A DNA stretch of 64,000 nt, taken from positions 1,541,501-1,605,500 of the forward strand of contig CAJHZI010000811.1 in NCBI GenBank assembly GCA_905160935.1, in the 5' to 3' direction. The notes under the pieces were generated by a model. It was not told where the DNA came from, searched no databases, and saw only the letters and a list, made by a program, of their open reading frames with translations. The position numbers and the translations under genes are program-made. Below, in pieces: positions 1 to 64,000 of the stretch; the first letter of the stretch is position 1, and every line of letters starts with the position of its first letter. The stretch comes from Enchytraeus crypticus. Taxonomy: Eukaryota; Annelida; Clitellata; Enchytraeida; Enchytraeidae.

Positions 1-32
1 AATTATTTAAACATCAAAATAATAAATCTTAC

Positions 33-134
33 GCCATTCGAAGAGATGCTTTTCCAAGGTTCGTTAAGATTAAAGGTCTTGACCGCGTTAAAGAAACTAC
101 TCAATTCGCCGGTAACTAGAGATCCAAATGTCAT
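33..134 (-). CDS. Receptor guanylyl cyclase gene A, exon 6 (ligand-binding domain)
   Basis: In-frame 102-bp exon read on the minus strand, opening MTFGSL after a 'ctacag' acceptor and closing before 'gtaaga'. It matches the 108-bp exon 6 of gene B (53952-54059), which also opens MTFGSL and contains EPW. It belongs to the extracellular ANF-type ligand-binding domain. Gene A continues beyond the left edge, so membrane, kinase-homology and cyclase parts are not in the window. Confidence 0.8.
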
Positions 135-169
135 CTGTAGGAAATAATAATATAACAAATTAAGAACTA

Positions 170-358
170 ATGTTATTTTGATCTTGGACTTGCACTGTTT
201 TGATCGGGCTTTCTCTTGTGGTCCATTTATATTCAGTCGTCATCGTGTGGTGTTTTGGCGTCTGTTTGTACAGAGTCTGCAAGAGACGTCCCTGACATTG
301 CCTTTTTGATGGCAATGAACTATGCGTTGAAATCTTATTGATTGATTGATTGATTTAG
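170..358 (+). repeat. LINE 3' end with (ATTG)n tail
   Basis: Contains the block 'gagacgtccctgacattgcc' and ends in (gatt)n. The same block, in the same order relative to an ATTG tail, recurs at 44985-45340 (+), 41384-41500 (-) and 54607-54690 (-). 5'-truncated, so only the 3' untranslated end is left. Confidence 0.6.
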
Positions 359-689
359 AAAACGACGTTTACGTCGATTCCCATTATTTATATATTTTTC
401 TTATATTTATAACCACTTCAGTGTATAAAGACGAGCATATTCCGTTAAAATTGAACATTTAAACCTATTCTATTACAGGTTTTTCGACTGCTAAAGCTAT
501 ATATATATATATAGCATATAGAATCAGACTATTGTCGTCAATTTTATTTTTGAATATCATTTTATACGTAAATGATACCATTTAGACTATTAAGTTAACC
601 ACAGCGGCTAAATGGGGTACGCAAGGGATCTCAGTTCACCAAGCTCTCATATATTTTTATATGCTTTTCTCTGCTACGGGGCCCATATA

Positions 690-853
690 AGGTACTAATG
701 GATCTATAAATACATTACAGGGAGGCTCAACATTTTCTAACCTGTGGTGAATCGATTTGTAGTGACATGTGATGGGTGGACGTCCCTGACATCATCCCCT
801 TGTATGAGGAAACGTTAAACCTTTATTATTATTAAACCTTTATTATTATTATT
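690..853 (+). repeat. LINE 3' end with (ATT)n tail
   Basis: Shares 'cgtccctgacatcat', a 'gaggaaacgttaaacc' block and an ATT tail with copies at 29485, 36625 and 59100 (+) and 26443, 41968, 56505 and 62562 (-). Better-preserved copies encode the C-terminus of a CR1-like reverse transcriptase. Confidence 0.6.
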
Positions 854-904
854 AACCGTTCCGTTAGTTCTCAATTCCCACTATAATCACTGACTAACCA
901 GTAT

Positions 905-1335
905 TAAAACACTGGCGCTCTCTTCTCTCTTCAGTGCACTGTCAAGTGGCAGGTTAAAGGTACATATTCCTATTCAAAGTCTGCTTTCTTGCTCCATAAC
1001 AGCACTCCTTAGATCAACAAGTTAATCCCTTCACAAAGTCTATGCCTTATCCAAACCTTATGTAGCCTATAACTTGGGAAAAGTATGGCTTCTGAGGTGG
1101 TTTACCGTTGCCTTCCTCAGTCAGAAAAATTAATTACCATTTAATCAGGGGGAAAATATTTCATGGTGACGTGGGTCCCCTCTAGCCATCCTCAGCTCCT
1201 GCCTTAGTCGCCTCTTACGTACACGCAGCAGATTGTTTGCGGTTGCCCTATGCTGCAGTGGTACAACCACACTCGAGCACAACACAGGCGCAAATGCAGC
1301 ATAATCGTCGACTAGCCTACTTTGGAGAGGTGGCA
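905..1335. repeat. Degenerate interspersed repeat, partly duplicated at 1380-1475
   Basis: Includes 'tctgaggtggtttaccgttg' and 'agtcgcctcttacgtacacg', the latter also at about 52071 inside gene B. The stretch 1237-1335 and the stretch 1380-1475 are near copies; the second overlaps the 3' end of gene A exon 5. A 'tagtcgcctcttacg' block is, from memory, common in SINE-like repeats of lophotrochozoans, but I could not check that. Confidence 0.5.
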
Positions 1336-1456
1336 CATATTCATATTAAAAGACAGATATTATAGCGACAGATTTAATGCGGTTGCCCTATTCTGCAGTG
1401 GTCCAACCACACCCGAGCACAGCACTGGTGCAAATGCAGCATAATCGTCGACTAGC

Positions 1457-1656
1457 CTGTTTTAGAGAGGTGAAGGCCTGCGCACGGTAGGTAGCGTTGT
1501 ATCCCGTCAGGTTATAGTAAGATGGCGGATCCGGACTAGTGTAGGGTCCTTGAGTGGTGTAGGTGATGAACACGTAATCTCCGTTCTGAGTTAATCCAGC
1601 GTCTTGAGCAGCGAATAGCAGCTGCCGAGTTACATCAATGTTGTCATGGCATATTC
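1457..1656 (-). CDS. Receptor guanylyl cyclase gene A, exon 5 (ligand-binding domain)
   Basis: A 200-bp exon, the same length and phase as gene B exon 5 (54718-54917). Shared residues include LFAAQDAGLT, NGDYVF, PYTSP, NLTGYNATYRA and KAFTS/QAFTS. The acceptor is 'catag'. The base pair after the final CAG codon is GC, not GT, whereas gene B has a normal GT there; the junction lies inside a repeat that also occurs at 1237-1335. Either this is a GC donor, a different splice site is used, or the junction has been altered by the repeat. Confidence 0.75.
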
Positions 1657-2012
1657 CTATGACTAGAGCAGCAACAACAACATTTTACATCGTAGATTAT
1701 GGAAATTTAGTCATTGTAAAAAAATAAGAGATGACCATGTACATTTCTCATTGAAAGGATTAAATATGTAATAGTTTGTGCAGAAATGATCATCAACGGC
1801 GATATCGATTACCTTTTATCTCTCTAATATATTATATTAGAAAACACCGGAACATTATAGACTATGAAAGAATAATAATTGCAAATATACAACAGATGAC
1901 TGTGCATATTTCATATTGAAAGGATTAAATATGGAGCATTTTGTAGAGAAATGATCATCACGGCAATATTGATTGCTTTTAATTAATATAGTTTTAGTTC
2001 TCTCTCTCTCTC
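1657..2012. repeat. Intron 4 of gene A with a local duplication
   Basis: Two related blocks, about 1729-1830 and 1895-1985, share 'gaaaggattaaatatg' and 'gaaatgatcatca'. Divergent tandem duplication of intronic sequence; nothing coding is seen. Confidence 0.5.
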
Positions 2013-2110
2013 TCTCTTAGTGCATTACCTACTGGCAGGTCCATGGTATATAACGCCTCCACTATTCTCTGTCTTCCGCCTTCCTCTTCATTTCCACATA
2101 TGAGTGGGCC
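2000..2110 (-). repeat. LINE 3' end with (GA)n tail
   Basis: Antisense copy of a LINE tail whose sense strand encodes a C-terminus like HSYVDMKRK..EDREEWRRY before the tail 'cactaagagagag'. It lies between exons 4 and 5 of gene A. Confidence 0.6.
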
Positions 2111-2171
2111 TAGTTCTAGTTATCATAATTTTCATTATTAATATGAAAGTTTTAGTATGAAAAGCACTAAC

Positions 2172-2398
2172 TCCTTCCTCTCTGCTGGATCCTCAGCATG
2201 TAGTTCTCGATTTCATACGGAAGCGGAAGTGGAGTGGTCACAATCCACTCCAGGATGCTTATGTTGGTGCTGTATAGTTCACTCCTCACGCTGGATTGCC
2301 AGTATCCGCACGGAGTGTCGCCTCCACCATCCACCAACATCACAATGCGAGTCCATCCGTACATCCGGCACATCCGTACAAAAGCTCTCCCGAACGAT
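2172..2398 (-). CDS. Receptor guanylyl cyclase gene A, exon 4 (ligand-binding domain)
   Basis: A 227-bp exon, same length and phase as gene B exon 4 (56178-56404). Acceptor 'ctgctcag', donor 'gttagt'. Residues SFGRAF, MCRMYGW, VMLVDGGGDT, ILEWIV and RIQQRGR align with gene B's SFAKAF, MCRWYGW, VMLVDAGGDT, ILEWIV and RIKQRGR. This is the second half of the periplasmic-binding-like ectodomain. The Polinton lies in the intron immediately upstream in gene orientation. Confidence 0.85.
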
Positions 2399-2462
2399 CT
2401 GAGCAGCATTTATAGTAATCTATTATGTTATTACCAATATATAAAATATACTATATGTATGT

Positions 2463-2467
2463 CTATT

Positions 2468-2499
<32 letters not shown>

Positions 2500-2518
2500 T
2501 ATATATATATATATATAA

Positions 2519-2547
<29 letters not shown>
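2463..2547. repeat. (AT)n microsatellite, left flank of the Polinton
   Basis: Uninterrupted TA/AAT-rich tract. It resumes at 19904 on the other side of the element, so the element landed in one AT array. Confidence 0.9.
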
Positions 2548-2551
<4 letters not shown>

Positions 2552-2553
2552 CA
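2548..2553. repeat. 6-bp target site duplication, left copy
   Basis: 'tataca' immediately outside the left terminal repeat, matching exactly the six bases after the right terminal repeat (19898-19903). Polintons are known to make 6-bp duplications. Confidence 0.85.
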
Positions 2554-2705
2554 AGTAGTTAATATTGAGTAACCTTTGAGTACCAGTGCCAAAGGGGGGT
2601 ACAATTGAAACACCATAATTCGCTCACTTCGTTCGCTCTTAAGGTGTTTCAATGGTACTCCACCCTTTGACACTTGTACTCAAAGGTTACTCAATATTAA
2701 CTACT
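2554..2705 (+). repeat. Left terminal inverted repeat of the Polinton (palindromic)
   Basis: Begins 'agtagttaatattgagtaac' and matches the reverse complement of 19746-19897 with about three differences. The repeat is also an imperfect palindrome: its outer 30 bp recur inverted at its inner end, leaving a central loop of about 28 nt with two 'ttcgctc' direct repeats. Confidence 0.9.
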
Positions 2706-2781
2706 TCCATGATTTATATTATCACTTCTTATATTATAGGAATTGTGTATGAGATAGTATCCTATTTGAGCGTACCATTTA

Positions 2782-3693
2782 CTATGCAACCTCAGATAGT
2801 ATTTGTTCACTGAAATATAAAAACCCTAAATCAATAAGTAATAAATTCTTTTGAATTATCAGTTCTTTAATATTTGAATTTCTCATTTTAGACCCAATTC
2901 GATTTATAAATCTTCTATATTTTTTACGATTAGTCCCAGGTTCTGGCGTCAAAACTAAACCTTCTCTTATTAAATTTGATTTTAATTCAATGAACACATC
3001 AGACGATAGTTCTTCAATAATATTTATTATCATAGCTTCTAAATCACGTATATGCATAAAATCATAAGCAATGTTCCTTCCTTCAAAAACTTCATTAAAT
3101 AGAGTTGTTAAAGTGATAACAAGCCTATACATTCTATTGAACTCTTGATAATCTGGATTTATACCTAATACAGCAGTTGCGACTTTTAATAAATTTTCTA
3201 TACTTATGTCAGACTTTTTAATTAAAATTTGTAAATATATTTTATCAATTACATCATTCTTCAATTTAGTATCTACATATATTTTCGTAGCACAATCATT
3301 ATCATCCACTGGGTTTTTAACATTTGCAATTTTATTATTATTCATATTTAGCTCACTATTTTTATCTATTTTCTTATCTAAATAACCCAATACCTTATTT
3401 TCTAATATACTTAAATTCACAATACTGGTTTTATCTACATAATGTTTATTCGCACAATCATTATCATTCTCTGGGTTTTTAACATTTACAATTTTACTAT
3501 TATTCATATCTAATTCACCATCTTTTAATTTAGCCATTAAACCATTAGCAGATAGGCTTAGCATATTATTGATATTAGGATCTATCTTTACCGATAGTGA
3601 ATCGTTTATAGAACTTAGTCCTCCATATGACAACAGTTTTAAATTAGATTCTAGCTTTTTAGATTGTCTACCAAATAGATCTACAGTGTTCAT
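2782..3693 (-). CDS. Polinton fiber-like attachment protein
   Basis: A 303-residue protein. Residues about 59-87 and 113-141 are two copies of a repeat with the pattern ELxMNNxKIxNVKNPxxDNDCAxKxYVD, closely resembling the shaft/neck repeats of phage tail fibers and other trimeric fibers (MNxxKIxNLxxPxxxxDAxxKxYVD). The C-terminal half (150-303) is predicted helical by eye and unrelated to anything I recognise. Role inferred: virion spike or attachment. It is the last gene at the left end of the leftward set, next to a two-helix membrane protein. The start lies in 'aataaATG'. Its C-terminal 30 or so residues have a second copy on the plus strand at 17308-17466. Confidence 0.75.
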   Translation of the reverse strand: MNTVDLFGRQSKKLESNLKLLSYGGLSSINDSLSVKIDPNINNMLSLSANGLMAKLKDGELDMNNSKIVNVKNPENDNDCANKHYVDKTSIVNLSILENKVLGYLDKKIDKNSELNMNNNKIANVKNPVDDNDCATKIYVDTKLKNDVIDKIYLQILIKKSDISIENLLKVATAVLGINPDYQEFNRMYRLVITLTTLFNEVFEGRNIAYDFMHIRDLEAMIINIIEELSSDVFIELKSNLIREGLVLTPEPGTNRKKYRRFINRIGSKMRNSNIKELIIQKNLLLIDLGFLYFSEQILSEVA

Positions 3694-3699
3694 TTATTA

Positions 3700-4086
3700 C
3701 TATAAAAATTCTTTTATAATATCATTTGATTTCTTTTCTGTTAAATCTCCGTTACACTTCATCACATAATTCATTTGTTGTTTCAATCTATCTAACCTAG
3801 ATATCATATTATTTAGTTCTGCTTTCCTACTTTTGAGATTAAATTTAGTTGATATAGCTGTTGATAAGGCTCCAACAGCTGATAATGTAGTAATGATTAC
3901 TGTAGGAAGTAATGGCAATGCAAATACTCCAGATATTGTAGTTGTTACTGTTGAAACAGTTAATGATGTAACTATTGTTATACCATATGCTACTTGAACT
4001 ATTTTTCTCTTTCTTTTCAAATTTTTGATTTTAGCTTCACAATCTTCTAGCTTATCACTCAAAAATTGTTTTACGTTATTCGTCAT
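3700..4086 (-). CDS. Polinton membrane protein with coiled-coil flanks
   Basis: 128 residues. Charged helical N-terminus (about 1-28), two hydrophobic stretches (about 30-50 and 55-75) separated by a short turn, then a charged helical segment (about 82-115) likely to form a coiled coil. Small two-helix membrane proteins are common in virus-like elements. The start is preceded by 'taaatagaATG', a relaxed version of the TAAATG start signal. Function unknown; virion membrane or entry role is only a guess. Confidence 0.6.
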   Translation of the reverse strand: MTNNVKQFLSDKLEDCEAKIKNLKRKRKIVQVAYGITIVTSLTVSTVTTTISGVFALPLLPTVIITTLSAVGALSTAISTKFNLKSRKAELNNMISRLDRLKQQMNYVMKCNGDLTEKKSNDIIKEFL

Positions 4087-4087
4087 T

Positions 4088-4489
4088 CTATTTAACTAAA
4101 GATAAAATTAAATCTTTATAATCGGATCCTTCACTTAAACGTTTCAGTACAATCAGACACCATTTACCGCAATTCTGATCCATCAATCCTTGCAATTGAA
4201 ATGTAGAGTATAAAATAGGTGATCCTAAATACTCAATTACTTCTTTTGGTGGAGGTAAACCAAAACTGTTAAAATAATATTTTTCATTATTAATTTTAAA
4301 CCAACAAGTCCAATGACTACCACTTTCACTAGATAAATTTAAATTTAATATTCCACACTCAACTTTACAAGATTTTAAATTCTTCAATTCATCTCTCATA
4401 TAGCAACCCCTAAAACTTTTAATTTTTAACATTTTTGAATAATTCTCAATTTCAATATTACTAAGAGCCCTATCAGGAATACTATCCAT
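4088..4489 (-). CDS. PRO: Polinton adenain-like cysteine protease (PRO)
   Basis: 133 residues with the order of catalytic motifs of adenovirus-type maturation proteases: His59 in GSHWTCW, Asn74 in YYFNSFG (the acid position; Asn or Asp is seen in the family), Gln105 and Cys107 in DQNCGKWC. The expected role is cleavage of capsid and core precursors during assembly. The neighbouring ORF at 4497-4931 has a GG motif before a hydrophobic segment that could be a substrate. Start in 'caataaATG'. Confidence 0.88.
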   Translation of the reverse strand: MDSIPDRALSNIEIENYSKMLKIKSFRGCYMRDELKNLKSCKVECGILNLNLSSESGSHWTCWFKINNEKYYFNSFGLPPPKEVIEYLGSPILYSTFQLQGLMDQNCGKWCLIVLKRLSEGSDYKDLILSLVK

Positions 4490-4496
4490 TTATTGG

Positions 4497-4931
4497 TTAT
4501 AATCTTAATCCTTTTCCCTTTGATCTACCTGTTCCAGTCTTCTTTAATTGATCCTCAAGCGCTTTATTATGTCTTGCTGTTTCTTTATCAGCTTGACTTT
4601 GTTGAACTCTTGATGCAACAGTTCCTGCAACTGTACTTACTCCTCCCAAAGCAGCAGCAATAATAGGAATTAATACTGCTAAAGGTAAAAGCCCCCCTTT
4701 CTTTATTTTATTACTTATAAATTTTAATTGTGCTGAAGAAAACTTTAAATCATGAACATTACCATCATGCAATTTATTTATTTGAGTTGCAGTTAATGGT
4801 AAATTATATCCATGTTGGTTCATATCTGTTTTACTTAATCTCAAAGTAACTTCTGTATTGCCTTTAATCGCAATAGCAATTTTCTCTATCTGGCTTTTAG
4901 TCAAGGTAAACTTTGTTTGATAATAAGTCAT
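4497..4931 (-). CDS. Polinton small virion protein with hydrophobic GG segment (adenovirus pVI/pX-like)
   Basis: 144 residues. After a polar N-terminal half there is KKGGLLPLAVLIPIIAAALG (about 88-107), then a basic, Lys-rich tail ending GKGLRL. A Lys-Gly-Gly step before a hydrophobic amphipathic stretch is typical of core or membrane-lytic precursor proteins cut by the adenain-like protease; the protease gene is next door. The exact orthologue is not certain. Start in 'aataaATG'. Confidence 0.55.
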   Translation of the reverse strand: MTYYQTKFTLTKSQIEKIAIAIKGNTEVTLRLSKTDMNQHGYNLPLTATQINKLHDGNVHDLKFSSAQLKFISNKIKKGGLLPLAVLIPIIAAALGGVSTVAGTVASRVQQSQADKETARHNKALEDQLKKTGTGRSKGKGLRL

Positions 4932-4947
4932 TTATTTAGATAAAAAT

Positions 4948-6334
4948 TTAATATCTGATATATTGTTTACTACCATCTGATTCTATCGACCAAATTCTAT
5001 CATGATATACAACTGCATAAGCTGTAGTATTTGCGGGAGCATTTGCACTAAACTTAAAAGTTACTCTGATATCTACAACAGTATTTTTAAGTCTCTCAGA
5101 CTGTTTCGATACATCAAATACGTATAACCTAAACAACTTTTTAAAAAGCTTGATACGATATACAATCATTCTCTTCTTCATCTTCAGAATAACTTTTCTT
5201 AAATTCTTTAAACGAATTATAAAATTGAGCATACTGATTACTGTCATAATTAGTTATATAATCATTGCTAGGATATCTTTCACTATTCAATTCAACATAA
5301 GCATTAATTACTTGCACATTAGCATTGAATATAGCATAATTAGTTTCTGCTTGATTAGCTGCTGGAGATTGAAAGCCTACAACGATATACCTAGGTTTTT
5401 CGATACCTGAAGCTATAGATAATCTCCAAGCAAATTCAGTAGCTTGGGGAACAATAGTGTTCTCAGATTTCTTGTTCATAAAACAAAGCGGAAACGATTC
5501 TTTTTTCTTAATGTAATCATTTAAAATTCCTCTTTCTTCTAAACTTACTGTAACTACTGGAATATGCCATTGTATCTTAGTTAAGTTTACTCTACCTGCA
5601 TTAGCAACTCCACCATTTCGTATTATTGCCTGAGTATCAGTTTGTCTAGGAAAAACAATCGAATGCTTACATCCATAAATAATCTTTCTATATTGTTTAC
5701 AGAAATTAAATATAAATTCTAAAGGAATTTTGAATGCAAATGATCCAGATGTATAATTTCTTCTTTCTTCAAATCCCTTATTTTGATTGATCATTCCATC
5801 TGTTAATCTCGTAACAGTTGTTTGTAAAGCTGTTAATATATTAGCAGCAGTATTTCCTGGAATATCTCCTGCTACTAAATTCACAATTTCACTCAAAGTT
5901 TGAGGTGTTCCATTACCAGAATCTAAGCTCCAACATTGATCCATTCCATTGAAACTATTACTTTTAGTTAATAATGCATCTATTGTTGTAGTATGACCTG
6001 GATATTGAAATCTCTCAACTTCATGATCTCCTATATGATATCTTGCTTCGCTAAATAGATACATCATAGCATTATTTTGTAATGCTACTAAACTATTTGC
6101 AGCATAAGGTTGATTAGTAGTAGAATCTTGTAATTGTCCTTCAATGTAAAGAAAACTCTTACAAGGTAATGACCAGATATCTTCACTTAAAATTTGAATT
6201 CTAATTTCTTGTCCATTGGCATTAAGTGCAGTTCCTTGAGATGGATCATAAACTCTATATTGAAATTTTTCTACAGATTCATCATAATTAAAAGATTTTT
6301 CAAGCTCCAAATAAGACTCTTTTACTTTTTCCAT
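4948..6334 (-). pseudogene. MCP: Polinton major capsid protein region (double jelly-roll MCP)
   Basis: The long reading frame (397 residues from 6334) carries hallmarks of the Polinton MCP: an N-terminal region with EIRIQILSEDIW, a long Ala/Thr-rich mid region, and EERRNYTSGSFAFKIPL followed by a conserved aromatic block (NFCKQYRKIIYG). The end of the region contains the usual capsid C-terminal strand pattern. The coding sense is not continuous across the whole region, with about one break. Placement between the small virion protein and the minor capsid gene is the family's usual order. Start in 'aataaATG'. Confidence 0.85.
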
Positions 6335-6349
6335 TTATTAATGAAAAAA

Positions 6350-6649
6350 CTAAACGTAAGCAAATCCAGTTCCAATTTTAAATTGATTAATTCTATCAAC
6401 AATATTTTGTAACTCAGGTTTTCTTTTATTCCTTATCTCTTGAACAATTGCTTTTGTTGAATCAGCAAACTTTACAGTATTTGCTATTGCTTCTGTTGGA
6501 GAGTTAATACCAATGTCTTTAGGTAAAGATAAAACTTTTAAAATATCTACAAAACCTTTACCACTTACATATTCTCTATTTCTACAATGACAATAACCCT
6601 TTCCACATATTACTTTTCTACTTTCTCTCCTCTTTAGCTTGAGACCCAT
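6350..6649 (-). CDS. Polinton small Cys-containing virion-associated protein, unknown
   Basis: 99 residues. Basic N-terminus, Cys/His cluster CGKGYCHC (about 15-22), then GKGFVDILKVL, a hydrophobic step after Gly-Lys-Gly that recalls precursor cleavage sites, and a helical C-terminal half. It sits between the major and minor capsid genes and starts in 'aataaATG'. I do not recognise the family; a core or cement protein is plausible. Confidence 0.5.
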   Translation of the reverse strand: MGLKLKRRESRKVICGKGYCHCRNREYVSGKGFVDILKVLSLPKDIGINSPTEAIANTVKFADSTKAIVQEIRNKRKPELQNIVDRINQFKIGTGFAYV

Positions 6650-6718
6650 TTATTAATCATTAATTTAAAATTATATATATATTTTTTCGCTTAATTTTGT
6701 ACATCCTGAGTAATAACC

Positions 6719-7513
6719 TTATTTTACGCTTCTAATATGAAATCTACATGTAATATTCTCTCCTCTAAAATCTATAGGTCTTCCATCTTGATCTGTTATC
6801 CAAATACTAAATTCACTCAATGTTTTTCTATTCAATGGTAAATAAACAAGATTAACTGGAGATTCTACAATTCTAAAACCTGGTTGCACCTTAGGTCCAA
6901 ATGAATATAGAACTGGAGATGATATTCCATTAACAAACGATTCAGTTATACAATCGCAATTAACAAATATACTGTTGAACTCGATAATGTTAACAATATA
7001 TTGTGATTCATTACGTCCTTTTGATAAAATTATATCATCAAAACCTAATATACTTCTCAGTGAATTAGGTATTGTGAAATCAACTTTATAGTCTGAATTT
7101 GTTATATCAATAATCGATTTCATAGTTGAAGTATTAGGTGATAAAGTTATGTAATAAGCATTACTAGCAGAATCCCAATCTCCATTTAGTTTCATCAACC
7201 TTTGAATCTCATCATTTATTGCTTCTATTTGATATGCTCCAATTTCAATAGTTATTAATTTCCAAGTATTTCCACCATCTACTGAATACTTAAAATTATT
7301 ATTTGCTAGTGTAATATTTGCAAAACTATACCATGTCTCTAAATTTACAAGTGCAATTTCTAGATCATAATCATTAAGAATAATAGGATTAGGAAATTTA
7401 ATAGTATAAACTTCGGCTGAATTATCATAGGATATCAGAATAGATTTAGATATAGACTTTTTCTGAAAGTAAGCAGAAATGGGTTCAAGGAGACTAATTA
7501 TTTTCTGTTCCAT
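6719..7513 (-). CDS. mCP: Polinton minor capsid protein (single jelly-roll, penton-type)
   Basis: 264 residues, all-beta in appearance. N-terminal strand pattern with NDYDLEIALVNLETWYSF, then SILGFDD, and a conserved C-terminal half: NSIFVNCDCI, SSPVLYSFGPKVQPGFRI, NLVYLPLN and IWITDQDGRPIDFRGENI. This motif series is characteristic of the Polinton penton-like protein that closes the fivefold vertices. It reads through from start to stop. Start in 'aataaATG'; 206 bp of non-coding sequence without a gene call longer than noise separates it from the next gene only in part (6650-6718). Confidence 0.85.
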   Translation of the reverse strand: MEQKIISLLEPISAYFQKKSISKSILISYDNSAEVYTIKFPNPIILNDYDLEIALVNLETWYSFANITLANNNFKYSVDGGNTWKLITIEIGAYQIEAINDEIQRLMKLNGDWDSASNAYYITLSPNTSTMKSIIDITNSDYKVDFTIPNSLRSILGFDDIILSKGRNESQYIVNIIEFNSIFVNCDCITESFVNGISSPVLYSFGPKVQPGFRIVESPVNLVYLPLNRKTLSEFSIWITDQDGRPIDFRGENITCRFHIRSVK

Positions 7514-7519
7514 TTATTA

Positions 7520-8740
7520 CTAATTAATTTTACTTATAATATCCCTGAATTGTTTCTTAGTTATTATTCCTTTATTGAATAAAATATCTAAAATAGCATT
7601 AATTTCATTAAACATACTTTTATTTCCTGCTGAATATTCCCCAATCAATAGATTTAATCTTTCTTTTAAGGTATCTACATTATCTGGTAGAATTATTGTA
7701 TTTAGTCCATTACCTATCACTTGAACATCTTTATCCAATTCATCCAATCTATTTAGTTTTGCAAGAACGCTGTGTAACTTTTTACCTACTGTTCTATGTT
7801 GCCTGTAATCTAATCCAGAATCAATGCAAATAGTTAAATAGTTATCTAAATCTGTATCTAATATTCTTTCATCTAAATTAGGATTAACTCTATTCAACAA
7901 TAACTCTAAACCTTGTGTAAGAATATATTCTTTATCTGCAATTTTAATTTTGTTATCTTTGAATAGAACATTGTAGTTACCAAATTTTACAGTATCAGAA
8001 TCATTTTCTTCGTAATAAAAGATAGGTGAAACAGTTACGATTCCATGTTTACCTTTATTATTTATTCCAGGATTTCTTTTCATTAAACTAACCATTACTT
8101 CTTTATACATTTTATTATCACTTGGACTTTCCTGAAATACAGAATCTGTGTAAGTAGGTAATTGTACAACTTCTTCCTCCTCATATTCTGTGGCTTTAAT
8201 CTTTTCTTGTATCCCATAATATTGTACGAGTGTTCTTAGATCATCGTAATTGATATGATTTAAAGGTTCTAGTGTTTTTATATCTTGTTCATTAAGATTC
8301 TGTATACCATCAGGATGCATAATTTTCTTTACTAATTCTGGATAGTTATTTAATTTGCTAATTAATTCTGCTAATAATGGTTGTTTTGCTATTGAGCTGA
8401 TAATATCTAAACCTTGTTGTCTAGTTTCTTCCTTACATCTCCCTAAACCTCTAATAATATCTGTAAGTAAACGTGATGATCTATCATGTTTACCTTGTAA
8501 ATCTGTTAACAATTGTTGAAACAAATCATCCGTTCTTCTAATCTGCTTACTGATAGTTAACTGTTGCGTATCTGTAATAGGTTTGTAGATTTCTTTTAGC
8601 TCTGTTTGTACATTTTGTTTAGCAATTACTTCATCATCAAATCTTTTCCTTAATCTTCTATTTTGAGTGGATACCTTCTTGAGCAATTCTTGATTTTCTC
8701 CATTCATCAACTCTTCTTTAAACCTTACCAATGAACTCAT
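7520..8740 (-). CDS. Polinton protein with GL..LL domain, function unknown
   Basis: 406 residues. Residues 1-110 are highly charged helix, likely coiled coil; the C-terminal part has KFGNYNVLFKDNKIKIADK followed by YILTQGLELLLNRVNPN. A core of this pattern (short strand pair, then Y..T.GL..LL) is found in many unnamed Polinton ORFs of invertebrates, from memory. No enzyme motif seen. It lies between the minor capsid and integrase genes, so a structural or packaging role is likely but unproved. Start in 'aataaATG'. Confidence 0.6.
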   Translation of the reverse strand: MSSLVRFKEELMNGENQELLKKVSTQNRRLRKRFDDEVIAKQNVQTELKEIYKPITDTQQLTISKQIRRTDDLFQQLLTDLQGKHDRSSRLLTDIIRGLGRCKEETRQQGLDIISSIAKQPLLAELISKLNNYPELVKKIMHPDGIQNLNEQDIKTLEPLNHINYDDLRTLVQYYGIQEKIKATEYEEEEVVQLPTYTDSVFQESPSDNKMYKEVMVSLMKRNPGINNKGKHGIVTVSPIFYYEENDSDTVKFGNYNVLFKDNKIKIADKEYILTQGLELLLNRVNPNLDERILDTDLDNYLTICIDSGLDYRQHRTVGKKLHSVLAKLNRLDELDKDVQVIGNGLNTIILPDNVDTLKERLNLLIGEYSAGNKSMFNEINAILDILFNKGIITKKQFRDIISKIN

Positions 8741-8755
8741 TTATTAACTGCATTT

Positions 8756-9540
8756 TTAAAATGATGATAAATTCAATTCTTGTTTGTAGAAAGATCCGAT
8801 AATATCTTCACCGTTTAAATCTTTTATTTTATATGTTATCGGAGATGTATTGATAATTTTAGATACAGTGAATATTTCTTCAGTCCAATTTGTTTCGTAA
8901 CCTTTTGAAAATAGTTTTTTATATTTATAAATTCTAACTCTATCACCTATTTTAAATTTAGGTTTCTCGTTTGTAGGTTGTGGTATGTAATTAATTTTGT
9001 GTTCATTTTCCAACTTTGATCCTTCAGTTGGAGTCATTTTGATTGTAGAATGAATTGTATTATTATATTCATGAATCAGTTTAGGTAAAGCATCTAAATA
9101 TTTATTACTACCTGTTTCAGTAAAATATCTCCACATCTTTTCTTTAATAGTTCTATTAAATCTTTCAATAACAACAGCCTTACCTTCATTGAACGATTGA
9201 TATAACTGTATTTCATTATCAGTTAAGAATTTCTGAAATTCTTTGTTAATAAATTCCTTTCCTGCATCAGTCCATAATTTTTTAGGTTTTCTTTCTTGGA
9301 ATAATTGTTGAAATAATTCAATCATTTGTTTACCTGTCTTAACTTTTATCGGTATTGCCCAACCAAATTTAGAGAATACATCTATTACAGTGAGAATGTA
9401 ATTGAATCCTTTATTTTGCTTTGCGTATTGTCTCATATCAACTAAATCTGCTGACCATATATCATCTATATTATACACTATAACTTTTTTTCGTTTAAAT
9501 TTCTTTATTATGGGTTTGTGTAATTCTTTAGCTTCTTCGA
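8756..9540 (-). pseudogene. INT: Polinton retroviral-type integrase region (INT)
   Basis: DDE integrase core: Asp in IWSADLVDM, Asp in LWTDAGKEF, Glu in IERFNRTIKEKMW, followed by a C-terminal SH3/chromo-like segment (KFKIGDRVRIYKYK ... WTEEIFTVSKI). The sequence KPIIKKFKRKKV before the core is the usual Polinton lead-in. The N-terminal zinc-binding part is not seen, so the gene looks incomplete. The integrase makes the 6-bp staggered insertion that explains the target duplication. It overlaps slightly the 3' end of the PLA2-like gene. Confidence 0.88.
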
Positions 9541-10055
9541 TTTTTTTTTTTTAATGTTCCTAAACCTAATTTATATTTTGTAGCTATAATTGGCTTAATA
9601 ACTGCTTTACCTAATTTTTCATTAAAATTCAAATCTTTAAGATTATCAAGTTCTTGTAACATCTTCTTGTCTGCTTCACGCCTAGTTCCCTTTCCTAAAT
9701 CAGAATCTCTATAAGCTAAATCATGGTTTAAACAAACTTCATCAACTTTATTTATAGGCTTTGACCATTCTTTTGGTGTGTCATCAGGATTTAATCTTTC
9801 CTCTAGCTTTGTATTGGGACCACAGAATGAATATTTTTTACCCTTCAGGGTTCTTAAATGAAATTCAATAGGTATTTTAGAAATTACAGATGAAACGATA
9901 TCACCTCCAGTTGTAGATTTCGATATAAATCTATTCTTTTTAGATCCACAAATTTCACATTTTCCTTTAAGTATTGGTTTATTATTTTTAGTTACAGATT
10001 CAATTAAGTTTAAAGTTGAAGTTTTACTTTTACATTTTAGACAATATATTTCCAT
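9528..10055 (-). CDS. Polinton zinc-ribbon plus phospholipase A2-like protein
   Basis: 175 residues. N-terminal four-cysteine ribbon: CLKC (about 5-8) and CEIC (about 33-36), like the small DUF5679-type ribbon. C-terminal half carries the parvovirus-VP1-type PLA2 signature: FCGPNTKLEERL (calcium loop) and VDEVCLNHDLAYRD (His-Asp catalytic pair). Such domains help incoming virions leave the endosome in parvoviruses; Polintons and adintoviruses are known to carry relatives. Start in 'actaaATG', directly upstream of integrase. Confidence 0.78.
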   Translation of the reverse strand: MEIYCLKCKSKTSTLNLIESVTKNNKPILKGKCEICGSKKNRFISKSTTGGDIVSSVISKIPIEFHLRTLKGKKYSFCGPNTKLEERLNPDDTPKEWSKPINKVDEVCLNHDLAYRDSDLGKGTRREADKKMLQELDNLKDLNFNEKLGKAVIKPIIATKYKLGLGTLKKKNRRS

Positions 10056-10080
10056 TTAGTAAAGTAAAAAATTCCCATTG

Positions 10081-10368
10081 TTAATTTAATCGAATATATG
10101 ATGAACTTGGATTATATCCAGAAATCTGAGCGTATGTGTATTTAGAATTTTTTCTAACAGTGAATGAGAATTTATCTTTCGGGGAATATTCAGAAATGTA
10201 TGCAGCTATTAATTTAGTTGCGAACATTTCAAATTCTTCATCGTTAAGGATGTGTGTACATCTGATAATATAAGTATCTCCAAATTTAGTATTTATCGGT
10301 TTGTATCCAATTACATAGTAGGAATGATCAATAGTTAGATCAGCAAGCTTCAGAAGTTGTGCGTCCAT
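10081..10368 (-). CDS. Polinton small protein, possibly OB-fold ssDNA-binding
   Basis: 95 residues: LADLTIDHSYYVIGYKPIN then KFGDTYIIRCTHI and EEFEMFATKLIAAYI. A short protein with 'L..L....Y.I......T.FG..Y....' resembles small single-strand-binding-like proteins I recall from arthropod Polintons. The similarity is by pattern only. It sits between ATPase and PLA2 genes; start in 'aataaATG'. Confidence 0.45.
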   Translation of the reverse strand: MDAQLLKLADLTIDHSYYVIGYKPINTKFGDTYIIRCTHILNDEEFEMFATKLIAAYISEYSPKDKFSFTVRKNSKYTYAQISGYNPSSSYIRLN

Positions 10369-10383
10369 TTATTATGTGAAAGA

Positions 10384-11307
10384 TTATATGAAAGCTTTTT
10401 TATGACGCTTCGATTTAACATGTTTGGCATGACTAGAGCTTAACATTGTTAGGTTGCAAGATGTACAAGTTTTTGTAGCTCTACGTATTCTATCTATAGG
10501 TTGTGATATTATATTTTCAACTAACTGTACGGGTTGTTCAAGTTCTAATTGAAATCTATATTTTTCATTGAGATTTGATTTAGATTTATCAATAACTAAA
10601 TATCCATATTTCTTAGACCATGCTTGTTCACACAACTGTCTAAATTTATTAATATCTTTGAAATCAACGCTTGCTCCAGAATCTCTATATAGATTATCGG
10701 TATCCCCGGGATCTAGATTGAATAATATTAGGAAATTAGAATTTGATCTAATAGTATGTCTAGGTAAATGATAATAATTTTGAGAAATGTATATACAATC
10801 GATATTATTATGTCTACTTCTAGTAAAGAATGCACCAGGTGCCGATTGATTCTTATCTGTCATAATATCGTCAAATATTATAAGATTCTTGTCCTGTTTA
10901 TCAAACTCTTTAGGATCAGGAATATCATTTGGATCTTCATAATATTCACAAGATATATCTCCTTTCTCCTCATCTTCTAATTCTTGCGCAAGTCCTGCAG
11001 CTATAACTTCCGGCTTTTCATCACGTTCATTAATCATAGAATTATGCATTAGGATTTCTGTTATATCAGACTTAGGTAATTTATTATCAAAGCCAGCTTT
11101 TAGTATTTGATATTCCGGTTGATGAAGGGATCTTCCAAATACATATAGTTTATTGTAATCTAACATATCTTCCTGAAGTAGCATCCTCATAAGTAAAGCC
11201 GTTTTCCCGGAACCTGATTGTCCGATTATTAAGCATCGGAATGACTCCGGAAATATATCTGAATGCTTCTTACTCTTCTTAGATATCCAGTAATACTTCG
11301 CTTCCAT
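10384..11307 (-). CDS. ATP: Polinton A32-like genome-packaging ATPase (ATP)
   Basis: 307 residues. Walker A GQSGSGKT at 29-36 after CLII, Walker B NLIIFDD at 141-147, then SRHNNIDCIYISQNYYHLPR, the conserved downstream block of FtsK/HerA-type viral packaging motors. The C-terminus has a C2H2-like unit (CTSCNLTM...HAKHVKSKRH). It would drive DNA into the capsid. Start in 'gataaATG'. The 53 bp between this start and the rightward lectin gene is a short divergent intergenic space. Confidence 0.92.
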   Translation of the reverse strand: MEAKYYWISKKSKKHSDIFPESFRCLIIGQSGSGKTALLMRMLLQEDMLDYNKLYVFGRSLHQPEYQILKAGFDNKLPKSDITEILMHNSMINERDEKPEVIAAGLAQELEDEEKGDISCEYYEDPNDIPDPKEFDKQDKNLIIFDDIMTDKNQSAPGAFFTRSRHNNIDCIYISQNYYHLPRHTIRSNSNFLILFNLDPGDTDNLYRDSGASVDFKDINKFRQLCEQAWSKKYGYLVIDKSKSNLNEKYRFQLELEQPVQLVENIISQPIDRIRRATKTCTSCNLTMLSSSHAKHVKSKRHKKAFI

Positions 11308-11360
11308 TTATCTGTATAAACTCCACTTAAAAATATTTCAATTAAATATTTACCTATTAA

Positions 11361-11606
11361 ATGAAAGTGGAGTTTGGAAAGCAAAATATACTTGGTTCAA
11401 GATTTAGTGGTGGATCAGGATTTACACCTCATAAATTTACAGAACCTCCAGTTGTTATTTGTCAGTTAGTGAGATCAGCTCGATATTGTCAGGATTGGGC
11501 TCTGCATATTAACCCGTGTAATATTACAAAAGATAGTTTTCAATATTTTGTAGAAGGTCACTATAAACCTGGAGATCAATGTCATTGGATAGCTATTGGT
11601 AATTAG
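11361..11606 (+). CDS. H-type-lectin-like protein, the lone rightward gene among the TAAATG-started genes
   Basis: 81 residues. The order 'V.FGKQ....FSGGSGFTPHKF', PPVVICQLV, a central DWALHINPCNITKDSFQYFVEG and a final CHWIAIGN matches the H-type lectin fold (Helix pomatia agglutinin, discoidin C-terminal domain): a PPxV strand, an 'xxGF/SFxxxV' strand and a closing W.A.G. The similarity is by pattern only. H-type lectins bind sugars such as GalNAc as trimers or hexamers. No signal peptide. Start in 'tattaaATG', and it diverges from the ATPase gene. Partial copies of its 3' end lie downstream. A virion glycan-binding role is inference. Confidence 0.65.
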   Translation: MKVEFGKQNILGSRFSGGSGFTPHKFTEPPVVICQLVRSARYCQDWALHINPCNITKDSFQYFVEGHYKPGDQCHWIAIGN

Positions 11607-12031
11607 TATATCTTTACCTGCTGTTAAATGTTATCTTAAAACATCTATCATAATAATATCATAAAATAATAAAATAATAAAAATAATAATAATAATAATA
11701 TAATAATAATAATACATACAATAAAAATAATAAAAAAATAAAAAAAAAAAAATAATAATAATAATAGATAATAATAATAATAATAACTAATAATAAATAA
11801 TAATAATAATAATATAATAATAAAAATAATAAGAAATAATAATTTTAAAATATGTAATAATAATAATAAAAGGTAAAAATATAATAATAAATAATAATAA
11901 ATAATAAATAATAATTAATAATAAATAATCATAACTAATAATCAATGTCACTGGATAGCTATTGGTGATTAGTATATCTTTTAAAATCATAACCTTCTGT
12001 TATAAGTTATCTTAAAACATCTTTCATAATA

Positions 12032-12077
<46 letters not shown>

Positions 12078-12133
12078 CAATGTCATTGGATAGCTATTGG
12101 TGATTAGTATATCTCTCGTCACTAAAACATCTA
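11607..12133 (+). repeat. (AAT)n array with two further copies of the lectin gene 3' end
   Basis: Dense AAT/AATA repeats from about 11650 to 12075. Blocks at 11940-12033 and 12076-12133 repeat the lectin gene end and its downstream flank (shared 'tcattggatagctattggt' and 'gattagtatatct'). The pattern suggests tandem duplication of gene end plus downstream AAT tract, then expansion of the tract. The minus-strand ORF in this stretch is low-complexity and not real. Confidence 0.8.
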
Positions 12134-12322
12134 TCACCACCACACATCACAATAACCACCACAGTTTCTACATGACTCAGAGCATCTTCCAACACAGTCA
12201 CCACCACAGTGTACACATACTCCTTCTTCTGTATCGTTCTTATAGCATTCACATGTGATTATATCCATGTGATTATATCCATTTGATAATACCATTCTTT
12301 TCCAATAAATTTTTTTTAGCAT
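12134..12322 (-). CDS. Polinton small Cys-rich protein
   Basis: Up to 62 residues, with several possible starts; one at MDIITCECY gives about 43. The tail is dense in Cys: CECYKN, CVHCGGDC, CSESCRNCGGYC. Likely metal-binding or disulfide-knotted. It lacks the TAAATG signal and overlaps the end of the upstream gene by about 50 bp, so whether it is translated separately is uncertain. Confidence 0.4.
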   Translation of the reverse strand: MLKKIYWKRMVLSNGYNHMDIITCECYKNDTEEGVCVHCGGDCVGRCSESCRNCGGYCDVWW

Positions 12323-12707
12323 TTTCTAATTTAGCATATATAGAATTCGTAAAAGGTACATGGGCAATAAGAATTAAAGTATCGTTAGTAAGTCTATTAA
12401 AATCTATTCCATCAAGCAGTATATTTTTGATTATTTTAAAATCATCCTCATCATAATCATCATCTCCATACTTTTTACCCTTCATCAGTGATAATTCAAA
12501 GCACAAATTATCGATCAATACGTAAGTATCATCAGTAATGTTACTATGTTTAATTCCTCTGCAGAGTGTAGCTTCCAAACATTTTAAAACTGTTGATTTT
12601 AAAAATGATGTTTTTTCAGAAGGTTCCATACCCTCTAATTTTTCTAAAGTTGTATCTAGCACCTTTCTCAAAGCCATATCTTGTAGTCGATTCGTTGTTC
12701 CTTTCAT
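12273..12707 (-). CDS. Polinton unknown helical protein
   Basis: 144 residues, mostly helical by pattern, with an acidic patch YGDDDYDEDDF near residue 85. No family recognised. Start in 'aataaATG'. Its start codon overlaps the stop of the next upstream gene by four bases (12704-12707), so the two are tightly coupled. Confidence 0.55.
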   Translation of the reverse strand: MKGTTNRLQDMALRKVLDTTLEKLEGMEPSEKTSFLKSTVLKCLEATLCRGIKHSNITDDTYVLIDNLCFELSLMKGKKYGDDDYDEDDFKIIKNILLDGIDFNRLTNDTLILIAHVPFTNSIYAKLENAKKNLLEKNGIIKWI

Positions 12708-12931
12708 TTATTAGAGAATTCTATATATGAAAGAAAATTTTTCAAATGTAGTTTTGTTTTAATATGATCTGAGTAATTGTATAGTGTCATGGTTTTATCA
12801 CATATTTCACAGTAATACTTTTTAGCAGCATATTTTTTATAAGCTTTTAACTTTGCTTGTTTTCTCTCTTCCTCTGTATCATACTTTTTAACTCTTTTAG
12901 TCAAATCACCTGTTAGAGTAGATCCACTCAT
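12704..12931 (-). CDS. Polinton single C2H2 zinc-finger protein
   Basis: 75 residues. Basic helical N-terminus (KQAKLKAYKKYAAKKYY) then CEICDKTMTLYNYSDHIKTKLH, a C2H2 finger of the U1/'JAZ' type with an H-x5-H end. The same finger style ends the packaging ATPase and the protein at 17005-17307. Start in 'aataaATG'. Confidence 0.65.
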   Translation of the reverse strand: MSGSTLTGDLTKRVKKYDTEEERKQAKLKAYKKYAAKKYYCEICDKTMTLYNYSDHIKTKLHLKNFLSYIEFSNK

Positions 12932-12984
12932 TTATTTAGTAATTAATTGTTTGAAAGAATTTTTTCTTTAATGTAAAGTTTTCC

Positions 12985-13060
12985 CTAACAAAAGATAGTT
13001 TTCAATATTTTGTAGAAGGACCTGGAGATCAATGCCATTGGATAGCTGTTGGTAATTAAA
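12985..13060 (+). pseudogene. Partial copy of the H-type-lectin gene 3' end
   Basis: A plus-strand block carrying the last third of the lectin gene, including KDSFQYFVEG and CHWIAVGN, placed about 1.4 kb from the intact copy and abutting the 3' end of the polymerase gene. A fragment, not a gene. It shows that lectin-bearing sequence was present twice. Confidence 0.75.
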
Positions 13061-16000
13061 TTATTAGAGGTCTAATATGTATACCATCTTGGAATAAAAC
13101 CCCCTTTGTATAAATAGGGGTAAGTCCAATTTTATTCTGTACATAGGTCTTAATACATTTTTTCGTAAATCTAAATCCTCTGTTGACAGCGCTCATCTGC
13201 TTCCGACTTTGTAAACAACTTAAGTATGTTTTCTTGTTTAATATCTCTATATTTTTACTATTACTTTGCTGTACTCCTTTAGCACTACACTTATCCTCTT
13301 CAGCTTTACCCTTATCGCCTTTAACTCCAAATACATAGTAGGATTTACTACATAATGCAATCATTCCGTCTCCTTCACATTCTATTTTAAATAATCCTGG
13401 CTCTCTTTTATCATGTATTTTGTGTTCGACAGTATCTGTTCTAGGAAACCAATTAACTCTATCTCGTTCAAATGCATCTCTTAATTCCGGTTTTATTAAG
13501 TTTTCAAACTTATCTGTTAGTGCCATGTATGCACTATCTGTATCCATTTCCATATACTGAAAATCTGATCTATCTAAATATTTATCGATGCAATCATAAT
13601 AAAATTTTAGCATCCTGAGCTTTGAATAATCATAGACTGTACAGCCTATTTGGATGGGTATATTCTGTTTTATTGTTTTCTTTTTCTGAATCACTTCATA
13701 TACTCCATTATATTCTGTTGCATCATAAAATGTAGGTTTACATTTTAATTTATTGAATTTCTTTTCGTCGCAGAACTGAGTCTTTTTATGTTTATTCTTA
13801 TTCATTATCGTCCTACCAATGGAACTATTGCCTGAAATCTTTGCAGAATCTGCTATAATAGCATATTTTGTATCCACATCCCCCTTTCTTCTTTCATCAC
13901 TTACCCAATCCGCGAATCCTTTAAATATCTTTCTAGGTATTGCTGGAATTACTCCATATAATTTAGTTACTCTACAACCGTGTTCTATTAGCCATTTTAT
14001 CGTATCAGATGAGAGTAAGATTTGAGTTGCTTGTAAAGTTCCTATCAATTTCTTCGACTTTGTGAATTTTCTTTTTATGTTCATGACTAGATTCTTTGTG
14101 AATTCACCACAGACTGATTCGTCATATTCCATATTCTTAAAAATAGGACACATCTCACTAAAATATTCGTATTTGTCTTCGGGAACATTAATGTCTACTT
14201 CTAAGAAACCGTAGAATATATCTTTAAAATATTGTATATCTTTATTACTGTAGTGTACAATGTGTTCTGTGGATATCCACTTAAGTTCACCACAGGGCAT
14301 ATCTAATCCTAGGCAATATAAATATAATGCATTTGCATCGAATCCACATATCTTTTTCACCGTCTTACCAACTTTATCGTAAGTCCATTCCTTATTTTGT
14401 CGATCATAATGAACTCTGGTTATTTGTGTTTCATCTGTTTCGTGATATCTATGATAAACTATTGATGCACCACCAACAATATTTTTCTTAAATTTATAGA
14501 AAACTTCACTATTTTCGTTATTAATAATTCTAATTAGGGGATACTTTTTATCGTATCGTTCTAACGCTTTTTGTCTATAAAATTTCTTATACAAGTCATC
14601 AGCTCTTTGTCTATTACAAGTTATACAAGCAATTACACAATTATCTTTAGTATGCGATTTAGAACAGTCGATTCTATCTAAAGTCCACAAGTTCTTGTAA
14701 TTATACGAAACTGGTTGCCAGCAGTAGTGACATGAATATTTTTCTTCAATTAGCAGTATTCTAACGTCATTTATTTCAATATAATTTTCTAGTGGTCTAT
14801 TAGCTTTTACATCTTGTTCTTTGTACCCTTCAATTCTTTCTTTAATATTCGAATTAAATATAGTTTCTGTTCTACCATCTTTTGATTTGTCTTTTAGAAA
14901 CACTTCAAAATCTTTAATAGAAAATTGAAACATAATATTTTCACTTAATGCTGGTAAAGATGTTGCATCTTTGTACATGTCTAATTTAAATATGGAATAG
15001 AACTCTTTCTGCTTTAAGCAAGCTTTCAACATCGGTCTTACATCCAAATTGTTATACCATTTTAGTAGGTCTCTTATGTAAACTAATCCAATATCCTTCC
15101 AGTAGTCCATAAAATTATTTAATTCATCTAAAGATAATTTAGTGTTTTTAAGTGTCGAGTCAAAATCTTCTACTTTTAGAACTGTTATTGGATAATCCAA
15201 TTTTTCATAGGAATCTAACCACTCATATGGGAATATACCTTTAACCTCACCCACATCGTAAGCTTTAATAAATTTATCTAGAGTTGTTCCAGCCGCACAG
15301 TATGACATCTGATCTAGAAAGAGAAATTGTGCTGTTTTTATACACTTGTATCTATTAGCAGTTTTCAATATGAAGGGATTTTTATCTCGCTTTAGTATTT
15401 CGGGCATGAACCCTTCATTAATCAGTAAACAGGTATCGTAGAAACCTGAATTAAATCCAACTATTGGAATGCTAGAGCAGTACTGATTTAATTGACTTAG
15501 ATACATTTCTCTTTTCTTCTCATTATCATATTGAGATATTTTATCATATAAAGGTTTCATTTTTTGAATCATCAAATTTCTAGCAGTACTAGATACTTCA
15601 TCGAAATATTGAAACATTTGGTTAGTTAATTCTTTAGGGTCTTTGACCAATATAAATTTTTCTTCTCTGTCATAACCGGGGGTATTGGTTGAAATTGAAA
15701 CAGATATAGGAACATGCTGAGTTACATAGTTTAATTTCTTTAATTTTGATACGTATTCATTAATCTTTAGTAGAAGAGATTCTAAATCAAAAATCATTAG
15801 GTATTCATATTTAAAATCTACTTCTACTTCAAAATATTCAGACAATTCAACAACTACATTTCTTTTACACTGCCAGATATCAGATTTGCTATTAAATGAA
15901 TCAGTATGTTCAACTTTACAAGTCTTGGAATGTCTGTCAAGAAGACAGGGTTTATCAAATCTGTATCCGCATCTATCGCACACAAAACTCTTTGCCAGTT

Positions 16001-16961
16001 TAAATAAATTTGTTACTACAGATAAATGATTTTCATATAAATTCAAATATTTAGGTTCTCTATCGTAGTTAAATTTAGATTTTCTAATATATTTAATCGA
16101 CTTATCTTCACTATAACATATGATATTTATTGCGTACACTGTATCGGACTCATACTTGTCTAATTCATTAACGTAGTCAAATCCTGGATAGTTCTTAATT
16201 TTTTCTTCTGTTTGCTTTGCATCTAAATCGTAAAATTTTCTAAATAACTCTTTTGCTTGCTTCAAATATCTGTCTTTCCTAGATCCATTAATGATTGCAA
16301 AACACCCCCATGCACACATGTTGTTTTTAATTTGATCTAGCGATATTATGAATGCTGACGATTTTATATAATCTGGCAACTGAACATTTGCACCAACTGG
16401 GTAATCCAACCTAATTATTTTGACAGCCATTGCATAGACACCAACTAATCTAGTTGACGAATCTGAGAAATCTAGACTAATTTTTTTCATAATTTCATCT
16501 CCAGTTAAATAGTGGAAAGTATTGTTCAAATCTTGGTAATTTTTAATTAGTTGGTATTTATCGAAATAGAATTGCTGAGACGGTTCAAATATTCTAACTT
16601 CATTAAGTATATTTTCGCAGGCATAACCAAACGCTATCTGAAGTTTAAAGGCATTATTTTCATTCATGTATATATCTGTCAAACACTTTTTTATATCATC
16701 AAAGGACTTAATACAGTTGTAGTAATACATTTTGATATACTTATTATACTTTTCAATACCATGTCTCTTCCTTAAAGCAGATACTATCTTACGTATTTTA
16801 TTTATATTGTTAGAGGGATTCAGTATCCAGAATTTCTCAATATTGCATTTTCTATATTTTTTATTGAAATCTGTACGCTGTTTACCAAGTGTCAGTCTTT
16901 TTATACTTTTATATCTTATTACTCTTCTTCTCTTCAAAGCTGGTGGTACTGTACTCTCCAT
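13056..16961 (-). CDS. pPolB: Polinton protein-primed family B DNA polymerase (pPolB) with HNH-like insert
   Basis: 1301 residues, uninterrupted. N-terminal region with a CDRC...H...C finger (about 328-348). Exonuclease: ExoI FDLES (about 391), ExoII GFNSGFYD (502-509), ExoIII near YIRDLLKW (about 628). Polymerase: motif A DANALYLY (875-882), motif B KISGNSSIG (1041-1049), motif C DTDS (1140-1143), KSYYVF (1206). Between exonuclease and polymerase domains lies a compact HNH-like unit: CHYC (about 744), LDRID (761), HTKDN (770), CITCNRQR (779). The enzyme would copy the linear element from protein-primed ends. Start in 'agtaaATG'. Confidence 0.95.
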   Translation of the reverse strand: MESTVPPALKRRRVIRYKSIKRLTLGKQRTDFNKKYRKCNIEKFWILNPSNNINKIRKIVSALRKRHGIEKYNKYIKMYYYNCIKSFDDIKKCLTDIYMNENNAFKLQIAFGYACENILNEVRIFEPSQQFYFDKYQLIKNYQDLNNTFHYLTGDEIMKKISLDFSDSSTRLVGVYAMAVKIIRLDYPVGANVQLPDYIKSSAFIISLDQIKNNMCAWGCFAIINGSRKDRYLKQAKELFRKFYDLDAKQTEEKIKNYPGFDYVNELDKYESDTVYAINIICYSEDKSIKYIRKSKFNYDREPKYLNLYENHLSVVTNLFKLAKSFVCDRCGYRFDKPCLLDRHSKTCKVEHTDSFNSKSDIWQCKRNVVVELSEYFEVEVDFKYEYLMIFDLESLLLKINEYVSKLKKLNYVTQHVPISVSISTNTPGYDREEKFILVKDPKELTNQMFQYFDEVSSTARNLMIQKMKPLYDKISQYDNEKKREMYLSQLNQYCSSIPIVGFNSGFYDTCLLINEGFMPEILKRDKNPFILKTANRYKCIKTAQFLFLDQMSYCAAGTTLDKFIKAYDVGEVKGIFPYEWLDSYEKLDYPITVLKVEDFDSTLKNTKLSLDELNNFMDYWKDIGLVYIRDLLKWYNNLDVRPMLKACLKQKEFYSIFKLDMYKDATSLPALSENIMFQFSIKDFEVFLKDKSKDGRTETIFNSNIKERIEGYKEQDVKANRPLENYIEINDVRILLIEEKYSCHYCWQPVSYNYKNLWTLDRIDCSKSHTKDNCVIACITCNRQRADDLYKKFYRQKALERYDKKYPLIRIINNENSEVFYKFKKNIVGGASIVYHRYHETDETQITRVHYDRQNKEWTYDKVGKTVKKICGFDANALYLYCLGLDMPCGELKWISTEHIVHYSNKDIQYFKDIFYGFLEVDINVPEDKYEYFSEMCPIFKNMEYDESVCGEFTKNLVMNIKRKFTKSKKLIGTLQATQILLSSDTIKWLIEHGCRVTKLYGVIPAIPRKIFKGFADWVSDERRKGDVDTKYAIIADSAKISGNSSIGRTIMNKNKHKKTQFCDEKKFNKLKCKPTFYDATEYNGVYEVIQKKKTIKQNIPIQIGCTVYDYSKLRMLKFYYDCIDKYLDRSDFQYMEMDTDSAYMALTDKFENLIKPELRDAFERDRVNWFPRTDTVEHKIHDKREPGLFKIECEGDGMIALCSKSYYVFGVKGDKGKAEEDKCSAKGVQQSNSKNIEILNKKTYLSCLQSRKQMSAVNRGFRFTKKCIKTYVQNKIGLTPIYTKGVLFQDGIHIRPLII

Positions 16962-17004
16962 TTACTTATACTATTTATATATGAAAGAATTAATGATTTA
17001 TTTT

Positions 17005-17307
17005 TTACTGCAATAGAGACATCTCATAAATATGTCTCTTTGTTTTCACATGTCCAGATAAGCAGTACTCCTTGATTACTTTTCCACAAGTGCATACAAT
17101 ATCTTTTGTATGAGGGTTATTGCGATTGTGTACAAACATGTGTTTATTCATGTTACTATAGGAAATTAATTTCTCACAAATTTCACAAGGTATTTTTTGT
17201 CTGTATGCTTCAGCTATACACGACTTACATTTATATGAGACACCTACGCTTTTTGGAAATAAATCTCTAGATTTAGTTACTTTGCAAGTCTTACAGAAGG
17301 ACTCCAT
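17005..17307 (-). CDS. Polinton multi-zinc-finger protein
   Basis: 100 residues with three cysteine/histidine units: CKTCKVTKSRDLF..CKSC (a ribbon like those in phage HNH-associated proteins), CEICEKLISYSNMNKHMFVH (C2H2), and CTCGKVIKEYCLSGHVKTKRH (C2H2). Likely nucleic-acid binding. It is the first leftward gene after the palindrome array, directly upstream of the polymerase, so it may be a regulator or replication partner. Start in 'attaaATG'. Confidence 0.65.
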   Translation of the reverse strand: MESFCKTCKVTKSRDLFPKSVGVSYKCKSCIAEAYRQKIPCEICEKLISYSNMNKHMFVHNRNNPHTKDIVCTCGKVIKEYCLSGHVKTKRHIYEMSLLQ

Positions 17308-17466
17308 TTAATAGTACCATTATTTGTGAAGTAAATTTTATAAGAGAATTATTAAAATCTCAGAATATAATAAATTCTATGAGAGAATTGATTCAAAAGA
17401 ATTTATTACTTATCGATTCAATGTTTATATATTTATGTGAAGAAATGCTAACGGAGCTTGTATAGT
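17308..17466 (+). pseudogene. Partial copy of the fiber gene C-terminus on the opposite strand
   Basis: The plus strand here encodes a stretch closely matching the last 30 or so residues of the fiber protein (shared KELI/RELI, QKNLLLID and the same ending pattern), and 'tagtaaatg' follows the stop in both copies. It lies over 13 kb from the intact fiber gene and in the opposite orientation. Fragment only. Confidence 0.75.
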
Positions 17467-17623
17467 AAATGACAACCTCCCTTTGAATTATGAACAACCA
17501 GAAAGTAACAAATATAATTAAATTAGTGTACACCTTGAGATATCAGAAGAGTAAACAAGTTTTGAAGCAAATGAGTGAGATAATAAACAAATCTGGATAT
17601 ACATTTCTAAAGAAGCATCTGCG

Positions 17624-17665
17624 CCTTAGTAACGGCGATACTGCATGGTATCACGGTTGCTAAGG
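17624..17665. repeat. 42-bp palindrome, copy 1
   Basis: Outer arms 'ccttagtaac' and 'ggttgctaagg', inner arms 'gatactg' and 'ggtatc'. Followed by 'gcttgtttatggtttgaag', which also follows copy 2. Confidence 0.9.
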
Positions 17666-17752
17666 GCTTGTTTATGGTTTGAAGTCCGTTTCGTAATTCA
17701 ACGATGATGTAAGTCAGTTATCAAGAACTTCATATTTGACATTGTAAAATCT

Positions 17753-17794
17753 CCTTAGTAACGGTGATACTGCATGGTATCGCGGTTGCTAAGG
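17753..17794. repeat. 42-bp palindrome, copy 2
   Basis: Same arms as copy 1 and the same downstream block 'cttgtttatggtttgaagtc', so the repeat unit was once about 125 bp. Confidence 0.9.
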
Positions 17795-17872
17795 ACTTGT
17801 TTATGGTTTGAAGTCCGTTTCTCCATCCAAGGAAGATTATGGAATAGATCCACATTGTTAGTAGCATCTAGT

Positions 17873-17914
17873 CCTTAGCAACGGTGATACTGCTCAGTAT
17901 CGTGGTTGCTAAGG
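17873..17914. repeat. 42-bp palindrome, copy 3
   Basis: Outer arms 'ccttagcaac'/'gttgctaagg', perfect inner arms 'gatactg'/'cagtatc' around 'ct'. Confidence 0.9.
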
Positions 17915-17970
17915 GCTTGTGGAGATAGATATTTATTCAACATCACTATTTGAGAAACTTTATTAGGCAT

Positions 17971-18011
17971 CCTTAGCAACGGTGATACTGCTCAGTATCG
18001 CGGTTGCTAAG
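17971..18011. repeat. 42-bp palindrome, copy 4
   Basis: Near identical to copy 3. The half sites 'agcaac' and 'gttgct' fit the RFX half-site pattern RGYAAC/GTTRCY, but the spacing between them is too wide for one classic X-box. Confidence 0.9.
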
Positions 18012-18143
18012 CATGAGTTAAGTTATAGCGGGCCGTTGGTTTCGCTTCACAGCAGTGAAGTTAGTCACACAGACTGCCGCGTGAAGGCCGCCCGCTTTGA
18101 GTCTGCACGCTGAGTGATTAGTAATCATCACAGGCCTGCGTTG

Positions 18144-18192
18144 AGCTTTTTGTTATTCTGTATTTAGGCTTAATTCTCGCAAAGAAAAAAAG
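18144..18192 (+). repeat. Promoter-associated inverted repeat, left copy
   Basis: Block containing 'ttgttattctgtatttagg' and 'aattctcgcaaa'. Its inverted counterpart is at 19488-19530. A TATA-like run follows it on the plus strand. Confidence 0.75.
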
Positions 18193-18268
18193 TATATATA
18201 TATATATTGAGGCAGGGCTTTTAAGATGGCGCCCTAATTCGCCATGTTACAGTATCGTCGTCGGAAAC

Positions 18269-18484
18269 ATGCAGACATTTCTTGAGAGTGGGAGTGCCAA
18301 TCACCCACCCCATCCGCTTCCTGATAATACTGTATGTTATGTCATTTTGCCTGATAATTCATCAGTTTCCCAGAAATCACGACGTGGACGTAGACATATG
18401 AGATTCCCATTTTTCGATTTTTTTGTTGTTTTTCGGTTGTTTTTTAAATTATTTTTTTGGGGTTTTTTCTTGTTGTTACCGTAA
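18269..18484 (+). CDS. Polinton rightward short ORF, doubtful
   Basis: 71 residues: a polar first half (MQTFLESGSANHP ... SRRGRRHMR) and a Phe/Leu-rich second half encoded by a T-rich tract that is probably untranslated or intronic. It follows the TATA-like run at about 18190 and lacks the TAAATG signal. It may be the first exon of a spliced early gene, or nothing. Confidence 0.3.
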   Translation: MQTFLESGSANHPPHPLPDNTVCYVILPDNSSVSQKSRRGRRHMRFPFFDFFVVFRLFFKLFFWGFFLLLP

Positions 18485-18588
18485 TACTTCACTTTATTAA
18501 TTATTCAAAATATTTCAATTAAAATATAGAGTTCAATAACTCTAAACTTCTTTGGAATATAAATAAAATAACAATTGAATATATCAAA

Positions 18589-19038
18589 TTATTTCCATTC
18601 TGAGCCAATTGTGTCATCCTTGAACATTTTCCTTATCTTTGGTATCATATCTCGAAAATCTGTGAAACATATCTGTAAGCTTTCCAGGCCTGGGAAGTCG
18701 TGTACAAGTTCAGTTAGGCTTGTGTATTGCCTTGCACTAGATGCTGTTATGCCTGTTCCATTTTCTAATGCCTCTTTCCATGTCTCTTTATTTTTTGTTA
18801 GGATCTTAATATGATCGAAACGACTCTTAAAAATAATTAAATATTCTCCGAATTTTATAGATGAATTAAGTATTGTTTTATTTAGTGTGTCGTATTTTTC
18901 CTTTATAAAAGTACACATTGAGGTAACACTGTCTAATATATCCCCAGACATTTCTTCAGGTGTAGTTTGTGTCTCAAAATTAGGATTTTTAAAATGTTTT
19001 AAATAGAGATTAAATTCACTATCATCCATTTTTTCCAT
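18589..19038 (-). CDS. Polinton right-end protein, unknown (helical)
   Basis: 149 residues, helical: KFGEYLIIFKSRFDHIK, ETWKEALENGTGI, SSARQYTSLTELV. The sequence 'W...L....GI..SSARQY..L' resembles the helix-turn-helix-like DUF3102 region of phage proteins, at pattern level only. It lacks the TAAATG start and overlaps the next upstream ORF by 40 bp, so splicing of the pair is possible, as known for some Polinton genes. Confidence 0.45.
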   Translation of the reverse strand: MEKMDDSEFNLYLKHFKNPNFETQTTPEEMSGDILDSVTSMCTFIKEKYDTLNKTILNSSIKFGEYLIIFKSRFDHIKILTKNKETWKEALENGTGITASSARQYTSLTELVHDFPGLESLQICFTDFRDMIPKIRKMFKDDTIGSEWK

Positions 19039-19376
19039 TCTATTTTAGGTTTTTTATTGTTATTAATCTTTTTATTATTTTCTATTTGGTTTACAGTTCT
19101 TTTTGGTTTCTTTGGTATTTTTCTATTGGATGATCCCTTTGTTATAAGTTCTTCCACTTTCGCCAGATTTTCAGCATAATATGTTTTCCAATCAATTAGA
19201 TCAATCAATACGCTTGCATCGCTATTCCATCTGGAATGATGATTATGTACTATTCCTTTAGAAGTAGATGCAATAACATCGTCATCGTCTTCCAATACAC
19301 TATTACTAATATCTTCTTCAATGTCTTCGCTACTTAAAATGGCCGCCTGGTCTCTATACTCAGCCATGCCCGACAA
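18999..19376 (-). CDS. Polinton right-end acidic/basic protein, unknown
   Basis: 125 residues. Acidic N-terminus (SSEDIEEDISNSVLEDDDDV), a middle with WNSDASVLIDLIDW, and a Lys/Asn-rich tail with a PKKPKR-like nuclear localisation signal (about 95-105). Upstream on the minus strand are two TATA boxes (near 19395 and 19443). This fits a host-polymerase-driven early gene rather than the TAAATG set. Confidence 0.45.
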   Translation of the reverse strand: MSGMAEYRDQAAILSSEDIEEDISNSVLEDDDDVIASTSKGIVHNHHSRWNSDASVLIDLIDWKTYYAENLAKVEELITKGSSNRKIPKKPKRTVNQIENNKKINNNKKPKIEWKKWMIVNLISI

Positions 19377-19387
19377 TCACCCAAAAA

Positions 19388-19450
19388 GGGTATTTATAGG
19401 ACACCAACAATTTAGATTACCCGATCGAACAAAAGGAGTATTTATAAAGC
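19388..19450 (-). promoter_or_regulatory. TATA-type promoter of the right-end cassette
   Basis: Read on the minus strand, 'ctttataaatac' and 'cctataaatac' precede the ORF starting at 19376. No other leftward gene of the element has such TATA boxes directly upstream. Confidence 0.5.
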
Positions 19451-19487
19451 GCCCCTCTATGTAAAAAAATCACGGTAGCGCTGAATT

Positions 19488-19530
19488 TGCGAGAATTAAA
19501 ACCTAAAATACAAAATAACAAAAGCTTTAC
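19488..19530 (-). repeat. Promoter-associated inverted repeat, right copy
   Basis: Inverted match to 18144-18186 with a few differences ('tttgcgagaatt', 'aatacaaaataacaaaag'). The pair brackets the right-end cassette and lies just outside its two promoter-like regions. Confidence 0.75.
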
Positions 19531-19579
19531 CTGAACCTATAATTGATCACTTTATCGCTCAGAATGACACGAGCTTCTG

Positions 19580-19630
19580 TGGCAGTCTGTGATTGGTCAA
19601 CATGGCATTGTTTATATATTATAGACTCCC
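19580..19630 (+). promoter_or_regulatory. CCAAT plus TATA-like promoter near the right end
   Basis: 'gattggtcaac' about 20 bp before 'tttatatattatag'. No substantial rightward ORF follows before the terminal repeat, so this could be a relic, or drive a spliced transcript. Confidence 0.3.
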
Positions 19631-19745
19631 ACAGTAAACTAAAAACTCAGAACAACAACAACAACGATGAGAGTGAGATATCTGTTACCAGAAGCTATAA
19701 AAACACTAATTTAGGGTTTGTGAACTATGTGTTAGTAGATACATG

Positions 19746-19897
19746 AGTAGTTAATATTGAGTAACCTTTGAGTACAAGTGGCACAAGGTGGAGTACCATT
19801 GAAACACCTTAAGAGCGAACGAAGTGAGCGAATTATGGTGTTTCAATTGTACCCCCCTTTGGCACTGGTACTCAAAGGTTACTCAATATTAACTACT
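19746..19897 (-). repeat. Right terminal inverted repeat of the Polinton (palindromic)
   Basis: Reverse complement of the left repeat with about three differences, all in the inner arm. Same internal palindrome. Confidence 0.9.
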
Positions 19898-19898
19898 T

Positions 19899-19903
<5 letters not shown>
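19898..19903. repeat. 6-bp target site duplication, right copy
   Basis: 'tataca', identical to 2548-2553. Confidence 0.85.
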
Positions 19904-19956
<53 letters not shown>

Positions 19957-20014
19957 ATATATATATAAATAAATAAATAAATAAATATATATATATATAT
20001 ATGTATATATATAC

Positions 20015-20089
<75 letters not shown>

Positions 20090-20090
20090 G
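19904..20090. repeat. (AT)n microsatellite, right flank of the Polinton
   Basis: Continuation of the AT array that the Polinton interrupted, with short TAAA and TATG variants. Confidence 0.9.
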
Positions 20091-21416
20091 TTATATTTAC
20101 GGTTTGGACTTTCTCGTAGCACACTCTATCCTATTATTTGAAAGCCTGCCAGGAACAAATTCTAACTAGCGACAAACAAAATCTTAGTTAAATTGAGACT
20201 TTAACATATGCAATATTACTCGCAACATTAAGATATAGATTCATTGTACTTATGCAATAAGCTGTAGTTAACTACAATAATTTTGAAGGTCTTACTTTAG
20301 CCTACTTTAATCTACAAATTAGCAGATTAATATACCAGTACATGTACATATAATTTAAAAACAACACATCCTTTACCTTGACTTTCTATTTTAATACCAT
20401 ATGCCTATTTAAATACCTATTGGTCTTTTTATTACATGTTCCTTAGCTAATAACATTTAGCAAAACCTTTTCAATTTTCTTACGAGGTAATAATTAGTAA
20501 TTAATTTATTACTAATAATTACTTTGCTTCTATTTTATTTTATTGATAATTACCTTCAAAGATAGTTACTTTTACTCTCCCCTACCTAATTTTCCAAAAA
20601 TTATTTCCTATTACTGTTTAATACTGTTATTTTTATAATAATATAATGTTCTAAAATTTCATTCATCTTATTTCTTTTATATGTCGCCATCAATTCGTAG
20701 TTAGCTGGACGTCATTGTTTTACATTATCTGTTGTCCATTTAATGCTATTTCTCTTTTAGTCCATCTATTTAAATGCACATCAGACCTGGTATTTAACAG
20801 AACATGAAAGAGATGACAAACATTCTGGTTTCGTATTAATTAGCCTTAATTTATCAAATATCTTATATTTCCTGCTTTTCAGCCACTCCTGAGATCTAAT
20901 CATTTGATGGACATCAGTCTCATAAGGTTCTCGTATTTCAATATCAGTACCTTAGCCACAAGAGAGCAAAAGAAGATCAAATATGTTTCTCAAATTAGTG
21001 GGCTAGCGGAAATAGTCTTAAAATACTACATCACTATGATTAATTGTCAATAAATTGGTGTGATGCAAATATGGTAGCTCGTTATCATCACAGAGGAATG
21101 GTGAAAACATTGAAAACCTGAACAAGACGACTTTAGTAGGTTATAAGGTGTATTTAGTAGGATAGGAGGATATAACACAGCACCTGAGCTATGCGCAGTG
21201 TTATACACCTACAATTCAAGCCTCGTGTCGCTTTTATTTACTGGTAAATATTACCAAGAATTTTACGTTCAATATAGTCTAAAGGAAAATGTGGTGTTAC
21301 TTCTTTTCCTTGCGTACGATGACTGTTTTCAATATATTAATTTCTATAAACAGAAAGAGAAACGACAGTATTAATAAGTGTAATGCGTAAGAATCGACCC
21401 ACGTAGACGTCCTGAC
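20091..21416. other. Gene A intron 3, remainder
   Basis: AT-rich intronic sequence. I see no exon, no recognisable transposon and no tandem array of note. Confidence 0.5.
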
Positions 21417-21543
21417 CTGAAAGAGCCGACCACCCTCACTGTAGTGATGTAGGTTGTCTTATTGTCAAATGTTGCCGCTATGCAAGATTCTGGAAATATT
21501 GGAACATTCCAATGCGAGGCGCCGTATCCTGCTATGTTTAATG
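21417..21543 (-). CDS. Receptor guanylyl cyclase gene A, exon 3 (ligand-binding domain)
   Basis: A 127-bp exon, same length and phase as gene B exon 3 (62121-62247). Acceptor 'gttgtag', donor 'gtcagg'. Residues LNIAGYGASHWNVPIFPESC and ATFDNKT are shared almost fully with gene B. It codes for the region of the ANF-receptor fold where the chain crosses toward the second lobe. Confidence 0.87.
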
Positions 21544-22490
21544 CTACAACAAATTTAGAAATTTAGACGTATTTTTCAAAATTAGGTGTACTTTTTATAT
21601 CCTATGTTATTGATGTCATTAGTTGAATTAATTGCATCTGTGTACATGTACGTGTTTTATCATGAAAATGATGAATAAAAATTATATATAGAATTCAAAT
21701 TTTAAATATCCCCCAATGAATGTCATACGCCGTCTTAAGAATACAAAGTTGACGAGAGATAAGCTACTTCTAATTTATTTTTAGCTCAAGGTCATAAATG
21801 CAATATGGGGCGTAGTTTATCGCATTAGGTAGAGACACACAATGAACGAAGTTAAGCAACGATGGGCTCGGTTAGTACTTGGATGAATGACTACTTTGGC
21901 TTATATAATTTACTACAAATCCCAGGGTTCTGGAAGACTTTTCGTAAATCAGCGACACCATCAGTTTTGCTATGAAAACGATTACTATATTATTACCAAC
22001 TACCGTACTAACTAAATACTAATACTAAATACTAATAATTAAAAGTCATAGTCATAGTAATTACTAATAACTAATTACTACTAACGAATACTAATAATAT
22101 TGTCACAGAGATGAAGGAATGGGAACTACAAAAACTAATTATGGAATTTGATTCTTTTTAATTGAATAATTTAGTTTTACTCTCTATCATTTCTCCTCTA
22201 GACAAGAAACTTTTTATCCTTAAAAATAGCTAAGAATGGGTGAAGTAGCACATGTTCCCGATAAATATCGCATTTTCTCAACCGTTTAAACTGTGCATAA
22301 TCGAGAGTATTTAAGGCTTTTTCTGCGATCCATTATTTTAAACAATATTTTTATTCACACGGAGAAATCTGCATTTATTCATCAGAATATTTATAAGCAA
22401 CGTGATTGATTGATTGTTTTGGTGATTGATTTAATGCTGATTAATTATTGAATTCTGATTAATTGATTAAATTTTGATAGATTTATTTAA
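21544..22490. other. Gene A intron 2, first part
   Basis: AT-rich, with a local 'actaatactaaatactaata' run near 22010-22100. Nothing coding or mobile recognised. Confidence 0.4.
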
Positions 22491-22504
22491 TTGTGATTGA
22501 TTGA

Positions 22505-22632
22505 AGATCGATAGATTTATAAAGACCCACTCATATCTGGAAATGAAGAGGAAAGCGGAAGACAGAGAAGGGTGGAGGCGTTATGTACCATGGACCTGCC
22601 AGTATGCAGTGCACTAAGAGAGAGAGAGAGAT
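22505..22632 (+). repeat. LINE 3' end with (GA)n tail
   Basis: Sense copy: encodes a DMKRKAEDREGWRRY-like end, then 'gcactaagagagagagagag'. It shows directly that the GA tract is the tail of this element. Confidence 0.65.
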
Positions 22633-22669
22633 TTATGGTTAAACTATAGACTATCTTATTGAAATTATC

Positions 22670-23040
22670 AACTGCTTACTTTATTGATTTGCTAACTCGT
22701 TGATTGATTGCCTATGCACTGAGTAATTTCAGTGACTAACAGCTTGACTGAATTATTTAGAAACCATCAGATTGAATGATTGGTTTATTGATTGATAGGT
22801 TTACTGATTGACTGGTTTTTTAAAATTGATCGCTTATTGATTAATGATCGATTTATAGAATGATTGGTCTATTTTTGATTGGTTTATTGATTGATGGGTT
22901 TATTTATTGATTAGTCAATTGATTGATTCGTTCATTGATTGATTTGTTTATGGATTGATGGCTTATTGAATGATCGGTTTATAAATTGATTGGTTTATGT
23001 TTGATTGGTTTATTGATTGATTGGTTTATTGATTGATTGG

Positions 23041-23071
<31 letters not shown>

Positions 23072-23170
23072 GTTTATTGATTGATTGGTTTATTGATTGA
23101 TTGGTTTATTTAGTGATTAGTCTACCGATTAATTGGTTTATTGAGTGGTTTACTGATTGATTAGCTGATT
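22670..23170. repeat. (ATTG)n-type array beside gene A exon 2
   Basis: Imperfect 'attgattggttt' repeats over about 500 bp, ending 15 bp before the exon 2 splice donor. Confidence 0.85.
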
Positions 23171-23184
23171 TAATGTATACTCAC

Positions 23185-23294
23185 AGGTCGAGCAGTACGG
23201 GCCGAATATGATATCGACTTTATTTAGAGTAACAAGATCAATTAGAGAACTCAGCGCTATTCTACCATCACAACTGCCGAATCCAGTGTAGTAG
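23185..23294 (-). CDS. Receptor guanylyl cyclase gene A, exon 2 (ligand-binding domain)
   Basis: A 110-bp exon, same length and phase as gene B exon 2 (63185-63294). Acceptor 'ttttcag', donor 'gtgagt'. Residues GFGSCDGR, ALSSLIDLVT, NKVDIIFGPYCS align with gene B GIGNCDGR, ALSAVINLVT, NKIDALFGPFCS. The FGPxCS signature is typical of ANF-type ligand-binding domains. Confidence 0.88.
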
Positions 23295-23463
23295 CTGAAA
23301 ATAGAACATTAGTCCACTTAACGTCACTTTCATTGTTTGACATAGACATACAGAGATAAATGGAGGCAACTCAATTAGAAATTTAAAAATCATACACGAA
23401 AGTGGCAATAGTTTTAATTTTATGAATTTAAAAATTTCGTTACGAGGCATGTAGAAATTTATA

Positions 23464-23465
<2 letters not shown>

Positions 23466-23503
<38 letters not shown>
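23466..23503. repeat. (TC)n microsatellite
   Basis: Pure CT run of about 35 bp in intron 1 of gene A. Confidence 0.95.
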
Positions 23504-23504
<1 letters not shown>

Positions 23505-23589
23505 CTCTATTTTTGCATTTTTTCTTTCTTTGCTTGTATTTGTTTCTTTCTTATTTCTCTTTTTATCTTATAAATTTTTATATTTTGGC

Positions 23590-23822
23590 TCATACACATA
23601 TATACATTTAGCACACATATTTGTGCATGAGCTAGTTGTTCACATTTAATACACATATATGTATATGAGCCATACGTTCACATTTAGTACACATATATGT
23701 GCTTGAGCCAGCTATCCACATTTAGTACACATATATGTGTATGAACCAAATATCCACATTTAGTACACATATATGTGCATGAGCCATACGTGCACATGTT
23801 AGTACACATATATGTGTATGTA
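23590..23822. repeat. Tandem repeat, about 44-bp unit
   Basis: Five to six copies of a unit with 'ttagtacacatatatgtg', 'atgagcca' and 'tccaca'. The core 'acacatatatgtgt' is itself a palindrome. Confidence 0.85.
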
Positions 23823-24600
23823 TCAGGGTCGTCTTCCCCCCGAATTAGACCTTTGACACAAACATAACTTTGTGGGGCACCCCACCGCGAAACGGAGAAA
23901 GACATTAAGGGGAGCAAGCTTTCTAAAGTGCCAAAAATTTATAGTATTATCATCAGTTCCTTGCGTTCTGAAGAGAACATAGGGCGGCAACATTCCTCCA
24001 TTCTTTTCTGTCTTTAGCAACCCTCACAGCATCTCCCCATGAAATGTTTACAGTTTTCAAGTCTTTGTTGATCGTGTTGAATCAAGTACTTCTAGGTCTT
24101 CCTCTTAACCTTTTTCCTTGACTTGGCTTTCAATTCATTGCAGTCTTTGTATATCTATCGTCAGGCATTCTTAATACGTGGCCCAAGAACCTTACTCTTC
24201 TTTCTGCAACCATTTCATCTAATTTTCTTTCTCTAAACCTTTCAAGTAGCCTACCTACTGCTTCATTTTTCATATGCTCCCAATAATGAATTTTTAGGAT
24301 TTTTCTGAGACATCTTTGTTGAAAACATTTTTTGTTTTATTTTACTAATACTTTCCCAGGTTTCACACGCATACATCAAGACGGGCTGTACAATGGTTGA
24401 ATAAATTTCTTCTTCAGTCCCTCGTCAATTCTATCGCTTTTTCAAATGTGTTGTAGTATTTTAAAGACGTCATATGCCTTACCGATTCTACATTCCACAT
24501 CTTTTTCACTTGATCCCTAGCTTTTTCACTTGATCCCTAGCTTTTTCACTCGATCCCTATTGTACTGCCTAAATGCGTAAACTTTTTTACTCTTTCTACT
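23823..24600 (-). mobile_element. Degraded LINE, reverse transcriptase C-terminal part
   Basis: Antisense strand in pieces reads RGRPRSTWFNTINKDLK, WGDAVRVAKDRKEWRNV and DRYTKTAMN, the typical end of a non-LTR reverse transcriptase ORF, with frameshifts. A small 'gatccctagctttttcactt' triplication lies near 24500-24560. Confidence 0.65.
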
Positions 24601-25190
24601 TTATATTTTTCAGATAGCATGATCGAAAGGTGTTTTCAAATTTCAGTTTCAGCTATTATTACCTAATTTTATATTTTCGTACGCAATTTTAAAAACATTA
24701 CTAGCATTACGGCACATATTATACAATGTTTAGAGTTTTTGTAATTTGATCCAAATTCTTTAACTGGACTTGTTTCATTTAATTAAATTACAGTAGGTCT
24801 TAACTAATTAACTATTTCGCATTCTACGAAGTATTTAATTCACATTGCGTGATATTAACTTACACGTGCTGCACCCTATGGCTTTCTATAGTGGATAATC
24901 GTTACTCCTATAGCGTTTTGAAAGAGGTTACCAAGCAAGCAGGAAAAAGTAAAAATATAAATCTAAAACAAATATATAAAAATATCATTCTAGAAGTTAA
25001 TTCCTTGGCCTTAGGCTTTCTTAGCGCGTTATTAATGCAGCCGGGCCGTTTTGAATAAAGTATATGATATTTGGCCTTTTTTGTTAATTTTCGAGATTGA
25101 CAAATTCTTTGAAAAGGAATGTATATATACCTTCGACCTTCAATGAATAGATAGAGCAACAGGTGGTTGGATAGAAAACAACACAACAAG
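24601..25190. other. Gene A intron 1, plain stretch
   Basis: No exon, repeat family or mobile element recognised. Confidence 0.4.
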
Positions 25191-25194
25191 AAAG

Positions 25195-25235
25195 AGAACG
25201 AGAGAGAGAGGGGGAGATAGAAATTATATATACAT

Positions 25236-25267
<32 letters not shown>

Positions 25268-25298
25268 ATATATATGTAATGTATATATATATATACTG

Positions 25299-25329
<31 letters not shown>

Positions 25330-25445
25330 AGATAGAAATAATATATATATATATATATATATACATATAGAAATTATATATACATTATATATATATATAT
25401 ATATATATAGTAATGTTATATATATATATATACTGTATATATATA

Positions 25446-25488
<43 letters not shown>

Positions 25489-25546
25489 AGAGAGAGAGAG
25501 AGAGAGAGATAGATAGAAATAATATATATATATATATATATAATAT

Positions 25547-25633
<87 letters not shown>

Positions 25634-25635
25634 TA
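25195..25635. repeat. Compound (GA)n/(TA)n microsatellite
   Basis: Alternating TA and GA blocks; the module 'tatagagagagaga...gatagatagaaataatata' recurs at about 25300 and 25490, so a unit of about 190 bp was duplicated. Confidence 0.9.
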
Positions 25636-26045
25636 GTCAGGAAGCATATTGTGAACATAATTGTGACTTCGTAAGTATCAACAACTAGAAGATATACATG
25701 TATGTATAAATGTACGTGTAACTTGTTGCAGGTATGAGGTGATCAAGTTAAATAGTTCACAGAACAGCATTTACAAAAATCGTAATGATAGCAATTGTAA
25801 CTATCATACTTAACAAATCAACTTTAAACTTAGTTGCAAATTTCGTAGAACTAATTACATGTATCTTGAACCAGTATCAGATTACGTCAACGGACTATAC
25901 TTAAGCTATACACAATTAATTTTAAGACTTTGACAAGTCCATTAATCTAATGTCTAGTGAAAGATATTTCCGTCAAATTTATATAATTGTAACTGCGTTA
26001 ATGTCACATGTGATTAAAACAATTTCTACAACGCCTATTGTAAAG
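25636..26045. other. Gene A intron 1, plain stretch
   Basis: Nothing recognised on either strand. Confidence 0.4.
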
Positions 26046-26345
26046 AACGACCATGCATTACCTTCGACCAAGCCAAAGATTTCTCTATGATGTTCCTCCG
26101 CAAAACTCTGTTATTTGCCATTTCCTCGATGTTAAATATTTTTCGTAATTCTGTTTTTCCATCAATGCTAACTCCAGCGGTCTTAAAGTCTTCTTCGAGG
26201 CAGTCCTTCCCTCCACTACTTTAGGGTCTTCCCGCTGTTTTCTTGCCGTCAGCTTTGTAGTTAAATATATTTCGATGGCTTCAGTTATATTCCATGCGCA
26301 TATCATGTCCAGCCCATTTCATACTTCTTTTCTTGATTAATTCAC
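26046..26345 (-). mobile_element. LINE reverse transcriptase C-terminal relic
   Basis: Minus-strand frames give FKTAGVSIDGKTELRKIFNI and WAGHDMRMEYNRSH-like pieces, typical of LINE ORF ends (WxGHVxRM), interrupted by frameshifts. Confidence 0.55.
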
Positions 26346-26442
26346 TGCACATTAGTTAATTTGTTCTTATCCTAATGTTCTCATTTGTTACGTGCTCTTT
26401 GCAACTGATTCTAAGTATTCTCCTTAAGCATTTGTTTTTGGT

Positions 26443-26525
26443 GGAATTCAAATAATAATAGTAATAAAAGTTTAACGTCTGTTTCCTCATCCAGGGATGA
26501 TGTCAGGGACGTTAAGAGGGTGTAC
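26443..26525 (-). repeat. LINE 3' end with (ATT)n tail
   Basis: Starts with an 'aataataatagtaataaa' tail, then 'gtttaacgtctgtttcctca' and 'gggatgatgtcagggacgt'. Confidence 0.65.
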
Positions 26526-27060
26526 GTAAACAAATGAATTGTCCCGAAGAAGGCATGGGCGTAGCAAAATATGTGGACACTGTCCAAAACAATTTCCCCT
26601 AAATAAAAACATCATGAATCAGCGACTACCGCTATTGTACAATTGTTTAAATACTGCATCTCGGCGATTTTAAATACCTGAAAGTATTTCATTTTATTAA
26701 TATTTCATTACAAAAAAAATTACTTTTATTACTATTATTAACTTTTATTTCAATATATTTTTGTATACAAGTAACATTGCTACTATGCTATAGTACAAAC
26801 TCCTTGAGGCCGAGATCATTTAGCAATAAAGCAAAGTTTAAAACGAGCCAGTAAGTTATTATTTTTTCTAACGACTATTTCTACAGTTGCGTTGTGGCTG
26901 GTGAGCGATCTTTGAGACTGCTTTACAAGTTATTGGCACATTTTTGAGTTAAATATTTCAGTTTTAGCAAATCCTCTAGATGACTAAGCATATATTTCCT
27001 GTTTATGAAGAGAATTTTTAGCAAACTTAGATACATGATTAATCTTCCAGAGACTTTAGT
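26526..27060. other. Gene A intron 1, plain stretch
   Basis: Nothing recognised. Confidence 0.4.
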
Positions 27061-27064
27061 ATCC

Positions 27065-27150
27065 TTTAGTGGATGACTGATCTGGCTTTTGAATCCAGAA
27101 CACTTGTCTCTGAGACAAAGTCTCTAACCGTTACGCCATATCCCTGCCAA
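27065..27150 (-). repeat. tRNA-like relic
   Basis: Minus strand reads 'atatggcgtaacggttagag', close to a tRNA D-arm/A box, followed by an anticodon-arm-like region and a degenerate B box 'ggattcaaaa'. Probably a tRNA pseudogene or SINE head; not a functional tRNA. Confidence 0.45.
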
Positions 27151-27215
27151 AGATGTCAAATCGAAAATTTCCCGACGATAAACAAATGAGAATAAGGAAA
27201 TAAATGATAGAATAC

Positions 27216-27637
27216 CTGACATTATAAGACGTCATGTAGCCGGCTCTCTGCGCATCGTTAATGGCTATTTCTATGGCACCGCCATTGTTCCTGTCCACTG
27301 CATCGAAAATATACCCTATCCGTAGTTCCTTCGCCGTCTCCTCATTCGAAGAAATCGAATCCGAATCCTGGCTGGACGGTATCATCAGGTGCGTGGACGG
27401 ATCAACTGTCCTAACATCCGTAAAACTGGAGGATATGGAAGCGTCACTTGTTATCCAGGTCCTGTCATGAATGGTCGCTTCGTTCGACATACTGTCGGAT
27501 TCCAACGATGCATTTGTTTCTATCGATTGAACAGGGAAGATAATTGACTGAGATAGGAAGATCAGTAGGTATATGACCCTATAACGCTGTACTATAGTAC
27601 CGCCAGCATGCAAGCCTCGTTCAGTTCCTGACGACAT
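27216..27637 (-). CDS. Receptor guanylyl cyclase gene A, exon 1 (start, signal peptide, ligand-binding domain)
   Basis: Begins the protein at 27637. Residues about 20-37 (VIYLLIFLSQSIIFPVQS) form a signal peptide; a Ser/Asp-rich linker follows; from about residue 103 LRIGYIFDAVDRNNGGAIEI opens the ANF-type ligand-binding domain. The exon ends with a donor 'gtattc' in a phase that fits exon 2 exactly. Gene A is a single-pass receptor that should make cGMP upon ligand binding, like the natriuretic peptide and echinoderm egg-peptide receptors; its ligand cannot be told from sequence. It is the downstream tandem neighbour of gene B, same strand. Confidence 0.85.
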
Positions 27638-28590
27638 TATGTTAACAAAGATGTCCGTCGAACATCCACTAGAATATACACGGCAAGAATATACACGAAG
27701 TAGCTTGCAGTGTTTATAATGTACATTTAAAATTCATGTGACCTGATTAGCACTCTAGATGAAGATAAATACGACTTATCTCTAAAAATAGTACAAGATC
27801 AATCAAGTTGATATACTTACTTTGTTCCAAATTTTGCGGTATTTTATGATAAAATGATCATTAAAGCTTAAAACGTGTCATTGTTATTGAATTTATTGAA
27901 ATATAAGCTTAATAAACTAGAATCACTAAAAACCAACCAATCAACACGATACCTATATGAAATCGTATTATTTGTAGTTTAAAAGTATACTTTTAAAAGT
28001 GTTTTTGACAAAGCATAAGCGATACGATAAGTCGTTTGATTGATAAAAGGTTCATTGGTTTATATGACAACTGGTGAGTGTATGAATAATTGCTTCGAGT
28101 CTGCTATTCAAAAGAAAGGATCGTGACAGATACTGGTCAGTTTGACCTAAATTATTGCTAAGGATATGTATTCTTAAAAATTAACAAGTTAAATTGTAAA
28201 TAATGGTTGCATAATCGGCATAATTGTAAAATTGCATAATTTGTTGCATAATTGCAAAAAGTTGCATAATTGTAAAAAACGGTTGCATAAAGTACGGCTA
28301 CAGTGCTTCGATTTTCGAAAGCTGAATGATTACAAGTCCGTTATCATCTCCAACTGAATAAAATTTATTGAATAGATACATTAAAGTTGAAATAAATAAA
28401 TAAAACAGAATAAATAATTATGCTTAAACTCGCTGCTAGTAATTACTATTTACTATATGGTGCCTTGCGCACTGTAAAACAGACCTAAGGTACGCAATCT
28501 GCTTGTGTTTTAAAATTCGACTACGCAGAAACAGGAGGAAGGCAAAGGAAAACCACCTTACCTAGCGGCATTATACGGCATACATTACGG
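27638..28590. other. Upstream region of gene A
   Basis: Holds the presumed 5' UTR and promoter, for which I see no firm TATA or initiator. A small tandem repeat of 'gttgcataattgtaaaa' lies at about 28205-28290. Confidence 0.4.
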
Positions 28591-28599
28591 AATTATATG

Positions 28600-28733
28600 G
28601 CTGGAGCCAGTGGTCATGTCGGTAACACATTCGACCGCGGTTCAGTATGTGCGAGGTTCAAATCCTGGGCTCAGCCGTTATTGACATCACTTTCGAGTGA
28701 AGAAACTGACGATAATCTTAGCTTTAGCTTTAC
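28600..28733 (+). repeat. tRNA-derived SINE, family 1
   Basis: A-box-like 'agtggtcatgtcggtaa', B box 'aggttcaaatcctgg', then 'tcgagtgaagaaactgacg'. About 130 bp. Fourteen copies in the window. Confidence 0.8.
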
Positions 28734-28874
28734 TGTGCAGTACCATAGCGCAAATCTCTAACACTCACGCCTCTACTGTGACTGCTGCTTGTTATATAGG
28801 AATGTGTCTTTAGCACGGATCAGGAAGTATTCGTAGTGTTGTGAGGATCTTTTCTAGAGCTGGTGATGATTCTG

Positions 28875-28880
28875 TAACAC

Positions 28881-28911
<31 letters not shown>

Positions 28912-29028
28912 TGAGTGAGAGAGAGAGAGAGAGGGAAAGAAAGAGAAAGAGAAACAGAAAGAGAAAGAGAGTGATAAAATATAGAGGAACAGAATGATAT
29001 AAAGAGAGAGAATGAGAGAGATAGAGAA

Positions 29029-29061
<33 letters not shown>

Positions 29062-29084
29062 TAGAGAAAGAGAGAGAGAGAGAT

Positions 29085-29121
<37 letters not shown>

Positions 29122-29145
29122 GTGAAAGTGAGGAGATACACAAAA

Positions 29146-29186
<41 letters not shown>

Positions 29187-29215
29187 AAGAGAGAGAGAGA
29201 GAGAGAGCCAGAGAG
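28875..29215. repeat. (GA)n microsatellite array
   Basis: About 340 bp of GAGA with GAAA, GATA and GTGA variants. The long minus-strand Leu/Ser ORFs across it are artefacts of the repeat. Confidence 0.95.
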
Positions 29216-29484
29216 AAATGGAAGCCAAGAGAGAATAATACAAAGCGTGAGATGGACAAAAATAGGAGATATAATTTATAACAACAGCAAACAATAGCAT
29301 CGTATGTGAAGAAAGGTACTCCCCAATTAATTACCCATTTAATGAATCATAACGACCTAAGATTCAACCACTATTTTTATATTTAATATTTAAAACATGA
29401 TAAATAGTTGTTGAATGACATAATGGTTCCTTCTTAGATAAAATAATATTTTTAAAACATAATTTCAGTTCTCACATATCTTTA

Positions 29485-29660
29485 TGATTTTGTTTGGCTG
29501 GTTTTTGATCACCATTTATGATCTTTTTTCTTTCTCTTCAGTTCGCGCTATTTCAAATCATTTTTGTGAGCTATTTGTACTGACATGTGATGGGGAGACG
29601 TTCCTGACGTCGTCTATTCATGAGGAAACGAACGCTAAATCTATACTAAAACTATTATTA
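29485..29660 (+). repeat. LINE 3' end, (ATT)-tail family
   Basis: Shares 'tctctttctcttcag', 'tgacatgtgatggg' and 'cgttcctgacgtc' with the longer copy at 58200-59345. Confidence 0.6.
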
Positions 29661-29730
29661 ACTATGTTGTTTAAGTTTTTTCGTGTCTTTTTAGTAATGA
29701 TCTATTGTAAATTATAATGATCTATTATGT

Positions 29731-29860
29731 AGCTGGAGCCAGTGGTAATGTCGGTAAGATATTCGACTGCGGATCAGTATGTGCGGGTTCAAATCCTGGG
29801 CTCGCCCGTCACTGACATCTCTTTCGAGTGAGGAAACTAACGTTAACATTAACTTTACCA
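29731..29860 (+). repeat. tRNA-derived SINE, family 1
   Basis: 'ctggagccagtggtaatg', 'gggttcaaatcctggg', 'ttcgagtgaggaaacta'. Confidence 0.85.
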
Positions 29861-30169
29861 GCTTGCTAAAGAAGTTATTTGTTGACACCGTCACAAATCC
29901 ACATTCTACCACTAGTAACCCTCGGTGATTTGAAGAGATTAAAATAAACAATTATTTGCGAGCAATTAGTTGACGAGTCATCTTTGGTATCAGCGTATCG
30001 ACTGATAAACTTTTGAGGAAGCTGGCCGCAGGGCATGAAAACATGAGTAGGAGAGTTTCCACTATATCCACTAAATCACGGATAGCGGGGTTACAGGCAA
30101 ACATGGGTAGAGGGGTTACAGTGCTTGTAAAACATGGCTACATATTTGCCGGTTCCTTGGCATATGTAA

Positions 30170-30595
30170 ATTAGAGTGATTAGATATTAGATTGACCAGA
30201 TTTTAGGTGTCTAGATATTAGATTGACCAGCTATAAGAGTGGCAAGATATTAGAGTGTCCAGATATAAGAGTGTCCAGATATTAGAGTGACCTGATATTA
30301 GAGTGCCCGGACCCTAGAGTGACCAGATATTAGAGTGACCGGATACTAGAGTGACCGGATATTAATTAGAGTGTCCGGATATTAGAATGCCCGGATACTA
30401 GATTGACCGGATACTAGAGTGACTGGATACTAGAGTGACCGGATACTAGAGTGACCGGATACTAGAGTGAGCGGATACTAGAGTGATCGGATATTAGAGT
30501 GCCCGGATACTAGATTGACCGGATACTAAAGTGATCGGATACTAGAGTGAACGGATACTAGAGTGACCGGATACTAGAGTGACCAGATTGACAAG
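30170..30595. repeat. Minisatellite, 15-17 bp unit
   Basis: About 25 copies of a unit like 'gagtgaccggatacta', with 'attaga' and 'gcccgg' variants. Confidence 0.95.
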
Positions 30596-30684
30596 GGAAA
30601 ATTCTGCGAGATCATTTTACAGAATTTGTTAGTATCACCTGCTAATTACGAAATGGGAATTCCAAGATAAACTTTTTAGGATGA

Positions 30685-30785
30685 GTAGAGGTGATCATGC
30701 CCTCGTGATCATGCCCTCGTGATCATGCCCTCACGATCATGCCCTCGTGATCGTGCCCTCGTGATCGTGCCCTCGTGATCGTGCC
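30685..30785. repeat. Minisatellite, 15-bp unit
   Basis: Seven or so copies of 'ccctcgtgatcatg'; in the later copies the unit changed to 'gatcgtg'. Confidence 0.9.
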
Positions 30786-30789
30786 CATC

Positions 30790-31678
30790 TTGAAACAATT
30801 TATCTCCTACTTGTATTCCTCCTTCAATGTCTTTTTATAGCTTCCTCCATCATTGCCTCGGCGCAAATGTTAAATAATAGCTGTCGAAATGCCTTGTCAT
30901 ACTCCAAGTCCTATTTCACCTTCATCTGAGTATTTTTGTTGGATCCTGATCATAGATCTCTGATTCATGTACAAGTTTAGAATTAATCTCTTCAGCCAAT
31001 TCCTATTATTTTCATATTTTCAAGGTATTCATAGTCGTTATCCAATCAATCATGTCAAAGGCCTTCTCAAAATCCACAAAACATACAAAGACGTCATTTT
31101 TTTAATTATAAGAAACAGCAAAAGTTGCTGCCAATTAGAATATCGGTGGAATTATATATAATGAGCAATTTGGTAGCGCAATTAGACCAAGCCCGGACAA
31201 ATTAAATTACAGTTATTTCCAAAGATCGTTGTTGTAAATAAATGTAAATTCTTCATTTGACATTTGTTGTTAACCTCACTTGACCTATACTTGTTTTCGA
31301 CTTATAACTAGCATAATTAGATTAATTGGATTGTCCGTAAATTGCATTTCTTATATCATTATACCAAATATAATAGGGGCACTAACTTTTTAAACAACAT
31401 TCATATATTATCCAAAGTTCATAAGTAATGAAGGCTTCCGTCAGCTTAGAAACAGATTTTAGTTTACTTTTCAGGTCGACATCTAGGAAAACTCAACAAA
31501 GGTATAATTTCACTGTTATCAAAATTTAACAAGTAAGCAAACTTCAAACCTTTATTATTTGTACACTGTTAACATCGGTTATATTTTGTAGGAAATCATT
31601 TTATTCCAGTAATATCGCCCATTTACCATTAAATGAGCTCTTCACGTTAAATTTATAATCACATAAAAAAAGAACTAG
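30790..31678. other. Between genes B and A, plain stretch
   Basis: One antisense-like stretch (30967-31161) encodes LFSQFLLF...HVKGL.KIHKTYKDV, possibly a very decayed LINE fragment. No convincing last exon of gene B. Confidence 0.35.
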
Positions 31679-31679
31679 T

Positions 31680-31880
31680 CATCATCATCATCGTCATCGT
31701 CATCGTCGTCATGATCATGATCATGATCATCATTATCATGATCATCATGATCATCATCTTCATCATCATCATCATCATCATCATTATCTCCTCTTTATTC
31801 CCAGTTTATCTAGGGTTGGGATACGAGTAGATCTTCTCCATTCCTCTCTGTTCCATACCATATCATCTGTCAATCCCATA
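31680..31880 (-). repeat. LINE 3' end with (GAT)n tail
   Basis: (ATC)n run, then 'cccagtttatctagggttgg'; antisense codes WNREEWRR, a reverse transcriptase end. Same family at 40107, 45455, 53765, 55465 and 63600. Confidence 0.65.
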
Positions 31881-32790
31881 CATGTAAAATCTATTTCAGT
31901 CTTTTCAACAAAAAGCACTAGTAATTCGTTTAAAATTTCTGGCGTCAAGACAGCAATTGTGTAACTAAAGTAAGCCTTGGAATGACTGCCTATATCTGAG
32001 TGCTTATTTGTAAAGAAGGCCACCCAAATTTGTCATTTGCTAATAATCTGGGTTTCTACTTTATTCGTTTTGGATGAAACCTACAGAGCAAGCCGCAAGC
32101 ACTGATTTATTTGTCATTTCTAATTGCAAATTAACCGTTGTCACGGTAAACCAATCAAATATATGCCTAACAGTCCTAACTGTGCAAAGTGCTGAAATTT
32201 AATTTCGTTTTTCGTCAGTTGCTCCCGACACAACGCACATATTTACCAATTTTTTAAGTTAACTTTTTTGTTTTAAGGTTTCTCGAGTCTGTTCTCGAAG
32301 TGTTCTCGAAGTCTAAAATATTAGTGTTCTATTAGTGTACTCGAAGTCTACTTGTACCGATGTTGAAATTCACTTTGAACGTGTAACACTTAGCAGCTGG
32401 ATTATTAGTATGACAACTTTTGAAGTAAATAGTCTGCAAGTAAGCCTACTCATATCCATACAGCGGTTAAAAAGCATTGAGATTAGCATTGAAGAAGAAA
32501 GAAATGCATTGAAATTAGCATTGTAGAAGACCCTAAACGGAAACATTGTTGAGATTCTATTGATTTAAAGCTTCCTTCCTAGTAACCAGTATGTCATCAT
32601 CGCACCTTTTCCCTGCAAGCAGATAAGGCAAATGTTGTAAATAATCAAAACAGTAAATAGTTCATAAAGCATAGAAATCTCCCTAATTATATTAACTTTC
32701 TTCAAAGTATAAAATTAACTACAAGTTTATAATTAATTTTTTAACTTTCAGTATTCACTAGCAATCAGTGAAATGAACTTAATTACGTGC
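31881..32790. other. Between genes B and A, plain stretch
   Basis: Nothing recognised, apart from a small 'tctcgaagt' repeat near 32290-32350. Confidence 0.35.
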
Positions 32791-32794
32791 ATGT

Positions 32795-33070
32795 AACACT
32801 TCTTATAGTGCACTGCCCAACGGCAGGTCCAGGACATATATCTTCCAACCAATTCTATCCTCAGCCTTCTTTTAAATCTCTATATATGAATTGTTACCAG
32901 GTCATTCAGCATATCTCATGTCTCGGTCTTCCTCTAACTCTTTTCCCCTGCATTCTTCTTTCCATTAATCATTTAGCAAACCATCTTTTTTATAATACGT
33001 CTTATTCAGCTTTTCTTTCTACTTCTTATCACATTTATTAACTGTCCATCTGTACCGACTCTTCATGAAC
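32795..33070 (-). repeat. Decayed LINE 3' end, (GA)-tail family
   Basis: 'tagtgcactgcccaacggca' and the downstream blocks match the family at 44530 and 53225 with many changes. Confidence 0.5.
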
Positions 33071-33264
33071 CTCCGCATTCAAGAACAAGATTCAAGTATG
33101 CAATACAAAGAACTGTTAATATAATAATGGATTTGCTTGAACTATAACATGATATACCATTAATCTAGGAGAGATTCTGCTTATGACGAGGTGAGCCCCC
33201 TGTGCCTTCCTCAGATTAGACTAATGTTTACTGGGCAGGGGCGTCACTCCCTGAGAACACTGTT

Positions 33265-33440
33265 TGAGGTAAATATTATTGATTTTTAAATTATATTATT
33301 GCTATAGGTAATAAACCTCAATTTTTAGATTATATTATTGCTATAGGTAATAAACCCTAATTTTTAAATTATATTATTGCTATAGGTAATAAACCCCAAC
33401 TTTTAAATTATATTATTGCTATAGGTAATAAACCCCAAAA
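33265..33440. repeat. Tandem repeat, about 39-bp unit
   Basis: Four to five copies of a unit with 'attatattattgctatagg' and 'taataaacc'. Confidence 0.92.
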
Positions 33441-33706
33441 ATTACTACATCCATACATTAATTTAACCGCTATAGATTCGTGGTTAGCTACTTATAAATG
33501 AATAAACTAAATACTTAGCTAATATATTCTATCTTTATCTGTCGAGACCTACATGTACCTTACCTTAACGAAGATGTCTCCTCGAGGTTCAGTCTCGTAC
33601 CCAACAAATGAGGATAGACAGTTTCTTGATGTTTCGCTCAGATGGATTTTGGATGCTGCGGAAATATTCATTAAACTGAGTACTAGCAATAAATGTGTTA
33701 AATATT

Positions 33707-33710
<4 letters not shown>

Positions 33711-33762
<52 letters not shown>
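33711..33762. repeat. (TC)n microsatellite
   Basis: Pure CT run. Confidence 0.95.
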
Positions 33763-33763
<1 letters not shown>

Positions 33764-33799
33764 ATGCTCTGTAAGTGATAAGTTCAAGGTACATAACCT

Positions 33800-35818
33800 A
33801 ACCACATTCTGCTGTCAAATGACAAAGTGTAAGCTGCATTAATAATAACGAAAATCACTTCACTAGAGGATAGGTTTAATCCACACCGTAACGTATCCGC
33901 TAGTTTGAATAACTTTGACTTCTGAGATAGTTTTCCTTTGCTCTCTTAAGTTCTCACTTAGGTGCCCCTCTCGATCCGTGCATCTTACGGTTGGTCTATT
34001 TTAGTGGTCCGGACACAGCTTGTAAAATTAATTAAGATGAGTTTGATAGTACAGGTTTTTAAATAATCCATGAATGCACTGATTTCGAAATTATTCATTC
34101 TTCAAAAATACTTCTTCAAATATAAATATGCTTCGCAGATTATTTTGTTTTCAGTTTTTCCTGTCCTTGAACTATCTGAATGTTCGACTCTGTAATTCTG
34201 AGTAATACCTTTTAAATTATTTTAGAATTTGTATTGTAAACTCACTTTAGTTGAAGGCCATCTTGATTAAATGTTATGACTACTGATTGTTAAAGTCTAC
34301 ATGTACAAGTATTTTTCATTTTAATGCATATGATTTGTGCATGGTTGCAATAACCTTCTTTTGAGTGTTCTAAATAAAAGCAGATATACATATAAATTAT
34401 TTAAAAAAATGAGAACCTCACTCAGATTCAAAATGTCTAGTCATTTTTGGTTTTAAAGGCTGATAAACATTTTGTTGATCACTGTAAATCGTCTATCACA
34501 AGCATAACAGAATCATTAAAATGTACGATGCCTTTAGCTGCAAATGTTGCATCTGTTCAGATACTTTGCAGGAAATTTGATAACCTGTATCCAATAATTA
34601 AAATTTATCTTAGAGTTTACTACCTCAAAAAGTATAAAGCTCGTTTTACAAATCGCCATTTTACTGCTTGTTAGATCTGGAACTTTATTCCATCCACCTT
34701 TTACAATTATAGTTTTCAGGACTACATCAATTTGTGTTACTATGACTGTTAATTTGGCAGTAACAGATATACCTGAAGAAATTATAATCCACTTTTCGTT
34801 GTATTTTCTTGACGTCACTTATGATCCTGAATTGCGACCAACACATTTTTTGCATTAAAGTTTACAAGCAACCTCTAAACCAAGATATCCAGGTTTGAGA
34901 CTGAAAATTAACTCATATTTGGTTACTTTATTAATGTAGTATTGCATTTATTAAAGTTTATATATAACACCTCTTAAGATAAGCTTATATAAAAGAAGAA
35001 CATAAAAATTCGCATAGCTCTAAATTGCAATATTAGCTAAATTTAATCTAAAAGGCATAATGACTTTTAAATGTAAATTTGTTTATAGCCCATTTTCACA
35101 ATGGAATTAGATCTTGCTATTACTTTAGTTAGAATAATTAGTAGAGAAATGAGCTTCTATCGGTGAGTTTTGTTTCATTTATGTAGCTTATATTAATAAC
35201 AGAAAGTAATTTAACAGTTTTTATATCTCCAGTAACTGATTTAATACCTTGAAACTCATTCTCGTATTTTTTAAATTTTTATATGAGTGAAATGGGAGCA
35301 GATAAATATCCAAGTCATTATAGTGTCTAAAGTCAAGCACACCTGAAAACCAGGAGCATGATTTAGGCTATTTAGCGTCTGTAATTGAATTTAACACTAT
35401 ACAACATGTAATAGGATATGCAATATCCTATAATAATAATAGAACATGTAATAGTTATGGCGTTATAAAATGGAATAACAATAAATTATTAGCTAGGACA
35501 TATTCTTCAGTATAAATTTAATGACCTAATTAGTTTTGCCTAATCATCCCACTATTTTAAGATTAAATAAAATATGGAATCAACTGTCCTATAAACTACC
35601 ACATTGCATGTGTTGTTAAATGTAAGACATATAATAATTATTAGTTAATAAAAATAATATTAAAATAAAAATATTATTATTATAATTATTAATAATAATA
35701 GTAGTATAATGATTTATCAATTATTTATTAATTTAGCATGCTAAAGTAAGATAGGATACAAATATCGTAAATAAATATTTTAGCATCTACATACATAGAG
35801 TTTACTGTTCAATAGTAC
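33800..35818. other. Downstream of gene B exon 20
   Basis: About 2 kb where the next gene B exon was expected. I searched for an in-phase exon with a cyclase C-terminal pattern (I.(I/V)S, RG.(V/M).KGKG, (T/Y)(Y/F)WL) and did not find one. ATT-rich near 35640-35700. Confidence 0.4.
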
Positions 35819-35902
35819 CTTCTCCAGTAGATTCCATCCTGGAGGCGACGTTGACGGTGTCTCCAAACAAACAGTAGCGCGGCATCACGTGACCAACAAC
35901 CC
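35819..35902 (-). CDS. Receptor guanylyl cyclase gene B, exon 20 (cyclase domain)
   Basis: 84-bp exon: [28 protein letters not shown]-type signature (split here as [15 protein letters not shown] and [12 protein letters not shown]). The Cys in RYCLFGD, together with the Glu in exon 19, is the pair that selects GTP over ATP in guanylyl cyclases. The NVASRM block is the catalytic Asn/Arg motif. Acceptor 'gagcag', donor 'gtacta', phase consistent with exon 19. Further coding sequence is expected to the left. Confidence 0.92.
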
Positions 35903-35924
35903 CTGCTCACATTAATACCTCTCA

Positions 35925-36420
35925 GTTAAATCTACTAAATAGTTGGTGGAACTCTATATATAGGACTCTTTTTGGATATAATAAATGGGAATCAGTTAAG
36001 GAACTTATACATAATTTGGGGAGAATTGATTTAAAAAGTTCTGTGCAACAAAGAAAACTATTGTTCATAAGGAAATGTCTAAGTGATTACTGCAGCAATT
36101 CTAATCAATACGTGTTTAGCATTATGCTAAATTTTGCAAATAGACCTTACTGCTATTCTCTCTGTGTTAATAACTCCCGTGACATTGATTGGTCAGTTTT
36201 AACCATTAAGGAAGCTGTTCGTAGAAAATTTGTTAACAGTGTGGAACTGTCACTCTTGAATGCTTCACTGATAGTTTAACATTGTTTCACTCTCAGATAC
36301 TTGTTTGCATCTGCATTGGTTGCTTGTTGTGTATGTTTTGCACATATTTGTAATTTCTTTCTCTATGCTTTGTCTGTGGATTTATTCACGAATAAATAAA
36401 TAAATAAATTAATCAATAAA
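35925..36420 (+). mobile_element. LINE 3' end with (AATA)n tail, next to exon 20
   Basis: Plus-strand frame FGYNKWESVKELIHNLGRID and KLLFIRKCLSDY is a jockey/CR1-type reverse transcriptase C-terminus; the stop near 36279 is followed by an untranslated end and '(aata)n'. Its 5'-truncated edge lies about 25 bp from the exon 20 acceptor. Confidence 0.7.
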
Positions 36421-36454
36421 TAATTTGACTTAAAAAGAAATTCACCGCATTACT

Positions 36455-36625
36455 AAGTATATTGTATTATGTATATTGTATTATGTATATTGTATTATGT
36501 ATATTGTATTATGTATATTGTATTATGTATATTGTATTATGTATATTGCATTATGTATATTGTATTATGTATATTGTATTACGTATATTGTATTATGTAT
36601 ATTGTATTATGTACATTGTATTAGG
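36455..36625. repeat. Minisatellite, 14-bp unit
   Basis: About twelve copies of 'tgtattatgtatat'. Confidence 0.95.
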
Positions 36626-36911
36626 TAGGAGTTCATTTTCTTACGCAGCACCCACAATCTGGAACTCCTTACCTGCCAATCTTCGCTTTTATTTTTCTCT
36701 TTCAACATTCTATAGCAAGCTTAAGACTTACCTTTTCCCACCATAGACATAATCAATCTACCCAGACCATTTTTTGATCACCGGATGGGCTTTCGTTTAG
36801 AACCATACTTCTCCTCAGCACATATTGGTCTGAGTGAATTTATCTGTAGTGATGTTGTGCTGTTGGGGACGTTCCTGACATCACTCCTGGATGAGGAACG
36901 GACGTTAAACC

Positions 36912-36952
<41 letters not shown>
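36625..36952 (+). mobile_element. CR1-like LINE 3' end with (ATT)n tail
   Basis: Frame SFSYAAPTIWNSLPANLRF then FYSKLKTYLFPP and stop: the standard C-terminus of CR1-like reverse transcriptases. The untranslated end carries 'ggacgttcctgacatcactc' and an ATT tail. Confidence 0.85.
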
Positions 36953-37099
36953 GTCACAGTTAGGTTCATAAAATATATGGCTATTGCATGATCTAGACAG
37001 CAATATATGATGCTGACATTTTTCTGAAACGTGATAATTTACCTAAATAATGATTGTCATTAATGAAGATCATTACTGCAGGCAATTATTTATACACAC

Positions 37100-37289
37100 C
37101 CGCCGCACAGGGTCCGGTGTGGATTCCAATGCGAAGTAGAAGAGGAGTGCTCGGTTTATGACGGATACGGAACCGCGAGGCTTCTTTCAGTAAGTCCAGC
37201 GCCATGTTTGATATCTCACACACGTGACGTCCTTCATTAAGTCTCGGCGCTCCACTGACCACCATGTATGCGTCTCCTATCGTCTCTAC
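37100..37289 (-). CDS. Receptor guanylyl cyclase gene B, exon 19 (cyclase domain)
   Basis: 190-bp exon: [15 protein letters not shown], then [20 protein letters not shown] and PCAAG. It holds the guanine-binding Glu (VETIGD) and the second metal-binding Asp. The acceptor 'gatacag' sits directly on an (ATTG)n tract; the donor is 'gtgtgt'. Confidence 0.92.
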
Positions 37290-37460
37290 CTGTATCAATC
37301 AATCAATCAATCAGTCATTCAATCAATCAATTAATCAATCAATCAATCAATGAACGAATCAGTCAATCAACCAATCAGTAAAGCAATCAATCAATAAATC
37401 ATTCAATCTATCAATGAATCAATCAACCAATCAATCGATCGATCGATCGACTAATCAATT
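37290..37460. repeat. (ATTG)n-type array beside exon 19
   Basis: Imperfect 'aatcaatc' repeats ending 3 bp from the exon 19 splice acceptor. Confidence 0.85.
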
Positions 37461-37489
37461 TTAATTATTAACTATCTATAAAACATATA

Positions 37490-39099
37490 CACTGTGAGTC
37501 TTATAAGTGACACCCCTTTTATATTTGAAATAAAATCGCAATCAGTCAACCGATCCATGTGAAATTTAGTGGGAGTGGATAGCTAACAATTCTCTGCAAT
37601 ATTGCAAAATTTCTTTCAGATACATATAAAAATAAAAAAGTTATCTAAACTCGACTGCGGGTGGGGGTCAAAACAAAAATCCTAATATACATGTAGAACG
37701 CCACAGACGTAGGCTACATCATGCGCATGCAATCTCACGTTATGCGAGATGCTTTGAATTATTGATTATTTGTGGTAGCTCTGAAAAGAGCTGTTTGATT
37801 GAGCCTATGGTTAGATTATGATTTGGGTGTGGCTTATAACTTTTGTTCAAAATGACCACCATCAACTGATATGCAAGCCCGAAGACGCTTGCGCCACTGT
37901 CTGATTGATCCATCGATAATTTTTTGATCAAATGAAGACCACTCTTCAATGAGGCGTACAAGACACATAGCACGTGAGATTGAAGTGAGTCAAACAACCG
38001 TTAGCAGGATTATACGCCATGAGCTTAATCTGAAATGCTTGAAAAAGAAACGAGCTCAAGAACTTACAGAAGCAAATAAGTTGACAAGGTTGGTGCGTGC
38101 AAAGCTTCTGCTGCGAGATTATCCCCAGAGCAAAGTTGATTTCATATGGTTCACTGATGAGAAGATTTTCACAGTTGCTGCACCAAAGAATGCACAGAAT
38201 GATAGGCTCTACGTGTTTGCAGGAACTCGAAAGAAACAAGTTCCTGCAGCACGCTTGTTAAAGACGCGTTCGACCTTCACGAAGTCTGTCATGGTATCAG
38301 TCGGGGTGTCGTCCCTTGGAGCAACTGATCTTATCTTCATTGATCCAGGTGTCAAGATTAACGGCGCTTACTACCGAGACGTGCTTCTGTCACAGCATCT
38401 CTTACCAGCTATCAGGGCCATGTCAGGAGAATTCTTTATCTTTCAGCAAGACAGCGCTCCCGCTCATCGCGCATGTGAAACAGTTGCGATGTTACGACAG
38501 AATACACCTGCGTTCATACCACCGACTTTGTGGCCTCCGAATAGCCCGGATCTTAACCCAGTGGACTATAAGATACGGGGAGTCCTCCAAGAGCGTGTCT
38601 ATAAGACCAGAATTCGTGATGTGAATCACCTAAAAGAACGCCTCATTGAAGAGTGGTCTTCATTTGATCAAAAAATTATCGATGGATCAATCAGACAGTG
38701 GCGCCAGCGTCTTCGGGCTTGCATATCAGTTGATGGTGGTCATTTTGAACAAAAGTTATAAGCCACACCCAAATCATAATCTAACCATAGGCTCAATCAA
38801 ACAGCTCTTTTCAGAGCTACCACAAATAATCAATAATTCAAAGCATCTCGCATAACGTGAGATTGCATGCGCATGATGTAGCCTACGTCTGTGGCGTTCT
38901 ATATTAGGATTTTTGTTTTGACCCCCACCCGCAGTCGAGTTTAGATAACTTTTTTATTTTTATATGTATCTGAAAGAAATTTTGCAATATTGCAGAGAAT
39001 TGTTAGCTCTCCACTCCCAGTAAATTTCACATGGATCGGTTGACTGATTGCGATTTTATTGCAAATATAAAAGGGGTGTCACTTATAAGACTCACAGTG
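37490..39099 (+). mobile_element. Tc1/mariner-superfamily DD37D transposon with fold-back arms
   Basis: Starts and ends with 'cactgtgagtcttataag' in inverted orientation, each next to a TA dinucleotide (88-89 of the 374xx block and 39100-39101). The arms 37490-37956 and 38639-39099 are inverted copies of about 465 bp, differing mainly by a 6-bp indel. The left arm repeats the transposase 3' end, so the original 5' part was replaced by a fold-back of the right end. It lies in the intron between exons 18 and 19 of gene B. Confidence 0.85.
37949..38761 (+). CDS. Mariner-like transposase (DD37D), N-terminally truncated
   Basis: 270 residues, uninterrupted. The partial helix-turn-helix AREIEVSQTTVSRIIRHEL comes near the start. 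The catalytic triad: first Asp in FIWFTDEKIF, second in FQQDSAPAHR, third in SPDLNPVDY, with 37 residues between the second and third, so DD37D (maT-like) rather than DD34D/E. Family members have about 340 residues, so the first DNA-binding helix-turn-helix is missing, in line with the fold-back replacement of the left end. Unlikely to be active alone. Confidence 0.85.
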   Translation: MRRTRHIAREIEVSQTTVSRIIRHELNLKCLKKKRAQELTEANKLTRLVRAKLLLRDYPQSKVDFIWFTDEKIFTVAAPKNAQNDRLYVFAGTRKKQVPAARLLKTRSTFTKSVMVSVGVSSLGATDLIFIDPGVKINGAYYRDVLLSQHLLPAIRAMSGEFFIFQQDSAPAHRACETVAMLRQNTPAFIPPTLWPPNSPDLNPVDYKIRGVLQERVYKTRIRDVNHLKERLIEEWSSFDQKIIDGSIRQWRQRLRACISVDGGHFEQKL

Positions 39100-39103
39100 T
39101 ATA

Positions 39104-39499
<396 letters not shown>

Positions 39500-39692
39500 C
39501 TTATATACATCATGTTTAGAGATGGTATCATCGAATGTTCCATAGAGATCATTGAGTAGATCAACGACCTGCATAGGAGTCGACTCTGACGAGAGATCAG
39601 TGAACCCTTTGATGTCTGAGAAGTAGATGGTAACACTGTCAAACATTTCTGGTGGAACAGTTTTGCCCATCTTCAGTTGATCTGCCACATAT
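39500..39692 (-). CDS. Receptor guanylyl cyclase gene B, exon 18 (cyclase domain)
   Basis: 193-bp exon: [48 protein letters not shown]. The Asp of FSDIKGFT is the first metal-binding residue. Acceptor 'ttaacag', donor 'gttagt'. Confidence 0.93.
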
Positions 39693-39948
39693 CTGTTAAA
39701 TAACATCTTATATTTTCATTTGAAATAAAATAGGTACAAATGTACCATTTTGAGGATATTTTATTTGTCAATTGGTCAACTAATTGACGAATAAAATATC
39801 TTCATAATAGTACATTTTTAAAAATGATATAAATAGTTTTTATAAAGATGATAATAATAAATTTTATAATTAATTCTATTTGTAACCAACAATGTTCTTT
39901 TTGCACTTAATTGTATTTATAATTCAAATTGTACCGACATCGTCGGTG

Positions 39949-40080
39949 TCTGGAGCCTGTGACGATGTTGGTAAGATATTCGACCATGGATTAGTATGTG
40001 CGGGGTTCAAATCCTGGGCTCATCCGTCACTGACATCGCTTTCGAGTGAGTAAACTGACGTTAACATTAGCTTTAGCTTT
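39949..40080 (+). repeat. tRNA-derived SINE, family 1
   Basis: 'gatgttggtaagatattcga', 'ggggttcaaatcctggg'. Confidence 0.85.
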
Positions 40081-40106
40081 TTTAAAATAATGTAATAATA
40101 TTAATA

Positions 40107-40157
40107 TCATCATCATCATCTTCTTCTTCCCTGGAATCTCAGATTAAATAGGATCGG

Positions 40158-40197
<40 letters not shown>

Positions 40198-40200
40198 AGG
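40107..40200 (-). repeat. LINE 3' end, (GAT)-tail family, plus (GA)n
   Basis: 'atcatcatcttcttcttccc' then 'tctcagattaaataggatcg' and a GA run. Confidence 0.5.
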
Positions 40201-40279
40201 GGAGAAATCGCAAATAAGAAAACAAAAAGCAGCCAGTAACATATTCTTATTCCATGATCTTCAAAAAATAAATACTAAC

Positions 40280-40420
40280 TTTGGCAGCATCTGATGCAAC
40301 AGACGATCCGTCTTTCTCTTTTCTTCCAGAAGTTCAGAAGTTCGATTCTGCACAATGGCTTCCAAGTTGTTGGCATATTTTTCTAATTTCTCTAAAACAT
40401 GATCCATTAGTTCAGTTTTC
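40280..40420 (-). CDS. Receptor guanylyl cyclase gene B, exon 17 (signalling helix)
   Basis: 141-bp exon: HVLEKLEKYANNLEAIV, QNRTSELLEEKRKTDRLLHQ, MLPK. This is the coiled-coil dimerisation and signalling helix linking kinase-homology and cyclase domains. Acceptor 'ttgtag', donor 'gttagt'. Confidence 0.93.
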
Positions 40421-40600
40421 CTACAAAACAAATGACATCGTACTAAATAATTAAGATTTAAAATAATAATTTAGAATTTAATTGATGACTCCAATTGTTT
40501 GAGGAGAAGTTTTAAATAAGAAGAAAATACTGTAAGAGTATTTTTAACTGATCTTCTGTCAATAATGTCACCTTTTTTAAACTCACCATTTACTAATTTA

Positions 40601-40730
40601 TGGCTGGAGTCAGTGGCGAAGTCGGTAAGTTACTCGACTGCGGATCAGTAGGCGCGGGGTACAAATCCTGTGCTCGCCCGTCACTGACATAGCTTTCGAG
40701 TGAGGAAACTGACGTTAACCTTGGCTTTTT
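40601..40730 (+). repeat. tRNA-derived SINE, family 1
   Basis: 'cagtggcgaagtcggtaag' and 'gcgcggggtacaaatcctg'. Confidence 0.85.
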
Positions 40731-40934
40731 TATATTAACATATTAACCCCACATTTATCCTCTTGGACTCAGGTAATGGCCTCTGTTCCGTATATCCGTG
40801 ACGCATCCGAGATGTCGATTGGTCGTTGGATTCTTTCTTGACACTCCTCCCCATTAAAGAGGTGCAGGAGACTGGGGGATTCCGTTCTTGACTAACTTAT
40901 TATGTATAGGCCAACACTTAAACATACATACAAT

Positions 40935-40985
<51 letters not shown>

Positions 40986-41039
40986 GTATATATATATACA
41001 GTATATATGTGTGATATACACATGTATATAGAGGGGATA

Positions 41040-41080
<41 letters not shown>

Positions 41081-41120
41081 ATATAATTATTTATATATAT
41101 AAATATATAATTTATATATA
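40935..41120. repeat. (AT)n microsatellite
   Basis: AT runs with GTAC/GTGT interruptions. Confidence 0.9.
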
Positions 41121-41202
41121 TGTAAATTATTTATACATATACACATAACAAAATGAATTATTTAATAACATTAACAAATATATTTTATAGAGCTCTACAC
41201 AC

Positions 41203-41380
41203 CCTCCCTTTCTGAACCTCTTCATCCTCTGCTGTAGCTCATCGAATGAGGGTCTGCTCTGTGGTTCCTCAGACCAGCAAGCGTTCAACATGGAAGACAT
41301 TTCCTCTCCATCACCCAGTGGACGAGGAAGCACTGGACGCAGTGGCCGAGGTCCTCCCTGCTTTACCTGCTCCACCACGT
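41203..41380 (-). CDS. Receptor guanylyl cyclase gene B, exon 16 (end of kinase-homology domain)
   Basis: 178-bp exon: VVEQVKQGGPRPLRPVL, MSSMLNACWSEEPQSRPSF, ELQQRMKRF. CW..(E/N)P..RP.F is the standard kinase C-lobe ending. The acceptor 'atatgtcag' lies directly against the tail of a LINE 3' end. Donor 'gtgtgt'. Confidence 0.92.
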
Positions 41381-41383
41381 CTG

Positions 41384-41500
41384 ACATATCAATCAATCAA
41401 TCACTGAGAATTGATCGTCCGGTTCCTCGCCTTAAGGATATGTCAGGGACGTCCTGCAGACTCTACACAAACAGACTCAACACAAACACATTGTATTTGC
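41384..41500 (-). repeat. LINE 3' end with (ATTG)n tail, abutting exon 16
   Basis: 'atcaatcaatcaatca' tail, then 'cgtccggttcctcgccttaa' and 'tcagggacgtcctgcagact'. It is in sense orientation to gene B and supplies the DNA just upstream of the splice acceptor. Confidence 0.7.
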
Positions 41501-41529
41501 AAATGTCAAGCAAGCGTGTTCGTACTAGA

Positions 41530-41645
41530 ATATTAAATTTGTAAAGTCAATTTTAATTTATAAATTTGTAAAGTCAATTTTAATTTATAAATTTGTAAAG
41601 TCAATTTTAATTTTTAAATTTGTAAAGTCAATTTTAATTTTAGCA
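41530..41645. repeat. Tandem repeat, about 32-bp unit
   Basis: Four copies of 'aaatttgtaaagtcaatttt'. Confidence 0.92.
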
Positions 41646-41959
41646 ATTATTTTCAGTGCGGAAAGAAATGTAAAAAATTAAGGAATTCACAGGAAAGTTT
41701 CTAATTCTCAATTTGAGAGTAAAATTATTCATGGTTTTCATTTAAGCACACCAATAATTTACATTGTTTTTATTGACATTGCCAATAAAGACTTTGACAT
41801 TGACAGAAACTATATTTGAACCTATCAGTTTTCCGCACCACAGCATAATAATTAAAAGTCATATTTATAGAAAATAAAGGTCCAATCAGATAAATTATTG
41901 ATTTTCCTTCCTTTGACTGACATCCGATTGCCTCAATTATTAAAAAGTGATTCAAATAG

Positions 41960-42262
41960 TAATAATAATAAAGGTATTACTTCCGTTTTCTGATCCATGG
42001 ATGATATCAGGGACGTCCCCACAGCACATCACTAAAGATCAATTCACCCGAACCAATCTACAAAAGAAATGTGCTGAGAAGAAGTAAACGAAAACAGGTC
42101 CTGTGATCAATAATGGTCAGGGTAGATCGATTATGTCTACGCTGGGTAAAGGTAAGTCTTAAGCTTACTAAAGAAAGTTGAAACAGAAGAACAAGAGCAC
42201 AGATATGTAGGTAAAGAGTTAAAATAGTGAAAATTATTAATGAAAATAAAAGCAAGTTCTTC
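41960..42262 (-). repeat. CR1-like LINE 3' end, (ATT)-tail family
   Basis: 'aataataataaagg' tail, 'atgatatcagggacgtcccc', 'caattcacccgaaccaatct' and a decayed C-terminal coding part. Confidence 0.7.
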
Positions 42263-42411
42263 ACAGAAATTGCTTACATAATCTAAAATATAAATCTGCA
42301 ATGAAAATTTTCATACGTATAAAAAGTGCAAACGTAAATGTTTTACATCTTATCAAAAGTATGTAAAATTAAATTTGTATTTAAAGAACGGTAACTTTGG
42401 AAATAGAGAAC

Positions 42412-42763
42412 CTTTCCAGATCATTCCTTCCGCAACAAAGAAAGGTTGGGCTCTGAACAAGATCTCCTGAGCGACAATGGAGAAACTGTACACGTCACCT
42501 TTCTGAGTTCCTCTCAAAGGTCGATCAGTCAAACGTAGCAGCTCTGGAGCTGTCCATATATGCTCTTTGTACTCATGGTCTTCTTTATTGCTCATTGATT
42601 CAAAGCTGACCGTATCGTTTGATGCAGTTTCTAAGAATTGTCTCAAGAAGACAGTAGGAGCGGGTGTTGAGATCTTTAGAGTCCAGCGGTTGTCCACTAA
42701 ACAAGAAGAGCTCGTGAGATGACCGTGAGAGCGAAGATCTGATTTGTGTATGTACGACATTCC
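42412..42763 (-). CDS. Receptor guanylyl cyclase gene B, exon 15 (kinase-homology domain)
   Basis: 352-bp exon: GMSYIHKSDLRSHGHL, TSSSCLVDNRWTLKI, KEHIWTAPELLR, KGDVYSFSIVAQEILFR. The catalytic-loop Asp of real kinases is replaced (HGHL in place of HRDL) and the DFG motif is absent, as in all receptor guanylyl cyclases: a pseudokinase. Acceptor 'tgtacag', donor 'gttctc'. Confidence 0.92.
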
Positions 42764-42793
42764 CTGTACACGATGATATACAGTATATATACT

Positions 42794-42794
<1 letters not shown>

Positions 42795-42868
<74 letters not shown>
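42795..42868. repeat. (AT)n microsatellite
   Basis: Pure TA run. Confidence 0.97.
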
Positions 42869-42871
<3 letters not shown>

Positions 42872-42907
42872 GCAACGTAACTTGTGTAAATTATATTATA
42901 TAGAATT

Positions 42908-43141
42908 TCTTAATAGCGTAGGGGCAAAAGTCATGAAGTTTTAAATGACAAATCCTGAGGTGAACTGAATCCTCGTGAGTTCGAATCTCAGCCGCGCTGA
43001 TATGAGAGTAAAATCTCGGACATTCACTGGACTGGTTACACTTAAAATGGTCTAAATTTCCTAAGGGTTAAAACATGTGGTATTAAAGTGATACACAATA
43101 ACATAGTTGATCACTGCAATATAACGCGTGTTTGCTTTTTG
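42908..43141 (+). repeat. tRNA-derived SINE, family 2
   Basis: 'tagcgtaggggcaaaagtc' (A box), 'gagttcgaatctcagccgcg' (B box), then 'gagagtaaaatctcggacat' and 'cactggactggtta'. Copies at 52634 (+) and 55050 (-). Confidence 0.8.
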
Positions 43142-43669
43142 CAGTCAGTTTAATTATAATTTGGAATATTGCCTTGTTTTACTGGAGTAAAGACCAGTTA
43201 ATAACTGCGCGTCACGTGAAAGATTGTTTGACAGGATCTGAGGGTAAAACTTTAAAGTGAAATCTAACCTATGTTTATAAAATTAAGTCTACATTCAGAT
43301 TGGTAACAATAAATAGCCACTTAAATGATATAAACGGATTTGAGAGTTAGCTAACATTAAGTAGAAACATATAATATTAAGCGCCCATTTATCATGCACT
43401 AAACATTATGAGATAAAATCTAATTTCGAAAGTCTACTTATTATAAAATGTAAAAATTTAAATGCCATGAAATATAGCAAGTTAAGGCTCGTATACTTTT
43501 ACTATACACGTTATCCACTATTTTATTGCTTTAAATTCATAGATATTAAGAAAATGTTGTAAGCAGAATCCATCATAAAAATCAGCCGCTAAAAAGCATT
43601 AACCAGATATGGTAAGAAATACATGTTTAAAAATGGAAAAATCTGCATTATGGTAAATAAGTAAATTAC
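43142..43669. other. Gene B intron, plain stretch
   Basis: Nothing recognised. Confidence 0.4.
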
Positions 43670-43741
43670 ATTGATGATGTCAGATATAAGACAGATCTGA
43701 AAGAACCAATCCAATGTTATATCTTCATTTTGCAGTATATC
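43670..43741 (-). CDS. Receptor guanylyl cyclase gene B, exon 14 (kinase-homology domain)
   Basis: 72-bp exon: DILQNEDITLDWFFQICLIS, then DIIN, the helix before the pseudo-catalytic loop. Acceptor 'ctttcag', donor 'gtaatt'; in phase with exons 13 and 15. Confidence 0.88.
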
Positions 43742-43936
43742 CTGAAAGATATATAAATCATAGACCGTTTAATAATAAAATAAACGATATAAACTGAATA
43801 ATAAGCCAGGACTGTTCTACTTGTACATCAAAATATAGTACAGTACAATGTACAACTGTTGTACCTTTAATATGAGATTTATTATTTTGCATTTGCTTCA
43901 AAAAATGAAATCTAATTGCTGTCAACTTTGACATTA

Positions 43937-43938
43937 TG

Positions 43939-43990
<52 letters not shown>

Positions 43991-44018
43991 CACATATATA
44001 TATATATATATATAGCAC

Positions 44019-44113
<95 letters not shown>
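43937..44113. repeat. (AT)n microsatellite with 'atagcacat' inserts
   Basis: TA run broken by repeated 'tatagcacatatat'. Confidence 0.95.
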
Positions 44114-44115
<2 letters not shown>

Positions 44116-44524
44116 TATTTATAACAGCTTAAACTTTCTTTAGCCTATATAGTAAAAGACGCAGTTTGCATGGCCAAGCTCGTAGCAAGCTTTCCTGATA
44201 AGAAGGAGATCATAAATATCATGATCGAGCCCCGGTATGGCCGCATCTGCACTATTTATATATTTATATTATTTATTTATATTATTTACCTTATTTTGTC
44301 TACGAGAGTCTCTGAAACAGTCATTAAACATACACTGTAATTTAACTCTTCATATACTTATTTATCTAAATATGTTTATTATATCTAAATATACGGCTTA
44401 GTCTGTGGTACTGAAAGATATATTATTGAAGTTCAGTCTAGCATGCTATTCTTATGATTTACTTTTGAAACTATTAAGTATCGGATTTTATTTTAACTAA
44501 TTAAAAATATCTATTGCAAGGGGC

Positions 44525-44695
44525 ATGAAAAATTAGTGCACTGCCTACTGGCAGGTTCATGATATATAACGCCTCCACTCTTCTCTGTCTTCCGCATTCC
44601 TCTTCATTTCCACATATGAGTGGGTCTTTAATGTCAGGTGGGTCATCTAACATACCTAATCTCGGCCTGCCTCTGACTCTTCTTCAGAAAAATTA
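44525..44695 (-). repeat. LINE 3' end, (GA)-tail family
   Basis: Antisense reads RGRPRLGML and the EMKRNAEDREEWRRY-type end before the tail. Confidence 0.7.
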
Positions 44696-44762
44696 GTAAC
44701 AAAGCTTAATCAAATCACAAAGTATTGCACAGTTATCAGAACAGATCTACAAGGACACCTAC

Positions 44763-44867
44763 CACAAGAGAACCCCTGGTACAGAGCTGAGTGACATAGA
44801 AGTTGTTGTTGGGTAGGACACAGGCTCCTATGAATAGCTGCAGGTTGTCGTGAGTCATCTCCTTTAA
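44763..44867 (-). CDS. Receptor guanylyl cyclase gene B, exon 13 (kinase-homology domain)
   Basis: 105-bp exon: LKEMTHDNLQLFIGACV, FYVTQLCTRGSLV. The (H/N)(D/E)N(L/I)..F.GAC pattern is diagnostic of receptor guanylyl cyclases. Acceptor 'ttcacag', donor 'gtaggt'. Confidence 0.93.
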
Positions 44868-44984
44868 CTGTGAAGAGCACAAATATTAATCAATATTTGC
44901 ATTTAAAGGTTTAAATTAAGGTAAACTTTCTTATCTATCTGACATTTTATCAATCTATCAGCCCTCTCGTAGTCTTCGCTCCTC

Positions 44985-45340
44985 TAGTAAAATCCTTTAC
45001 CTTGTACCAAACATTAAATCTGCCATGGTCAGACGCTCATTAATGTTTCAGTTCCCATCAAATGGAACTCTTTGCCACAAGATCTTCGATCTTACAATTG
45101 TGTTGGTACTTTCCTGAGCAAGCTAAAAACTCATCTCTTTCCACCATAGGTCTAAATTTTGACCCGCTTGCCTTGGAACTTGGGCTTGGACTTTTTTGAT
45201 CTCGCTTTCTCTTGCGGTCTTTGTGTACTCAGTCGTCATCGCACGGTGTATTGGCGCATGTTTGTGCAGAGTCTGCAAGAGACGTCCCTGACATTGCCAT
45301 ATTACGAGAAATTGGACGTTACATTTTTATTGCTAAATAA
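44985..45340 (+). repeat. LINE 3' end, (ATTG)-tail family
   Basis: A decayed 'VPWNSLPQDLRS..LSKLKTHLFPP'-type coding end, then 'agagtctgcaagagacgtcc' and 'tgacattgcc'. Longest copy of this family here. Confidence 0.7.
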
Positions 45341-45454
45341 CATTATTCATTTCAATTACGGACTGCACTTGTCGTAGTACTACAATCCAAACAAATGTCA
45401 GAAATGACAGGTGATTGTTGAGCGCCAAACTTAAGAAATTTCTACAAAAGTTTA

Positions 45455-45595
45455 TAAAGCCCGACCCTAGCTAAACTGTTATTCAAGGGATGGTGATGAT
45501 GATGGTGATGATTATGATGATGATGATGTTGATAAAGATGATAATTATGATGAATGATGACGATGATGATGATGATGCTAATGATAACGTATAAT
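45455..45595 (+). repeat. LINE 3' end with (GAT)n tail
   Basis: 'cccgaccctagctaaactg', 'attcaaggga' then GAT/GATGAT. Confidence 0.7.
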
Positions 45596-45606
45596 AAAGT
45601 TCATAC

Positions 45607-45807
45607 CGCGATGAGTTCCCTGAGATCAGATCTTGTCAGACTGATCTCGCCACGCTTGGAAGAGACTTCCACGAGGATCACGGGTCTGCCTCGATACACG
45701 GCCAGAGTCTCTTGGGACTGAAGGGTCGCGGGGACGGTACCTGACAGGCCTAGAGATCTTATAGATTGCATTGCGCCACTGACGGACGAAAAGCTACTTA
45801 ATAGTTG
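45607..45807 (-). CDS. Receptor guanylyl cyclase gene B, exon 12 (kinase-homology N-lobe)
   Basis: 201-bp exon: QLLSSFSSVSGAMQSIRSLG, YRGRPVILVEVSS, TRSDLRELIA. The glycine loop of kinases is degenerate. Acceptor 'gtcggcag', donor 'gtatga'. Confidence 0.9.
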
Positions 45808-45860
45808 CTGCCGACAACAAAATATAAAATAGTTGAATATAACTTAATTTATAAATTTTA

Positions 45861-45983
45861 GCTGGCGCCAATGGCGAAGTCGGTAAGATACTCGACCGCG
45901 GATCAGTAGGTGTGGGTTCAAATCTTGGGCTCGCCCGTCACTGATTTTCGAGTGAAGAAACTGACGTTAACCTTAGCTTTACC
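45861..45983 (+). repeat. tRNA-derived SINE, family 1
   Basis: 'gctggcgccaatggcgaag', 'gtgggttcaaatcttgggc'. It begins about 50 bp from the exon 12 acceptor. Confidence 0.85.
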
Positions 45984-46182
45984 AGCATTTTTAAAGCAAT
46001 ACGGTACACATTTAAAATTTTAAATAGTAATATGGTTTTGTATAGCTGTCAGTCGAATTAATAGAAGATCTTAGTCTCGTTCTTTGGAATTCGTAACGTG
46101 TGTGAATGTCTCATCGAGTCTGTAGCGACTAATGACAACCGACTGTTGTTTACTCTTCAGCTCTTCATGCTTACTTCATAAG

Positions 46183-46280
46183 TCATCATCATCATCATCA
46201 TCGTCATCATCATCATCATCATCGTCATCATCATCATTATCATCATCATCATCAATTAATCCCCTATTTTCCAATCGTTT
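46183..46280 (-). repeat. (ATC)n array, probable (GAT)-tail LINE end
   Basis: ATC run followed by 'aattaatcccctattttcca'. Confidence 0.5.
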
Positions 46281-46760
46281 TGGAAAATTGCGTAGCAATT
46301 TTTGAATTATAGACGCTCACCAACCGAATTCCCTGAAGTTGGTTTTGATCTTAGTGCTTTAGTCTCATTTTACGACACGTATAGTAACCGATTGGGCGAT
46401 TCTTAAAACAACATGGACAAACAACACGAGGAACTTTACTTCATAACTATCAATGACTATTCAAACTGTCTAGACAATTATAAACAGTGGGAACATAGTA
46501 GTTGCTTCTCGAGAGGAATATCAAGGATGACATGTCTAGGCATGCAACTGAGCTAGGATTTATTTTATTTTCGATTAGTACTTACAATCGATGCTGTTTA
46601 TCATGATATATTTACTTTGTGCAATTTTGTAAAGTATAATGCTATAAAGAGTATAACATTAGACTTTACTCTATTTAACAAAAAAATATCAATCTTACAA
46701 TTAAAAAGAAATACATTTATTCAAGGATCATTGAAAAAAATAAAGATTTCAACTATAAAT

Positions 46761-46892
46761 GACTGGATACAGTGGCGATGTCGGTAAGATATTCTACCGT
46801 CGGATCAGTATATGCGAGATTCAAATCCTGGGCGTGCCCGTCATTGACATCGCTTTCGAGTGAGGAAACTTACGTAAACATCAGCTTTACCA
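46761..46892 (+). repeat. tRNA-derived SINE, family 1
   Basis: 'gatgtcggtaagatattct', 'agattcaaatcctgggcg'. Ends 25 bp from the exon 11 donor. Confidence 0.82.
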
Positions 46893-46916
46893 GTTTTACT
46901 TTAAATTAAACCGTAC

Positions 46917-47019
46917 CGCTGAGCTCCCTGTTTCAGTTGTTTTTGCATAGATCCTTGTTATCTCTTCAGGGTTGATCGACCACAACATCTGCTCAATCTT
47001 CATCGACAAACTTCTCGCT
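46917..47019 (-). CDS. Receptor guanylyl cyclase gene B, exon 11 (juxtamembrane)
   Basis: 103-bp exon: ARSLSMKIEQMLWSINPEEI, ARG-basic start after the membrane helix. (E/K)..LW.I.(P/W)E(D/E)I is the usual segment between membrane and kinase-homology domain. Acceptor 'ctgttag', donor 'gtacgg'; it links the 2-base phase of exon 10 to the phase-0 start of exon 12. Confidence 0.88.
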
Positions 47020-47750
47020 CTAACAGAAAGCGATGCAATTAGAATTGATGTACTGAGACGATACTACGCTCCTAAACCTTTCTTTACTGCTGGTACTTTG
47101 AAGCCCTCGTCCGATTTCAAATTATACCTATAACTTTCAATAACCACCCCATATTTTACCAGCGGTACTTGAAAGTCCACATACGCAACTAAGGCATTCT
47201 TGCAGTCTGGATGCGAGAGATACCAATTACCCAGAATGCTTAGCAATGCTTAATTTTAATGCTTAGCATAAAAACTGATCAATAGCGTGGTTGTATTCTA
47301 GTTCCAAAAATAGTCCTGGTAAAGAAAGGGTAAAAATTGTAACTGAAATGAGGAAGGTCTTTCAGATAGAGCTACAGGCTACGAGCAATGACCATTATGC
47401 AGATGTTCAAATTAACGATGTCGGTAAGATTTCGGACCTCGGATATGTTGGTTCAATTCTTTAATTTACCCCATTCACAGATCTTGCTTTTTAGAGATGA
47501 AATTGACATTAATATCGGCTTTTTAAAGCTTTTAATGTTAAGAAAGTAATTAAATATTTTTCCTGAATGGCTAATTAATGGGATTCGCGTGACCTGGAAG
47601 AGCTTAAATTAAATAAGCTTCATTTATATACATATATACTTACTTAATCAGTAAAGTAATTACCAGTCAATGGTAAATATGGGCGATGTGAAAATCTGCC
47701 TGATTGTCGAAAGATTTTTAGTTTTATATAAACCTATACGCCATATCGTA
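47020..47750. other. Gene B intron 10 part, includes a decayed SINE
   Basis: 47413-47522 is a very decayed family 1 SINE ('aacgatgtcggtaagattt', 'gaaattgacattaatatcgg'). Otherwise nothing. Confidence 0.5.
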
Positions 47751-47882
47751 TGGCTGGAGCCAGTGACGATGTCGGTACGATAATCGACCGCGGATCAGTA
47801 TGTGAGGGATTCAAATCATGGGCTCGCCCGTCACTGACATCGCTTTCGAGTGAGGAAATTGACGTTAACAGAGTCAGCTTTT
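47751..47882 (+). repeat. tRNA-derived SINE, family 1
   Basis: 'tggctggagccagtgacgat', 'gagggattcaaatcatggg'. Confidence 0.85.
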
Positions 47883-48495
47883 TGACATTCATAATGTGAA
47901 TATTTATTTGCTGGAGGTAGAAACCGCCAAATGGCGGGCTTTAATGCTATACCCAGGGATGAGGCAAACTATTTGTGATTTCAATATCGAATTGAATGAT
48001 ACGTTAACTATCAAACCCTGCATCATATATGATAACAATATTATATTCTAGTAAATCGCTGAAGAAATTATGGTACTATTTTTTATTTTTTATTTAGCCA
48101 AAATACTCAAATAGTTATCCATCTCTTTCATAGTATCATATTATTCTCGATTTATTCGCGTTCACAATAAATTTTTTCATTGAAATATAGCTACATGTAT
48201 AGATCCTGCTTTATCTTTAAAATTACCTCTATTAGATAATTTATCATCGGCCACGGTTGGTATAGATCTACTTTATGATTAAAGTTATGAATACTGTATT
48301 TGCTAATTGATATTATTGTTATTATGTTCGCTAATTTGACGCTATGGTTTCTTTGCTTATCAATTGATGAATTGATGTTATTTTGTATGTCGAGAACAAC
48401 AAAAATTTAATAAAAATTATAAAAAATTGACAAGTCAAAAGATTTAAAAGATCTAAAATCAGCTCCGATAAGATCTGATTTAAAAGTTTCGATAC

Positions 48496-48580
48496 CTGAT
48501 GATGTAGAAAGTAATTATGACCATGATGATGAGAATACTGGCTGCTACTGCGCCACCGATCACTCTGCCAACGTTCATGG
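48496..48580 (-). CDS. Receptor guanylyl cyclase gene B, exon 10 (transmembrane helix)
   Basis: 85-bp exon: VGRVIGGAVAASILIIMVII then TFYII, one membrane-spanning helix. Acceptor 'atacag', donor 'gtatcg'. Confidence 0.9.
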
Positions 48581-48589
48581 CTGTATAGA

Positions 48590-48915
48590 ATCAGACAATG
48601 TACATCAGACAATGCACATCAGACAATATACATCAGACAATGTGCATCAGACAATGTGCATCAGATAATGCACATCAGACAATGAACATCAGACAATGTT
48701 GTATCAGACAATGTACATCAGACAATAAACATCAGACAATGAACATCAGACAATGAACATCAGACAATGAACATCAGACAATGAACATCAGACAATGAAC
48801 ATCAGACAGTGAATATCAGACAAAGTACATCAGACAATATACATCAGACAATGTACATCAGACAATGAACATCAGATAACGAACAGCAGACATTGTGCAT
48901 CAGACATGTGTCTAA
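48590..48915. repeat. Minisatellite, 14-bp unit
   Basis: About 22 copies of 'acatcagacaatga' with GTGC and ATAT variants. It starts about 10 bp from the exon 10 acceptor. Confidence 0.95.
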
Positions 48916-49579
48916 GGTAGAGAGAGAAATTGAAAAAACATTTAAGTTTTAATTTTAGAAATCATCATACTACGGTAAGACAGTGATACTAGTAGAGATG
49001 GAATGAAAAAGAGAGAGATCTAGAGAGGTTGAGAGATGTGACAGTGATATATAGAGAAAGAAGCAGAGAGAGAGAGAGAGAGAGAGAGCGAGTGAGAGTA
49101 AGAAAGAGGAAAAATTAATGATACAATATTAAAGAATGAATAAATTTCAAAATGTCAAACTATATTAACACCTTATGAACTAGACTTAAAAAGCTACAGA
49201 GTAAAAACTAAGATAGATTTTATTTAATTCTAGTTCAGAAGAAAAGATAATTATATTAAAAAGGTTAAAATAAAAGAATGTTAGTGTTATTTCAATATTA
49301 AAGGAAAGAAAAAGATGAAATACGTCAATAGAATAAATGTGAAAAATACCTAATAAACATTCAAATGTTAATTCCTCGCATGATTAGTTGATTGCGTGAA
49401 AAAAGGACCAATGTATAAACTCACTTCTAAGTATGCCATAAAGTCTATACGTTCTGTAAAAGTGAAGGTTTCAAATTAAATAAAAGCGCAATACGAATAA
49501 ACTAATGTAATTAACGTTGCAGAGTTTGTTCAGTTTTAACATATTTCTGCCAGAATTAAAAATCTTGCGTCATACATAC
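48916..49579. other. Gene B intron 9
   Basis: A GA-rich run at 49065-49105; otherwise nothing recognised. Confidence 0.4.
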
Positions 49580-49691
49580 ATGATTGCAGAGGTGCGGGAC
49601 ATAGCTCCCCAATAAATCCACACTCAGGCATATCCGTGGGTGCAGTGTAACTGTTCAACCCCCAGTTCACGGGTCGACTCAAAATCGTTAC
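49580..49691 (-). CDS. Receptor guanylyl cyclase gene B, exon 9 (membrane-proximal ectodomain)
   Basis: 112-bp exon: LSRPVNWGLNSYTAPTDMPE, CGFIGELCP. Trp and two Cys just outside the membrane are typical of the family (..W......P.D.P.CGF....C). Acceptor 'gcaacag', donor 'gtatgt'. Confidence 0.9.
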
Positions 49692-49759
49692 CTGTTGCAC
49701 AAATATATCACGGAGTTAGACAGTCTAGTATTCTCTCCAGCTGAGATTAGAAATGTTAG

Positions 49760-50040
49760 ATGATTTAAAGACACACTCATATGTGGACATAAAGAGGAAA
49801 GCGGAAGATAGAAGAGTGCAGGCGTTGTATACCATGGACCTGCCAGTAGGCAGTGCACTAAGAGAGATATGTGTATATATAATAATGGTATGTATGTCAA
49901 AATGAATGCTATACACGTAGATGATTTAATTTAAAGATCCACTAGTATGTGGACATGAAGAGGAAAGCGGAAAACAGAGAAGAGTGCAGGCGTTATATAC
50001 CGTGAATCTGCCAGTAGGCAGTGAACTAAGAGAGAGAGAT
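49760..50040 (+). repeat. Two LINE 3' ends, (GA)-tail family, in direct tandem
   Basis: 49760-49872 and 49925-50040 both carry 'atgtggaca', 'gaagaggaaagcgga', 'cctgccagtaggcagtg' and end in 'gagagagat'. Confidence 0.75.
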
Positions 50041-50686
50041 CCTCTCGCCTGTTGTTAGCTAGCAAAACTGTACACAATTCGTTACATTTCCGTTCTTGTA
50101 GAGTTAATCCAAACGCAAATTCGGATGTACAACGGGCAAAACGAATCCAATACCATCAGTACATCAGCTGATTGGGATTAACACTCGTAATGTAAAAACT
50201 AACTATATGTTATTTGGTTTTAATACTACTAAGTGTATCGATGGAAAAATAACAAATTATTTCCAAATTAAAATAGAAAATGAAATTATTGTCAGAGCTG
50301 ATGTAAAAAAATTCTTGATGTATTTATTGATCAAAAGTTGATCCGGAATCAACATTATTGCTTATACTCTTATATTGTTTAAACTAGATCGATCGATTTT
50401 CTGCGCAATGTCACCCGGTGGGCACTGAATGGCGTTGACGATGCTTCAAGATAGAAATATCGCCAAGTATTATCTACAGACTAAGATACAAACAACCAAG
50501 AAAATGTATCCTTTCTCTTTATTACAGCTTTATCCTTACTTCATCTACCGCATCATATTCTGAGGACCTGCCTGTAGACAAGGTTTAAACGACTCTTATC
50601 AAATCTTATAGAAACAAGCAATTTTCTGCTTCGATAGCTCTCATTGTCGCTGCCATACGGAATCTCTATTTAAAAAGGCTAAAAAA
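50041..50686. other. Gene B intron 8, plain stretch
   Basis: Nothing recognised. Confidence 0.4.
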
Positions 50687-50687
50687 G

Positions 50688-50806
50688 CTTCAACGTCAGT
50701 TAACGTCAGTTTCCTCTCACGAAAGCGATGTCAGTGACGGGCGAACCCAGGATTTGAACCCCCCATATCCGCAGTCAGTATCTTACCGACATCGCCACTG
50801 GCTTCA
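50688..50806 (-). repeat. tRNA-derived SINE, family 1, inverted partner
   Basis: Antisense copy meeting the next copy head to head at 'actggcttcagccagt'. Confidence 0.88.
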
Positions 50807-50927
50807 GCCAGTGGCGATGTAAAATACTCGACCGCGGATCAGAATGTGCGGGGTTCAAATCCTGGGCTCGCCCATCACTGACATCGCTTTTGAGTGAGGA
50901 AACCGACTTTAACATTAGCTTTTTCAG
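50801..50927 (+). repeat. tRNA-derived SINE, family 1
   Basis: Sense copy forming a palindrome of about 240 bp with the previous one. Confidence 0.88.
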
Positions 50928-50999
50928 CTTTACACTTACTGTATACTCTCTTGTTGATATTCTAAAATGAAATGCTTCTAGTCTTTTATTAATGTTTCC

Positions 51000-51095
51000 T
51001 AGTGCGTAATCTTCTTCTTCTAGAACACTGCCCAACGGCGGGTCCATGGCATATAACTCTTCCAACCAATTTTATCTTCAGCCTTAGACTTTGCA
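51000..51095 (-). repeat. Decayed LINE 3' end, (GA)-tail family
   Basis: 'actgcccaacggcgggtcca' and 'tataactcttccaaccaatt', as at 32795. Confidence 0.55.
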
Positions 51096-51339
51096 CAAAT
51101 AACAATGAAAGACTATTGAAAATCTTCTGCCGCCAAACTTACGAAGTGGCAATAATAATTGTATGCGTTGAAAGGGTACATTCCTTTATGTGCCTATTTA
51201 AGGTTTAGATTTAAGGTGTCCATTGATTCAATGATAGTTATTGATCATGACCAGCAATGTTTGCCTTGAGCCGGCAATCGACAGGGTTTCAATAAATATT
51301 GAAGAGAAGGTTACCTTATTTATGAGAGTAGGTTACAAG

Positions 51340-51485
51340 TAAATTAAGTGTATTACAAGTAACGTAGGTGCATTACAAAAATAATCTAACTGTATTACAA
51401 GTAATCTATATGTATAGCAAGTAATCTAAGTGTACTACTAGTAATCTATGTGTAATCTAAGTGTATTACAAGTAATCTAGATTTA
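51340..51485. repeat. Irregular tandem repeat of 'tgtattacaagtaatctaag'
   Basis: About six variant copies. Confidence 0.85.
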
Positions 51486-51659
51486 ATCCAAGCGTAGTTT
51501 AACCTTGAAAACTATCACAACGTTTAAAAAGTTTTAGTTTATATAGGCCTACTCCAAAATAGTCAACCTTTACGTAGCAACTCCAATGTAGGCCTATAAA
51601 CTAATTAAACCAGCGCACAACTAGCAGCAACCTTAAAGTCTTAACTCATTTAAACTGAC

Positions 51660-51787
51660 CTCATCATGCATGATATCCACTCGAGCAAAAGCTTGGTACT
51701 TCGTGGAACCGTTCAATCCGTACGTCCATAGTACGACATCTCTTTCTCTGTCTCCATGATCATTCATGGACACATTCCCCGTTATGC
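51660..51787 (-). CDS. Receptor guanylyl cyclase gene B, exon 8 (ectodomain)
   Basis: 128-bp exon: ITGNVSMNDHGDRERDVVLW and YGLNGSTKYQAFARVDI. (G)(I/T)(T/S)G.V..(D/N)..GDR..D(Y/V) is the conserved ANF-receptor block. Acceptor 'gacgcag', donor 'gtcagt'. Confidence 0.92.
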
Positions 51788-52070
51788 CTGCGTCACAACA
51801 GAGTCATACAGTCATGATTCTCAAGTAGCAAATTGTTCCAGTGAAAGGTAAGATAGTGGAGTCGTAAAAGTGTTAAAGTATTGAGAAAAAAAATCAAAAC
51901 AGTTGAAGGATAAATATTCCGGAAATAATTTTAAAATCAGTCTAAAACAGTCAAATATAGGTAAAACTTTGATTTATAAAAAGTTATATTACTAAATAAA
52001 AGATTGGCATCATGATTTCAGTTAAGTGTAAAATTGTGAAGGTCTTGCATCGTCAGAGTATGATAAATTT

Positions 52071-52160
52071 AGTCGCCTCTTACGTACACGCGGCAGATTG
52101 TTTTCGATTGCCCTATTCTGCAGTGGTCCAACCACACCCGAACACACCACGGGGTAACAC
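52071..52160. repeat. Fragment of the repeat at 905-1475
   Basis: 'agtcgcctcttacgtacacg' followed by 'ctgcagtggtccaaccacac', as beside gene A exon 5. Confidence 0.75.
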
Positions 52161-52220
52161 ATATATGTATAAGTATGGTATATTTCCACAGCAAAATCAA
52201 GAATAACACAGCTGTCTTAC

Positions 52221-52359
52221 CCAGGAAGGTTCTATTTTTAGCTCGTTGGAGTAAGAGAGTACCATTCCTGAACCCCTCTTCTCCATCGCGTGTTGTTTCA
52301 TTACTCAGCATCATGTAGAGATACACAGCGTCGTAAAGCTGGGCTCCCAGGCTCGTTGC
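52221..52359 (-). CDS. Receptor guanylyl cyclase gene B, exon 7 (ectodomain)
   Basis: 139-bp exon: GAQLYDAVYLYMMLSNET, EEGFRNGTLLLQRAKNRTF. LYDAV.LY followed by G..L......(R/F) is the ligand-binding-domain C-terminal core. Acceptor 'ctgcag', donor 'gtaaga'. Confidence 0.92.
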
Positions 52360-52633
52360 CTGCAGAGGATTACACAAGAGATGTATGTAAGACATTAGCT
52401 ATTAACTGCAGTGGATTACACAAGAGATGTATGTAAGACATTAGGATTACACAAGAGATGTGTGTAAGACATTAGCTCTTACATCATTGTACACAAAAGC
52501 ATTGTTCGTTAAGTTAACTTAGCTGTATTGTTCAGTAGGGTATAGTTTCATCCCAATAGTAAGAGGCTTAATAAAGAGCAATATGTTATTATTTGTATGG
52601 ATCAGTAAATATACAGTCGATTACGATGATTAG

Positions 52634-52873
52634 AATGTCTTAATAGCATAGGGGTAAAGTCATGAAGTTTTAAGTGACAGATCCTGAGGTGAATTGAACC
52701 CTCGTGGGTTTGAATCCCGACCGCGCTGATCTGAGAGTAAAATCTCGGACATTCACTGGACTGGTTTTACGGAAAATGGTTTAAATTGAATAACGATTTA
52801 AACATGTGGTATTAAAAGTGATAGATATCAACATAGTTGATCATTTCACTATAATGCGTGGTTACTTTTTACC
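52634..52873 (+). repeat. tRNA-derived SINE, family 2
   Basis: Best-preserved copy: 'tagcataggggtaaagtc', 'gggtttgaatcccgaccgcg', 'ctgagagtaaaatctcggac'. A 'cctcatgac'/'gtcatgagg' inverted repeat follows. Confidence 0.85.
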
Positions 52874-53224
52874 TCATGACTGGGTCATGAGGTAAAAAGT
52901 AGCCGCCTTGATTTGAGGAGAGTGATATCTCGGACCATTCATTCATAGTTTCATCGTTATATACGCATGCTAATGTGAAATCAGAAGTTATTTGGACAAT
53001 ATACATAATTCTACAGAGATTTTCACATGTTTAGCTAATACTTGGCAAAATTGGTGGAAATAAGGTACAGGGGAATACTATTTAGGCTAAATATAGGCCT
53101 AATAAATACAGTTTAGCAGAGTACATAATAATATTTCAGTAAATCTAAACAGTACGAATGTCAGTTAAGAAGAGTATTTTTCAGTGCAGTAGTGCGGTCA
53201 TGCTACAGTATGATCCGGCTTTAT

Positions 53225-53470
53225 AGGATCTCTCTCTTAGTGCAATGCCTACTGGCAGGTCCATAGTATATAACGTCTCCACTCTACTCTGTCTTCCGCT
53301 TTCCTCTTCATGTGCACATATTCAAAATGTGGTTTTAAAATCATCAAACACACCTAATATGGGCCTGCCTCTGCCTCTTTTACCTATCATTCTACCTTCT
53401 AACCTCCTTTATTAGACTTCCCCCTTAGAATGTGTCCTATTCAACTCTTCTTCCTATTTCTTAATACACT
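53225..53470 (-). repeat. LINE 3' end, (GA)-tail family, longer copy
   Basis: Includes the region upstream of the usual stub, 'gggcctgcctctgcctct', antisense of RGRGRPI-type coding. Confidence 0.7.
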
Positions 53471-53764
53471 TAACAACTGTATATATGTACCAACTCTCGC
53501 CAGAACTTCCTCATTTGTAACCTTTTTGAGTCCAGCTCTCCATTCTTCTCCAAATCTTTATAGGGAAGCTGCACTGATATAGAGTACAATTCAAGAAACC
53601 ATTCGTTGTACCAATACTCCAACACTACAAAGTTTAACTTAATAACATCTAAAAATTGACGTGACGATAAAATTGCCGTCACAACTGGTTGCGAACTGTA
53701 GCGTTAATATAACAGGCAATTTCACGAAGCAGATTAAAAGTCATATTACATTTATTTATGGTGT

Positions 53765-53850
53765 ACAACAGAGAGGATTTGAGACTGTCTACTCGTATCC
53801 CGATCCTAGTTAAACTGGGATTCAAGGGAAGATGACGATGATGAGTAATA
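53765..53850 (+). repeat. LINE 3' end with (GAT)n tail
   Basis: 'tactcgtatcccgatcctag', 'ttcaagggaagatgacgatg'. Confidence 0.75.
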
Positions 53851-53951
53851 GTCATATTACAAGAAAGGAGAATTTAAAAAAAAGTTTTTCCCATTGTTAT
53901 AGCCAACGAATTTTTTAGATAGCTAGTTACAAACGTCATATATGAACTTAC

Positions 53952-54059
53952 ATTTTTAGGAATATGAAGGATCGTATTCCATGGTTCCTTGAGATTTTCT
54001 TTGTTTATCAAGGTTATGAGCTTGTTTGTGTTGGCATTTTCCAGCGATCCGAAGGTCAT
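53952..54059 (-). CDS. Receptor guanylyl cyclase gene B, exon 6 (ligand-binding domain)
   Basis: 108-bp exon: MTFGSLENANTNKLITLI, LKEPWNTILHIP. Paralogue of gene A exon 6 (102 bp), with two codons difference. Acceptor 'gcgcag', donor 'gtaagt'. Confidence 0.87.
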
Positions 54060-54454
54060 CTGCGCAGAAGAGAAAGTAAATAAAGCAAAAACTAAGTGTA
54101 ATTCACAGCTATTAATCTATATTTTTTAGCAATTAAATTACTTCAAGACTTTTGGTTGCTTATTCACAATTATATAATTATACGATGTATATTACATGCA
54201 TACAAAAATGTACAAATAAGATTTAACTGTAACATAAACTTTCAGAAGTGATTTGTATGTAGTAGAAATTTAAGGCTAAAATATTTACATAACTGACACA
54301 ATTATCAAAATTATTCAATACTGAATGAAAATTGTCTTATTATTATTCTATATTCTGGTTAAGCCAGTAGCGGTATCGGCTAGATATCTTTGAAGTCTCC
54401 AAGTCAGTGCTTAGCCTTTAACTATATGCAGAAAGGAAGTCGATGGTAAACATT

Positions 54455-54605
54455 GGCTTTATGCTTATACTTATAAGTTACAAGCGAAAGAAAGAGAAAA
54501 GTGGAGAAATTATATGCCATGGACCTGTCAGTAGGCAGTGCACTAAAAGAGAGACACTAAAAGAGAGAAAGAGGGAGGTAGAGAGAGAGAGACAGGTAGA
54601 GGAAA
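54455..54605 (+). repeat. LINE 3' end with (GA)n tail
   Basis: 'ccatggacctgtcagtaggc', 'agtgcactaaaagagagaca' and a GA run. Confidence 0.65.
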
Positions 54606-54606
54606 A

Positions 54607-54690
54607 GATCAATCAATCAATCAATCAATCAATAAGAGATTAACGTCCGGTGCCTAGCCATAAGGCAATGTCACAGACGTCAAATAGCAG
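54607..54690 (-). repeat. LINE 3' end, (ATTG)-tail family
   Basis: 'atcaatcaatcaatcaatca' then 'taacgtccggtgcctagcc'. It ends 30 bp from the exon 5 donor. Confidence 0.7.
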
Positions 54691-54717
54691 ATAGAGATAG
54701 AGAGAGTTACAGCGCAC

Positions 54718-54917
54718 CTGTTTGACAGAGGTGAAGGCTTTCGCTCGATAGGTAGCATTGTATCCAGTCAGGTTGAAGAGTTCTGGTGAGGTAGGGCTGG
54801 TGTAAGGGGGGTTTTTTGTGTAGTATACAAACACGTAATCTCCGTTCTCAGTCAACCCAGCATCTTGGGCAGCGAAGATTAATTTCTTCTCCACGTCCAG
54901 AGCTGCGTGGCACATCC
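54718..54917 (-). CDS. Receptor guanylyl cyclase gene B, exon 5 (ligand-binding domain)
   Basis: 200-bp exon: MCHAALDVEKKLIFAAQDAG, NGDYVFVYYT, PYTSP, NLTGYNATYRAKAFTSVKQ. Acceptor 'gttgtag', donor 'gtgcgc'. Same size and phase as gene A exon 5. Confidence 0.92.
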
Positions 54918-54944
54918 CTACAACTGTGCAAAGATTGACCGTAG

Positions 54945-54985
<41 letters not shown>

Positions 54986-55015
54986 TGTATTACTAATAAT
55001 AATAATAACACACAT
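54945..55015. repeat. (AAT)n microsatellite
   Basis: Run of AAT about 30 bp from the exon 5 acceptor. Confidence 0.95.
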
Positions 55016-55044
55016 TGTAGTGAAATGATCAACTACTTTGATAT

Positions 55045-55248
55045 CTATCACTATTAATACCACATGTTAAATCTGTTAGGCAATTTTGTCCATTTTCCGT
55101 ATAGCCAGTCCACTGAATGCCCGAGATTTTACTCTCAGATCAGCGCGGTTGGGATTCGAACCCAGGAGGGTTCAATTCACCTCAGGGTCTGTCATTTAAT
55201 TCTTCATGACGTTATCAACACCTCTAACCATTGGGCTACTGAGAGATT
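55045..55248 (-). repeat. tRNA-derived SINE, family 2
   Basis: Antisense of the copy at 52634: 'gcggttgggattcgaaccca', 'ccgagattttactctcagat'. Confidence 0.85.
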
Positions 55249-55271
55249 CAGCAGAGGTATAATAGAAGACT

Positions 55272-55410
55272 AAAAGCTGGCAAAGCTAAGGTTAATGTCA
55301 GCTTCCACACTCGAAAGCGATGTTAGTGACGGGCGAGCCCAGGATTTGAACCCCGCACATACTGATCCGCGGGCGAATATCTTACCGACGTCGTCACTGG
55401 CTCCAGCCAG
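55272..55410 (-). repeat. tRNA-derived SINE, family 1
   Basis: 'aggatttgaaccccgcac', 'cgtcgtcactggctccagcc'. Confidence 0.87.
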
Positions 55411-55464
55411 ATACATGTAACTGCATAAGATTGGTTTTCTTACGAAGAAAGAGATCTCAATTGT

Positions 55465-55562
55465 CATGATCATCATCATTATCATCATCATCATCGTCAT
55501 CATCTTCCCTTGAATCCCAGTTTAACTAGGGTGGTGATACGAATAGACTGTCTCCAATGAAC
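55465..55562 (-). repeat. LINE 3' end with (GAT)n tail
   Basis: (ATC)n, 'cttgaatcccagtttaacta', 'gatacgaatagactgtctcc'. Confidence 0.75.
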
Positions 55563-55587
55563 TCAAAAATCTTTATGCTTTAAATTA

Positions 55588-55591
<4 letters not shown>

Positions 55592-55640
<49 letters not shown>
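55592..55640. repeat. (AT)n microsatellite
   Basis: TA run. Confidence 0.95.
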
Positions 55641-55641
<1 letters not shown>

Positions 55642-55789
55642 TTGATATCTTACATTATATGGGTAAACAAGATAGTGTTCTCAGGGAATGACGCCCCTGT
55701 CCTATAAATATTAGTCGAAGCTGAGGAAGGTATAGGAGGCTCACCTCGTCAAAAGCAAAATCCTCCCAAGAATAATGGTATATCAAAAG

Positions 55790-55985
55790 AATGTTATGGA
55801 CGATTTAAGGATCCACTCGTATGTAGACATGAAGAGGAAAACGGAAGAAGATAGAGATGAGTGGAGGCATTATATACCATACTATGGACCTATCCGTAGG
55901 CAATGCACTGTGAGATATATGTATATATATACGTATACGTATATATATATATATATATATATATACGTATATATATATATCTCAC
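55790..55985 (+). repeat. LINE 3' end followed by (TA)n
   Basis: Sense frame DDLRIHSYVDMKRKTEEDRD then EWRHYIPYY; the tail here is TA/TACG rather than GA. Confidence 0.7.
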
Positions 55986-56177
55986 TAAAATTATTGACAA
56001 AATAATACAATTTCAATTTTATTTAGGAAAACGTTTTATTATTTAGAATATTAAATTTAAAATATACATAAAATATAAAATATACATGTATAATTAAATA
56101 TTTACAATTTAAACTTCAATCACTACTGCACATGATGTGTCACATGTAAATATCTTATATTCCGATATCCTACTTAC

Positions 56178-56404
56178 TCCGTCCCCTTTGTTTAATTCTC
56201 TTCATGTAGTTTTCCAGTTCGTAAGGTGACGGGTCCGGAGTTACGACAATCCACTCGAGTATGGTTATGTTGGCTTTTGCTAATTCTTCTCTAACGCTTG
56301 TCGCCCAGTAACTGCAGGTCGTATCCCCTCCAGCGTCAACCAACATCACGACCTTATTCCAGCCGTACCAGCGGCACATAAGAATAAACGCCTTAGCGAA
56401 CGAC
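56178..56404 (-). CDS. Receptor guanylyl cyclase gene B, exon 4 (ligand-binding domain)
   Basis: 227-bp exon: SFAKAFILMCRWYGWNKVVM, LVDAGGDTTCSYW, ILEWIVVTP, YMKRIKQRGR. Acceptor 'tgatag', donor 'gtaagt'. Confidence 0.92.
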
Positions 56405-56504
56405 CTATCAATAATAATAATAATAATTCCCAGAGTGCAGAGGAATTATTTTAATCGCTTTTTAAAAACTTTTAATTAAATAAAGTCTCTTTTATAATAA
56501 TAAT

Positions 56505-56710
56505 AATTATTATTATTATAGTAATAATAATAACACAAGGATGATGTTAGGGACGTCCCCACAGCACACATCACTACTGATCAATTCACCCAGACCGATC
56601 TACAAAAGAAATGTACTGAGAAGAAAAGAGAAAAAAGAAAAAACGAAGAAAGAAAGAAGACTGGATTTCTAAACGAAATCCAGTCTGGTGTAGCAGTTAC
56701 ACGTTATACA
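56505..56710 (-). repeat. CR1-like LINE 3' end, (ATT)-tail family
   Basis: 'agtaataataataaca', 'atgatgttagggacgtcccc', 'caattcacccagaccgatct'. Confidence 0.72.
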
Positions 56711-56796
56711 TTCAATATCTGCAGTGGTTTAGTGTTTGGTTAAGTGGCAAGTATGTTGTACATATTTGTACTGAGTCTCATGGTAAAAAAACTAAA

Positions 56797-56922
56797 GAGC
56801 TAATGTTAAGGTCAGTTTCCTCACTCGAAATAGATGTCAGTGTCGGGCGAGCCTAGGATTTGAATCCGCACATACTGATCCGCTATCGGTTATGTTACCG
56901 ACATCGCCATTGGACCTAGCAA
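56797..56922 (-). repeat. tRNA-derived SINE, family 1
   Basis: 'aggatttgaatccgcacata', 'gttaccgacatcgccattgg'. Confidence 0.82.
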
Positions 56923-57004
56923 GCGGCGATGTCACGCTATGCGAATTGCACTCCAACAATCAGTAAGTTAGTCTTTTTTCAAAAGGATATGCCTTATCCA
57001 TATA

Positions 57005-57954
57005 CAGAGTGAGTATAAAAATTGATTAGCACCATCAAAAAAGTTTGAATGTCTCAAGCTATTGTTAATATTTTCAAATCAAACTTTTACCTAATACTAA
57101 AGGACTAATTCTAATGGGGTGGCCAATTTTCATCAACTTTGGTACATATATTGGCCAATTATGAAAGTTTCAGCAGAGCAACCCCCATTTTTGAACGTAC
57201 TGTAAAAAAATTAATTTTATTTTAATTATATTTTAGCTCTGAAAAGGGTCGTTGTGGTGGTTCAGAAAGAACCAGTTGTATCTGCTAGCGTTACTGCCTA
57301 TTCGATATGCTTTCCTCCAGTTGCTTTTCAGGACTGCAGCAGCTTTCGGAACGCTAGGACAGCCTTGTTGATTTCAGTTTGGGGCAGTCTCTCCCAAATT
57401 GATGGTAGGTAGTACTTCCTGCAGTTCTGCCTCTTTTTAGGCTTCGACGGGTGTTTCTGATAGAGATGCAGCATGTTTCCCCAGACATGGTAATCCAGAG
57501 GATTTTGATCGGGAGAGTTTGGAGGCCATTTACTCTTCATGATGAAATGCGGATTTCTCTCGCTGATCCATTCATGTGCATGGCGAGATGCACGAGTCGG
57601 AGCGAGCATCATCCTGCTGAAAGATGAAACCATTTGGTAGAAGAGCATTGCAATAATCAAACAGCTTGGGAAGTAAAGTATTGACGTAATACTGAGCGTT
57701 CACATTTTCCTTCTCGTCAAAGAAGTGCAATTTGCCCTTACGTTGTAGCAAACGCCATTTTTAGATAAATAATGGGGGGTTGCTCTGCAGAAACTTGTAT
57801 AACTGGCCAATCTTTAGATTAAAATGGATGGAAATTGGCCACCCCATCAAAAAGTACTCCTTTAGTAATTGGTACAAGTTTCGTTTAAAAATATTACGAA
57901 TAGCCTGAGATATTCAAACTTTTTGCTGGTGTTATCACTGTTTTACTTACCCTG
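57005..57954 (-). mobile_element. Mariner-like DNA transposon relic with long terminal inverted repeats
   Basis: Ends 'cagagtgagtataaaa' and, inverted, 'cagggtaagtaaaaca', each beside TA. The terminal parts match over about 200 bp, with 'ggggtggccaattttcatc' inverted near the inner ends. The minus strand carries the transposase C-terminal part (KWPPNSPDQNPLDYHVWG, IWERLPQTEINKAVLAF), with a frameshift between the FQQDD-like second-Asp region and the rest, and the N-terminal half deleted. A different lineage from the element at 37490. Confidence 0.8.
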
Positions 57955-58195
57955 TACATGTATGTAACCTGCAGCCTATGAATTGAGAGAATATGACTTC
58001 TGAGCTGATTGCACTTTGCCATATTTACTTCTTGCTTATTTGCCATCAAATATAAACCGTTATAAACCCGTATGTGCTTTTCGATTTCAAAATTGCCTTT
58101 GATATGGTACGTCATTCTCAGTTGTCATTAATGATGATAGAAACTTGAATTATTTCACATCTTGGAGAAATAATAAACAAGTTGTACAAGCAACA
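57955..58195. other. Gene B intron 3, plain stretch
   Basis: Nothing recognised. Confidence 0.4.
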
Positions 58196-58199
58196 AATG

Positions 58200-59251
58200 G
58201 ATGCTATTAGAACTGTTGGATTAGTCTCGCGATGGATGAGAATAAAAATGATGTGAATCAGACAGTAATGGCCACGAGAAGAGTCCTACAACACCACTCA
58301 TCCGTTCATTATAAAGTTTACTCATGGTTCTGACCAATCGTCTTTTTGTCAATCCTTCTATAATCGAATATATTTTCATTGATACCTCCGAGCAAAGGAA
58401 CAAAATAGCCAATTCTTCTATCTCTTTTCAAATCCTTGCTCTCATTCCTAATCCCAAGGCTAAAAATCTTGGAGCCGTATTTGATGAAAAATCAACTTCT
58501 AGTCTCATACCTCTTCTGTCTGTCATTTATATTCCAGTTCCGTCAAATTAAACAACTACAGTTTTCTTTTCACAAAAATAAGATATAATTCTCGCTAACT
58601 AAACTGTTCATGCAAACCTTGACCACTGTTATTTATTGCTATAAGGTTAAACTTCTTTTCTCATGCGTCTACAACGTGTCCAGAATTCTCAAGCACGTGC
58701 TGTCTGTCGGACCTCAAGGCTCCAGGCCTTACTTAATAATATTCACTCCGTGGTTCAAAGAATCAAGTTTCTAATTGCTCATTTGACTCTCCAAACAGTT
58801 ACATGTAGGCCTATCTGTGGGAAACGATCTTACCTTTCTCATCTCCTAATCTCATATCAACATCCTCTCAAGTTTCGTTCTACTTTTGCCAATTTGCTCA
58901 AAACTCCAAATATTTTCACTGTGTAATAGGTAGAAGCTCGTTTTCCTTTGCAGCTCCCACTGTCTAGAGCATCATATCTCCTGATCTTCGCTCAATTTCT
59001 ACTATATCCACTTTATGTAGTAGGCTTAAAACTTATTCCTATCCACCATAGAGTTATAACATAAGTCATAAGTAATATAAGTTTATCATTTTTTCTGACT
59101 GTTTGTATCACCGGACCGGCTCCATTTAGGATCTCTTTTCTTTCTCTTCAGCACATGTTTTTTCAGGTGGTTTGGGTGAAGCGATTTGTTGTCACATGTG
59201 ATTGGGGGACGCCCCTGACATCTCTGTATGATGAAATGGACGCTAAGCCTT

Positions 59252-59285
<34 letters not shown>

Positions 59286-59345
59286 GTAACAATAATAATA
59301 GTAATAATAATAACATTAAAAATAATAATAATAATAATAATTTAT
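58200..59345 (+). mobile_element. CR1-like LINE, 3' third with (AAT)n tail
   Basis: The plus strand shows reverse-transcriptase C-terminal blocks in order: AKNLGAVFDEKS, then RLQRVQNSQARAVCRTSR, then a decayed SFSFAAPTV.S.. end, untranslated sequence with 'gacgcccctgacatctctg', and an AAT tail to 59345. Interrupted by frameshifts. Longest LINE remnant here. Confidence 0.8.
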
Positions 59346-59439
59346 GTCCTCGAGTAGCCGGGCGGCGATTTAGCACGTATTGCTCGAATCGTTTTTATCA
59401 AACCTCAGGTTCTGTATACCCAGGTTAAAACTAAAAATG

Positions 59440-59870
59440 GTCACAATAATAATAATAATAATTATTATTATTATTGTTTATTCTTATCATAATTATTAAA
59501 TTGCCGGAGGCCTAGATTGCTTCTGAACTTTTGATAATTTGCTGCATAAAAAATGTATTGCTTAAAACTCCTTATGCCTACATAATGTTATAAGAATTGT
59601 AGTTCATGGTCCAATTACACTAATTGTAGTTGTGATATTTACAAAGTCAAAACAATTGCAGGTCAAGTGAGGTTAATAAGAAATGAATGACAAATGAAGA
59701 TTTCAATAAGGCATCGACCTTGGGAAATAAGAGTAATTTGTCCTAGTTTGATTTAATTGCACCAAAAGTTGTTCATTATATTGAATTCGACTGGTGCTCT
59801 AATTAGCTGCAACTGTTCATCACAATCCACGCAGTTGAGTTTCACGGAAATACTCTATTTCTAGCGTTTT
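59440..59870. other. Gene B intron 3, plain stretch after an AAT/ATT run
   Basis: A perfect (aat)n-(att)n inverted pair at 59448-59475; otherwise nothing. Confidence 0.4.
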
Positions 59871-59877
59871 ACGGTCG

Positions 59878-60118
59878 ACAAACTTCTTAAATCAAATATA
59901 TTATTGAACAGAGAAGGTTGCATTGTGATTTATTAAGTCAATTATGCTTCAATATTTTGAATGGCCATATTGATATCTCGAAATTACTCTATTTCTACGT
60001 TTTTTGTAAACTTCTTAAATCAACTATATTAAATCCAATATACTATTAAACATAGAAGGTTGCATTGTTATTTAGTATGTCAATTCTGCTTCAATATTTT
60101 GAATGGTCATATGGATTT
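59878..60118. repeat. Diverged tandem duplication, about 125 bp
   Basis: Two blocks share 'aagtcaattatgcttcaata'-type sequence, 'agaaggttgcattgt' and 'ttttgaatggccata'. Confidence 0.75.
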
Positions 60119-60715
60119 AACACCAAAGAGTTATGGTTTAAAACTGTCCACTAGTAACTCGCGTGCCCACCCGCATATGCCGATAAAGCTAGTTTTACTA
60201 GCAATTCGAGTTTGTGAACCTTTAAACTTTTGACCAAAATCTGTGGTGATGTCAAAAAATATTCTTTGTTTTATGCGTCGATTATATCAAACAAATTTTA
60301 GTAAATACCTTATTTTAAATTACATTATGATGTTGTTGATTACGATTTATATGTTTATGTAAACTTTTTAAAATTTTTAGTCAGAGAGCACACATCACTG
60401 TCATTTGCCCATTGCTTGAATTTCGCTTCATATAACCTGTACAGTTGTTGTTTGTCATAGGAATTGGCGTCGCGTGATTTTAATAAGTGAATAAAATAAA
60501 TAAGATGAAATGAAAACAAAATATATTAAAATAGAATACATTTTATTACACGTAAGTCCGCTCGACAATTAAGTAAAATCATAGTTGCATTAAAAAGAGA
60601 CATATAAGCCTTGGTATGTTTGTTAATTCATTTCATGAGATCAATTTCTCGAGCGATTTATCGCTGGATTGCTTAAATTTTTAATTTTCAAAGAGCAAAA
60701 GTTGCTTAGAAACCT
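60119..60715. other. Gene B intron 3, plain stretch
   Basis: Nothing recognised. Confidence 0.4.
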
Positions 60716-60719
60716 TGGA

Positions 60720-61375
60720 TCACAGCTACAATGTTACATAAACTGGATGAAAGAAGGAAATGGAAAACAATAACAGGAACAGTTGACGGAAGGAATATGT
60801 AAGATTAAATAATGAGTTTAGAAGAACAACTGACAAAGCTAGAGAACAATGATGGAATGATAAGTATGACGAGCTAAAGGATTAGGATAAAAAGAGAACG
60901 TTCTGATCTGCTGCACCAGGAAGTTCGAAAATTAACAAAAATCGAAAAGAGAGAAGCATCAAAGAACTTCAGTATAAACAACAAGGATGGTGAGCTGAAT
61001 ACTGAGATGAGTGATATAAAGGAAAAGTGGAAAGAATAAAATTAAGGACTTGTATGGCAAAGATGGAAAACCAAAAGTAATTGATTTTGAAACAGAAGAA
61101 AAAATCATGATATGGGATACTGAAGTGACCAGGAATAATGAAAGAAGAAATTCTTTAGGCAATTAGAGATATGAAAAAAGAGGCAGGCATAGATAACGTA
61201 TCGGCTCAATTTCTAAAAATTATTGAATGTGATGTAGTACTGAAACTTGTTGAATTGTGCATGGAAGGTGGCCTTGAAAGCTTAGTATATATAGTATATG
61301 CACTTAAAATTGTTAATTTAGTTCAAAGTCTAAGTGACATATGCAGGGTTTCATAGGAAGCAGACAACATAGCTT
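60720..61375 (+). mobile_element. LINE reverse transcriptase N-terminal relic
   Basis: Plus-strand frames carry FRRTTDKAREQW, KYDELK and MKEEILQAIRDMKKEAGIDN then VSAQFLK, the classical start of a non-LTR reverse transcriptase domain (I..M...KA.G.D...AE.LK). Several stops and frameshifts. Confidence 0.7.
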
Positions 61376-61754
61376 AATGAAAGGCTATTCTCTTAACTTA
61401 GGAATCATTTTTCAGACAGAAGGAGCTAATTAATTCTTTCGGTTTTTACAGTAACGATATTATGCCAATGCGTTCTTTTAAACCAAGTTACCACTAATGA
61501 GACTACTTTCAAGAATTTTATTTGATCTCAGTTTTGTTATTTTCAATAAGCATTTGATACTATTCTAGTTTTTATATTACAAAATTTTGGCTTTTCATTA
61601 TAGAAAATATTTAATTAGTGCTATTACATGATAGAAATCCCATAATCTCACACTGTATAATGTTAAGCCGCAGATTTCTGCTACTTTAAAAAGGAAAATT
61701 AAATTTGACTAGTATTTAAATATATCACCTCGCTATTGGAGATGGTTCTCGTGT
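61376..61754. other. Gene B intron 3, plain stretch
   Basis: Nothing recognised. Confidence 0.4.
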
Positions 61755-61756
61755 TG

Positions 61757-61888
61757 GGCTGAGCCAGTGGCTTGTTGGCAAGTTGTTCGACAGCGGATCA
61801 ATAGGTGCAGGGTTCAAATCCAGTGTTCTCCCCGTCACTGACATGCTATTCGTGCAAGAAACTGACGCTAAACTTGGCCTTGGCCTTG
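61757..61888 (+). repeat. tRNA-derived SINE, family 1
   Basis: 'gctgagccagtggcttgttgg', 'gcagggttcaaatccagtg' (each cut to the matching core); more diverged than most copies. Confidence 0.78.
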
Positions 61889-62120
61889 TTATGTCCGTTG
61901 AACAAAATTCAACAAACTTGTCTTATTTAAAATAGTACAATGCATAATTTGCCTTTCTTTTTAAATATCTTCAATAAAATTCATTGTACAAGCAACGAAA
62001 ATTTAATACATTTAGCAACCAGTCTCTGTTGGAAATAGTTAAATGTCATTAGTAACTAAATAAATAAAAATAAATAAATAAATTAAAAGTAAATACAAAT
62101 AGTTAATAAATAAGACAGAC

Positions 62121-62247
62121 CTAAATGAGCCAGACATCCTCACTGTGGTGTCGTAAGCTGTCTTATTGTCGAATGTTGCCGATATACAAGATTCTGGAAA
62201 TATTGGAACATTCCAATGCGAGGCTCCGTACCCTGCTATGCTCAATG
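62121..62247 (-). CDS. Receptor guanylyl cyclase gene B, exon 3 (ligand-binding domain)
   Basis: 127-bp exon: LSIAGYGASHWNVPIFPESC, SATFDNKTAYDTTVRMSG. Acceptor 'tttgcag', donor 'gtctgt'. Same length and phase as gene A exon 3. Confidence 0.92.
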
Positions 62248-62560
62248 CTGCAAAGCAAGAAATCATTTCTATAAATACATGTATATTATCAGTAAGGTTA
62301 TACGCTATTTGAGTTGTATTGCAATATATTCGATATTTGCAGTTCTTAAATTTTAAAAAATTCTTGCATTACTGAACTTGTGCGTTATTTACATGTACTT
62401 GCATAATTGAATGTCAACATGCTTGATTGATAGGGAAGATGGACCGCATATTTCATCATTACACCAAGGTTTAGGATGTTAGCACATCTTCCACAGTACC
62501 CTAACCCACATCCAGTAACACAGACTCATTGTGTGGAATGACATGAAGCTCAATACGTAG
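62248..62560. other. Gene B intron 2 part
   Basis: Nothing recognised. Confidence 0.4.
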
Positions 62561-62561
62561 A

Positions 62562-62985
62562 ATAATAATAATAATAATAATAATAAAGGTTTAACGTCCG
62601 TTTTCTCATCCAGGGATGATGTCAGGGACGTCCCCAACAGCGCATATCACTACAGATCAATTCACCCAGACCAATCTGCGAAAGAAATGTGCTGAGAAGA
62701 AGTAAGGTCCTAAACGAAAGCCAGTCCGGTGATCAAAAAGTGGTCAAGGTAGATTGATTATGTCTATGGTGGGAAAAGGTAAGTTTTAAGCTTGCTAGAG
62801 AATGTTGAAGGAGAAAAACAAGAGCGAAGATTAGCAGGTAAAGAGTTCCAGATTGTGGGTGCTGCGTAAGAAAATGAACGTCTGCCCAATGATGTGAGAA
62901 TGAGGTGTTCTTCTAATATAAATTTATGCAGAATGACATCAGGAATGTATTTATTTAAGAAAAGAAAAACGTCACACAAAATTCA
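62562..62985 (-). mobile_element. CR1-like LINE 3' end with (ATT)n tail
   Basis: Minus-strand frame RRSFSYAAPTIWNSLPANLR then FSSKLKTYLFPP and stop, followed by the untranslated end and an ATT tail at 62562-62587. A further short copy of 'aaggatgatgtcagggacg' is at 63126. Confidence 0.85.
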
Positions 62986-63184
62986 TACAATCAGGCAAAT
63001 TGAATGCAAAATGCACACAAACATTGTAACAACCAAACCATTAATCAATTCACGAACAATAGTCCATCAAAGAGAACGCCACAAGTTCTATCTAGTTGAA
63101 CACCCATTATCCATAGTTAAGTTGTTCAAGGATGATGTCAGGGACGTAATTCACGAACAATAAGCCATAAAACAGCCAACTTAC

Positions 63185-63294
63185 ACACTGAACAGAAGGG
63201 GCCAAACAGAGCGTCGATTTTGTTCTTGGTCACAAGATTTATGACAGCGCTCAGAGCCGTACGTCCGTCACAATTACCAATTCCAAACAGATAG
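63185..63294 (-). CDS. Receptor guanylyl cyclase gene B, exon 2 (ligand-binding domain)
   Basis: 110-bp exon: YLFGIGNCDGRTALSAVINL, KNKIDALFGPFCS. Acceptor 'ttgacag', donor 'gtaagt'. Its first base completes a codon begun in an exon 1 that lies beyond the right edge. Gene B as a whole is a single-pass receptor guanylyl cyclase: ectodomain exons 2-9, membrane exon 10, kinase-homology exons 11-16, signalling helix exon 17, cyclase exons 18-20. All catalytic signatures visible are intact. Confidence 0.9.
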
Positions 63295-63899
63295 CTGTCA
63301 ATCAATTAGCAAAAGATAAACAAATAAAGCAAGTTTGAAGGTAAATAAAAGGATTAAGTTAGCTGTAAGTTAATGAAATCAATCTAGCAAACACTCGTCA
63401 GAATACCTAATAGAATAGGCAAAATCTGTGGACAGATGCGACTCAAATCAAAGAGAATACATGTCACAAAACGGAAGATTTCTTACAGATTAAGTTAATT
63501 TAAAACGATTTCACATAGATATTTAATCATTATTCATTATAATCATTATATTATTAATAGTATATTTATTACCATTAAGGTATTAAGTCTCGAATAGGGG
63601 ATTGGGTGGTGGTGTGGTGTAGGACAGAGAGGATTTGAGATAGTCTATTTGTATCCCGACCCTGGTTAAACTGGGATTTAAGGGAGGATGATGATGATGA
63701 AGGCATTTCGAAAAATTCACGAAAATAATATCTGTTTAATTTTGAAGGCAATAACACTAAAAATATTTAGTTAAATTTAGTTAGGTTAATTCCCAATGTT
63801 GCACAGTAATACAGGTAAGCAAATAGTTAAAATAACGATGAGGTTTATATTTTGAGAACAAAACTTGATAAAGATTTCTAAAGAAGATATTTGGAGACT
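63295..63899. other. Gene B intron 1 part
   Basis: A (GAT)-tail LINE 3' end lies at about 63615-63700 ('tgtatcccgaccctggttaa', 'ggatgatgatgatgaag'). Otherwise nothing. Confidence 0.55.
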
Positions 63900-63901
63900 T
63901 A

Positions 63902-64000
63902 TGGATGGAGCCAGTGGCGATGTCAGTAAATTGCTCGACCGCGGATCAGTATTTGCTGGGGTTCCAAGCGTGGGCTTTTCCGTCACTGATATCACTTTCG
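63902..64000 (+). repeat. tRNA-derived SINE, family 1, cut by the window edge
   Basis: 'ggatggagccagtggcgatg', 'gaccgcggatcagtatttgc'. Confidence 0.85.

Follow-up and report, generated by a model that had tools for sequence, protein, structure and literature searches.

The element and its genes

The window, a 64,000-nucleotide stretch of the genome of the annelid Enchytraeus crypticus, contains an element with the hallmarks of Polintons/Mavericks, namely a double jelly-roll major capsid protein (MCP), a packaging ATPase, a retrovirus-type integrase and terminal inverted repeats (Table 1). It belongs to what is termed family A below. A frameshift splits the MCP in this copy, and 5141-6334 and 4948-5247 each match PF21738. 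The integrase ORF lies directly behind the PLA2 ORF in a different frame; judging from this arrangement, ribosomes that start at 10055 probably enter it through a frameshift. The ORF 13056-16961, which we take to be pPolB from its motifs, has no polymerase B match in Pfam at E 0.1, and 4088-4489, presumably the protease, has no Pfam support as an adenovirus-type protease; 6719-7513 is likewise assumed to be the minor capsid gene. The AlphaFold model of the 10368 protein has a mean pLDDT of 58.6 and was not used. In line with the earlier note, which saw no RNA polymerase in the element, a Pfam search of it recovers neither an RNA polymerase nor a capping enzyme or known late factor.

Table 1. 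Repeats, start words, upstream boxes and TATA-type motifs of the family A Polinton (window coordinates)
Feature	Position	Strand	Remarks
Left inverted repeat arm	2452..2705	+	254 nt, 93% complementary to 19746-19999
TAAATG (AATAAATG), fiber-like gene 2782-3693	3691..3696	-	PF03906 23.2 bits, below cut-off
TAAATAGAATG, membrane gene 3700-4086	4084..4094	-	family B orthologue: TATAAAAGAATG
TAAATG, protease-like gene 4088-4489	4487..4492	-	no Pfam support; label by orthology
TAAATG, small virion protein 4497-4931	4929..4934	-	PF05829 Adeno_PX 1.5e-7
TAAATG, major capsid protein 5141-6334	6332..6337	-	PF21738 1.1e-34; frame broken in window copy
TAAATG, gene 6350-6649	6647..6652	-	
TAAATG, minor capsid gene 6719-7513	7511..7516	-	orthologues in five other families; label putative
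TAAATG, gene 7520-8740	8738..8743	-	
Integrase ORF, lacking a start motif	8756..9436	-	PF00665 2.3e-11
TAAATG, DUF5679/PLA2 gene 9528-10055	10053..10058	-	probably serves integrase too, by frameshift
TAAATG, gene 10081-10368	10366..10371	-	19/19 copies keep word
Box AGCTTTCATATA at -28 of 10368	10385..10396	-	8/10 to TTCTTTYATA; 19/19 copies keep box
TAAATG, packaging ATPase 10384-11307	11305..11310	-	PF04665 2.1e-15; word kept in 16/19 copies
TAAATG, lectin-like gene 11361-11606	11358..11363	+	sole rightward gene of cluster; PF09458 E 0.035, below cut-off
TAAATG, gene 12273-12707	12705..12710	-	TAAAT in 15/15 copies, ATG in 10/15
Box TTCTTTCATATA at -28 of 12707	12724..12735	-	15/15 copies keep box
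TAAATG, zinc-finger-like gene 12704-12931	12929..12934	-	zf-DBF 9.6e-4 is best in Pfam, below cut-off; 12/12 copies keep word
Box TTCTTTCAAACA at -28 of 12931	12948..12959	-	8/12 copies keep box
TAAATG, pPolB 13056-16961	16959..16964	-	homologous ORFs in family B; putative label from motifs
Box TTCTTTCATATA at -28 of pPolB	16978..16989	-	
TAAATG, gene 17005-17307	17305..17310	-	cysteine-rich, zinc-finger-like by eye; poor box (7/10) at -27
TATAAATA, 31 nt upstream of right-end gene start 19367	19391..19398	-	no TAAATG at start
Second TATAAATA, 79 bases upstream of right-end gene ATG	19439-19446	-	
Right inverted repeat arm	19746..19999	-	93% complementary to 2452-2705

A start word with an upstream box

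TAAATG stands at 15 of the 16 gene starts counted across the element, as against 14 of its 583 other ATGs (binomial P = 8e-24 at the element's own rate); outside the element, 63 of 1823 ATGs in the window follow TAA. Ten of the 16 starts have the longer form AATAAATG. The exception is the membrane gene starting at 4086, where TAAAT lies three bases upstream of the ATG. The earlier note had drawn attention to this word, and all 15 starts that it named do have it; its tally of fourteen in fifteen needs correction to 15 of 16 once the 4086 gene is included. Its observation that the word is found on both strands holds, as does that of a right-end ORF with a TATA-type motif instead of TAAATG, the start of which is, however, at 19367 rather than 19376. 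Plain AT-richness as the cause of the word is rejected by the contrast with the other ATGs, and a coupling of stops to starts by the presence of the word at genes that have no close upstream neighbor.

Several replication-type genes of family A have a further box, TTCTTTYATATA, at -28 from the ATG. Genome-wide, this box followed by TAAATG with 0-30 bases between them gives 212 matches (29 with the reversed control), and the spacer is exactly 13 in 90 of the 100 matches listed; restricting it to 11-15 bases and adding a purine after the ATG gives 190 matches (control 5), with a spacer of 13 in all 100 listed. These matches, among which about 20 different strings can be told apart by eye in the restricted list, perhaps go back to five or six promoters and are not independent cases. 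In pieces of family A, the distance from box to ORF start is 28 for 27 of the 33 boxes with an ORF, and 12 further boxes have none. Three genes of other family A copies with no match among the window proteins (MEALK, MASTK and that of L046) also have the box at -28, though one of the two MASTK copies fits it better at -30. Within the window alone, the box is marginal: five genes have it, and 14 of 500 shuffles reach five. The structural genes of family A have no clear common upstream box.

Eight genes were compared among the copies of family A: of their 123 starts, 120 keep TAAAT, six of these with ATA instead of ATG. The retention of the box in copies of three genes is given in Table 1; in the four copies of 12931 that have lost it TAAATG is retained, and L053 is a fifth such copy. 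The box varies less per site (1 of its 51 sites is variable, compared with 17 of 96, P = 0.007), a contrast that is flattering because copies with unaligned upstream regions, including the 12931 copies without a box, were left out. The copy counts cover genes other than pPolB and 17307, as none of 20 pieces taken for the pPolB start of family A matched it.

Start words across the Polinton families of one genome

The host genome carries at least six Polinton families, and their start words differ. Searches of IMG/VR with the ATPase and with an MCP alignment gave no relatives, so that every related element compared here is from the same genome as the window. The word seen in the window recurs in related elements in part: TAAATG is found at 18 of 19 starts in family A and 6 of 7 in F, whereas D has it at none of 11 and instead shows TAAAATG at 9 of 11. 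In family C (one copy), TAAAT occurs at the ATG or up to 6 nt upstream in 7 of 7 starts. The words differ significantly between A and D (P = 2e-7) and between C and D (P = 3e-5). As C and D are sister families, whose minor capsid proteins have 77% of residues in common, the word cannot be put down to the common host, nor to descent alone. TAAAT or TAAAA is also separable from the ATG, both in the membrane gene of A and B and in family C.

Family D has boxes of its own: its replication-type genes have CTTAAA[GT]AAA at -27 to -29, and several of its structural genes have TTTAAAAATAT at about -25. The D box pattern is too loose for a genome-wide search (131 matches against 104 in the control). 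Further, TAAAAA-N10-15-TAAA is found near the ATG in 4 of 11 D starts, against 0.38 expected, in 2 of 9 in B and 1 of 7 in G, and in none of the A, C and F starts.

What the start word might signify

An upstream box, a fixed spacer and an initiator at the ATG together constitute the anatomy of a promoter, and TAAATG is probably the initiator in a virus-type promoter made up of two parts. The earlier note's proposal of a virus-type late start signal is thus well supported by these sequence patterns in its start-signal part—on account of the box at a fixed distance, the block-wise conservation with a free spacer, the family-specific words and the separability of TAAAT from the ATG—but "late" is inexact, as the word also occurs at replication-type genes. 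Among the points against a promoter are the MEALK gene of copy L076, which reads AACAAATG, the loss of TAAAT from the ATPase in three of 19 copies, the exact TAAAATG at only 5 of 9 family B starts, the mixed words of family G (TATATG at 3 of 7, TAAA at only 1 of 7), and an ATPase start in family C (copy L026) with no TAAAT nearby.

The note's other proposal, a poly(A) signal of one gene combined with the start of the next, finds little support. That AATAAATG serves both ends is improbable, even if in family A the AATAAA form is present at 10 of 12 starts with a close same-strand upstream neighbor and at 0 of 3 without (P = 0.02, by our own sorting), and four copies with an opposite-strand ORF before 6649 (L083, L086, L091 and L093) read ATTAAATG there. 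Against it, L078 keeps the AATAAA form at 6649 though its neighbor is now on the opposite strand, the inserted gene MEALK has AATAAATG with no close same-strand neighbor, and TAAATG persists where AATAAA is absent. Moreover, AATAAA within 60 bases of stops exceeds the shuffled expectation clearly only in A (8/17 vs 3.9) and B (6/10 vs 2.5), with 3/10 vs 1.6 in C, and is at or below it in D (3/12 vs 4.3), F (1/10 vs 1.4) and G (1/9 vs 1.9). Less probable still is a mere translation context, whereby A-rich bases before the ATG aid ribosomes in an AT-rich genome. Adenine does occupy -1 and -2 in the majority of A, B, D and F starts; however, T at -3, which is unfavorable by the usual start-context rule, is found in 18 of 19 A, 6 of 7 F and 4 of 7 G starts, while the host comparison, comprising four histone starts only, has a purine there in 4 of 4. 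One host would also impose one context on all families, and the box at -28 would be left unexplained; a Kozak context was accordingly rejected. Metazoan TISU elements are similar in that a single element serves transcription and translation start, but their consensus, to which a host factor binds, is GC-rich, and they are not known to have an upstream box at a fixed distance.

Returning to the two-part promoter, the patterns suggest that the word marks the transcription start in the style of large DNA viruses rather than of animals. A factor would bind the upstream box, the sequence of which varies by family and gene class, and RNA synthesis would begin within the T-AAA-T word, at the ATG or a few bases upstream, with slippage probably adding a poly(A) leader. 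Partial MCP copies beginning at the ATG, as possible retrocopies with such leaders, were absent from the 40 scored of 101 candidates, each of which covers the query in full or lacks a single base of it. We also infer early and late gene classes. The right-end gene, with its ordinary TATA boxes, would be transcribed by the host polymerase before the others, and the remaining genes by the polymerase of a helper DNA virus or by host polymerase II under the direction of a factor encoded in the element.

Host polymerase II, with a zinc-finger-like protein of the element (e.g., 12931 or 17307) on the box, an initiator at the ATG and very short leaders, is conceivable, though at less than even chances. 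The element is integrated, no polymerase of its own is seen with Pfam, two small ORFs among the window genes of the box class are zinc-finger-like (weak matches, by eye), and the right-end gene has TATA boxes. However, no more than about 20 bases separate the TATA-like portion of the box from the ATG downstream of it; given the usual 30 bases from TATA to RNA start, the RNA would begin inside the ORF, and the weak poly(A) signals of D, F and G also speak against it. The helper virus, a special case of the two-part promoter, can be entertained tentatively: the Polintons would be virophage-like, their boxes and TAAAT copying the promoter signals found in a DNA virus of the cytoplasm, poxvirus-like or another NCLDV, whose polymerase transcribes them in co-infection, with a different helper, and hence word, per family. 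It gains from family words that do not follow descent, from the poxvirus late word in A, from the same weakness of AATAAA after stops in D, F and G, and from the D motif, which is close to the poxvirus intermediate consensus given in PMC11423596. It loses from the lack of a known helper, the TATA boxes of the right-end gene and integration, which suggests a nuclear phase; Pox_VLTF3 (PF04947) has no matches in the genome, but as its control likewise has none anywhere, this search is uninformative.

Parallels and implications

A parallel might be struck with several known systems. In poxviruses the late word is TAAATG and the intermediate consensus TAAAAA-N14-TAAA (PMC11423596). Vaccinia late promoters have TAAATG at the start codon as in A and F, and not as in D, and its intermediate promoters resemble part of family D, where TAAAAA and TAAA likewise stand at about that distance from each other. 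In contrast, the element codes for no Pfam-recognized viral polymerase or late factor, and TTCTTTYATATA is absent from the consensus strings listed there; the poxvirus link is so far an analogy. The cytoplasmic linear plasmids of yeast (VLEs) have one conserved box 20-40 nt upstream of each start codon and TAAAN initiators with poly(A) leaders (PMC6211774), but their box is ATNTGA, and they are cytoplasmic and code for their own polymerase and capping enzyme. The endogenous mavirus-like virophages of Cafeteria (EMALEs) similarly occur as several related types per host with different promoter motifs (PMC8547959); their host, however, is a protist and the giant virus of mavirus is known, whereas here the host is an animal with no known helper.

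The open-license literature searched holds no account of such promoters in animal Polintons. A promoter code that is common to the genes of a family, varies among families of one host and is reminiscent of large cytoplasmic DNA viruses turns the RNA production of animal Polintons, and their possible formation of virions, into a testable question: it says where 5' ends should lie and offers a way to annotate and class their genes. It is rather unlikely, if worth considering, that animal Polintons are virophage-like, each family carrying the promoters of, and being activated by, one cytoplasmic DNA virus of the host. Were this so, the start words would be records of past helpers, usable to find them, and helper-virus gene starts may carry TTCTTTYATATA-N13-TAAATG or CTTAAAGAAA; virophage-type parasitism would then extend to animals.

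Placement of the start word

The earlier note had held that nearly every gene of the window Polinton starts inside TAAATG, and this is confirmed: the word stands at 15 of 16 gene starts, ten of the 15 having the form AATAAATG. TAA precedes other, non-start ATGs in 14/583 cases within the element and 63/1823 in the remaining window, and the total of TAAATG in the window is not raised (93 observed, 94 expected); it is the placement of the word, not its frequency, that is special.

When the host genome was searched for capsids (689 candidates, of which 126 were scored), several Polinton families emerged, and starts were tallied on pieces from families B, C, D, F and G beside the window element's own family A, with ORFs grouped via BLAST, one start counted per gene, and ORFs of unclear start (the C, D and G proteases; integrase ORFs without a start of their own) left aside. 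The family-A tally joins the 16 window starts to three from other copies. Among these families of the host genome, TAAATG is the usual start word in A and F and is absent from the starts of D (table). C and D are sister families (minor capsid 77%, MCP 61%), yet their words differ, and A and F share theirs though their minor capsids are only 40% alike. A second family-C copy, L026, has no TAAAT within that distance of the ATG at its ATPase, in contrast to L025 (at most 10 bases).

An upstream box at a fixed distance

A TTCTTTCATATA-like box lies at -28 from the ATG of the window genes pPolB, 12707 and 12931, less exactly at 10368, and in poor form at -27 of 17307 (numbers are start coordinates); in the window alone it is marginal, 14 of 500 shuffles doing as well. 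Three further genes from other family-A copies, unmatched among the proteins of the window, also carry it, one of two copies of the gene MASTK fitting better at -30. Genome-wide, with spacing left free from 0 to 30, box plus TAAATG gave 212 matches against 29 for the reversed pattern at any spacing; among the 100 matches listed, 90 have a 13-base gap, and the other ten scatter (3, 3, 12, 20, 22, 23, 23, 25, 25 and 28). By eye, the matches represent five or six kinds of promoter, whose spacers are unrelated to one another, and one site, distant from all listed family-A ATPases, precedes an ORF resembling the pPolB of a related element; this ORF resembles those of another genomic piece, L041, which match pPolB at 36-38%.

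Family D has CTTAAA[GT]AAA at -27 to -29 before its 12931 and 10368 orthologues and a presumed polymerase-region ORF (exact CTTAAA in 3/11), and TTTAAAAATAT is found near -25 in several of its structural genes. In family B, the start presumed for pPolB has TTTAAAGAAAA, then TAAATAATG.

Among the family-A copies compared, which exclude pPolB and 17307 for want of copies, the box is retained at 19/19 starts of 10368, 15/15 of 12707 and 8/12 of 12931. Eight genes gave 123 starts, of which 114 retain TAAATG and 120 retain TAAAT; of the nine that depart from TAAATG, six have ATA for ATG with TAAAT intact (five in 12707, one in MCP), and the remaining three belong to the ATPase. For 10368, 12707 and 12931, 1/51 box sites vary, as against 17/96 in the stretch directly upstream, and positions -6 to -1 are fixed while -11 to -7 are variable, in a per-site count omitting copies with unalignable upstream sequence, including the 12931 copies without a box. 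Six late-type genes could be compared in this way, and there 1/18 sites vary within -3 to -1 and 15/54 within -20 to -12.

Gene content and intergenic features

The window Polinton spans about 17.5 kb between inverted repeats. Its packaging ATPase has at least 115 matches at 81-100% identity across the 524-Mb host genome, and the same search found a second family with at least 16 at 42-43%; both counts are lower bounds in which single copies sometimes count as several fragments. Capsid, ATPase, integrase, DUF5679/PLA2 and small virion protein are backed by Pfam, and fiber and lectin score below its cut-off. Protease, minor capsid and pPolB, names given provisionally and by homology, gave no usable match in the Pfam search of the window proteins. 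The two right-end ORFs share 40 bases, which they read in different frames, and have host-like TATA boxes upstream. Further on, minus-strand ORFs resemble, by eye, receptor guanylate cyclase exons, and the Polinton sits next to or inside such a host gene. Histone and receptor-like genes, likewise recognized by eye, suggest that the host is an animal.

Frameshifting may join PLA2 and integrase into one fusion protein: families C (L025), D and F have a slippery-looking A AAA AAC shortly ahead of the PLA2 stop, with the integrase next in the -1 frame, and family A has a run of 7-14 A at the corresponding place. Across 19 family-A copies the integrase lies in the -1 frame in ten, the PLA2 frame in three and the third frame in six. 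In family G the two form a single ORF of 460 aa; in family B the fusion joins DUF5679 to the integrase and contains no PLA2.

In some family-A copies an additional gene, MEALK, lies on the opposite strand between the minor capsid gene and 6649; it carries a box and a TAAATG of its own. Family C (L025, L026, L034) has intergenic cassettes of inverted-repeat look before genes (31 nt, four copies in L025), which vary between copies at a given gene while TAAAT mostly stays. Families C, D and G (L025, L028, L031) contain short ATACATAATA-type tandem repeats in the stretch that separates the ATPase from the orthologue of 8740.

Start words by family, and locations of features in the window and in other Polinton copies
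Feature	Location	Count
TAAATG at start	A; F; C; B; G; D	18/19; 6/7; 2/7; 1/9; 1/7; 0/11
TAAAATG at start	D; B (none in A, C, F, G)	9/11; 5/9
TAAAT at most 10 bases from ATG	C, copy L025	7/7
TATATG; ATATAATG at start	G	3/7; 2/7
Terminal inverted repeats	window 2452-2705; 19746-19999	
PLA2-integrase frame	window 8756-10055; L025, L026, L028, L029, L030, L032, L031, L022	
Right-end ORFs	window 18589-19038; 18999-19367	
Guanylate cyclase-like ORFs	window 27131-55032, minus strand	
MEALK gene	L078, L079, L081, L082, L086, L088, L091, L092	

The start word and box as a probable promoter

Box and start word make up a promoter-like arrangement of two blocks, so read because the conserved blocks keep a fixed spacing at differing gene sequences and in both orientations. 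The earlier note had left a transcription start signal and a combined poly(A) signal and gene start side by side; the fixed-spacing box favors the former, and a poly(A) signal, like a ribosome context, would have no need of a box at -28 and would be unlikely to vary from family to family within one host. The start word can also precede the ATG by some bases, as it does at the membrane genes of A and B and within family C, and it survives loss of the ATG in six copies. TAAATG puts T at -3, where four histone starts of the host have a purine; a fifth host sequence taken for this comparison yielded no start.

Similar signals are known elsewhere. Consensus strings are TAAATG for vaccinia late and TAAAAA-N14-TAAA for vaccinia intermediate genes (PMC11423596), and TAAATG is given as the poxvirus late start in an entomopoxvirus (PMC3061580). 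Yeast linear plasmids have a box 20-40 bases ahead of each ORF and a TAAAN initiator where the polymerase slips (PMC6211774), and EMALE types within one flagellate species bear differing promoter motifs (PMC8547959). Listings of open-licence papers on Polintons and adintoviruses turned up no account of such promoters in animal Polintons, and the word "promoter" is absent from PMC4642659.

As to what reads this presumptive promoter, transcription of the element by the polymerase of a helper virus is a tentative proposal, and recognition of its promoters by a host polymerase is likewise conceivable rather than probable. The two stand about level, and both interpret one and the same promoter.
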